A model generated the notes under the pieces. The model saw only the letters and a program-made list of their open reading frames with translations, was not told the DNA's origin and did no database searches. Below, piece by piece: positions 1-36,431 of a stretch of DNA of 36,431 nt. Within the stretch, counting starts at the first letter, position 1, and every line of letters begins with the position of its first letter. A program made the translations under genes and the position numbers. The stretch comes from Alphaproteobacteria bacterium (GTDB lineage: Bacteria > Pseudomonadota > Alphaproteobacteria > Rhizobiales > Beijerinckiaceae), in NCBI GenBank assembly GCA_021325385.1, contig JAJPHH010000103.1, positions 1 through 36,431 of the forward strand. Direction: 5' to 3'.

Positions 1-2
1 GA

Positions 3-158
3 TACCGCTCAAGACACGGCGCCAAGAACATGGCCGTCGTTCGCCGCTTCGCCCTCGGCCTCGTCCGCGCCAACAAAACCAAGGGAAGCGTCAAAACCCG
101 CCGAAAAACCGCAGGCTGGGACCCGCGCTTCCTCCTCCAAATCCTTCAGCTGCAGTGA
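3..158 (+). CDS. ISAs1-family transposase, C-terminal fragment (cut by window edge)
   Basis: An open frame enters from the left edge and ends at a TGA, giving about 51 residues. The peptide contains GAKNMAVVRRFALGLVR followed by KGSVKTRRKTAGWD and a FLLQIL tail. This is the usual C-terminus of ISAs1-type (DDE, H-repeat-like) transposases. The catalytic part lies outside the window, so I cannot tell whether the element is intact. I could not identify a terminal inverted repeat in the 190 bp downstream. The family assignment is recalled from typical ISAs1 C-termini and is moderately secure. Confidence 0.7.
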   Translation, partial: YRSRHGAKNMAVVRRFALGLVRANKTKGSVKTRRKTAGWDPRFLLQILQLQ

Positions 159-347
159 AGTTAACCTGGATTCCGCGCCGTGGGGTGCTGTCCGAGAGCA
201 GCGGCTATTGGTTTGGCGGACGGAACCTGAACGCCCAGCCTGCCCAGGGCTGCCCGACGAGGGATCCGGCTGGTCAGTTTTTTCCAACCTGCGCGAATAA
301 TTTGAAGTTCTGAGGTCAAGGGCGCAGACCGGCCGAGCGAGGGTCTC

Positions 348-1835
348 TCACTCTGCGGTCGACAGCGGCGTCGCCACTTCCTCCAGCGGCCGGCGCTCCG
401 CCTGCACCGCAAACAAAGCCGCCACCACGGCCGCGCCGAGCATCAGCGCCGAGGCGAGAGCGTAGCCGGCGAAGACGCTTCCGCGCGAGCCGCTCTGGAT
501 CAACGCGCCGAACAAAGCAGGGGCGGCGACGCCGCCGATCCCGGTGCCGATCGCATAGAAGGCCGCGATCGCCATGGCGCGGATTTCGACCGGGAAGGTT
601 TCGCTGACCGTCAGATAGGCGGAGCTCGCCGCGGGCGAAGCGAAGAAAAACACCGCCATCCAGGCGAGGGTGATGGTGACCGCCGTAAACAGATCGGCGA
701 GGAACAGCGCGCCGCTGACGAGCAGCAGCGCGCCAGAAACCGCATAGGTCAACGAAATCATGCGCCGCCGGCCGACGGAATCGAACAAGGGTCCGAGCAG
801 GAGCGGGCCGAGGAAATTGGTCGCCGCGAAAGGCAAGATGTACCAGCCGATATCCTGGGAAGGAACGCGGTAGAATTCAGTCAGGATCAATGCGTACGTG
901 AAGAAGATCGCGTTGTAGAGAAAGGCTTGCGACGCCATCAGAGCGAGGCCGACCAGCGTGCGCCGCAACTGCTTGCGCAGCAGCGTGTCGAAGACGTCGC
1001 CGAGCGGCGTATGCGTGCGCGACCGGAAGCGCAAGCCCGCATTTTCCTTCAGCGGTTCGATCGCGCCGCCGCCTTCGAAGACCCGTCGTTCGATGTCGCC
1101 GACGATCCGCTCGGCGTCTTCGGGCCGGCCATGGATGATCAGCCAGCGCGGGCTTTCCGGGATCCACATGCGCATCGCAATGATGACGAGGCCGATCGCC
1201 GCGCCGATCAGAAAAGCGAGGCGCCAGCCGAGTTCGGGATTGATCACCTTTGGATCGAGAAGGACGATGGCGGCGAGCGCGCCGATCGCGGCGCCGACCC
1301 AGAAGCTGCCGTTGATCGCCAGATCCGTCGCGCCGCGATAGCGCGCCGGGACGAGTTCCTGGATGGCGGAATTGATCGCCGTGTATTCGCCGCCGATCCC
1401 GGCGCCGGTGAGGAAGCGGAAGACGAAGAACATGGCCCCGTTGGCGGAGAGGCCTGTCGCGGCGGTCGCCAGCAGATAGACGGCCAGCGTGATGAAAAAC
1501 AATTTCTTCCGGCCGAGCCGGTCGGTCAGCCAGCCGAAGAACAGCGCGCCGCTCACCGCGCCGATCAGGTAAGCGCTGCCCGCCAGACCAATGTCCTGAT
1601 CCGAAAAAGCGAGGGCGGGGCTTGCTTTGAGGGCGGCGGCGACCGACCCGGCCAGGGTGACTTCGAGCCCGTCGAGAATCCAGGTGACGCCGAGGGCGAT
1701 GACGACCAGCGTATGGAAACGCGCCCAGGTCAAGCGCTCCAGCCGCGCCGGGACGTCGCTCGAAAACACCCTTTGGTCGGATTGAGAAACGGCGCGCTGC
1801 AAGCCCGTCGGATCCTCCCCGTCTGTTAACGTCAT
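348..1835 (-). CDS. MFS transporter, sugar/organic-acid porter type
   Basis: The 495-residue protein has the size and about 12 hydrophobic segments of a major facilitator inner-membrane transporter. The loop 2-3 signature is GWLTDRLGRKK (about residues 101-111). PESPRWL after the sixth segment (about 225) and the repeat GPLFDSVGRRR in the second half are typical of the sugar-porter/AAHS branches. The N-terminus has a soluble stretch of about 35 residues before the first helix. It lies 277 bp downstream of the LacI-type regulator on the same strand, so co-transcription is possible but not shown. The substrate cannot be read from sequence; a sugar or aromatic/organic acid is likely. The ATG at 1835 follows a weak purine-rich stretch. 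Confidence 0.85.
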   Translation of the reverse strand: MTLTDGEDPTGLQRAVSQSDQRVFSSDVPARLERLTWARFHTLVVIALGVTWILDGLEVTLAGSVAAALKASPALAFSDQDIGLAGSAYLIGAVSGALFFGWLTDRLGRKKLFFITLAVYLLATAATGLSANGAMFFVFRFLTGAGIGGEYTAINSAIQELVPARYRGATDLAINGSFWVGAAIGALAAIVLLDPKVINPELGWRLAFLIGAAIGLVIIAMRMWIPESPRWLIIHGRPEDAERIVGDIERRVFEGGGAIEPLKENAGLRFRSRTHTPLGDVFDTLLRKQLRRTLVGLALMASQAFLYNAIFFTYALILTEFYRVPSQDIGWYILPFAATNFLGPLLLGPLFDSVGRRRMISLTYAVSGALLLVSGALFLADLFTAVTITLAWMAVFFFASPAASSAYLTVSETFPVEIRAMAIAAFYAIGTGIGGVAAPALFGALIQSGSRGSVFAGYALASALMLGAAVVAALFAVQAERRPLEEVATPLSTAE

Positions 1836-2112
1836 TCACCGCCAAAAGTTCGGCGGCCCTAAGGCGGCGGCGTTCCCTCCCTGTCGCCGCCGGCCAAGCC
1901 CGGCGCTCGACGGCGCTTTGATTTGCAAAAGCGAGCGACCTGAGCGATCAGGTCTGCATCATGGCCCGCCATTCGCCGGGAATGCCGGCGGCGGGCGCCC
2001 GAGGGTCCATGGCGGCATGGAGCGCCGATGCGATTTGAGCTTGTTCTGCGCCATGGTCGGGTCGCCCGGCGGGAACTGGCGCAAACGGCGGCATGGCGGC
2101 GAGGTACGCGCC

Positions 2113-3180
2113 TCAACTCGCATGATCATAGAGGGTTCGCGGCTCGATGAGTCGCGGCTCGACGGCGATCAGGCGAGGCGTGAAATCCCCGGCGTCGAGG
2201 ACCTCGTAGGCCCGATCGACCAGGCCGTCCGCGTCCTGTCTCATCATGGTCACCGGAAACGACAGGAAGGCGGCGAAGGGATCGTAATCGAAGCAGCCGA
2301 TGGCGATGTCCGTGAACGCCCCATCAGGGAGGGCGGCGAAGAGCCGCAAGACGCCCTCGAACACGGGCAGGGAATTGATGAACAGCGCCTTCGGCAGGCC
2401 GCCCAGGCGCGCGCACAGCGCCTCGAGCGTCGCCGTCGCGCGGCGCGGGTCGTAGCCGCAGAGCAAGACCTGATCGTCGCTGGCCGCAAGCCCCATCTCC
2501 GCGCAAACTTTGCGAAAGCCATCGAGGCGCGAAACGGTCGCGAAGTCGCCGGCGACCCCGCCGAGAAAAAGAGGCCGCTCCAGCCGCGAGGCGGCGACAG
2601 GGGCCCCGCGCAGCAGGGTGCGCGTCAGCCGCTCAGCCCCGAGGCGATTGTCGGTCACAACCGAGGGCGCGCCGAGACTCGGAAGGTCGATGAACACGTG
2701 CGGCAGGCGCGCCGCCGCGCAGATCTCGCGCAAGGCTTCGGCGTCGGTGGCCCCGGCGATGAACAAGGCGTCGATCTTGTAGGAAATCAGCGTCCTGACG
2801 ACGCGCGCCTCCTCCTCCGGGTTGCGAAGCGTGCTCGCGATGACCGGGCAATGGCCGCGACGCCTGGCTCTCGTATCGAAGCTCTGGCTGAGCGACGAGA
2901 AGAATCGGTCTTCGTGCGTTGCAATGATCAGGCCGACCAGACCGGAGCGCTCCCGTCGCAAGCCCCGCGCCTGCAAGTTCGGAACATAGCCCAGCTCCGC
3001 GGCGAGCGCCTCGATCGCGAGGGCGGTCGCGGGCTTGATCCGGCGCTCGGTCGCTTTCCCGCTCAGTACGGCGCTGACCGTCGAGGGCGACGCGCCGCTG
3101 CGGCGAGCGAGGTCATAGATCGTCGGTTTGCGGCCGGCGCCGCCGGCAAGTCCATCGCCGGAGCGATTGCGGCGGGCCAT
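2113..3180 (-). CDS. LacI-family transcriptional regulator
   Basis: The 355-residue protein has an N-terminal LacI helix-turn-helix (about residues 18-70: TIYDLARRSGASPSTVSAVL, then a hinge ending LGYVPNLQARGLR). A periplasmic-binding-protein-like effector domain follows, with GLIIATHEDRFF, DALFIAGAT and VFIDLPSLGAPSVVTDN. I chose the ATG at 3180 because it gives the normal LacI length; a longer reading to 3345 would add an untypical 55-residue leader that runs over the operator. The gene is divergent from a sugar ABC operon. A palindrome of LacI type lies between the two (3328-3343), so it probably represses that operon and is relieved by the sugar. The effector is unknown. Confidence 0.88.
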   Translation of the reverse strand: MARRNRSGDGLAGGAGRKPTIYDLARRSGASPSTVSAVLSGKATERRIKPATALAIEALAAELGYVPNLQARGLRRERSGLVGLIIATHEDRFFSSLSQSFDTRARRRGHCPVIASTLRNPEEEARVVRTLISYKIDALFIAGATDAEALREICAAARLPHVFIDLPSLGAPSVVTDNRLGAERLTRTLLRGAPVAASRLERPLFLGGVAGDFATVSRLDGFRKVCAEMGLAASDDQVLLCGYDPRRATATLEALCARLGGLPKALFINSLPVFEGVLRLFAALPDGAFTDIAIGCFDYDPFAAFLSFPVTMMRQDADGLVDRAYEVLDAGDFTPRLIAVEPRLIEPRTLYDHAS

Positions 3181-3327
3181 CGTCAGCCGGCCTGCGCGCC
3201 GGCCGCGAGAGTCCTCGCTGGCTCTTGACGGAAGTCCGTTTCTACGGTGAACTTCAGAGTTCGATCGAGCATCGCTGACTATTTCGTCGCGGCGGAAAGC
3301 AGGCCGCGACTGAATGTAACCGCGATT

Positions 3328-3343
3328 GCACAATCGATTGAGC
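3328..3343. promoter_or_regulatory. Predicted LacI-family operator
   Basis: The 16-bp site GCACAATCGATTGAGC is a palindrome with one mismatched pair and the central CpG typical of LacI-family operators (AATCGATT core). It starts 54 bp upstream of the binding-protein ATG (3382) and lies about 150 bp from the regulator start. An overlapping inverted repeat, CGATTG-CA-CAATCG (3323-3336), extends it to the left. Binding is inferred from symmetry, position and the adjacent lacI-type gene. Confidence 0.65.
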
Positions 3344-3381
3344 AAAGCAGGCCGTCAAGGGCCTTGGACAGGGAGGACTGC

Positions 3382-4374
3382 ATGTTGAGGATACTGACTG
3401 CGGCATTTGCAGGCGCGGCGTTCCTCGCGAGCGCGGGAGCTGCGGCCTTTGGCGCCGAACAGCCGACGATGGGCGTCGTCGTCAAGATCGGCGGCATTCC
3501 TTGGTTCAACGCGATGGAGACTGGAATCAAGGAGGAAGCGGCCAAGGACGGGGTCAACGCCACCATGATCGGCCCGACCAGCGCGGATCCCGCGCTGCAA
3601 GTCCGCGCGATCGAAGACCTCATCGCCAAGAAAGTCACCGTGATCGGCGTCGTGCCCAATGACGAAAAGGCGCTGGAGCCGGTGCTCGAGAAGGCGCGAA
3701 ACGCCGGCATCAAAGTGGTCGCCCATGAGGGGCCGGGCATCCGCAACAAGGATTGGGACTTCGAACTGGCCTCGGCCAAGGGCTTTGGCGAGACCCATGC
3801 CGAACTGCTCGCTCAAAAGATGGGCGGCAAAGGCGAGTACGCCGTTTATGTCGGCTCGTTGACCGTGCCGCTGCACAATGCTTGGGCCGACGCGGCGATC
3901 GCCTATCTCAAGGCCAAATATCCGGACATGAAGCTGATCGGCGACCGTTACGGCGTGGCCGAGAACGTTGACGACAGCCGCAAGACGGCGCTCGATCTCC
4001 TCTCGGCCCATCCCGATCTCAAAGGGTTCCTGGCCTTCGGCAGCCAAGGGCCGATCGGCGCCGGTCGGGCGATCGAGGAGAAGGGACTGGTCGGCAAAGT
4101 GTTCGTGCTCGGCCCCTTCTCGCCGGGACAAGGACGCAAACTCGTCAAGGAAGGCGCGATCGCGGGCGGCTTCATGTGGAATCCGGCCGAGGCTGGCCGC
4201 GTGTTCGTACGCGTCGGCAAGCTGCTGGCCGAAGGTCAGGAAATCAAGGACGGCTCGACCATCGACGGTCTCGGTACGGTGAAGCCGGACCCGGCGAGCC
4301 GCAACATCATCACCGATAATCTCGTGCCGATCAACGCAAGCACGGTCGACAAGCTGGCGGATATGGGTCTTTAG
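3382..4374 (+). CDS. Sugar ABC transporter periplasmic binding protein (RbsB/LsrB type)
   Basis: The 330-residue exported protein starts with a Sec signal peptide (MLRILTAAFAGAAFLASAGA, cleavage about residue 27). A type-1 periplasmic binding fold follows: MGVVVKIGGIPWFNAMETG, then DPALQVRAIEDLIAKKV and a VGVVPND-like strand. It resembles ribose, rhamnose and autoinducer-2 binding proteins. GGGAGGA sits 6-7 nt before the ATG at 3382, which fixes the start; the open frame extends 45 codons further upstream through the operator and is not expected to be used. It is the first gene of the operon and should deliver a pentose- or ketose-like sugar to the two permeases. The ligand is not determined. 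Confidence 0.88.
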   Translation: MLRILTAAFAGAAFLASAGAAAFGAEQPTMGVVVKIGGIPWFNAMETGIKEEAAKDGVNATMIGPTSADPALQVRAIEDLIAKKVTVIGVVPNDEKALEPVLEKARNAGIKVVAHEGPGIRNKDWDFELASAKGFGETHAELLAQKMGGKGEYAVYVGSLTVPLHNAWADAAIAYLKAKYPDMKLIGDRYGVAENVDDSRKTALDLLSAHPDLKGFLAFGSQGPIGAGRAIEEKGLVGKVFVLGPFSPGQGRKLVKEGAIAGGFMWNPAEAGRVFVRVGKLLAEGQEIKDGSTIDGLGTVKPDPASRNIITDNLVPINASTVDKLADMGL

Positions 4375-4408
4375 CCTCTGCTCTCAACGAGACGGCGGCA
4401 ACAGGCGT

Positions 4409-4434
4409 CGCCCCTCTCCCTCCAGGGAGGGGCG
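4409..4434 (+). promoter_or_regulatory. GC-rich hairpin after the binding-protein gene
   Basis: CGCCCCTC and GAGGGGCG form a perfect 8-bp stem, and part of the loop (CCT/AGG) can pair as well. It lies 34 bp after the binding-protein stop, with no T-run. In sugar ABC operons such hairpins often stabilise the upstream mRNA or cut read-through, so that the binding protein is made in excess. That role is an inference here. Confidence 0.5.
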
Positions 4435-4453
4435 GCGTCGCGGCCGGCGATCG

Positions 4454-4484
4454 TTCCCTCAGGGCGCGAGTTTTGCGCCGGGAA
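4454..4484 (+). promoter_or_regulatory. Second hairpin upstream of the ATPase gene
   Basis: Outer arms TTCCC/GGGAA and inner arms GGCGC/GCGCC form a two-part stem-loop about 20 bp after the first hairpin. With it, this makes a tandem structured region in the 276-bp gap between binding protein and ATPase. No T-tract follows, so I read it as an attenuator or RNA-processing element, not a classical terminator. Confidence 0.4.
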
Positions 4485-4650
4485 AGGGCGAGGAGCCTTA
4501 GCCCAAAGGCTTCGGTTGCGCCGATGCATCGATTGTCAAAAACCGCGCCGCTCGTCCCCGCTGAACCGAAAAGCGCCGACCGGGGCGTTGCTGCGCCCGC
4601 AACGCTCGCGACGGCGGGCGCGAACCTCTTCGCCGAAGGAGTTTAGAAGC

Positions 4651-6171
4651 GTGCCCGTCGCCGAACATGACGAGAGCGCCGCGGACGCTGCGCCGGCGAT
4701 CCGCTTCGATCGCGTTTCGGTGACGTTCGGCGGCGTGCGGGCGCTCGACGGCGTTTCGTTCGAGGTCGATCGCGGCGAGGTCCATTGCTTGGCCGGCGAA
4801 AACGGCAGCGGGAAAAGCACGCTCATCAAAGTCGTCGCGGGAGTCTATCGACCCGAGCCCGGCGCGCATATGGAGTATTTCGGCCGGCCGGAGACGACGG
4901 TCACCCCTCAGCTGGCGCGGCGTCGCGGCGTCGCCGTCATCTGGCAGGATTTGGCGCTGTTCCCGGAGATGACCGTCGCCGAAAATATCGCCTTCGATCA
5001 TCTCGTCGGGGGAATGAGGCTCGTCGAACACGGCGCCATACGCAAGATCGCCGAATCGGCCCTCGCAAGGCTCGGCGTCGACCTCGATCTTGGCGCCCGG
5101 CTGAACAAGCTCCCGATCGCCCGGCGTCAATTGGCGGCGATCGCCCGCGCGCTGGCCAGCGACGCGAAGCTGATCTTCATGGACGAGCCGACGGCCTCGT
5201 TGACGCAGGCCGAGACCGACATGTTGCTCGACGTGGTGCGCACGCTGTCCGCGTCGGGCGTCGCCATCGTTTTTGTCAGCCATCGCTTGGCGGAAGTGCT
5301 CGAGGTCTCGAGCCGCGCGACCGTGCTGCGGGACGGCCGGCTGGTCGGCGTCTTCGAGGCGGCCGGCCTCAGCCAAACGCGGTTGACGGAGCTGATGACC
5401 GGCAAGCAGTTCGACCAGAGAATTTCCGCGCGCAGCTTCGCCGCGGCGCCGGCCGTCCTCTCGGTCGAGGACCTGTCGCGACACGGCGAGTACGAAGGCG
5501 TCAACCTCGCTCTGCGAGCCGGCGAAGTCGTCGGCCTGGTCGGGCTGATCGGCGCCGGGCGGACCGAACTCGCGCACACGCTCTTCGGCATGACCCGGCC
5601 GGATCGCGGCGCCATCCGGCTCAACGGGCGCAATATCGCCTTTCGCAACAATCGCGACGCCATCGCCGCGGGCGTCGCTTACGTCTCGGAAGATCGGCTC
5701 GCGCTCGGACTCGTGCAGCAGCAATCGATCGCCGACAATCTCGTCATCACCAGGCTGCGCGCGATTTCCAACGCAGCCGGCGCGATTTCGCGCGCGAAAA
5801 AGGCGGCCGCCGTCGCAAAAGGCGTCACGGATCTTGCGATCAAGATCGGGCGGCCGGCGGACGCCGTGTCGACGCTTTCGGGCGGCAACCAGCAGAGGGT
5901 GGTGCTCGCCAAATGGCTCGCGACCTCGCCCAAGGCGCTGATTCTCGACTGCCCGACGGTCGGCGTCGACGTCGGCGCGCGCGACGGCATTTACCGGATT
6001 ATCCGCCGCCTGGCCGAGAGCGGCATTGCGATCTTGCTGATCTCCGACGAAGTCTCGGAGGCCTTTTTCAACGCGGACCGCGTGCTGCACATGGCGGCCG
6101 GACGGATCGTCGGCGACTACGATCCGCGCTCGGTCTCGCTCGCCGATTTGGAGAGCGCGGTCTATGCGTGA
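4651..6171 (+). CDS. Sugar ABC transporter ATP-binding protein, two fused domains (RbsA/MglA type)
   Basis: The 506-residue protein has two tandem ABC domains. Domain 1 has Walker A GENGSGKST (about residue 48) and Walker B LIFMDEPTASL, but the usual LSGGQ region reads LPIARRQLAAIARAL. Domain 2 has the degenerate P-loop GLIGAGRTE, a normal LSGGNQQRV and LILDCPTVGVD. This asymmetry is normal for RbsA-like proteins. The start is GTG at 4651, preceded by AGGAG with 9-nt spacing; the frame is open further upstream but without a better site. Its end overlaps the next permease by 8 bp, showing translational coupling. It powers import with the two permeases that follow. Confidence 0.9.
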   Translation: MPVAEHDESAADAAPAIRFDRVSVTFGGVRALDGVSFEVDRGEVHCLAGENGSGKSTLIKVVAGVYRPEPGAHMEYFGRPETTVTPQLARRRGVAVIWQDLALFPEMTVAENIAFDHLVGGMRLVEHGAIRKIAESALARLGVDLDLGARLNKLPIARRQLAAIARALASDAKLIFMDEPTASLTQAETDMLLDVVRTLSASGVAIVFVSHRLAEVLEVSSRATVLRDGRLVGVFEAAGLSQTRLTELMTGKQFDQRISARSFAAAPAVLSVEDLSRHGEYEGVNLALRAGEVVGLVGLIGAGRTELAHTLFGMTRPDRGAIRLNGRNIAFRNNRDAIAAGVAYVSEDRLALGLVQQQSIADNLVITRLRAISNAAGAISRAKKAAAVAKGVTDLAIKIGRPADAVSTLSGGNQQRVVLAKWLATSPKALILDCPTVGVDVGARDGIYRIIRRLAESGIAILLISDEVSEAFFNADRVLHMAAGRIVGDYDPRSVSLADLESAVYA

Positions 6172-7162
6172 CTATCTGCGAACCCATGAGGGCGAGGCGA
6201 GGCTGCTGGCGGTCTTGGCCGGCCTCGTCGTCTTTCTGTCGGCGGCCTCGCCGAGCTTTCTGACCGCCGCCAATCTCGCCTCGCTGATGAACAACAGCGC
6301 CATCAACGTGATCTGGGCGGTCGGCCTTCTGGTCGTGCTGATCTCGGGCGGGATCGACATTTCCTTCGCGGTGGCCGCGTCCGTCGTGCAGTATTTGTGC
6401 TTTTACGCCTTGATGGCGGTTGGCGGCGGCGACTGGCTCGTCGGCGTCGTCTTCGCGGGCGCCATCGGCGTCGCCATCGGCGCGGTCAACGCGGCGCTCA
6501 TCGCCGGTTTCCGCATCATTTCGATCGTCGTGACGATCGCTACGTTCAACGCGCTTTTCGGCCTCCTGATGTTCGCGACGGCCGGCCGGTCGCTCTACGA
6601 CCTGCCTAACTGGTGGACTGAGCGCATCGAGGTCGTCCGGCTCGGCGACCACGCCGCGCTCGCCCTTCCGGTCGCGGCGATGGCGGTCGCGATGGCCTCG
6701 ACCTGGTTCCTGATCTCGCGCACGACCATCGGTCGGCAGCTCTATGCGTTCGGCGACAATCCGGAAGGAGCGCGGCGCGCCGGGGTGGCGACGACGCCGA
6801 TGCAGTTCATCGCCTATGGCTGGATGGGGTTGATGGCGGGCATTGGCGGCTTGATGCAAGTCAACATCGTCCAGGAGATCGTACCCAATGCATTGATCGG
6901 ACGCGAACTCGACGTTTTGGCCGCGGTCGTGCTGGGCGGCGCGCGGCTCGGCGGCGGCCGCGGCACGGTGCTCGGCTGCTTTCTCGGCGTCCTGCTCGTC
7001 GCGATCACCCAAAACGGCCTCAACCTGCTCGGCGTCTCGCCCTATGCGTTCAAGATGGTGATCGGACTGACGATCCTGGCCGCGATCTCCCTTTCGGGCG
7101 TCGACCTTGCTGCGCTCGCGACGGCCAAATCCGGGAGGCGCAAGCTTGGTCGACCGGATTGA
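6164..7162 (+). CDS. Sugar ABC transporter permease 1 (RbsC type)
   Basis: The 332-residue membrane protein has about 8-10 hydrophobic segments and the branched-chain/sugar permease signature. Landmarks are VLISGGIDISFA (about residues 56-68), the EAA-like loop FGDNPEGARRAGV (about 197-209), LAAVVLGGARLGGGRGTVLG and a final GLNLLGVSPYAFKMVIG. The ATG lies inside the end of the ATPase gene. It forms the membrane channel together with permease 2. Most RbsC-type systems use a homodimer; the second, different permease here suggests a heterodimeric channel, as in Lsr- and rhamnose-type systems. Confidence 0.9.
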   Translation: MRDYLRTHEGEARLLAVLAGLVVFLSAASPSFLTAANLASLMNNSAINVIWAVGLLVVLISGGIDISFAVAASVVQYLCFYALMAVGGGDWLVGVVFAGAIGVAIGAVNAALIAGFRIISIVVTIATFNALFGLLMFATAGRSLYDLPNWWTERIEVVRLGDHAALALPVAAMAVAMASTWFLISRTTIGRQLYAFGDNPEGARRAGVATTPMQFIAYGWMGLMAGIGGLMQVNIVQEIVPNALIGRELDVLAAVVLGGARLGGGRGTVLGCFLGVLLVAITQNGLNLLGVSPYAFKMVIGLTILAAISLSGVDLAALATAKSGRRKLGRPD

Positions 7163-8144
7163 GCGCCATTACGCGGTGTTTGGACGCGACGTCTGGGGCC
7201 TGCTCGGGTTCCTGGCCTTGGCGCTCATCGCCTTCGCCGCCGCCGCGCCGCAATTCTTGACCGCGGCGAATTTCAGCTCGATGGCCTTCCAGGTGTCCGA
7301 TCTCGGACTGCTGACGCTCGCGATGCTGATGCCGATCATTTCTGGCGGCTTCAATCTCGCGATCATCGCGACCGCGAATTTGAGCGGATTGACGCTCGCC
7401 TGGATTCTGAATCTCAACGGCGGACCGCAGGCCGGCGTACTTGCCTTCGCCGGCGGGGCGGCCGCCGCGCTGGCGGTGGGGGGCGCTTCCGGCGCGGCGA
7501 TGGGGGCGACAATCGCCTTTCTCGGCGCTCACCCGATCCTCGCCTCGTTGGCGATGATGATCTTCTTGCGCGGCTTGGGAGAGTATCTGACCCGCGGCGG
7601 CGATATTTCCGGATTTCCCGATTTCTTGGGAGAAGTGGGTCACGGCGAGCTCTTGGGCGTGCCCGTCCCCATGCTCGTTCTCGTCGGCGCGGCGTTGTTC
7701 TGGCATTTTCTGCTCTCGCATACCCGCCACGGTTTCGCCGTGACGATGATCGGCTCGAACGCGCGCGCCGCGGAATATTCGGGCGTCCCGGTCAAGCGCA
7801 CGATCACGCTCGTCTATGCGCTCTCCGGCATGATGTGCGCGCTTGCCGGAATCTTGATGCTGACGCGCTTCAATTCGGTTCGCGTCGGCCATGGCGACTC
7901 GCTGCTGCTCGTGACCGTGCTTGCCTGCTTTCTCGGCGGCGTCGATCCGTTCGGCGGCTTCGGCCGGGTCGCGCCGGTATTCGTGGCTTTGCTGATCCTG
8001 CAGACGCTCTCGTCGGGCCTCAACCTGTTGGGCGCCAACCAGCACCTGTCGACGGCGGTGTGGGGCCTTTTCCTGATCGCGGTGATGAGTCTTCGCTGGG
8101 CCGGACCAGTCCTGGCCAAACTGTTGAAACGAACCAAGGAGTGA
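7146..8144 (+). CDS. Sugar ABC transporter permease 2 (RbsC type)
   Basis: The 332-residue polytopic protein belongs to the same family as permease 1 but is clearly divergent. Landmarks are LMPIISGGFNLAIIA (about residues 59-73), MIGSNARAAEYSGVPV (the cytoplasmic EAA-like loop), CFLGGVDPFGGFGRV and SGLNLLGANQHLSTAVWG. The probable start is TTG at 7146, because GGGAGG lies 7 nt upstream of it. An ATG at 7107 would lie deep inside permease 1 without a ribosome site. Start and preceding stop overlap by 17 bp. It ends 4 bp before the epimerase gene. It is expected to pair with permease 1. Confidence 0.87.
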   Translation: MVDRIERHYAVFGRDVWGLLGFLALALIAFAAAAPQFLTAANFSSMAFQVSDLGLLTLAMLMPIISGGFNLAIIATANLSGLTLAWILNLNGGPQAGVLAFAGGAAAALAVGGASGAAMGATIAFLGAHPILASLAMMIFLRGLGEYLTRGGDISGFPDFLGEVGHGELLGVPVPMLVLVGAALFWHFLLSHTRHGFAVTMIGSNARAAEYSGVPVKRTITLVYALSGMMCALAGILMLTRFNSVRVGHGDSLLLVTVLACFLGGVDPFGGFGRVAPVFVALLILQTLSSGLNLLGANQHLSTAVWGLFLIAVMSLRWAGPVLAKLLKRTKE

Positions 8145-8148
8145 TCCC

Positions 8149-8997
8149 ATGCAAGGTTTTGGCGTGCACACGAGCATGTGGACGATGAGCTGGGACAAAG
8201 CCGGCGCCGAACGGGCGGTGGCCGCGGCCTCGCATTACAAGATGGACTTCATCGAAATCGCGCTGTTGAATGTCGGCGGCGTCGACGCCGCCCATTCGCG
8301 CGCGCTGTTGGAGAAACACGGCCTCAAGGCGATCTGTTCTCTCGGACTGCCCCAGAGCGCATGGGCGTCGACGCGCCCGGACAAGGCGATCGAGCACCTC
8401 ACGGCCGCGCTGGACAAGACTGCCGAAATGGGCTGTCTCGCTTTGTCCGGCGTCACCTATGGCGGCATCGGCGAGCGCACCGGCCTGCCGCCGACGCAGA
8501 AGGAGATCGACAACGTGGCGACGGCTCTCGAAGCTGCGGCGCGGCACGCAAAATCGCGCGGCCTGCTCCTCGGCATCGAACCGGTCAATCGCTACGAGAA
8601 CCATATCCTCAACACGGGGTGGCAGGCGGTCGCGATGATCGAGAAGGTCGGCGCCGAGAACATGTTCATCCACCTCGACACCTACCATATGAATATCGAG
8701 GAGAAGGGCGCCGCCAACGGCGTCCTCGATGCGCGCAAATACCTGAAATACATTCATCTGTCGGAGAGCGACCGAGGCACGCCGGGGTCCGGGAATTGCG
8801 ACTGGGACGAGGTCTTCGCGGCGCTCGCCGCGATCGGCTTCAAAGGCGGCCTGGCTATGGAGAGTTTCATCAACATGCCGCCGGAAGTCGCCTATGGCCT
8901 CTCGGTCTGGCGGCCGGTCGCCAAGAGCGAAGCCGAGGTCATGGAGAACGGATTGCCGTTCCTGCGCAACAAGGCGAAGCAGTACAAATTGATCTGA
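8149..8997 (+). CDS. Sugar phosphate isomerase/epimerase, D-tagatose/D-psicose 3-epimerase type
   Basis: The 282-residue TIM-barrel protein belongs to the AP-endonuclease-2-like epimerase family. The four metal ligands of D-tagatose 3-epimerase are visible as E144 (IEPVNRYENH), D177 (HLDTYHMNIEE), H203 (YIHLSESDRG) and E238 (MESF). Their spacing equals that of the Pseudomonas cichorii enzyme with a constant offset of 8. The second catalytic Glu region, E150, is present. It should interconvert ketoses at C3, or a related ketose/ketose phosphate, with Mn or Co. It closes the transporter operon (4-bp gap, AAGGAG before the ATG), so it acts on the imported sugar. No kinase or dehydrogenase gene follows. 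Confidence 0.85.
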   Translation: MQGFGVHTSMWTMSWDKAGAERAVAAASHYKMDFIEIALLNVGGVDAAHSRALLEKHGLKAICSLGLPQSAWASTRPDKAIEHLTAALDKTAEMGCLALSGVTYGGIGERTGLPPTQKEIDNVATALEAAARHAKSRGLLLGIEPVNRYENHILNTGWQAVAMIEKVGAENMFIHLDTYHMNIEEKGAANGVLDARKYLKYIHLSESDRGTPGSGNCDWDEVFAALAAIGFKGGLAMESFINMPPEVAYGLSVWRPVAKSEAEVMENGLPFLRNKAKQYKLI

Positions 8998-9623
8998 CGC
9001 GGAAGCCGGTGGTCCGCGGTGCTCGACTCGGGCCCCGCTGGACCGAGTTCGCCCGGAGCGACGCGCGTCGGGAGAATGGCGCCGGAAGCAGCGCCGCTCC
9101 GCGCCGGTGCGCCGGTGATGACGCAATCGCATCCGCATCCGCTCAGTCTAGCGATTGTGTCGAGAGCGTTCGTCGCCGAACGTTTCGCCTTGGCGGCGCA
9201 AAAAGGGCGGATCGCGCGGCCAGACCGCGCGCCACGCGCCTTGGCAAGCGGCATCGATGCGCCGCCATCGTACGGTCTCCCGGTAAAAGAACGCGGGTTC
9301 CGCGCGATGAACCCGTGTCTTTGCGCTCGAGTTCCGGACGACCATTTCTCGGAGCTGGCTTCCTGAAGCGTACTTTACCCGCCTCGGCTGAACGCCTTAA
9401 GGGTGGCCTTCGAACAATTTACGCCGGCAGCTTGCGGCGGCGAGATAGCCGATTTCACAACAGGCGTGGGTGGTTCGCTTGGCAAGTTGCGTGAACCGCG
9501 ACGGCCTTGGATCGGAGCTGCCGCGCATTTCACCGTCGATTAACTGCCGTGCCTTAAAACCTGTCGATTGGCCGCGCATGGGGCAGCGGATGCTTGGCCC
9601 ACGGCGCTCTTTTGGAGCCGCTC
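8998..9623. other. Gene-free stretch with one hairpin
   Basis: I see no convincing gene in these 626 bases between the epimerase and the GGDEF-EAL gene. Open frames exist on both strands but carry no recognisable domain or ribosome site. One perfect stem-loop, CGGGTTC (9294-9300) with GAACCCG (9309-9315) and an 8-nt loop, could be a weak terminator. The stretch presumably also holds the promoter of the downstream gene. Confidence 0.5.
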
Positions 9624-12320
9624 ATGGGTAAGTCCGGGCCCCTGCGAGTCGACCATTCGAGCGGCGGCGTCGACACCGTTAGCCCCGCTCAGTCGGCGCG
9701 GCTGATCTCTCATCCGCTCGAATCCCAGTTGCGCGGCGCGAATCGCGAGTTGGAGGCGCACGCCGAACTATTCGAAATCCTCCTCTCATGTTTGCCTCAA
9801 GGGGTGTGCCTCTTCGATGCGGACCAGCATTTGCTGAGGTTCAATCGTCCCTATGCAGAAATGTACCGCCTTCGGCCCGACCAGTTGCGAGCCGGCTTGA
9901 CCCTGGCGGAGATTACCGAATTGCGAAAGGCTGCCGGAAGCTCGCCCATGAATCCAGGCGAGTATCTCGCCTGGCAGAACGCCGTTCTGTTTCGGACGAA
10001 CAAGGCGTCTTTGCCGATCGAACTTGTGGACGGCCGCACAATTCAGATTCTTCACCAAACGACGCCAGGGGGCGGCTGGATCTCCGTCCACGAAGACATC
10101 ACGGATAGAAGAGCGAGCCAAGCGGTAGGCAGCGAGTTGCTCTCGATTCAGAGATTGATCGACTGGGTCCCGGACAATCTCTGGGTAAAGGACGCGCAGA
10201 GCCGGTTCGTCATATCAAATAGAGCCACAGCCCGACGGATGGGCTACGAGAGCCCCGATGATTTGGTAGGCAAGTCGGACCTCGATCTGCTTCAAGGAGA
10301 GGTCCGTGCTGATTTAGCGAAAAAATTTTTTGCCGACGAACAGAGGGTCATCGAATCGGGCGCCGCCGCAGTCGATATCGAGGAATATATTATCGACGCG
10401 GCCGGCGACAAACGTTGGATTTCCACCACCAAGGTGCCGCTGCGCAACGGATGCGGCGCTGTATTTGGGATTGTGGGGATCTCACGCGACATCACTGAAC
10501 GAAAGCTGGCCGACGCTTTCCGGAACGGACAAGCGCAAATCCTCCAGATGATCGCGATGAGCGCGCCGCTGCAGCAAGTTCTTGACAGTCTCGTGCGTCT
10601 CGTCGAATCGCAGTTGGCGGGAATCGCCGCGACCGTGCTGCTGCTCGACGGCGATGGCCGGAATCTGCGTCACGGCGCCTCGTCTGGCCTTGGGGCGAAA
10701 TATTTGCAGGTCTGCGAAATGACGTGCGGCCCGCAGGCCGGCTCGTGCGGCACGGCGGTCTATCGTCGCGAGCCCGTCATCGTCTCCGATATCGGCACCG
10801 ATCCGCTTTGGGAGCAGCGCCGGCGTGAGGCGCTCGAGCAAGGGTGCCGTTCCTGCTGGTCGACGCCCATTCTCTCGCACCAAGGCGCCGTGCTCGGCAC
10901 GTTCGCCCTTTGGTCCTCGGCGGCGCGGAAGCCGACGGAGACCGAGACTCATTTCGCCGAAGTCGCCACCCGGATGGCCGGGATCGCCATCGAACGCAAA
11001 CTCGCTGAAGAGCGAATCCAGTTTATGGCGAACCACGATGCGTTGACGGGCCTTCCGAATCGATCGCTGCTGAGAGATCGACTCACGCAGGCCATTCTGC
11101 AGGCCAAGCGCAACGATCGTTGGTTGACGGTGGTGTTCATAGATCTCGACAATTTCAAGCTCGTCAATGACAGTCTCGGCCACAACGCTGGCGATGAGCT
11201 GCTCAAGGAGGTCGCAGCACGGATGGTGGCGACCGTACGTGGCACGGACACGGTGGTGCGCCTCGGCGGCGATGAATTCGTGGTTCTTCTCCTCGATCAG
11301 CCGAAAGACCTCGAAATTATCGCTGCCAACGTGCAGAAGATTCGCGCTGCAATCGCCTTGCCGCTCAATGTCGGCGGCCGCGAGCTTCGGGTGACGAGCA
11401 GTTTCGGCATCGCCAATTTCCCGACCGGCGGAGCGGACGCCGACGAGCTGCTCGCAAACGCGGACGCGGCGATGTACCGCGCGAAGGAGATGGGGCGCGA
11501 CAATTGCCAGTTTTACCAGCCCGAACTCAGCCGCGCGGCGCTGGAGCGGCTCAGACTTCAGGCGGACATGCGGGACGCTCTGGCGCGGTCGGAGTTCGCC
11601 CTTGTCTACCAACCTCAGGTCGACTTGCGAAACGGGCGCGTATTCGCGGTCGAGGCCTTGATTCGGTGGCGACATCCGGAACTCGGGCAGATTTCCCCAG
11701 CGAAGTTTATCCCAATCGCCGAGGAAAGCGGACTGATCGTTTCGATCGGCAATTGGGTGTTGCGCGAGGCCTGCCGCCAGAACAAGGAATGGCAGAATGC
11801 CGGCCTACCGGCGATGACGGTCTCGGTGAACGTGTCGGCGCGCCAGTTCCGGCATAGGGACCTCGTTCTCGCCGTACAGGCCGCCTTGGACGACAGCGGC
11901 CTCGATCCGAAATATCTGGAGCTCGAGCTGACCGAAAGCCTCATCATGCCGGACATCAATGGCGCATTGTCGGTCATGAAAGAATTGCAGAAGCAGGGCG
12001 TGATGATGTCGATCGACGATTTTGGCACGGGATATTCGAGCCTGAGCGCGCTGAAGGCGCTGCCGGTCGCCCGGCTGAAGATCGACAAATCGTTCATCGA
12101 CGATCTGGCCAGCGACGAGAATGATCGCGCCGTGGTCGGCGCCTTGATCTCGCTCGGTCAAAAGCTGGGCCTGCGGGTGATTGCCGAGGGCGTCGAAAGG
12201 GACGAGCAAATCGCCGTCCTGCGTGAGCACGGATGCGACGAGATCCAGGGCTATCGCTTTTCCCGCCCGCTGCCTCCCGACGAAGTCCCAGAAGTTGTTC
12301 AGCGGAGTTTGACCATATGA
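9624..12320 (+). CDS. PAS-PAS-GAF diguanylate cyclase/phosphodiesterase (GGDEF-EAL)
   Basis: The 898-residue multidomain cyclic-di-GMP enzyme starts with a PAS (PAS_7-like) domain at about 35-145, ending in DITDRR. A second PAS (about 155-285) ends in DITERK. A GAF domain (about 300-450, with paired-Cys segments CEMTCG and GCRSCW) follows. The GGDEF domain (about 465-625) has intact RLGGDEF and the inhibitory RxxD site (RGTD) five residues upstream. The EAL domain (about 635-890) keeps EALIRW, the Asn in NVSARQF, ELTES, DDFGTGYSSL, KIDKSFI, AEGVE and IQGYRFS. Both activities look competent. No membrane segment is seen, so it is probably cytoplasmic. ATG 9624 follows GGAG by 6 nt. It appears monocistronic. 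Confidence 0.93.
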   Translation: MGKSGPLRVDHSSGGVDTVSPAQSARLISHPLESQLRGANRELEAHAELFEILLSCLPQGVCLFDADQHLLRFNRPYAEMYRLRPDQLRAGLTLAEITELRKAAGSSPMNPGEYLAWQNAVLFRTNKASLPIELVDGRTIQILHQTTPGGGWISVHEDITDRRASQAVGSELLSIQRLIDWVPDNLWVKDAQSRFVISNRATARRMGYESPDDLVGKSDLDLLQGEVRADLAKKFFADEQRVIESGAAAVDIEEYIIDAAGDKRWISTTKVPLRNGCGAVFGIVGISRDITERKLADAFRNGQAQILQMIAMSAPLQQVLDSLVRLVESQLAGIAATVLLLDGDGRNLRHGASSGLGAKYLQVCEMTCGPQAGSCGTAVYRREPVIVSDIGTDPLWEQRRREALEQGCRSCWSTPILSHQGAVLGTFALWSSAARKPTETETHFAEVATRMAGIAIERKLAEERIQFMANHDALTGLPNRSLLRDRLTQAILQAKRNDRWLTVVFIDLDNFKLVNDSLGHNAGDELLKEVAARMVATVRGTDTVVRLGGDEFVVLLLDQPKDLEIIAANVQKIRAAIALPLNVGGRELRVTSSFGIANFPTGGADADELLANADAAMYRAKEMGRDNCQFYQPELSRAALERLRLQADMRDALARSEFALVYQPQVDLRNGRVFAVEALIRWRHPELGQISPAKFIPIAEESGLIVSIGNWVLREACRQNKEWQNAGLPAMTVSVNVSARQFRHRDLVLAVQAALDDSGLDPKYLELELTESLIMPDINGALSVMKELQKQGVMMSIDDFGTGYSSLSALKALPVARLKIDKSFIDDLASDENDRAVVGALISLGQKLGLRVIAEGVERDEQIAVLREHGCDEIQGYRFSRPLPPDEVPEVVQRSLTI

Positions 12321-12373
12321 ATGACCGGCTCGCCCGCCGGACGCGCCAGATTTCTCCAATCGCTTGGACTAAA

Positions 12374-12421
12374 TGCTCGGAATGAGAGGAGTCGAACCTC
12401 CGGCCCGTCGTCCTGAACGAC
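12374..12421 (-). pseudogene. tRNA-Pro 3'-half fragment (candidate att site)
   Basis: Read on minus, this is an anticodon arm (GTCG, loop TTCAGGA, CGAC), a variable loop GGGCC, a T-arm GGAGG-TTCGACT-CCTCT and an acceptor 3' strand CATTCCG, then AGCA. It aligns with the intact tRNA-Pro at 31437-31513 with a few mismatches and one indel, including an identical 15-mer (12392-12406 versus 31455-31469). The D arm and the acceptor 5' strand are absent, so it cannot be a working tRNA. It lies in the same orientation as the intact gene, as expected for the far end of an element inserted at a tRNA 3' end. Confidence 0.75.
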
Positions 12422-12555
12422 TAATGCTGGGCCGACTTTATGGGTCCGCCTATGTCCGAAATGAATGGTTCCTGTCCTTCGGGCTGTACAACGAGGCCGC
12501 GCGATCAAGCTTCGAGCGGTACTGGTTTGGGGAGCTGGAGGCGGCCATTGGCGGC

Positions 12556-13272
12556 CTATTCGCAGATGCGGTAATTTGGCGTCGCGCCGTGCAGGCCCGT
12601 ATCGAAATGGAAATGGCTTTCGTGAGCCGGATCTGAACCGGGTCCAAGGACTGTCGTGAAGTATCCGCAGGCCGTCATCCGTAAAGCATGAAGGAGATCA
12701 CGCTCCCCGGGATTGTCCGAAGCCTGTTGCTTCACATTGATGCGCCGTTTGTTGGCCAAAACAAATGACGCGATGTCGATTGCGTCCCCTTTCGCGTGCT
12801 CGCTGGGAACCGATCCGGGCTTGTCATACCGCGCTCGGCACGCGAAGCTCTGTCCCGCCTCGATTTCCGCCAATTTTTGCCCGGCATAGGCGAGAGTCAG
12901 CGGGGCCGCCACCTCGCGCACCCAGGCGCTGAACTGTCGCCCGAAGCTGCATAACATGGCGGGCTTGCCCGAGATGACGACGTCGCCGAAGGACGTCGCC
13001 ACGGTCGCCAGCTTGATCGCCCCGGATATTTGGCAGCCGGCCTCGCTGACCGCGCGGGGTTGCTCGAACACGGCCTTTTTGGAGGCCAGGTCGGAAACGC
13101 ATTCGCCATAGTCCGCGTCGCTCATGCCGTTTACCGACACAAGCGCCTTGTCTTTGGCGCTCGGACCGACTTGACCGAGGACCGACCCGGCCCCGCTTGC
13201 CTGGCAAAGGATTGATATCGAAATGAGAGCCGCCCTGGCCGCCGTCTCTCGCAAGCATCGCCGCCTCATCAT
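12556..13272 (-). CDS. Extensin-like C-terminal domain protein
   Basis: The 238-residue protein has an N-terminal signal sequence (a hydrophobic run up to about residue 30). The extensin-like C-terminal domain found in many alphaproteobacteria follows. Landmarks are CQISGAIKLATV, FSAWVREVAAPLTLAYAG, SFACRARYDKPGSVPSEHAKGDAIDIASF, ACGYFTTVLGPGSD and HESHFHFDTG. The SEHA..DAID and H..HFH motifs resemble the zinc sites of LAS/VanY-type peptidases, so a cell-wall role is plausible although the family is biochemically poorly known. It is 41 bp downstream of an L,D-transpeptidase on the same strand, which supports a joint envelope function. Tandem ATGs leave the start uncertain by one codon. Confidence 0.85.
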   Translation of the reverse strand: MMRRRCLRETAARAALISISILCQASGAGSVLGQVGPSAKDKALVSVNGMSDADYGECVSDLASKKAVFEQPRAVSEAGCQISGAIKLATVATSFGDVVISGKPAMLCSFGRQFSAWVREVAAPLTLAYAGQKLAEIEAGQSFACRARYDKPGSVPSEHAKGDAIDIASFVLANKRRINVKQQASDNPGERDLLHALRMTACGYFTTVLGPGSDPAHESHFHFDTGLHGATPNYRICE

Positions 13273-13313
13273 CGTGGTCCCCTTGAAGGAGCTTGAGCGA
13301 TAGTCCGGTCCGA

Positions 13314-14438
13314 TTAGCGTTGGCGGCCGGATTCTGATTTGAGGTCTTCGGGGCCGGGCATGGACCGCGCCGTCGCGACTATAGGCGAGTCCTGATCCTC
13401 AAACCGCACGACCGCGCCGGGCCGCGTCATCGACGCCAAATCGACTGCATCCCAGTTCGTCAGCCGTACGCATCCGTGGGATTCCGTTTTGCTGACAGCG
13501 TCCGGTTGCGGCGTGCCGTGTATGCCATAGGAGGGCGCCGTGAGATCGATCCAAACCAGGCCGACCGGATTGTTTGGCCCCGGCTTAATCGTGAGTTTGT
13601 GTTTGGTCTTTACGCCCTTCCATGCGAATTTTGGATCATACACATAGGTCGGATTCCAATCGACGCGCCTGACTTTGAAATCGCCGCTTGGCGCGGGCTT
13701 TTCCTCGCTGCCGATCGTTGCAGGGAAAAACGCCAGGAGCCTGCCGTCCTTGCCGTACGCCCGAACATTATGGGCGGGTTTGTCCACCACGATTGTTTCC
13801 ACCGTGGGACCTTCGCCTTTCGCCGAAACCGGCGGCTTCACTTCGACCGTGCGAGAGCCCGAGCGCAAAGGCAATGGCGGCACATTGGCCACGATTATCT
13901 CTGCGCCTGCCTGGCTGAAGTTCACTCGGGGATTGAGCCTGCGCAGCAGCGACTCGCTCATATGGAATTTTTCGGCAAGCTCCGCGACCGGCGTCGTGTA
14001 AGAAAGTCCGGGCAGCCGCGCCATCTCCTCGAGTTTAGTCGGTATTGTTTTTTCAAACGGGCCGGCGACATCCGCGGCCGAGATGACATAATACCGGAGG
14101 ACGGGCTCGGCGGCGCCGCCGGAGGTCAGCGCGCTCCAGGTTGCAGCGTCGAGCTTGCCCGCGCCGCCAAGATTGTTCGCTTGCTGGAAGGCTTGCAGGG
14201 CGCGGCGATAATTATCCCCGTCTTGCCCGTCAATCTCGCCCGGCGAGAAGTGCGCCCGGTCGAGCAGCGCCTCGGCTTTTGCGATCAGCGGCGGAGCGGA
14301 CTCCCTTTCCTCCGTCGGCGCTGCACGTTCGACCGTGGCCTCGGTTATTGCCTGGGGCGAAACATACGGCTTCTTGGGAACGGCGAGCGCCGCCGAAGTT
14401 AGGCCCGCAAGGGCGAGCGCGATAGACAGCCGGACCAT
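13314..14438 (-). CDS. L,D-transpeptidase with peptidoglycan-binding domain (YkuD)
   Basis: The 374-residue periplasmic enzyme has a signal peptide (about 1-19). A peptidoglycan-binding-1-like helical domain (about 50-105, DGDNYRRALQAFQQANNL) and a LysM-like segment (about 145-187) follow. The YkuD catalytic domain (about 212-346) has the diagnostic IHGTPQPDAV and SHGCVRLTNWD; C323 is the nucleophile and H321 sits beside it. It forms 3-3 peptidoglycan cross-links or attaches proteins to peptidoglycan. The gene precedes the extensin-like gene and is probably transcribed with it. It is one of two L,D-transpeptidases in the window and differs from the short lipoprotein type at 31961. Confidence 0.92.
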   Translation of the reverse strand: MVRLSIALALAGLTSAALAVPKKPYVSPQAITEATVERAAPTEERESAPPLIAKAEALLDRAHFSPGEIDGQDGDNYRRALQAFQQANNLGGAGKLDAATWSALTSGGAAEPVLRYYVISAADVAGPFEKTIPTKLEEMARLPGLSYTTPVAELAEKFHMSESLLRRLNPRVNFSQAGAEIIVANVPPLPLRSGSRTVEVKPPVSAKGEGPTVETIVVDKPAHNVRAYGKDGRLLAFFPATIGSEEKPAPSGDFKVRRVDWNPTYVYDPKFAWKGVKTKHKLTIKPGPNNPVGLVWIDLTAPSYGIHGTPQPDAVSKTESHGCVRLTNWDAVDLASMTRPGAVVRFEDQDSPIVATARSMPGPEDLKSESGRQR

Positions 14439-14606
14439 AACCGTTCAACCGCCGAAAGGCCCATCTGTTCCTGCCCGATGACGAGCTCAAACGGCCGCTT
14501 TTCATGCCTCGCTATGCCGGAGTGTGGGCTTCCGGCCAGTCAGCTCAAAGGGGGCGTTCGCGTTAAGGCTCTGTGGCGTCCCCTGGGCCTACCCGAGCAG
14601 CAGGCT

Positions 14607-16079
14607 TTAATCAGTCCAGGGACAGAGGCGGGCGGCGTTTTCTCCGGCGATTCGTCCGAAAGCGACGCACTCGCTCAAATTGGCCCCGCTCTGAGGATAA
14701 TTGACAAAGATCGATCCGAGTTCGCCCGCGCAGTAGAGGCGAGGAATCGCAGAGCCAGAGACGTGCAAGACTTGCCCATCCGCATTACGACGCGGACCGC
14801 CAAAGGTGTTGTTCAGTCCGGGCCATAAGGGAACAGCGTAGAACGGAGGCGTGTCGATTGGACTGATTGACGAAGCGGGCCGGCCAAGAGGGCAATCCGC
14901 TCCGTTGCGAGCTGCTTGATTGATGCTGTCAATCTCGTCGATAAGGTTATGAGCATCGACGTTGATTTCATGCGCCAGGGACGGGAGCGTTGCGCCGCTC
15001 CGAATCCAACCACGGTCGATCTCGGCGCTGTTGTCAGCGCTCCAGGAATACAAAGCCATAGGTCCGGCCGCCCCGAATTCGGTGAAGACGATTGGACCCG
15101 CTCGGCGGCGCTTTTCGTCGAAGACATAGTAGACGGGAATCCTCGGCCATGAGTTTGTCGACGTGTCGAATAGAACTGCATTCCAGAATTGAGAATATCC
15201 GATCAGTTCATTTTCGGCTTTGAAGCGGCGGCCGCGCCGGTCGACGGCGATGAAACTTCCTCGCGCGAAGTTTTCCTCGAAAGCGAGCGGGAAATCGGGG
15301 AACTTCATTTTAAACGAGCCGTTCATAACGGCCATGTGCCACAGGTCGGCGCCAATCGCCTGCGCCATGCGAAGCCCGTCGCCGGTATTCGAGGAGGCGC
15401 CGCCAACAGCGATGGGCGCAATCGGCAGGTAAGTCTTCAAAAGGACTTCGTTGTGCTCGAATCCGCCGCAGGCGAGAATGACGGCCCTCTTGGCCCGTAC
15501 GAAGATTGCTCCGTGGGCGGCCTCAGCGCTGACGCCTATCACTTGACCGGTTTCGTCCTGGATCAGTCCCGAGGCGGGAGTTCCCCAAGCCAAGTTGATA
15601 GACCGCGTCATCACCGAGCGATGCAGGAGCGCGAACAGACCATCTCCGTACAACCGATCTCCGTTCGGTTCAGCGAGGTGATTGACCTGAACAGACGCAA
15701 GTCCTGGCCAATTGGCTCTGCGACCCGGATTTTCCATCGGCGCAAATCCGTTCGCGCCGAGCTTCATCAGCCACTCCTCATTGCTGACGGCGTAGCGAGC
15801 CCAGGCTCGCATGATCGCTTCGTCGACGTCTAACGTATCAGGCCTTTCAACGTTGACGCGGCCCGCTGTCTTCATGAGAGCGACGGCGGCAGGCTCGGTC
15901 TTTGGGAACAATATCGCCCCAAGCGACAATTGAGTGTTGGAAACGTGACTTGAGCCTTCCTGCTTCTCGAGAATAAGCGTTTCAGCGCCGAGATCGTGTG
16001 CGCTGATCGCTGCGACCGCGCCTGCGCCGCCATATCCGATGACAACGACATCGGCGCTTAGGTCCCACTGTCTCTGCAT
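14607..16079 (-). CDS. FAD-dependent oxidoreductase, fumarate reductase/ketosteroid dehydrogenase type
   Basis: The 490-residue flavoprotein has an N-terminal Rossmann dinucleotide site (VVVIGYGGAGAVAAISAHDLGA), then LILEKQEGSSHVSNTQLS. A central substrate domain contains RAVILACGGFEHN and SNTGDGLRMAQAIGADLW. The C-terminal FAD site reads LYCAGELGSIF followed by YPQSGANLSECVAFGRIAGE. This is the FAD_binding_2 superfamily. Substrate candidates are enoates, 3-ketosteroids or similar enones; the sequence does not decide. It is divergent from two SDR genes across a palindrome-rich 159-bp gap. That suggests one pathway in which carbonyl or C=C groups are oxidised or reduced. No signal peptide is seen, so it is cytoplasmic. 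Confidence 0.85.
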   Translation of the reverse strand: MQRQWDLSADVVVIGYGGAGAVAAISAHDLGAETLILEKQEGSSHVSNTQLSLGAILFPKTEPAAVALMKTAGRVNVERPDTLDVDEAIMRAWARYAVSNEEWLMKLGANGFAPMENPGRRANWPGLASVQVNHLAEPNGDRLYGDGLFALLHRSVMTRSINLAWGTPASGLIQDETGQVIGVSAEAAHGAIFVRAKRAVILACGGFEHNEVLLKTYLPIAPIAVGGASSNTGDGLRMAQAIGADLWHMAVMNGSFKMKFPDFPLAFEENFARGSFIAVDRRGRRFKAENELIGYSQFWNAVLFDTSTNSWPRIPVYYVFDEKRRRAGPIVFTEFGAAGPMALYSWSADNSAEIDRGWIRSGATLPSLAHEINVDAHNLIDEIDSINQAARNGADCPLGRPASSISPIDTPPFYAVPLWPGLNNTFGGPRRNADGQVLHVSGSAIPRLYCAGELGSIFVNYPQSGANLSECVAFGRIAGENAARLCPWTD

Positions 16080-16133
16080 GATAGGCCTATCGGCGCTCTG
16101 AGAGCGGCCAGTCGTCTCCTTTCGGAGGCGACG
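16080..16133. promoter_or_regulatory. Cluster of palindromes between divergent genes
   Basis: Three symmetric elements lie in a row. GATAGGCCTATC (16080-16091) is a perfect palindrome touching the flavoprotein start codon. CGCTCTGAGAGCG (16094-16106) is a perfect 6-bp inverted repeat around one G. GTCGTCTCC/GGAGGCGAC (16111-16132) is a stem with a TTTC loop. In a divergent promoter region these could be operators, or 5'-leader structures for the flavoprotein mRNA. No adjacent regulator gene is present to assign them to. Confidence 0.4.
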
Positions 16134-16238
16134 CCATCTCGGTCGAACCTCGATTCCGAACGGCCAATATAGCCGAGATAGCGCTTGATTCCGAGGCTCG
16201 TTCAGGTTTTGCTTCGCAACTCCTCCGAAGGTGCAAGC

Positions 16239-17033
16239 ATGACGAGAGCCGTAGCGTCGCCTTTCCGAGAACTCCTCGAACTGAGAGGGAGGACCGCTCT
16301 CGTGACCGGCGCTTCCGCCGGAATTGGTCGAGGCGTCGCTTGCCGTTTAGCAGAGGCTGGCGCGGCAGTCGCGCTGCATTACCGCGGCGGCAAGGAAAGC
16401 GCCTTGGCGGCGGCGCAAGAGATCCGAGACGCCGGCGGAAAGGCGATCGCGGTCAATGCCGAGTTGACGGATCCGGCTTCCGTCGAAGAGGCGGTTCGCC
16501 TGGCGACGGAGCAACTCGGCCCGATCGACATTCTCGTCAACAATGCCGCGCGGCAGACCCATGCCGGGTTCGAAGATATGGCGCTCGAAGAATGGCGCGA
16601 GATGCTCGCGGCCAATCTCGATGGCGTCTTTATCACGACAAAGCTCGTCACAGCACAGATGATAAAGCGCGGCGTCGGAGGCGCCGTCGTCAACATCGCC
16701 TCGATCGAAGGCCTGCAGCCGGCGCCGACTCATGGCCATTACGCGGTATCGAAGGCCGGACTGATCATGTTTACGCGCGCCGCCGCCCTTCAGTTCGGCC
16801 GCCACAATATTCGCGTCAACGCCGTATCGCCCGGCGTCATTTACCGCGACGGCATCGAGGCGGCTTGGCCGGAAGGCGTGAAGCGGTGGATGCAGGCAGC
16901 GCCGCTCGGCCGAATGGGCGAGAACGAGGACGTCGCGGACGCGGTGCTGTTTCTCGCCGCGCCGGCTTCGCGATGGATCACCGGCGCCAATCTGGTCGTC
17001 GACGGCGGCGTGACAGCGACTCCCTCATTCTGA
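16239..17033 (+). CDS. SDR-family oxidoreductase (1)
   Basis: The 264-residue classical short-chain dehydrogenase has a cofactor site TGASAGIGRG (about residues 24-33), a structural NNAA motif (ILVNNAARQ) and NIASIEG with the catalytic-serine region. YAVSK supplies the active Tyr/Lys, and NAVSPGVIYRDG follows. The C-terminus has the typical ITGANLVVDGG. ALHYRG at the end of strand 2 includes an Arg, suggesting NADP(H) preference. ATG 16239 follows GAAGG by 7 nt; the frame is open 18 codons further upstream without a ribosome site. It is 10 bp upstream of a second SDR and divergent from the flavoprotein. Substrate unknown; sugar or polyol oxidation is common in the family. Confidence 0.88.
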   Translation: MTRAVASPFRELLELRGRTALVTGASAGIGRGVACRLAEAGAAVALHYRGGKESALAAAQEIRDAGGKAIAVNAELTDPASVEEAVRLATEQLGPIDILVNNAARQTHAGFEDMALEEWREMLAANLDGVFITTKLVTAQMIKRGVGGAVVNIASIEGLQPAPTHGHYAVSKAGLIMFTRAAALQFGRHNIRVNAVSPGVIYRDGIEAAWPEGVKRWMQAAPLGRMGENEDVADAVLFLAAPASRWITGANLVVDGGVTATPSF

Positions 17034-17043
17034 TGGGCGCAAA

Positions 17044-17832
17044 ATGACCATTCTCGCTGATACGGCGCTTCGTGGAAGAACAATCCTCATTACCGGTGCG
17101 GCGAGAGGCATCGGCGCCGGTATTGTCGAGGCCGCCTTGGCGGCCGGAGCCGCTGTCGCGGTTGTGGATTTGGATGGCCGCTCGGCAGAAGAGACCGCTC
17201 GGCGGCTGGACCCGTCGGGCCGTCGTACATTAGCTGCTGCGGCGGATGTGTCGAACCCAGCGAGCCTTGCGCAAGCGGCGGAGCTCGCCGAAGCTCGCTT
17301 GGGCCCGCTGAGCGGCTGGGTCAACAATGCCGGCATCGTACAGATGATCGCCGCGAAAGATATTTCGCCAGAGGCCTGGCGCCGCGAGTTCGAGATCAAT
17401 GTCGCGGGCGTCATGAACGGCGCTCAGGCCGCCTATCGCGCTTTCGCCGGCAGGGGCGGCGCGATCGTCAACATCGCGTCCAATGCCGGCAAGGTCGGCT
17501 TTCCGAATATGGCCGCGTACAACGCGACCAAGGCGGCGGTCATCAATCTCACCCGATCGCTGGCGCGCGAATGGGCCGCCGAGCGGATCAACGTCAATGC
17601 GGTTTGTCCGGGCAGCGTCGCAACGCCCATGCTGCGCGGCGTCGCCGACCGCCTCGCCGCGGAAACCGGCAGGAGCAGCGACGCCCTCTTCGCCGGCATG
17701 GTTCCCGCGCAACTCGGCCGTCATATTCAGCCGATCGAAGTCGGCCGCGTGGTCGTCTTCTTGTTGACCGGGGCGGCCGAAATCATCCGTGGACAGGCGA
17801 TCAACATTGACGGCGGCGAGACCCCATATTGA
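17044..17832 (+). CDS. SDR-family oxidoreductase (2)
   Basis: The 262-residue classical SDR has TGAARGIGAG (about 18-27), WVNNAGI (about 95), NIASNAGKVGFPNMAAYNATK (catalytic Ser, Tyr and Lys) and NAVCPGSVATPML. The C-terminus is IIRGQAINIDGG. An Asp at the end of strand 2 (AVVDLDG) favours NAD(H). It forms a two-gene unit with the preceding SDR, whose stop is 10 bp upstream. It ends 3 bp before the convergent amidohydrolase stop, with no room for a terminator. The pair probably catalyses successive or alternative oxidations of the same kind of substrate, for instance a sugar released from a nucleoside. That link is inference from location only. Confidence 0.88.
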   Translation: MTILADTALRGRTILITGAARGIGAGIVEAALAAGAAVAVVDLDGRSAEETARRLDPSGRRTLAAAADVSNPASLAQAAELAEARLGPLSGWVNNAGIVQMIAAKDISPEAWRREFEINVAGVMNGAQAAYRAFAGRGGAIVNIASNAGKVGFPNMAAYNATKAAVINLTRSLAREWAAERINVNAVCPGSVATPMLRGVADRLAAETGRSSDALFAGMVPAQLGRHIQPIEVGRVVVFLLTGAAEIIRGQAINIDGGETPY

Positions 17833-17835
17833 GGC

Positions 17836-19365
17836 TCACGCGCGATTGGCTCCCGGCCAAGCCGGCATGTCGCCAGCATAGCGATTGAGCCCGATGTCGC
17901 GCAGCGTCGAGCGGCGATGAATCTCGGCGAAATACGGTTCGAAGACGCGATTCTTCTCCTCGATCCGGCTATGAGCGCCAAGATAAGCCGGAACGGCCTC
18001 GCGCGCTTCGCGTAGAATTTCGTTTTCGTCGATGCGCGTCAGTTTGCCGTCGCGCAGAACGATTTCGCCGTTGATCATGACCAGTTCGAGAGAGGATCCA
18101 TTCTCGGCATAGACGAGATGCTTGCGCGGATCGTTCATCGGGGTGAAAACGACATTATCAGTCCTGAGCACGATGAGATCGGCGCGCTTGCCGACTTCCA
18201 AAGACCCTGTCTCTTCTTCCAGCATGGCGCTGCGCGCGCCGCCGATCGTTGCTGCGCGCATGATGTCCTCGGCGCCGAGCCAGCGCGAATAGTCCGGGCC
18301 CGAGACGGCGTGAACAAGCGCGGCGACGCGCATGACGTCAAAAATGCGCAACGTATCGTTGCTGGACGCGCCGTCGGTACCGAGCGCAATCGTTACGCCA
18401 GCGTCGAGCAGTCGCCGCAGCGGCGCGACGCCTGCGCCGAGCTTTTGGTTCGAAATCGCGTTATAGACGACGGAGCAGCGTGCGTCGCCCATCAGCGCGA
18501 TATCGTCGTCGCTCACCCAGACGGAATGGGCGATGGTCACATTGCGGTTGAGAACGCCCAGATCCCGCAAGTAGCGGATGAGGGTCTTGCCGAAGAGCTC
18601 CGGCCCGGTGACCGCCTGGGTTTTCGTTTCCAGCACATGAGTATGGAAGGGAACGCGATGGCGCAAGGCCATCTCGCTGCAGGCCTCGAGGAGATCGACC
18701 GTGCAGCGTTGCGGCGCGGAAGGCGAGATCATGTAGCGCAGGCGGCCGGCTTTTCCGTCAAAGGCGGCGAAGGCGGCTTCGCAATAATCGGCATAGGCGG
18801 CGCCGGTGACCATCGCGCCGCCGGCGAGAAGCGCCTGCAACTCCACAGGCACGATTTCGCGCGCGAAGGGCAGCGTATCGAGAACCGGGATATTGATGAT
18901 GGAATTGGTCACATTGGCGCGCAGGCCGGCCGCTTCATAGGCGGCGAACACCACGCCCAATCGCTCGATCGAAAGGACCGGCGGATCGAAAAAGCAGTCG
19001 CAAATGGTGGTGACGCCGCCTTTGATCGATTCGATCGCGACCAGCATGGAGCGCAAGTAAAGCAGTCGCTCCGGGATCGGCGGAGCCATGAGAAGCGGAT
19101 AGGCGTAGAGAAGCCAGACTTCGAGCGGCATTTTCTCGTACCGCCCTTTGAAGAATTGCTCGCTCGAATGAAGGTGTCCGTTGACCAGGCCGGGCATTAC
19201 GAGCCGATCGCGTCCGTCGATAAGACTCGCATCGCCTGTTGGGCCGAGGTTCGGGCCGATCGCGGCGATGCGCTCATCCTCGATGAGGACATCGCCGGTA
19301 AAGGGCTCATCGCCATGCGGCCCGCCCATGGCGAGGATGGTCGCGCCGCGAATGAGAGTCTTCAT
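17836..19365 (-). CDS. Amidohydrolase-superfamily deaminase (AtzA/MtaD/SsnA-like)
   Basis: The 509-residue metal-dependent TIM-barrel hydrolase has metal ligands GHLHSS (about 64-69), FHTHVLE (about 242) and IAHSVWVS (about 275). LGTDGASSND (about 325-334) carries the catalytic Asp. An N-terminal beta-sandwich strand (LIRGATILAM) and a C-terminal one (GKRADLIVLRTDN) complete the fold. The family includes guanine, 8-oxoguanine, cytosine and S-adenosylhomocysteine/methylthioadenosine deaminases and triazine hydrolases. It is the last minus-strand gene of the nucleoside transporter run, 66 bp after the VOC gene. I therefore infer a nucleobase or nucleoside deaminase. The exact substrate cannot be told. 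The ribosome site before ATG 19365 is weak. Confidence 0.83.
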   Translation of the reverse strand: MKTLIRGATILAMGGPHGDEPFTGDVLIEDERIAAIGPNLGPTGDASLIDGRDRLVMPGLVNGHLHSSEQFFKGRYEKMPLEVWLLYAYPLLMAPPIPERLLYLRSMLVAIESIKGGVTTICDCFFDPPVLSIERLGVVFAAYEAAGLRANVTNSIINIPVLDTLPFAREIVPVELQALLAGGAMVTGAAYADYCEAAFAAFDGKAGRLRYMISPSAPQRCTVDLLEACSEMALRHRVPFHTHVLETKTQAVTGPELFGKTLIRYLRDLGVLNRNVTIAHSVWVSDDDIALMGDARCSVVYNAISNQKLGAGVAPLRRLLDAGVTIALGTDGASSNDTLRIFDVMRVAALVHAVSGPDYSRWLGAEDIMRAATIGGARSAMLEEETGSLEVGKRADLIVLRTDNVVFTPMNDPRKHLVYAENGSSLELVMINGEIVLRDGKLTRIDENEILREAREAVPAYLGAHSRIEEKNRVFEPYFAEIHRRSTLRDIGLNRYAGDMPAWPGANRA

Positions 19366-19431
19366 AGCGCGGCTTGCTCTGTCGGCTGATCGGCGAGGGG
19401 GATTGCAACTTTCACAGGATCTCTCCGACTG

Positions 19432-19857
19432 TCAGTCCAGTTTTCCCGGCGCGCCGCCCTCGCGCCAAGCGTAAAGCTCCCAAACCTCATCGTCAGGGCC
19501 CGCGAAATAGCAGCAATATGCATTCCAGGCGTAGTCCGCAGGGGGCGCCAGGAACGGCGTCCCCTTAGCCGAGAGCTCGTGATAGGCGGCGTCGAGTTCT
19601 TCAGGCGAAGGCAACTTTACGGCGATGCAGGCCTTGTGCGCGCCAGCGCCGCGCATGTTGGAAATGCGGACATGCCGGCTGATATGATTGATGTCCCAAA
19701 GCGCGAGCGTAAGGCCCGCGCCGGAGAAATCCGCGAAGCCCTCGGCCCGATGCGCGAGCTTGAAGCCAAGCTTGTCGACATAGAAACGGATCGAGCGTTC
19801 GAGGTCCGCACACAGAATGCAGACGTCGCTGATGGCGTAGCGCTGAGCGAAATCCAT
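19432..19857 (-). CDS. VOC-superfamily (glyoxalase/bleomycin-resistance fold) protein
   Basis: The 141-residue protein has the two beta-alpha-beta-beta-beta modules of the vicinal-oxygen-chelate fold. Module 1 is ISDVCILCADLERSIRFYVDKLGF with HRAEGFADFSGAGLTLALWD. Module 2 begins KACIAVKLPSPEELDAAYHEL and ends CCYFAGPDDEVWELYAW. The final Glu (DEVWELY) is at the usual metal-ligand position. The ATG at 19857 is preceded by GGAG 5-6 nt upstream and sits 8 bp after the permease stop, so it belongs to the transporter operon. Functions in the family range from lyases and dioxygenases to antibiotic binding. An operon role in transforming the imported compound is likely but undefined. Confidence 0.82.
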   Translation of the reverse strand: MDFAQRYAISDVCILCADLERSIRFYVDKLGFKLAHRAEGFADFSGAGLTLALWDINHISRHVRISNMRGAGAHKACIAVKLPSPEELDAAYHELSAKGTPFLAPPADYAWNAYCCYFAGPDDEVWELYAWREGGAPGKLD

Positions 19858-19865
19858 CCTTCTCC

Positions 19866-20762
19866 TCAATAATCGCGCAGTTCTCCGAAGGAGCTGGCCG
19901 CCTTGGCGCCGCCGCGAAAGCGCGCGCTGATCCAAATGCCGAGGACGGTCGCAAGATAGGGCAGGGCCAGGAGGAGATCGTTCGGCACCCGATCGCCGAA
20001 GGCGAGTTGAGCGCGGATGCCGATCGCCCCGACGATGGCAAAAAAGAGCGCGGCGGCGGCCGAGCCGATCGGGTGGCCCGCGCCGAAAATCACTGCCGAA
20101 AAAGCCATGAAGCCCCGTCCGGCGGTCATGCCGTAGGCGAAGATGGTCAGGCTGCCGAGCGCGAGCTCGGCGCCGCCAAGCGCGCACAGCACGCCACCGA
20201 GGCAAAGCGCAATCAGACGCATGCGAGCCGGGCTGACGCCGACGCTACGAGCCGCGAAGGGATGCTCGCCAGAGGCGGAAAGCTGAAGCCCGAACCGCGT
20301 GCGACGGAGAAGCGCCCATAGGCCGAACACGACGAAAGGCATAGCCGCGACAAGTACGGATAAGACGCCAAAATCGCCAAAGTACGGACCGAGCCGCGGC
20401 AGTCCATAGGGGGCGTTGACGGTCGCTTGGCTGCCATAGATCGCCTGCACGGCGAGATCGGTTCCGCCGAGACCTAAGCCCGTGAGGCCTAGACCGGCGA
20501 TGATGGGATTGGCGCGCAGCCTTTCGACCACGAACCAGAGAAGCGCGGAAGCGAGGACGCACAGCGCAACCGCCAGGACCAACCCGAAAAGGAGCGACCC
20601 GGTTTGGACCAGGCCGAGGACCGCGGCGCAACAGCCGATGATCATCAACCCCTCGAGTCCGAGGTTCCAGACGCCCGCGCGCTGCGCCAGCACGCCCGCC
20701 ATGGTCACATAGACGAGCGGCGTTCCATAACGGAGCGTGGCGATGACGAATTCCTCCATCAT
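19866..20762 (-). CDS. Nucleoside-type ABC transporter permease 2 (NupQ/YufQ type)
   Basis: The 298-residue polytopic protein starts MMEEFVIATLRYGTPLVYVTMAGVLAQRAGVWNLGLEGLMIIG, a signature of the second permease of BMP-type (PnrA/NupN) nucleoside transporters. Later landmarks are SGEHPFAARSVGVSPARMRL (the cytoplasmic EAA-like loop) and AYGMTAGRGFMAFSAVIFGAG. The ATG at 20762 overlaps the stop of permease 1 (ATGATG over TGA), and AGAGGGG precedes it. It forms the membrane pore with permease 1. An open frame of other phase extends far upstream on this strand but is only a shadow. Confidence 0.88.
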   Translation of the reverse strand: MMEEFVIATLRYGTPLVYVTMAGVLAQRAGVWNLGLEGLMIIGCCAAVLGLVQTGSLLFGLVLAVALCVLASALLWFVVERLRANPIIAGLGLTGLGLGGTDLAVQAIYGSQATVNAPYGLPRLGPYFGDFGVLSVLVAAMPFVVFGLWALLRRTRFGLQLSASGEHPFAARSVGVSPARMRLIALCLGGVLCALGGAELALGSLTIFAYGMTAGRGFMAFSAVIFGAGHPIGSAAAALFFAIVGAIGIRAQLAFGDRVPNDLLLALPYLATVLGIWISARFRGGAKAASSFGELRDY

Positions 20763-21805
20763 GCCCCTCTGATCATGCGACGCCGAGCCGTCAGCCAGCC
20801 GAGCCCGGGCGCCGCACGCGCGGTGATAAAGAGAGCTATGGCTGCGTTGATGATGTCGATGGCCGCGGCGGGCAATCCGGCGAGGACCGGCAAATAGAGG
20901 CTGGCTGACGCCAGCCCTCCAAAGAACACCGAGACAATCGCCGCGCCGGAAATTGAGAGGCCCGCGACGAGCGCGATCAGAATGGCGGTGAAGCCGTGCG
21001 CCGGCAGAAAGCCGCTGACCAGTCTGCCATTCGGTCCGAGCACTTCGATCGTTCCGGCGAGGCCCGCCAGAGCGCCGCCCAGCACGAAGCCGGCAATTCC
21101 GAGCCGCGACATCCGCGCCCCTTGCCAAACGACCATCGTCGAATTGCGGCCGGCGAGGCCGGCGAGAACGCCGAAGGCGGTGCGGTTGACCAGCACCCAC
21201 ATCAGAACGCCTACGACGACCGCCGCGCCGACAATCGTCGGCGACAAGCCGACTTCGCTGCTGATCCGGTAGGCCGCGGCGACGGGCCGGCTGGCCATGA
21301 CCTGGCCCGTTCCAGACGGATCTTTCAAGACGCCGCCGGTCACATAAATGAGGATGAGGCCGGCGATAAAATTGCCCATCAGCGTCGTTATGACTTCGTC
21401 GGCGCCGGATCGCACGCGCAGCAGGCCTGGCCAAAGCGCCCAGACCGCCCCGCCGGCGACGCCGGCGATAAAGCAGAGCGGTACGACAAGCGCAGCGGGA
21501 TAGCCGTTCAGGAAATCGACGACGAAGGTCGTGGCAATGGCGCCGATATAGAATTGCCCTTGCGCGCCGACGTTGAAATAGCCGCTGCGAAACGAAATGA
21601 TGACGCCGGTCGCCGTGATGAAGAGCGGCATGGCCCAACGCAAGCTGCCTTCCCATGCGCCAGGATTGAGAAAAGCGCCGTCGGCGATGCTTTGGAACAT
21701 TTCCGGCGCCGAATAGCCGGCGAATTCAAAAATGACGCCGCAGAGGGCGAGGGCCAGGACCACGAAAGCGAGCGCGCGGGCGACGGCCAAGAGGCTGTCT
21801 TTCAT
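20759..21805 (-). CDS. Nucleoside-type ABC transporter permease 1 (NupP/YufP type)
   Basis: The 348-residue membrane protein has about 8-10 hydrophobic segments. Family landmarks are FNVGAQGQFYIGAI (about 77-90), RSGADEVITTLMGNFIAGL (about 131-149), GLAGRNSTMVVWQGARMSRLG, the coupling loop, and GFTAILIALVAGLSISGAA. It belongs to the BPD_transp_2 family and matches the larger first permease of BMP-type nucleoside transporters. It starts one base after the ATPase stop and overlaps permease 2 at its end, so all three are translationally coupled. Substrate class (nucleosides or purine/pyrimidine derivatives) is inferred from the BMP binding protein and the enzyme neighbours. Confidence 0.88.
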   Translation of the reverse strand: MKDSLLAVARALAFVVLALALCGVIFEFAGYSAPEMFQSIADGAFLNPGAWEGSLRWAMPLFITATGVIISFRSGYFNVGAQGQFYIGAIATTFVVDFLNGYPAALVVPLCFIAGVAGGAVWALWPGLLRVRSGADEVITTLMGNFIAGLILIYVTGGVLKDPSGTGQVMASRPVAAAYRISSEVGLSPTIVGAAVVVGVLMWVLVNRTAFGVLAGLAGRNSTMVVWQGARMSRLGIAGFVLGGALAGLAGTIEVLGPNGRLVSGFLPAHGFTAILIALVAGLSISGAAIVSVFFGGLASASLYLPVLAGLPAAAIDIINAAIALFITARAAPGLGWLTARRRMIRGA

Positions 21806-21806
21806 G

Positions 21807-23450
21807 TCAATGCGCTCCGGTCATTGCTGCGCCGACCTCGCCGAGACGATAGGGCGGCCGGAATTCCGCGACGATCCGTCCGGATAGCATGACGACGATT
21901 CGGTCGCAGATGTCGAAGAGTTCGTCGAGATCGGAGGAGATGATCAGCACGGCGCAGCCGCGGGCTCGCGCGTCGCGGAGCGCGCGCCAGACGAAGGCCG
22001 TCGCGCCGACGTCGAGGCCGCGCGTCGGTTGGGCGGCGATGATCAGCGAAGCATCCGCATCGATCTCGCGCGCCAAGATCAACTTCTGGGCGTTACCGCC
22101 GGAGAGCGAACCCGCGGCCTGCATCGTGGTGTGATAGCGGACGTCCCATTCTTTGAGTGAAGCATCGCAGGCGTTGCGGTACCAGGACGGATTGATCAGC
22201 CTGAGCGCAGGCCCGAGCAAAAGCTGGCGCGCCGACCAGTTCTCCCAGAGCGCGCTCGATAGGCTCAAACCTTCGCTGTTGCGCTCGAACGGTATGATGC
22301 GTAAGCCGCGCGCTCGACGCTCGCTGAGCGGCGTCTTGGTGACGTCCTTGCCTTCAAGGAGGATCTGGCCCGACCGCGCCTCGACCAGATTGGCCAAAAC
22401 GCGGACGAGCGTGCGTTGGCCATTGCCTTCGACGCCGGCGACGCCGACGATCTCGCCTCGCCCAATGCGTAGGCTCACTTCTTCCAGACCGGGCCCCTCG
22501 GAATCGGCCCGAGTGACCACGCGCTGCATCGCCAGAACAGGCGCAGCGTTGATTGCAGCCGCCGGGGCGGCGCCGGCAAGCGCATCGCCCGCGGTCGCGC
22601 CGACAAGCGCGGCCTCATCCGCGGCGATCTCCTTCTCCGCCTGCACGCCGATAATCGAGGCGGAAAGCCGCCGCGCATTCGTCGCGCCGACTGCGATTGG
22701 ACCTTCCACCAGTCGGCCGCCGCGCAGAACGCTGACCGTATCGGCGACGCCGAGCACTTCGCGGATTTTATGGAGGATGAGAATAACGGTGACGCCGCTC
22801 GCCTTCAGGCCTTTCAAACGCTCGAACAGCTTCTCGATTCCGCTCGGCGAAAGAACGGCCGTCGGCTCGTCCAGGATCAAGACTTTGGCGTCGGCGACCA
22901 GCGCGCGTGCAATCTCCACGCCCTGCTGGGCCTCGACCGGCAGGTCGCGGATGCGATCGCGTAAGCCGGCGCGCACACCCAGGTTTTCAAGATGTTTTTG
23001 CCAGCGCTTTTCGAGCCCGCGGCGAGAAAAGACCGGTCGGCCGCGCTCCGCGCCGAACTCCATGGACTCGGCGACGGTGAACGAGGGCGGCAGGGCGAAG
23101 CTCTGGTGCACCAATTCGACGCCCGCCGCGCGCGCCTGGCCGACATTTCCGGTTGGGATTTCGCGGCCGCCGATCGCGAGCGTTCCTGAAACAGGCTTGA
23201 CGATCCCGGCCGCGACGCGCGCGAACGTCGTCTTGCCCGCGCCGTTTTGTCCGACGACGGCGTGAATCAGTTTCGGAGCAAAAGCGAGGCTCACGCCGAC
23301 CAGCGCGGCGACCTCGCCGTATTGTACGGAGATGTCGCGACATTGCAGCGCGAAAGCCGTCGGCGCTTCAGCGAGCATCGCCTTGGTCACGGTCGCCTCA
23401 TCGCTGTCTCGCTGCTCTCGCGCAGACGGATATGGCCCCAACGCCTTCAT
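21807..23450 (-). CDS. Nucleoside-type ABC transporter ATPase, two domains (NupO/YufO type)
   Basis: The 547-residue protein has duplicated ABC domains. Domain 1 (about 35-265) has Walker A GQNGAGKTT, a signature region LPVEAQQGVEIARAL and Walker B VLILDEPTAVL. Domain 2 (about 305-540) has a degenerate P-loop GVEGNGQRT lacking the Lys, a good LSGGNAQK and an altered Walker B LIIAAQPTRGLD. These asymmetries are usual in the BMP transporter family. A low-complexity Ala-rich linker of about 35 residues separates the domains. The chosen ATG at 23450 has GGAG 4 nt upstream; a start about 24 codons in (MLAEAPTAF) is also possible. It lies 63 bp after the binding-protein gene. Confidence 0.88.
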   Translation of the reverse strand: MKALGPYPSAREQRDSDEATVTKAMLAEAPTAFALQCRDISVQYGEVAALVGVSLAFAPKLIHAVVGQNGAGKTTFARVAAGIVKPVSGTLAIGGREIPTGNVGQARAAGVELVHQSFALPPSFTVAESMEFGAERGRPVFSRRGLEKRWQKHLENLGVRAGLRDRIRDLPVEAQQGVEIARALVADAKVLILDEPTAVLSPSGIEKLFERLKGLKASGVTVILILHKIREVLGVADTVSVLRGGRLVEGPIAVGATNARRLSASIIGVQAEKEIAADEAALVGATAGDALAGAAPAAAINAAPVLAMQRVVTRADSEGPGLEEVSLRIGRGEIVGVAGVEGNGQRTLVRVLANLVEARSGQILLEGKDVTKTPLSERRARGLRIIPFERNSEGLSLSSALWENWSARQLLLGPALRLINPSWYRNACDASLKEWDVRYHTTMQAAGSLSGGNAQKLILAREIDADASLIIAAQPTRGLDVGATAFVWRALRDARARGCAVLIISSDLDELFDICDRIVVMLSGRIVAEFRPPYRLGEVGAAMTGAH

Positions 23451-23513
23451 CCCGCTCCAGGCGGCTCCTGCGGACCGGCCTCTCCATGGCCGGCCCGCGT
23501 GCTACACTTCCGC

Positions 23514-24581
23514 CTAAAGCTTCGTGTCGAACGGCGGCTTCAGTGCGCCGGAGATGATGTCCGCTCTAGCCTTTTCGATATCCGGCCAAACGGATTTCGC
23601 TTTCTCGACGAGGTCTTTGGGACCTTGCTCCTGCCAGACCGGCGAAAGCACGAAATCGATCACGCCGGTGCCGAGCCCGGTCGCGAGATGGCCTCCTTTG
23701 AAGTCCGGCCCCAACGCTTTCGACACCTCGTTGTAGAGGGACTGACCGAAGTCTAGCTGCACAAGCGCGGCCACCGTCTTCGGCCCCACCTTGTATTGGG
23801 CCGGCGAGATCGCGCTCACCATCCGATCTTGGCCCTCGTTGGCCGCTTGGATGATGCCGGTATCGGTCGCCGCCGAGTCCGTCTGAATGTAGTCGATGCC
23901 GCTCTGGTACATCTGGCTGGCGATCTCGTGCCCCTTGGCCGGGTCCTGGAACGATCCGGCGAATGCGTGCGTGAACGTCGCATTGGGATTGACGGAGGCA
24001 ATGGCGGCTTTCAGCGCGTTCACGTCGGCGTTGAGCGGCGGCAGGCTGACGCCGCCGATATAGCCGATCTTGCCGGTCTTCGAGACCTTCGCCGCGAACA
24101 GTCCGGAAAGATAGCAGCCGAGATAGTAATCGTAAGAGACAGTCTCGAAGTTAGGGATCGGCGGCTCGATAGGATCGCCAAAAATCTGAATCCATTTGGT
24201 CTTGGGGTATTTGGGGGCCAGCGCCTTTATCGGCTCGGCGACTTCATTGAACGTCGCGGCGATGACCGCGGCGCCGGCGTCGGCGAGGCTCTTGAAGATC
24301 GTCCCGTAAGTCGCGGCGTCCTGCGCATAAATGGTGCGGATCGGGAATTTCTTCTCAGCCGACAGCTTCTTCAGCGCGCTGATCATGGAATCGATGGGTC
24401 CGTTATCGCCCGCCGCCTGGGTATGGACGAGAGCGACCAGACCGCTGTCCGCCGCCGCAGCAATTTCCGATTGGAAAAGAGCGCCGGCGCCGGCCAGCGT
24501 GGTCGCGCCCAACGACGTTTGCAGGAAGGTTCTGCGCGATAGGCCGTACCTCGTTCTTTCGTGATCAGACTTGTTTGTCAT
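23514..24581 (-). CDS. BMP-family ABC transporter substrate-binding protein (Tat-exported)
   Basis: The 355-residue protein of the basic-membrane-protein/PnrA family binds nucleosides or purine-like ligands in characterised members. The N-terminus holds a twin-arginine signal (LSRRTFLQTSLGATTLAGAG), so export in the folded state is expected, which is unusual for this class. The mature part has ALVHTQAAGDNGPIDSM, YYLGCYLSGLFAAKVSKTGKIGYIGG and DYIQTDSAATDTGIIQAANE, which fit the PBP1-like BMP fold. ATG 24581 follows GGGAGAG. The 242-bp gap upstream contains the same palindromic element as the promoter of the enzyme genes (24772-24787). The ligand is probably a nucleoside; modified or carbon-linked nucleosides remain possible. 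Confidence 0.9.
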   Translation of the reverse strand: MTNKSDHERTRYGLSRRTFLQTSLGATTLAGAGALFQSEIAAAADSGLVALVHTQAAGDNGPIDSMISALKKLSAEKKFPIRTIYAQDAATYGTIFKSLADAGAAVIAATFNEVAEPIKALAPKYPKTKWIQIFGDPIEPPIPNFETVSYDYYLGCYLSGLFAAKVSKTGKIGYIGGVSLPPLNADVNALKAAIASVNPNATFTHAFAGSFQDPAKGHEIASQMYQSGIDYIQTDSAATDTGIIQAANEGQDRMVSAISPAQYKVGPKTVAALVQLDFGQSLYNEVSKALGPDFKGGHLATGLGTGVIDFVLSPVWQEQGPKDLVEKAKSVWPDIEKARADIISGALKPPFDTKL

Positions 24582-24771
24582 GACGCTCTCCCTCTCCGCT
24601 GCGCGACTGCGCAGACCACACATAGTCCGTATTGAGCTTCGTCCCAATCGTCGGCGCGAAGGCCGCGCCGCGCTTCGTCGCTGTCGGGAACCGGCGATCT
24701 CGGCGCATGCCCGGGACGATCGATCGCATTCGCGTAACCCGGTTTCTTGCTACAGCCAACGATGCCGTATC

Positions 24772-24787
24772 CTGACGAAAGCGTCAA
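24772..24787 (-). promoter_or_regulatory. Second RutR-like operator, upstream of the BMP transporter
   Basis: CTGACGAAAGCGTCAA has TGACG/CGTCA arms around a 4-bp centre. With its flank CTTTTT it matches the site at 28723-28738 at 20 of 22 positions. It lies 191 bp upstream of the binding-protein ATG and 37 bp past the phosphorylase stop. Its minus strand supplies a TTGACG -35-like hexamer, but the -10 17 bp further on (CATCGT) is poor. Regulation by the RutR-like TetR protein is inferred. Confidence 0.6.
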
Positions 24788-24823
24788 CTTTTTGGCTGAC
24801 GCGAAGCGGCGCTTTCGGTCGGA

Positions 24824-26158
24824 CTAAGCTCGCCGGACGATACGCTCCCGCACGATAGGTCCTGACGCCCCGGCCGGCGCCGAAGCGATTTGAACCGCTG
24901 CACGGATGCGCTTAGCGGCGAGTTCGAAGCTCGGTTCGTCGCGCGCGTGAACCATGCAAAGCGGATTCGTATTGTCGACCGGGTCGCCAACCTGCGCAAA
25001 GCCGGTCAGGCCGACGGCGAGGTCAATGGCGTCGTCGGGCCGCGTGCGCCCGCCGCCCAGCGCGACCAGCGTCAGGCCAATCTCCTTGGCGTTCATGCCG
25101 GCGAGGAATCCCCGTTGCTCGGCGAAGACGGCGCGGACCACCGGCGCAGCGGGCAAATAGCGCGCAGCCTTTTCGAGGAAGTCGCTCGGCCCGCCCAACG
25201 CCTCGACCATGCGCGCAAAGCGCTCCGCCGCGCCGCCATTGTCGAGCATAGCGGCGGCGCGATTGCCGGCGACGGCGACTTCGGCCTCGATCCCGGCGAG
25301 GACGACCATTTCGGCGGTCAAGGCGAGGACGAGGTCGAGAACTCGCGGATCGCGATGCTTACCGGTAAGGAAATCGACCGCTTCGATCACCCCGACGGCG
25401 TTTCCAACGGCCGTCCCGAGCACCGAATCAAGATCGGTCACGAGCATCACGCTTGATGCGCCGGCGCGGGCCGAAACTTCGGCCATGCTGTTCGCAAGCC
25501 GTCTGGCGTCGTCGAGAGACGCCATGTAGGCGCCGGAGCCCGAGCCGACGGAAATGACCAGGCCGCGCGGCGCCGAAGCGAGCTTCTTCGAGAGAATGGA
25601 GCCCGTGATGAGCGGAACGCTTTCCACAGTCGCGGTCACGTCGCGCACATAGAAAAGCTTGCGATCCGCCGGAGCAAGATCAAGCGTCGGGCCGATTATC
25701 GCGCCGCCGACCTCGCGCACGGTCCGCATGAAAAGGTCCGGCGGAGGCGCCGTCTGGTAGCCGGGAATGGCGTCGAGCATGTCGACCTCGCCGGCGCAGT
25801 AATCGAGGCCTCGGCCGGAAAGATTGGGGACCAGCACGCCGCAGGCGGCCGCCAGAGGAACGACCAACAAGGTGATTTTCTCATCCCCGACGCCGCCGGA
25901 GGAGTGTTTGTCAATGAGACGAGCTTGGTTCGCCCCGAGCCCGGTCCAGTCGAGCACGCGACCGGAATCGCGCATCGCCAGCGTCAGCGCGGCGGTCTCG
26001 TCGATGGTCATTCCGTTGAGATAAGTCGCCATGAGAAAGGCGCCGATCTGACCTTCAGACACGTCGCCGCTCGTCGCGGCGTTGATGAAGGCCGCTATTT
26101 CGGCGTCGCTCAGGGCGACGCGGTCGCGCTTCTTGCGGATGATTTCCTGTGGCGGCAT
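24824..26158 (-). CDS. Thymidine/pyrimidine-nucleoside phosphorylase homologue with altered phosphate site
   Basis: The 444-residue protein is co-linear with E. coli DeoA along its whole length. Conserved are the N-terminal helical domain (QEIIRKKRD..LSDAEI), KHSSGGVGD (K84, H85, S86) and LSGRGL (S114). The base-binding residues R172, S187 and K191 (VRDVTATVESVPLITGSILSKK) are also kept. Two of the five phosphate ligands known in E. coli are changed. Ser95 is Ile95, and Thr123 in the near-invariant HTGGTLDK is Glu124 in YCAGEVDM. DVKVGSGAF has become SVGSGSGAY. It may therefore use water or another acceptor in place of phosphate, or bind without catalysis. It is 20 bp after the GMC gene in the same operon. 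Confidence 0.85.
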   Translation of the reverse strand: MPPQEIIRKKRDRVALSDAEIAAFINAATSGDVSEGQIGAFLMATYLNGMTIDETAALTLAMRDSGRVLDWTGLGANQARLIDKHSSGGVGDEKITLLVVPLAAACGVLVPNLSGRGLDYCAGEVDMLDAIPGYQTAPPPDLFMRTVREVGGAIIGPTLDLAPADRKLFYVRDVTATVESVPLITGSILSKKLASAPRGLVISVGSGSGAYMASLDDARRLANSMAEVSARAGASSVMLVTDLDSVLGTAVGNAVGVIEAVDFLTGKHRDPRVLDLVLALTAEMVVLAGIEAEVAVAGNRAAAMLDNGGAAERFARMVEALGGPSDFLEKAARYLPAAPVVRAVFAEQRGFLAGMNAKEIGLTLVALGGGRTRPDDAIDLAVGLTGFAQVGDPVDNTNPLCMVHARDEPSFELAAKRIRAAVQIASAPAGASGPIVRERIVRRA

Positions 26159-26178
26159 GGTCGTTCGCCTCTAAAGTT

Positions 26179-27804
26179 TCAGCCGGTCGCCTGCAGGACC
26201 ATGTCCGCGGCCTTCTCGCCGATCATGATTGTCGGCGCATTGGTGTTGCCGCTCGAAATAATCGGCATGATCGAGGCGTCGGCGACCCGCAATCCTTCGA
26301 GCCCGCGCACTTTCAGCTTTTCGTCGACGACCGCCATAGGATCGTGACCCATCTTGCAAGTCCCAACCGGATGCAGGGTCGTGCCGCTCGCGCCTTTGAG
26401 CCAATGACGCAAATCGGAGTCGGTGCGAAGCGCCGGGCCGGGCGCAAGCTCCTTGCCGAGGACGCCGGCGAAGGCCTTTTGCGCCATCACGTCGCGCAAC
26501 ATTCTGACCCCGGCGATCGTCGTTTGCTTGTCGAATTCCGTACCGAGATAGTTGGCGAATATCCGAGGCGGGTCCTCCGCCTTGGCCGAGCGCAGCATGA
26601 TCGCGCCGCGACTCTCAGGATTGAGCGGGCCGACCCGGATCGTGACGCCGTGATTATCTTCGACTCTCGCCTTATCGAAGAGTTTGGGCCAGTGGAGATT
26701 GGCGGTTTTCTCCAAGGCCGGCATGAAATGAGCCTGGATGTCGGGCGATTCCAGGCCGGGTCGAGATTTCAGAAACGCGCCGCCTTCATAGGGAAAGGTC
26801 GTCGCCACGCCCTCGCCGAACAGGAAACCGCGCAGGAGCGCGGGAACGAGTCGATCGACGCGCAAGTCGCTGTAGAGCGTTATCGGCTTGACGACTTGGT
26901 AAACCAGGCAGACGTCGACATGGTCTTGCAGATTCTTGCCGACGCCGGGCAGATGGCAGGCGAGCTTTATTCCGTGCGCCGCAAGCTCGTCCGCGTCGCC
27001 CACGCCGGACAGCATAAGTATCTGGGGCGAGTTGACCGCGCCCGCCGAAAGAATGATTTCTCGGTCGGCGCGCGCGCGAAGGCTCCGCCCGCCTTGCGTA
27101 TATTCCACCGCGACCGCTCTGCCGCCCTCGACGACGATTCTTTGGGTCAATGCATGCGTGGCGATGGCGAGATTCGGCCGATCGAGGATGGGGTGAAGGA
27201 AGGCTTTCGACGCGCTGCAGCGCTTGCCGTCGCGAATCGTGAAATCGTAGCGCCCGAATCCTTCCTGCTCTTCGCCGTTGAAATCGTCGTTGACTGGATG
27301 GCCTGCCTGCCGGCCGGCTTCGACGAAGAGCTCGAAGAGCGGGTTCTTGCCGCGCGCTCGGCAAACGGTCAGCGATCCTTCCGCGCCGTGAAAGGCGTCG
27401 CGCCTCTCGACATGGCCCTCGGATTTGCGGAAATAGGGCAGGATTTCCGAATAGCTCCAACCAGACAAGCCGAGCTGCGACCAGCGGTCATAATCGCGAC
27501 GGTTGCCGCGCACATAGATCATGCCATTGATGGTCGACGAGCCGCCCAAGACCTTGCCGCGCGGCCAATAGATACGTCGCCCGTTCAGCCCTGGTTCTGG
27601 CTCGGTTTTGTATTGCCAATTGTAGATGCGCGAATGCATGAGCTTGCCCATGAGCATGGGCAATTGTACGAGCGGGTGACGATCCGGTCCGCCGGCTTCT
27701 ATCAACAGAACGCTCCGCCGCGGCTCGGCCGAGAGGCGATTGGCGATGACGCAGCCAGCCGATCCGGCGCCGATGACGATATAGTCGAAGACGTTCTTCT
27801 CCAT
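26179..27804 (-). CDS. GMC-family FAD oxidoreductase (choline dehydrogenase-like)
   Basis: The 541-residue flavoprotein alcohol dehydrogenase/oxidase has the ADP-binding motif YIVIGAGSAGCVIANRLS (residues 8-25) and GMC signature 1, PRGKVLGGSSTINGMIYVRG. Signature 2 is SAGAVNSPQILMLSG. The C-terminal catalytic His is in TTLHPVGTCKMG and the partner Asn in SSGNTNAPTIMIGEKAAD. The family oxidises primary alcohols such as choline, glucose, aryl or polyethylene-glycol ends. Here it lies between the UDG-like and phosphorylase-like genes, 7 bp after the former. I infer that it oxidises a hydroxyl on the nucleoside sugar or on a hydroxymethyl base. GTG 27807 is an alternative start directly before the ATG. 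No signal peptide is present. Confidence 0.87.
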   Translation of the reverse strand: MEKNVFDYIVIGAGSAGCVIANRLSAEPRRSVLLIEAGGPDRHPLVQLPMLMGKLMHSRIYNWQYKTEPEPGLNGRRIYWPRGKVLGGSSTINGMIYVRGNRRDYDRWSQLGLSGWSYSEILPYFRKSEGHVERRDAFHGAEGSLTVCRARGKNPLFELFVEAGRQAGHPVNDDFNGEEQEGFGRYDFTIRDGKRCSASKAFLHPILDRPNLAIATHALTQRIVVEGGRAVAVEYTQGGRSLRARADREIILSAGAVNSPQILMLSGVGDADELAAHGIKLACHLPGVGKNLQDHVDVCLVYQVVKPITLYSDLRVDRLVPALLRGFLFGEGVATTFPYEGGAFLKSRPGLESPDIQAHFMPALEKTANLHWPKLFDKARVEDNHGVTIRVGPLNPESRGAIMLRSAKAEDPPRIFANYLGTEFDKQTTIAGVRMLRDVMAQKAFAGVLGKELAPGPALRTDSDLRHWLKGASGTTLHPVGTCKMGHDPMAVVDEKLKVRGLEGLRVADASIMPIISSGNTNAPTIMIGEKAADMVLQATG

Positions 27805-27811
27805 CACGCCG

Positions 27812-28678
27812 CTACCATGAAACGACGCCTGCGTTCATTGCGGCGAGGCGCTGATTGGCGAGGGCGAAGGGATTGGGCCGGGCGAGGACGGCGTCGCCGC
27901 GCGCAGGATGCTCTCGCAGGATGCACGCGACGTCGCCTCGCGGCGTCCCGCTTTCTTGGTTTTGCCCAATCCCGCTTGCGGCCAGAATCTCCGCCGCCTG
28001 GCGGCCGAAGCCGATGAAAACGATCGGCGCGCCGCGGCTGGCGAGGAAACGGGAGACTGCGACGATGAAGGGCCGCCAGAGCGGAAAATGGCCACGAGTC
28101 TGGTGCGGATCGCCGTCCACGGAGAAGCGGCTGAGGGTCAACGCCGAATTCAGAAGAAGCACGCCTTGGCCGACCCATCGATCGGCGATCGCCGAAGCCG
28201 GCTCGATCGGGAAGGCGCCCGTTTCGATTTCGTCGCGAAGGCGCGGCCATTCGGCGATCGAGCGAGCATAGGCGTCGTCGCCCGATCGCGCCGCCGCAAT
28301 GAGAAGCATGAAAGTCCTGACGCTAACCGAGAACATCTTCTCGAGCTCGCGCCATTCCGCGACGTTGCCGGCTTCGAATGCTCGGCCGGTCGAAAAGGCG
28401 CCGCAGGGATAGGGATCTTGCCCGAGCACGACCACCCTCACGTCTTTCGGCGCGAGGTCATCGAAGGCGCGAAAGATATGCGCAGCTCTTGGCGCGCCCG
28501 GATAATGTTTGCCCCTGCGCGCGGGAAAAACCGGCTCCCACGGCTCCAGCGTCAGTCCCGGATCCACGGCTTCGAAGCCGAGGTCTGAACATCCGCACGC
28601 CTCGCGCCACGCTGGATCGAGATCGCCTCGCCAGCCGGCGAGGATTTCGCGCATTGCGTCTCTGAGTAAGACCGCCAT
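27812..28678 (-). CDS. Uracil-DNA glycosylase-superfamily protein, divergent family-1 type
   Basis: The 288-residue protein has the family-1 UDG core. The water-activating loop reads VVVLGQDPYP (D88, Y90), and F101 (GRAFEAG) is the base-stacking Phe. LLLNSALT has the uracil-reading N177, and H257 lies in REHPARG. Two parts differ from UNG: PYH is PYP, and the HPSPLS intercalation loop is replaced by HPARGDA. About 60 extra residues sit at the N-terminus. It is the first gene of the nucleoside operon, with a promoter 25-60 bp upstream. A DNA-repair role would be odd in this context. It may cleave uracil from a free nucleoside or nucleotide, or simply be a variant repair enzyme. No clear ribosome site precedes the ATG. 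Confidence 0.8.
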   Translation of the reverse strand: MAVLLRDAMREILAGWRGDLDPAWREACGCSDLGFEAVDPGLTLEPWEPVFPARRGKHYPGAPRAAHIFRAFDDLAPKDVRVVVLGQDPYPCGAFSTGRAFEAGNVAEWRELEKMFSVSVRTFMLLIAAARSGDDAYARSIAEWPRLRDEIETGAFPIEPASAIADRWVGQGVLLLNSALTLSRFSVDGDPHQTRGHFPLWRPFIVAVSRFLASRGAPIVFIGFGRQAAEILAASGIGQNQESGTPRGDVACILREHPARGDAVLARPNPFALANQRLAAMNAGVVSW

Positions 28679-28709
28679 AGGTTGAAACCAGGCCGCGGCG
28701 TTCTTCCAA

Positions 28710-28738
28710 AGCTATCCAAAACCTGACCAAACCGTCAA
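28710..28738 (-). promoter_or_regulatory. Promoter with overlapping RutR-like operator, upstream of the UDG-like gene
   Basis: On minus, TTGACG (28738-28733) is separated by 17 bp from ATAGCT (28715-28710), a plausible sigma-70 promoter that would start transcription about 25 nt before the ATG at 28678. The plus-strand site CTGACCAAACCGTCAA (28723-28738) covers the -35 and half the spacer. It agrees with the E. coli RutR consensus TTGACCAnnTGGTCAA at 11 of 14 defined positions. Binding by the divergent RutR-like regulator would block polymerase. Confidence 0.65.
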
Positions 28739-28874
28739 CTTTTTTCTTGCCTTCCGGAAACGAGGCTGAACCGACTATTTTCCGTGAGCGGCAATTCAAG
28801 TATTTTTTCTCAGGCAATGACGGAGATTCGGCGATTCCGCCGAACGCGGACCAAAGGAAAATCGGGCTCGTTCG

Positions 28875-29591
28875 ATGACGGTAGTTGAGGAAAGGCCGAA
28901 GCAGGAGACGCGCGCCCGCCGCGTTCGCGAGCGCAACCGCCAGAGAATTCTCGATGCGTCGATCGAAATCTTCGCTCGTAAAGGGTTCGACGGCGCCAGC
29001 ATCGCGGAAATTGCGGAGCGCTCCGGACTGCCAAAGGCGAACGTATACTACTATTTCCCAAGCAAGGAGGATATCTACTCGACCATCATCGACAATTTGA
29101 TTGCGGAATGGGACGCCGCTCTCGAGCATATCGACATCGATCGAGATCCCGCCGACGCTTTGGCGGGCTATATTCGCGCCAAAATGGAGTTTTCGTACAA
29201 GCGAACCGCCCAATCCAAGATGTTCGCCAACGAAATTGTGCATGGCGGCCGCTTCCTGTCGCGCGCCAACCGATCGCATATGCGCGCGATCACCATTGAA
29301 AAGGGAAAAATATTCGAGGCTTGGGCGAGAGCCGGCAAGATGGATCGGCTCGATCCTACGCACGTGTTCATACTGCTTTGGGGCTCCACCCAGTTCTATG
29401 CCGACTTTGACGCCATGGTGGAGAGCATGTTGAATACAGGCCGCCTGACGCGCGAGCAGTTCAACGTCGCCACCGAGACGATCGTCCATATCGTCTTGAA
29501 AGGTTGCGGCGTCCGGAGCGGCGCAAGGCCTTCAGCGGGGCGCCCCAACTCTCACGGCAGCCGCGCCAGCCGTTCAGTGAGGAGCGCGTAA
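28875..29591 (+). CDS. TetR-family regulator with RutR (YcdC)-type ligand domain
   Basis: The 238-residue repressor has a TetR helix-turn-helix at about 22-70 (ILDASIEIFARKGFDGASIA, then LPKANVYYYFPSKEDIY). The C-terminal domain aligns along its length with E. coli RutR: FILLWGSTQFYADFD versus the RutR IWASTQHYADF. W79 and Q173 fall at the positions of RutR W77 and Q171, recalled as uracil contacts. A pyrimidine base is therefore a likely effector. It is divergent from the nucleoside operon and shares a 196-bp promoter region containing a RutR-like site. The last 25 residues are a low-complexity Arg/Ser tail that overlaps the convergent nucleoside hydrolase by 40 bp. Confidence 0.88.
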   Translation: MTVVEERPKQETRARRVRERNRQRILDASIEIFARKGFDGASIAEIAERSGLPKANVYYYFPSKEDIYSTIIDNLIAEWDAALEHIDIDRDPADALAGYIRAKMEFSYKRTAQSKMFANEIVHGGRFLSRANRSHMRAITIEKGKIFEAWARAGKMDRLDPTHVFILLWGSTQFYADFDAMVESMLNTGRLTREQFNVATETIVHIVLKGCGVRSGARPSAGRPNSHGSRASRSVRSA

Positions 29592-30493
29592 AAGGCGTCC
29601 GCGTCCACTTCGCGGAGGAATAGGGCGTTTGGAGGACGGTCTGTCACCCTCCACCAATCGACCACCGACATGCCCGTCGTGTAAGTTCCTGCTGTTTCAA
29701 TCACGACGTTCACGTTGCGGCCGCCAAACAGCTCCGGCTTTAGAAGATAGGCGATGGCGCATGGGTCGTGGAGCGGCGCGCCCGGCCAGCCATATTTGGC
29801 CAAATCGAATGCTTCCGAGTACGAGAGCATGTCAGCGGCGGCGGTGGCGCATCTGCGCCCCGTCGCCCTCAAAGCGGCAAGCCTCGCGGGCGTACTGAGG
29901 CACTGGTGCGTGACATCCATCGACGCCATTGTCAGAGGTACGCCGCTCGACAGCACCACGTCGGCAGCTTCAGGGTCGACATATTCGTTGAAAGCTGCAG
30001 CCGGCGTAATGTTCCCGTTCTCCGACCATGTGCCGAGGATCGAAACCATCTCTCGGATGCGCGGCGCGATATCGGGTGCTTCGACGAGCGCCATGCCGAT
30101 ATTGGTGAGCGGGCCAAGCGTGACGATCGTAATCGAGCCCGATTCGGCGGCGCGAAGGGTCTCAATCAAATATTGGACGCCATGCATGCTCTGGACGGGC
30201 ATTGTGGCCGGCGGAAGCTTGGGCCCATCGAGTCCTGTGGGTCCGTGAACGTGTTCGGCGGTGACCAGTCGCCGTCTCATCGGTCTAGCGCATCCCGCGT
30301 AAAGCGGCACGTCGGTCCGTCCTGCGAGCTCGAGCACTTGTCGCGCATTGTTGGTCGTGTTGGCCAGAGGGACGTTGCCCGCCACCGTTACGACAGCCAA
30401 AACGTCCAGCTCCTCCGGCGAGGCGAATGCGAGCAGAAGGGCCACCGCATCGTCCTGGCCGGGATCGGTATCGATGATGATTTTTCGCGTCAT
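29552..30493 (-). CDS. Inosine-uridine-preferring-type nucleoside hydrolase
   Basis: The 313-residue enzyme hydrolyses the N-glycosidic bond of ribonucleosides to base plus free ribose. The calcium site is IIIDTDPGQDDAVALLLA (D10, D14, D15), completed by H242-D243 (PLHDPCAIAYLL). VAGN (N40), the base-side loop HVHGPTGLDG (H81, H83), VTLGPLTNIG and AAFNEYVDPEAADVVL are all present. Length and motifs indicate an active enzyme. Pyrimidine versus purine preference is not decided. The gene is convergent with, and slightly overlaps, the TetR gene. It supplies a phosphate-free cleavage route next to the altered phosphorylase homologue. No RutR-like site was seen upstream. Confidence 0.92.
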   Translation of the reverse strand: MTRKIIIDTDPGQDDAVALLLAFASPEELDVLAVVTVAGNVPLANTTNNARQVLELAGRTDVPLYAGCARPMRRRLVTAEHVHGPTGLDGPKLPPATMPVQSMHGVQYLIETLRAAESGSITIVTLGPLTNIGMALVEAPDIAPRIREMVSILGTWSENGNITPAAAFNEYVDPEAADVVLSSGVPLTMASMDVTHQCLSTPARLAALRATGRRCATAAADMLSYSEAFDLAKYGWPGAPLHDPCAIAYLLKPELFGGRNVNVVIETAGTYTTGMSVVDWWRVTDRPPNALFLREVDADAFYALLTERLARLP

Positions 30494-30700
30494 GCGCGCA
30501 ATGTCCGTGTTTTTCCGCCTTGCCGCAAGCGATCGAACATGATCGCCGCGAGAGTTCGTAACTGCGCCTGCCGCGCGCCGAACGTGGCCCGGGAATCAAG
30601 CGCTCGCATAAATTCGACCGTTCGTGGGCGGGCGCGAACCGGCTGTTGGAAAGAGCCGCGATCGATCGCGGCCTTGGAAAACTGCGCCATCCAAACCATG

Positions 30701-30838
30701 CGGACGGCAATCGACAGCATTCGTCACCAGGAGATTCCTGAAGGCGCATGTATGCGTTCGAGCCTCGCTATCGCAGAATTGCTAGGGATCAGCCGCAACA
30801 CGGCAAAACTGGAGATTGAGGGTTTAGTAGAACAGCGG
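30701..30838 (+). pseudogene. Remnant of a GntR/MocR-type DNA-binding domain
   Basis: About 46 codons in one frame read TAIDSIRHQEIPEGACMRSS followed by LAIAELLGISRNTAKLEIEG and LVEQ. This matches the winged helix-turn-helix of GntR/MocR regulators (usual form: I..GEIPEGARLPSSRALAELLGISRNT). No effector domain and no start with a ribosome site follow or precede it. It looks like a decayed fragment beside the IS3 debris and the tRNA gene. Confidence 0.5.
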
Positions 30839-30956
30839 TCCTTCGCTCTCATGAAACCGACCCCGATTTTGGGACCAGAGTCTAGGTTTGGAGATTGGCC
30901 GCTCCGTTTGATGGACGAAGCGAAGCATGACGAACAAGACGAGACGCAGATCGACG

Positions 30957-31290
30957 CGGCGCATCGACGAATTGTTCACGGCGCGGCCGTTCCTGGGCTC
31001 GCGCCGGATTGCGGCATGCTGCGCGGCGACGGCTTGCGGATCAACCGCGAACGCGTTCAGCGGCTGAATGGGGATCGCCGCACACTCTCCCAAGCCGCGG
31101 ATCAGCCAGCCGCCGCGCCGGGCCACAAGATTTATTCCCTATCTGCTGCGCGCCTGTCGCTCGGGCGCGCAGTTCGCAGCGCGGACTTCGCCTGCGCGCT
31201 GGAAAAGGCGGGCGTGGCGATCTCGCTGGACGGGCGCGGCGGCTGGATGGACAACCTGCTCATCGAGCGGCCGTGGGGGCGCTTCGCGGG
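30957..31290 (+). pseudogene. Degenerate IS3-family transposase (orfB) fragment
   Basis: Pieces of an IS3-type orfB appear in order but in shifting frames. RRIDELFTARPFLGSRRIAA comes first, then MLRGDGLRINRERVQRL, then KPRISQP and IPYLLR. A jump follows to SADFACALEKAGVAISLDGRGGWMDN and LLIERPWG. The stretch that normally holds the first catalytic Asp (after QVWCADITY) is deleted, and the C-terminal end is missing. It cannot encode an active transposase. It lies about 150 bp from the 3' end of tRNA-Pro, where an integrase gene would be expected in a tRNA-borne island. Confidence 0.8.
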
Positions 31291-31386
31291 GTCATTCAGC
31301 CGATCGTCAGCGGGGTATTCACGTCGCCCCAGCGGACAACTTTTAACTTTCCCGCCGGCGTGCGCCGCGGGGTTTATTCCCAGGTG

Positions 31387-31420
31387 AGCAGGCCACCCCT
31401 TTTTTACACTTAGGCCTGCT
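31387..31420. repeat. Inverted repeat next to tRNA-Pro
   Basis: AGCAGGCC (31387-31394) and GGCCTGCT (31413-31420) are perfect 8-bp arms with an 18-nt loop rich in T on plus. On plus the second arm runs into TTTTC. It may be a weak terminator, or part of an element end, immediately beyond the tRNA 3' end. Confidence 0.35.
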
Positions 31421-31436
31421 TTTCATTGAAGAAAAA

Positions 31437-31513
31437 TGGTCGGAGTGAGAGGATTCGAACCTCCGGCCCCCTCGTCCCGAACGAGGTGCGCTACCAGGCT
31501 GCGCTACACTCCG
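31437..31513 (-). tRNA. tRNA-Pro (anticodon CGG)
   Basis: The 77-nt gene folds as a full cloverleaf on minus. The acceptor stem is CGGAGTG/CACTCCG. The D arm is GCGC/GCGC around AGCCTGGTA. The anticodon stem CCTCG/CGAGG carries loop TTCGGGA (anticodon CGG, G37). The variable loop is GGGCC, and the T arm is GGAGG/CCTCT around TTCGAAT. Discriminator A and an encoded CCA complete the 3' end. It reads CCG codons. A partial copy of its 3' half lies at 12374-12421 in the same orientation. Confidence 0.95.
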
Positions 31514-31960
31514 ACGGCGTCTCGACCGACGCAGCGGCCTTATAGACGCGGCCCCCAATCGGCGCAAGCGTTGCGAAAAAGCCCATGCGCGATCACAAAC
31601 TCGCGAGCTCGAGGGGCGGGGAGGGAGAGGCCGCGTCGATATTCCTTTGACGCCCTTTTCCTAAAGCCGTCGCCATGAACAGTTTTTCGGACCGTAAGGC
31701 GAAATTGTGTCTTCAAGGACGCAGTTCCGACAAATCTCGGCCCTGCGCCCCTGGGACTTGGTCGAACCGGCTACCAAGGCGTCGCTGTTTTTGCCATAGT
31801 GCGATGCGGAAAACGTTGGAAGAGCGATGCGATTCCCACGCGTTCCGTCTGCGCATCTGGCGGGTTTGGGGCTGCCGTTTGGCGAAATCCGCCCGGCAAG
31901 CTTCAGTTAACGGTTACGATTTATGGTAACCAAAAGCTAAACGGGGCAAACGGGAAGGCT
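31514..31960. other. Intergenic stretch without a recognisable gene
   Basis: These 447 bases separate tRNA-Pro from the lipoprotein L,D-transpeptidase. A short open frame (31675-31929) has no ribosome site or known domain, and I do not call it. The stretch should contain the promoters of the tRNA (minus) and of the transpeptidase (plus). GGGAAGG just before 31961 is the ribosome site of the latter. Confidence 0.5.
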
Positions 31961-32587
31961 ATGAGATATCTGGGCATTTGCGCGTTGTTGATGGCCGGCG
32001 CGGCGTTGGGGGGGTGCCAATCGATAATGCCGCCGACAGTGCTCGGCACAATCCCCGATCCAAAATTGTCGGCGCGCGATCAAGAGATGATGGCGCTCGC
32101 GCCGGCCTTGGAATCGCAACTTCCCTATCAGCGCTATCTCGTCGTGAACACGACCGGCGAGCCGCCGGGCACCATCGTCGTCGATACGCCGAACAAGAAA
32201 CTCTATTTCACGCTCAAGGACGGCAAGGCGATCCAATATCCGGTGGCGACCGGCGCCGAGGCCTATGGTTGGACCGGCGTCGCTCGCGTCGGTCGCATGG
32301 TTGAATGGCCGAGCTGGATGCCGACCAACTCGATCATGGAGCGCTGGCCGGAATTCCAGGTCTATCGCCAGCACGGTCCGCTCGCCGGCGCTTACGACAA
32401 TCCGCTCAGCGCCCGCGCGCTCTATGTCTATGAAGGCGATCGCGACACGCTCTATCGCATCCACGGCACTAACGAGCCGGACGAGATCGGCCACGCGGTT
32501 TCCTCGGGCTGCATTCGCATGCGCGATCTCGACGTGATCGACCTTTACAATCGGGTGCATGTCGGCACCAAGATCGTCGTCAAGTAA
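31961..32587 (+). CDS. Lipoprotein L,D-transpeptidase (ErfK/YbiS/YcfS/YnhG family)
   Basis: The 208-residue protein has a lipoprotein signal (MRYLGICALLMAGAALGGC, with LGGC as lipobox and C19 as the lipidated residue), so it is anchored in a membrane facing the periplasm. The YkuD domain (about 70-208) begins GTIVVDTPNKKLYF. It has the catalytic RIHGTNEPDEIGHAVSSGCIRM with H168 and nucleophile C184. It makes 3-3 cross-links or attaches outer-membrane lipoprotein to peptidoglycan. ATG 31961 follows GGGAAGG; the longer open frame starting at 31799 would bury the signal peptide and is rejected. A strong terminator follows at 32609, so the gene is monocistronic. Confidence 0.92.
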   Translation: MRYLGICALLMAGAALGGCQSIMPPTVLGTIPDPKLSARDQEMMALAPALESQLPYQRYLVVNTTGEPPGTIVVDTPNKKLYFTLKDGKAIQYPVATGAEAYGWTGVARVGRMVEWPSWMPTNSIMERWPEFQVYRQHGPLAGAYDNPLSARALYVYEGDRDTLYRIHGTNEPDEIGHAVSSGCIRMRDLDVIDLYNRVHVGTKIVVK

Positions 32588-32608
32588 CCGACGCTTCCCC
32601 CATCATTC

Positions 32609-32640
32609 ATATGCGCCGCTGCTTGCAGCGGCGCATATTT
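32609..32640 (+). terminator. Rho-independent terminator after the lipoprotein transpeptidase
   Basis: ATATGCGCCGCTGC (32609-32622) and GCAGCGGCGCATAT (32625-32638) form a perfect 14-bp stem with a very tight loop, followed by TTTGT. It lies 21 bp after the stop and ends transcription before the ohr-type gene. Confidence 0.9.
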
Positions 32641-32723
32641 GTCTCGCGGGCCGCTTGGCTGGGCCGCGACCAGGCCTTACTCTCGACGCCTCCAAACGGA
32701 TCCCAAGCCTTGAAGGAGCCGAC

Positions 32724-33164
32724 ATGATTTCTCCGATCAAAACGCTCGTCACGATCACGGCCAGCAGCACTGGCGGTCGCAACGGCCACAGCGCGACGGA
32801 AGACGGGATCGTCAGCGTCGACCTCTCCGTGCCGAAGGCGATGGGCGGGCCAGGCAAGCCTGGGACGGCGACGCCGGAGCATCTTTTTGCGGCCGGCTAT
32901 GCGGCCTGTTTCGGCGGCGCGCTCGACTTCGTCGCCAAGAGCCATAAGAAGGACGCGAGCAAGGCGACCACGACCTGCTCGGTCTCGATCGGCCCGCGCG
33001 AGGCCGGCGGCTTCGGCCTCGCAGTGAAGCTGCATGTCGTCGACCGCAGCCTGCCGACGGCCGAACTGCAGGCGCTCGCCAATGAGGCGCACGAGAAAAT
33101 TTGCCCCTATTCGCATGCGACGCGGGACAATGTCGCGGTCGAGGTGACGGTCGAAGGCGCCTAA
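32724..33164 (+). CDS. ohr: Organic hydroperoxide resistance protein (Ohr, OsmC superfamily)
   Basis: The 146-residue thiol peroxidase reduces organic and fatty-acid hydroperoxides, usually with lipoylated proteins as reductant. Ohr-specific features are TASSTGGRNGHSATEDG (R19) and TPEHLFAAGYAACFGGALDF, with peroxidatic C62 and E52. ICPYSHATRDNVAVEV holds the resolving C127. Length is normal. AAGGAG lies 6 nt before ATG 32724; an in-frame extension to 32559 runs through the terminator hairpin and is not used. It is cytoplasmic. OhrR normally controls such genes, but no MarR-type gene is present nearby. Its stop is 3 bp from the convergent phosphoesterase stop. Confidence 0.93.
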   Translation: MISPIKTLVTITASSTGGRNGHSATEDGIVSVDLSVPKAMGGPGKPGTATPEHLFAAGYAACFGGALDFVAKSHKKDASKATTTCSVSIGPREAGGFGLAVKLHVVDRSLPTAELQALANEAHEKICPYSHATRDNVAVEVTVEGA

Positions 33165-33167
33165 GCC

Positions 33168-34088
33168 CTAGACGCTTTGACGCGCTCCGGCGCCGACCAA
33201 TGTCGCCAAGACCACCTCGGGCGGGCGCAAGAAGCGGACGGGCGCGAGCGACTCGCCCAGTCCGCCCGAGACGATCAGGCGGCGCGGCCCTTCCTCGTAG
33301 CAGCCATAGATGTATTTGCGATGCGTCCGCGACGTGAACGGCGCGCCGACGAACGGGATATAGACTTGGCCGCCATGCGTATGACCGCAAAGCGTCAGGG
33401 CGATGCGGTCGGGCACGCGCGGGAAAATATAGGGCTCGTGAGCCAGCAGGACCGCCGGCGCGTCATCATTGATCTCGCGGAGCGAGCCTGCGAGATCGTC
33501 GGCGCTGCGCGTCTCGCCGCCGACGCGGCGAAAGGCGAGCTGGTCGGCGAGGCCGATCAGCCAGAATGGCTTGCCGTTTTGCGATAGCCGCAGCGCCTCG
33601 TTCTCGAGGACCGGGACTCCCGCCTCGGCGAGCGCCTTGCGAACGCTCCTGCCGTAATCGGGCGGATCGCTCGGAATGGCCGCCGTCCACCAATCATGGT
33701 TGCCGAGCACGGAATAGACGCCGAGCGGCGCTTCGAGCCGCGCCAGTTCGGCGGCCCAAGCGCCAGGCGCGACATAGCCGGTGACGAAGCGATGGTTGCC
33801 GACGAAATCGCCGAGCAGGACGATCAGGTCAGGCTTTTGCGCATTGGCGAGATCGACGATCGAGGCGACGCGCTCGGCCGGCATCCATGGCTCGCAGGCA
33901 TGGATATCGGCGATGATCGCGATTTTCAGGATCAGATCGTCAGGCCAGCCGGGCGGCGAGACTGTATAGGGCGTTAATTCGAGGCGGAGCCCGGCTTCGA
34001 CGACGGTCGAATAGCCGCCCAGGGCGAAAAAGCCGCCGGTCACGCTGGCGGCGCCCTGCAGAAATCGCCGCCTGTTCAGCACAATCAT
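33168..34088 (-). CDS. Tat-exported metallophosphoesterase (YaeI-like)
   Basis: The 306-residue calcineurin-like phosphoesterase has all metal motifs. They are IIADIHACEPW (DxH), DLIVLLGDFVGN (GD), YSVLGNHDWW (GNHD), VLLAHEPYIF and LCGHTHGGQVY. The N-terminus MIVLNRRRFLQGAASVTGGFF is a short twin-arginine signal, so the enzyme works outside the cytoplasm or at the membrane. Relatives cleave phosphodiesters, and YaeI-like members may act on lipid-linked phosphates. The substrate here is unknown. I start at ATG 34088; a longer reading to 34364 has an atypical Arg/Pro-rich leader that overlaps the next gene. It lies 58 bp downstream of a small gene on the same strand. Confidence 0.88.
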   Translation of the reverse strand: MIVLNRRRFLQGAASVTGGFFALGGYSTVVEAGLRLELTPYTVSPPGWPDDLILKIAIIADIHACEPWMPAERVASIVDLANAQKPDLIVLLGDFVGNHRFVTGYVAPGAWAAELARLEAPLGVYSVLGNHDWWTAAIPSDPPDYGRSVRKALAEAGVPVLENEALRLSQNGKPFWLIGLADQLAFRRVGGETRSADDLAGSLREINDDAPAVLLAHEPYIFPRVPDRIALTLCGHTHGGQVYIPFVGAPFTSRTHRKYIYGCYEEGPRRLIVSGGLGESLAPVRFLRPPEVVLATLVGAGARQSV

Positions 34089-34146
34089 CCGCTGCGCCCA
34101 ATTCTCGCTGGCGCCCCTGTCATGGCTCCTCTTAGTCGGCGCGCCC

Positions 34147-34386
34147 TCAAGCCGCAAGGCCACGCCGCGCCCGCAACAGGGCGGCGCCGCGTTCGATCGC
34201 CGCCGCGGTCTCGAAATCCATGGCGCGGGCCGGCAATTGCAGTTCGGCGGCGACCGCGGCGAGGCCGACGTCGCGATAAAGGCGCGAGAGCAGCCGGCTC
34301 GAGCCGGCGCGTTGGGCGATGGCGGAAGGCTCAATGGACGACCGCCGGAGGTTTTCCTCCGCATTCTCGGCGGGAACGCTGCTCAT
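34147..34386 (-). CDS. Small protein of unknown function, 79 residues
   Basis: I do not recognise a family. The ATG at 34386 has a strong ribosome site (GAGGAG, 8 nt upstream), which makes a real gene likely. The product is soluble, helical-looking and Ala-, Leu- and Arg-rich. The pattern LLSRLYRDVGLAAVAAELQL looks like an amphipathic helix pair, and it is followed by METAAAIER-like residues (DFETAAAIERGAALLRARRG). No signal peptide, Cys or metal motif is present. It is the probable first gene of a two-gene unit with the phosphoesterase 58 bp downstream. Confidence 0.6.
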   Translation of the reverse strand: MSSVPAENAEENLRRSSIEPSAIAQRAGSSRLLSRLYRDVGLAAVAAELQLPARAMDFETAAAIERGAALLRARRGLAA

Positions 34387-34525
34387 GACGCTTACTCCTC
34401 GTCGCGCCTCGGGCGCGGAACGCAAACTCGCCGCCGCGGCCTTTGGAGCCGAGCGGCGGCTCAGATTGAAGAGATCGGGTTAAGAGGCGATTAATACTTG
34501 GCGGCGGCGGGCTCGCCGGCGACGC

Positions 34526-34558
34526 CGTCATTCCGCGAGGCGAAGCAACGAAGCATCC
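34526..34558 (+). repeat. Possible interspersed repeat unit
   Basis: CGTCATT-CCGCGAGGCGAAGC followed by AACGAAGCATCC resembles the CGTCATTGCGAG..GAAGCAATCC units scattered between genes in many Hyphomicrobiales. It is in a 248-bp intergenic stretch between the small gene and the M81 peptidase. Only one copy is seen in this window, so the call rests on recollection. Confidence 0.35.
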
Positions 34559-34634
34559 TTGATAGAACTCGGCTGTGCGAATGGTTTTGCGCTTGGCTCG
34601 CAGCGACGGACGGGGTTCGAGAGAAAGGGCGCGC

Positions 34635-36110
34635 TTACAGCCCGTGCGGATTTTCGACTCGCGGCCAGATCTCGCGGCTGAGCTTCTTGTATTTCGTCTC
34701 GCGCGGATGGGACGGGTAGGGCGCGCCGGCGTCGATATAGATGATCTCCTCGGCGATCGGCGCGAAGCCGGCGTAGAAATGATTGGTCGACTTGACCAGC
34801 AGGATCGATTTGCTCGTCGGGTTGAGGCCGAGATTGGAAAAAATGTCCGGCTCGAAAGTCTGGGTGCGGTTCGTGTTGAGAATGACCTCGATCGTCGTCC
34901 CGTCGAGGCGCACGAGGGCGGCGGGGCCGAGCGTGACGCGGCTCGCGCCGAAACTCTGCCAGGATTCGGACGTCGCCTTGATCACCTCGACCATGGCGTC
35001 GATCGGCGCGCCGCCGTCCGGCCCCGCCTTGCCGCCGAAGCGGAGCTGGATCTTGGCGCCGTGGCCGGCGGCCAGGCAGAACGAGACCGCGATCGGATCC
35101 CAGATCGTCGCGACCGCGACATTGTCGACGCCGCGTTCCAACATGCGGCGCAGGATCAGGGTGCCGTCGCCGGCGACGCCGCCGCCGGGATTGTCCCAGA
35201 CATCGGCGACGACGACCGGCTTGCCGGTTCTCCTCGCCGCCGCCGCGAGCGCCGCGTCGAGCCCGGCGTCGACGCCGAGCATCGGCATGGCCGTGCGCCC
35301 GCGCATCGCGAAGACCTCCAGGCCGAGCGTACGGGCAAGCGCGGCGGCCTTGCTCTCGTCGCCGTCGGCGACGACCAGGACTTGCGTTCCCATCTCGGGC
35401 ACGTCGCCGGCCATGAAGCCGTGAATGAGCGAGACGGAGAGGATTCCGTCCTTGCCTTGCAAGGCGCGGAGCCGGTCGACGAAGCTGCGCATCGGCTCGC
35501 GGCTGGTCGGAAAGACGTCGATCATGCGGCAATCGAAGGCCGCCATAACCGGGCGAATCTCGCCGCGCAAGGCGCGCAGCGCCAGATCGACGACATGCTC
35601 GGCGCGCTCGACGAAGTCGGTATGCGGAAATTCGAGGAAGGCGGCGAGGAGATCGGCGTTGGCGAGGCGCTTTTTGGTCAAATGACTGTGCGGGTCGAGC
35701 TCCGAGGCGATGAGGACTTTGGGCCCGACAATGGCGCGGATGCGCTCCAGCAAATCGCCTTCGCAATCGTCATATCCTTGCGCGACCATGGCGCCATGCA
35801 GGCCGAGGATCACGCCGTCGACCGGCTGGGCGGCGCGCAGCTGATCGAGAATTTCGTCGCGCAGCTCCTCGTAGGCGCGGCGCTGCAACAAACCGCCCGG
35901 CTCGGCCCAGGCGGCCGTACCTTCGATCAACGTAATGCCTTCTGCGGCGGCGCGCCGGCGCAAGACGACGATCGGGGCGGAGCAAAGCGTCGGCGTCGGC
36001 GGATGCTGGCCCGGTCCGGCATAGAACGCCGTATCGAAACTCGCCCGGTCGGTCGGCACGGGCGAGAACGTATTGGTTTCCGTCGCGAGCGATGCGGTGA
36101 AAATGCGCAT
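34635..36110 (-). CDS. M81-family metallopeptidase (MlrC/microcystinase C-like)
   Basis: The 491-residue protein begins MRIFTASLATETNTFSPVPT, the standard start of the M81 family. It continues with GVILGLHGAMVAQGYDDCEGDLL, ASELDPHSHLTKK and FLEFPHTDFVER, which hold the His/Asp/Glu residues proposed to bind zinc. The C-terminal MlrC domain contains VWDNPGGGVAGDGT and ILLVKSTNHFYAGFAPIA. MlrC degrades linear microcystin peptides, but most family members sit in transport or catabolic clusters and probably hydrolyse small amide or cyclic substrates. Length is normal. It starts 22 bp after the RidA gene on the same strand, so both share a transcript. Cytoplasmic. Confidence 0.92.
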   Translation of the reverse strand: MRIFTASLATETNTFSPVPTDRASFDTAFYAGPGQHPPTPTLCSAPIVVLRRRAAAEGITLIEGTAAWAEPGGLLQRRAYEELRDEILDQLRAAQPVDGVILGLHGAMVAQGYDDCEGDLLERIRAIVGPKVLIASELDPHSHLTKKRLANADLLAAFLEFPHTDFVERAEHVVDLALRALRGEIRPVMAAFDCRMIDVFPTSREPMRSFVDRLRALQGKDGILSVSLIHGFMAGDVPEMGTQVLVVADGDESKAAALARTLGLEVFAMRGRTAMPMLGVDAGLDAALAAAARRTGKPVVVADVWDNPGGGVAGDGTLILRRMLERGVDNVAVATIWDPIAVSFCLAAGHGAKIQLRFGGKAGPDGGAPIDAMVEVIKATSESWQSFGASRVTLGPAALVRLDGTTIEVILNTNRTQTFEPDIFSNLGLNPTSKSILLVKSTNHFYAGFAPIAEEIIYIDAGAPYPSHPRETKYKKLSREIWPRVENPHGL

Positions 36111-36132
36111 TTTTCGACTGACCGGTTAGGGC

Positions 36133-36431
36133 TCAAAGCGGCTTATAAGCGATAGCCTCGACCTCGATCTTGATGTCGATCATCAGCCGCGCCTCCAAGG
36201 TCGTGCGCGCCGGCGGATTGTTGGGAAAGTAGGTCGCGTAGGTCTGGTTGAAGGCGCGAAAATCGCGAGCGTCTGACAGGATGACGGTCGTCTTGATCAC
36301 GTCCGCCAAATCCGCGCCGGCGAGCGCCAGCGCCGCCTTGATATTCGCCATGACTTGGCGCGTCTGCGCCTCGATTCCGCCCGGGACGACCGCGCCGTCG
36401 GCGCCGACCGGAACCTGGCCCGAGACATAGA
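36133..36431 (-). CDS. RidA (YjgF/UK114) family protein, C-terminal part (cut by window edge)
   Basis: About 98 C-terminal residues are visible, in frame up to the window edge. They include YVSGQVPVGADGAVVPGGIE and QTRQVMANIKAALALAGADL. DVIKTTVILSDARDF and a tail PPARTTLEARLMIDIKIEVEAIA follow, with the conserved Arg and Glu of the trimeric RidA fold. RidA deaminates reactive enamine/imine intermediates; relatives act as amidohydrolases in catabolic operons. The start lies beyond the window. It is directly upstream of the M81 peptidase gene, a pairing that suggests both handle the same nitrogen compound. Confidence 0.9.
   Translation of the reverse strand, partial: YVSGQVPVGADGAVVPGGIEAQTRQVMANIKAALALAGADLADVIKTTVILSDARDFRAFNQTYATYFPNNPPARTTLEARLMIDIKIEVEAIAYKPL

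Follow-up and report, generated by a model that had tools for sequence, protein, structure and literature searches.

The window, a stretch of 36,431 nucleotides, carries a gene for a 444-amino-acid protein related to thymidine phosphorylase (TP), set among genes for an importer and several putative nucleoside-processing enzymes (Table 1). Upon re-reading of the DNA, the reading frame proved intact and open, with the coordinates and strand given by an earlier reading made from the sequence only (hereafter the sequence-only reading). For each of the three NP-II Pfam domains (Glycos_trans_3N, Glycos_transf_3 and PYNP_C) the protein scores above the gathering threshold, and it shares 46-47% identity with the TPs of Escherichia coli and Salmonella. 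Its AlphaFold2 model has a mean pLDDT of 95.6, and the nearest solved folds are thymidine phosphorylases. It falls below the curated cut-off of TIGR02643, the DeoA equivalog model (525.8 against 570.7), and passes NF004490, the laxer NCBI model for thymidine phosphorylase (512.9 against 269). It also exceeds the cut-off of TIGR02644 for pyrimidine-nucleoside phosphorylases (434.6 against 409), a broad subfamily model that carries no information on phosphate use. A second, ordinary DeoA, 51% identical to the TP-like protein, is encoded in the same genome (C158:7369-8673).

Table 1. Genes of the window and codons of the TP-like gene discussed in the text
Feature	Positions	Strand	Basis or remark
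Variant thymidine-phosphorylase-like protein, 444 aa, NP-II fold	24824..26158	-	Open ORF, Pfam domains, AlphaFold2 model, fold matches
S203-V204-G205, where canonical enzymes have Asp-Val-Lys	25544..25552	-	Alignment
Glu124 codon GAG, opposite Thr123 of E. coli TP	25787..25789	-	Glu in 30/30 clade rows, Thr in 56/56 others
Glycine-rich loop S114-E124 (SGRGLDYCAGE), counterpart of the human TP loop by our own numbering	25787..25819	-	Alignment
Thr96 codon, aligned with E. coli TP Ser95	25871..25873	-	phmmer, MAFFT
Glu93 codon, one-residue insertion, clade marker	25880..25882	-	30/30 clade rows, gap in 56/56 others
K84-H85-S86, retained	25901..25909	-	Alignment
GMC-family FAD oxidoreductase	26179..27807	-	Precedes the TP-like gene with a gap of 20 bases
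Uracil-DNA-glycosylase-like protein	27812..28678	-	GQDPY, LLLN and HP motifs
TetR-family regulator, RutR-like	28875..29591	+	RutR score 153 bits, below the cut-off (368)
RihA-like pyrimidine nucleoside hydrolase	29552..30493	-	RihA score 308 bits, below the cut-off (433)
BMP/PnrA-type substrate-binding protein of a nucleoside-type ABC importer	23514..24647	-
Double ABC ATPase of the BMP-type importer	21807..23450	-
ABC permease 1	20759..21805	-
ABC permease 2	19866..20759	-
VOC (glyoxalase fold) protein	19432..19857	-
Amidohydrolase, COG0402 deaminase type	17836..19365	-	HxxE and metal-ligand motifs
Two short-chain dehydrogenases (SDR), divergent from the cluster	16185..17832	+

The amidohydrolase carries motifs of the COG0402 deaminase type. 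The uracil-DNA-glycosylase-like protein is divergent, scoring 65 bits where the cut-off is 186, and keeps the glycosylase motifs; it perhaps acts on free nucleosides or bases. Its gene is flanked by those of the GMC and TetR proteins and recurs in three other loci of the clade described below (L061, L062 and L070). At the end of the window lies a gene for an M81/MlrC-type metallopeptidase (34635-36110, reverse strand).

Residues of the phosphate and base sites

The base site of the window protein is that of DeoA. The sequence-only reading had reported that R172, S187 and K191 are retained along with the KHS motif (K84, H85, S86), and the alignment bears this out; His85, Arg171/172, Ser186/187, Lys190/191 and Lys84 are invariant. 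The phosphate side is altered. Of the phosphate ligands of E. coli TP, which we take to be K84, S86, S95, S113 and T123, one is lost (Thr123) and four are kept or conservatively replaced (K84, S86, Thr96 and S114, the last corresponding to Ser113). The lost threonine belongs to the glycine-rich phosphate loop, where the stretch HTGGTLDK reads YCAGEVDM and Glu124 takes its place; both changes had been called correctly from the DNA. The earlier reading was mistaken, however, in placing Ile95 opposite Ser95 and in counting two phosphate ligands as lost. The window protein contains an extra residue, Glu93 (GDEKITL vs GDVTSL), which shifts the alignment, and Thr96 falls opposite Ser95 both by phmmer against 1azy and 4x46 and by MAFFT. 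A hydroxyl residue, as found there in DeoA, is therefore present, and the position is Thr or Ser in 30 clade loci. The description of the phosphate site as broken thus holds for Thr123, for which the alignment offers Glu124, and fails for Ser95, whose role Thr96 could fill. Because only Thr123 has changed to Glu while Thr96 occupies the place of Ser95, the phosphate site, as judged by alignment, is rebuilt and not simply broken. With K84, S86, Thr96 and S114 kept or conservatively replaced, phosphate might therefore still bind.

By our own numbering, loop 144-154 of human TP presumably ends at the equivalent of E. coli Thr123. This glycine-rich loop has been proposed to bind phosphate (PMC2719695).

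The changes in the window protein extend beyond the loop threonine and include Lys126 to Met127, the Asp and Lys of the DVK motif to Ser203 and Gly205, and a Gln to Pro157. In an alignment of 86 rows, comprising 30 members of the clade and 56 other proteins, the sites of the Glu93 insertion, Lys126, the DVK Asp and Lys, and Gln/Pro157 have no residue common to the two sets. Thr123, Lys126 and the DVK Asp and Lys are fixed in 56/56 of the other rows and replaced in 30/30 clade rows, the clade-wide states being Met or Leu for Lys126 and [STC]V[GNP] for DVK. Hence two lysines that are strictly conserved elsewhere are gone from the clade, and a second glutamate, Glu93, has been gained. The split between Glu and Thr (30/30 against 56/56) is far beyond chance. 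Differences between the clade and the remaining rows are also found outside the phosphate loops, for example at positions 47, 77, 170 and 246, so part of the clade's change may concern other things.

When compared with characterized families, the clade is closest to DeoA (EC 2.4.2.4; E. coli 1azy, Salmonella 4x46/5ey3, human TP 2wk6), sharing the fold, the three Pfam domains, the base-site His, Arg, Ser and Lys, the KHS motif, Ser113 and, as Thr, Ser95. It differs in the replacement of Thr123 by Glu, the Glu93 insertion, the changes at Lys126 and DVK, the Gln to Pro157 change, scores below the TIGR02643 cut-off and a mostly different neighbourhood away from deoB. The pyrimidine-nucleoside phosphorylases (PyNP; TIGR02644; 1brw, 7m7k) have the same fold and are 35-40% identical to the window protein; the tree's PyNP-like rows, six in number and drawn from Lentisphaerota, Gastranaerophilales, Acidobacteria and Spirochaetales, keep Thr123 and DVK and have no insertion. 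AMP phosphorylase (TIGR03327; 4ga4, 4ga5) shares the NP-II fold at 25-27% identity, and the window protein scores 180 against the cut-off of 535 for that family.

Distribution and gene company of the clade

The sequence-only reading had proposed to check whether proteins with this loop form their own clade, and in the maximum-likelihood tree they do: the 30 clade rows form one group with support 100/99. The tree was rooted at the midpoint for drawing, and its 56 remaining rows are other TP and PyNP sequences, without AMP phosphorylase. Two subgroups are apparent, A with 14 rows, the motif DY[CG]xGE and the window protein (support 100/100), and B with 16 rows and the motif G[HY]TGGE (support 100/99). 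The open reading frame, the fixation of the changes in 30 distinct rows and dN/dS values of 0.06-0.21 in five chosen clade pairs, which denote purifying selection, rule out a pseudogene or chance drift. Individual broken copies do occur: the clade gene of Ferranicluibacter rubi is interrupted by an in-frame stop (L079, 2859-4169), and that of Shinella sp. UYSO24 is split (L090, 9752-11091), the deoB match of this strain being likewise in three pieces.

The clade is rare and mostly found in Hyphomicrobiales. A profile built from four rows (the window protein, both Bauldia genes and the Methylocapsa gene) was run on 397 genomes of the order and detected 11 clade loci, spread over 10 genomes with that of the window included and scoring from 832 down to 644 bits. 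These are separated by a gap from ordinary DeoA, which reached at most 582 bits. The gene of Methylocapsa S129 (G010, L024) came from a separate search and is absent from the order-wide profile matches. Across samples of 385 genomes of the class and 299 of the phylum, no true member beyond the window's own genome was found at E <= 1e-172; the two other genomes that passed the E threshold (L175 and L176) have ordinary DeoA with Thr and without the insertion. In the searches of order, class and phylum, the best 4 or 5 first-look candidates were scored in most genomes. A scan of 84,980 species gave 312 relatives, and at least 30 clade members exist, this being the number that carry the clade motifs among the best 80. 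The hosts, most of which belong to Hyphomicrobiales, include Afifellaceae, Bauldia, Xaviernesmea, Rhizobium, Agrobacterium, Neorhizobium, Shinella and Methylocapsa, as well as Herbiconiux (Actinomycetota), a Chloroflexi metagenome-assembled genome and others; the Chloroflexi member (L067) may be a misbinned contig. Among plasmid records, 33 matched each of two queries. Three were examined, and the plasmid of Rhizobium etli 8C-3 carries a clade member with its cluster, while those of Rhizobium sp. CB3171 and Shinella sp. PSBB067 encode ordinary DeoA.

Most clade genes lie in a separate cluster for nucleoside import and breakdown, away from deoB, the gene of the mutase that handles deoxyribose-1-phosphate. 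The neighbourhoods of 29 clade loci, the window counted, and 18 canonical loci were compared by tblastn with the window proteins as queries. The most constant partner is the VOC protein, present in 24/29 clade loci and 0/18 canonical loci, followed by the amidohydrolase (19/29 against 0/18) and the RutR-like TetR regulator (17/29 against 0/18); the Fisher p values are 7e-9, 6e-6 and 2e-5, respectively, from tests that are not independent because the loci are related and unequal in length. The BMP protein occurs in 11/29 clade loci and in two of the 18 canonical ones (26-27% identity), and the RihA-like nucleoside hydrolase in 8/29 and 0/18. Canonical loci also possess distant permeases (8-9 of 18, 27-35% identity) and, in 2/18, an SDR; SDRs similar to the window's pair stand beside several loci of subgroup A. 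GMC genes at 75-78% identity are found in L061, L062 and L070; L067 has only a distant relative (30%), and at L064 just the end of a GMC gene is present. Ten loci from Rhizobiaceae or Rhizobiales have a Pot-type importer instead, with a cytosine deaminase (PRK07572) adjoining the pair, an arrangement that the Rhizobium etli 8C-3 plasmid locus resembles; no cytosine deaminase was detected by tblastn in the 18 canonical loci. In L061, L062 and L064, no amidohydrolase was found within about 9 kb on either side. Missing partners in short loci are partly a matter of contig ends. In addition, none of the cluster company was found by tblastn at L066, L072 and L073, and only the distant GMC protein at L067, which limits the argument from gene company.

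Other genes also stand beside subgroup A loci. L061 encodes a NIPSNAP-family protein of 107 amino acids between its GMC and BMP genes (4069-4392), with tblastn matches in four subgroup A loci (L061, L062, L064 and L070) and none in the window. In the same Afifellaceae locus, a YkoF/ABC_cobalt/CbiQ set (13604-17575) adjoins the cluster and resembles the YkoEDCF hydroxymethylpyrimidine transporter.

The relation to deoB was examined in 27 named genomes. An ordinary DeoA exceeds the TIGR02643 cut-off in 22 of them, the best clade member of the 27 genomes reaching 550.8, below the cut-off. For 20 of these 22 DeoA genes a deoB match is on the same contig, and for 19 it is no more than 8 kb away. 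In contrast, 0/24 clade loci share the contig of deoB, counted in 22 genomes with a deoB match (21 above the cut-off and one in fragments). In genome G000 the clade gene and deoB are on different contigs; in G327, a genome assembled as one contig, 1.7 Mb separate the clade gene from deoB, beside which stands the ordinary deoA. In the window's genome, the ordinary deoA is also off the contig of deoB (contigs C158 and C135). DeoB was not found in five of the 27 genomes, those of L067 and L072 to L075; the Herbiconiux genomes (L072-L074) have another TP-family gene, and the genome of L075 has an ordinary DeoA truncated by the contig. In a second, overlapping set of 11 genomes, DeoC was present in 11/11 and DeoB in 9/11, without a match in G368 and G304, the latter apparently being the genome of L075. 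The products of phosphorolysis are therefore usable in principle in most of those cells. The notion that genomes lacking DeoB cannot perform phosphorolysis was thus only partly useful, with DeoC in 11/11 and many assemblies fragmented, and the argument rests on deoB linkage, not on deoB presence. A second deoB in the Afifellaceae genome of L062 (G419, C49:8070-9961) stands beside a shortened DeoA remnant with a stop.

Candidate reactions and their meaning

Based on these comparisons, we tentatively favor the view that the window protein, an enzyme of the NP-II fold, cleaves pyrimidine nucleosides but has given up the use of phosphate. For such phosphate-independent cleavage, a nucleoside N-hydrolase (EC 3.2.2) in which Glu124 acts as general base or as nucleophile appears most likely. 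The sequence-only reading had taken a carboxylate in the phosphate pocket as evidence against phosphorolysis. As regards ordinary phosphorolysis, this view gains support because the Glu is invariant in the clade, two lysines are lost and a second Glu is gained; the catabolic neighbors and the lack of a nearby deoB point the same way. Departure of the base would be aided by His85, Arg172 and Lys191, as in TP, and C1' would be attacked by water activated by Glu124. Alternatively, Glu124 itself may attack C1' to form a covalent pentosyl-enzyme that is then hydrolysed. Cleavage would release the base and the (deoxy)ribose in free form. Deamination of the base or nucleoside could follow, carried out by the amidohydrolase and in Rhizobiaceae also by the cytosine deaminase, while the sugar may pass to the dehydrogenases. 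Three components of the clusters suggest that the substrate is a pyrimidine nucleoside, namely the RutR-like regulator, the RihA-like hydrolase and cytosine deaminase.

The role of the neighboring dehydrogenases in sugar use is only suggestive. Deoxynucleosides are used in Klebsiella through DeoABD and the aldolase, a phosphorolytic route, as described in a paper on an oxidative deoxyribose pathway (PMC6365646). No word beginning with nucleoside, thymidine or GMC was found in that paper, and a direct link between the fate of the sugar and this known pathway was accordingly not obtained (PMC6365646).

The main rival, somewhat unlikely in our judgment, is that the protein has remained a phosphorylase and that its preference for substrate or pH has shifted; Glu124, perhaps protonated or paired with Lys84 or Lys94, would lie beside phosphate held by K84, S86, Thr96 and S114. 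It owes its standing to the retention of four of the five phosphate ligands and to the RihA-like hydrolase that the cluster often already has, beside which the need for another hydrolase is less evident; the identity to TP and the passing of NF004490 are also in its favor. However, it would have to accommodate the replacement throughout the clade of four residues fixed in all other rows, changes that add negative and remove positive charge, and the separation from deoB of the clade genes examined. At the level of sequence, the choice between an altered phosphorylase, a hydrolase and a transferase is a matter of probability.

We consider it quite doubtful that the enzyme is a pentosyl transferase with another acceptor, exchanging bases between nucleosides or passing the pentose on to an alcohol, an amine or another small molecule by way of a Glu124-pentose intermediate. 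The intact base site, the carboxylate in the phosphate loop and the glutamate nucleophile of deoxyribosyltransferases would fit such a reaction, and the VOC, GMC and SDR enzymes of the cluster are further unexplained. The neighbors are nevertheless catabolic (importer, deaminase, nucleoside hydrolase and cytosine deaminase), and the sequence suggests no acceptor. Use of Mg-PRPP in the manner of AnPRT, which shares the fold, is not favored because the Asp of DVK is lost rather than gained. A non-catalytic nucleoside-binding or regulatory protein, which the sequence-only reading had entertained, is highly improbable: one phosphate-site residue is lost, but His85, Arg172, Ser187, Lys191 and Lys84 are invariant, the five pairs show purifying selection and the genes are mostly inside catabolic clusters.

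The preferred hydrolase reading has parallels in other folds. Within the NP-I fold, MTA/SAH nucleosidase differs from MTA phosphorylase in that a Glu in the place of phosphate has turned a phosphorylase fold into a hydrolase; this is a parallel in idea only, the fold being unrelated, and a like change may have occurred in the window protein. Nucleoside 2'-deoxyribosyltransferases attack C1' with a Glu nucleophile and are again similar as an idea, with an unrelated fold. The RihA-type pyrimidine nucleoside hydrolases, which are metal-dependent, also have an unrelated fold, and their reaction is probably shared by the window protein, with one of them encoded in the same cluster. A further precedent for a Glu nucleophile in an unrelated fold is DNPH1, in which Glu104 attacks C1' (PMC12751057).

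A more far-reaching proposal is that a hydrolase or deoxyribosyl transferase that arose within the NP-II fold by placing a glutamate at the point of phosphate attack, and that acts through a covalent pentosyl-Glu124, forms the core of an undescribed pyrimidine-nucleoside breakdown pathway of soil- and plant-associated Hyphomicrobiales, together with the importer, the VOC protein, the deaminase-type amidohydrolase and the RutR-like regulator. Taken as a whole, it is unlikely. In the open-access literature, with subscription papers mostly outside the search, no paper on the TP-like variant or its cluster was found.

Overall, what is new is a clade of DeoA paralogues in which the phosphate site has changed in concert and most of which have a gene cluster of their own. 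The phosphate side has been rebuilt by changes fixed across two subclades, and we know of no hydrolase of the NP-II fold. If the protein is a hydrolase, the clade would be a natural experiment on the conversion of a phosphorylase to a hydrolase, for which the ordinary DeoA of about 50% identity that most of these cells also encode would serve as control. Because NF004490 is passed, automatic annotation would probably name the window protein thymidine phosphorylase. Counts of deoA should therefore be treated with caution and not be read as phosphorolysis, and the clade marks an uncharacterised cluster for nucleoside catabolism.
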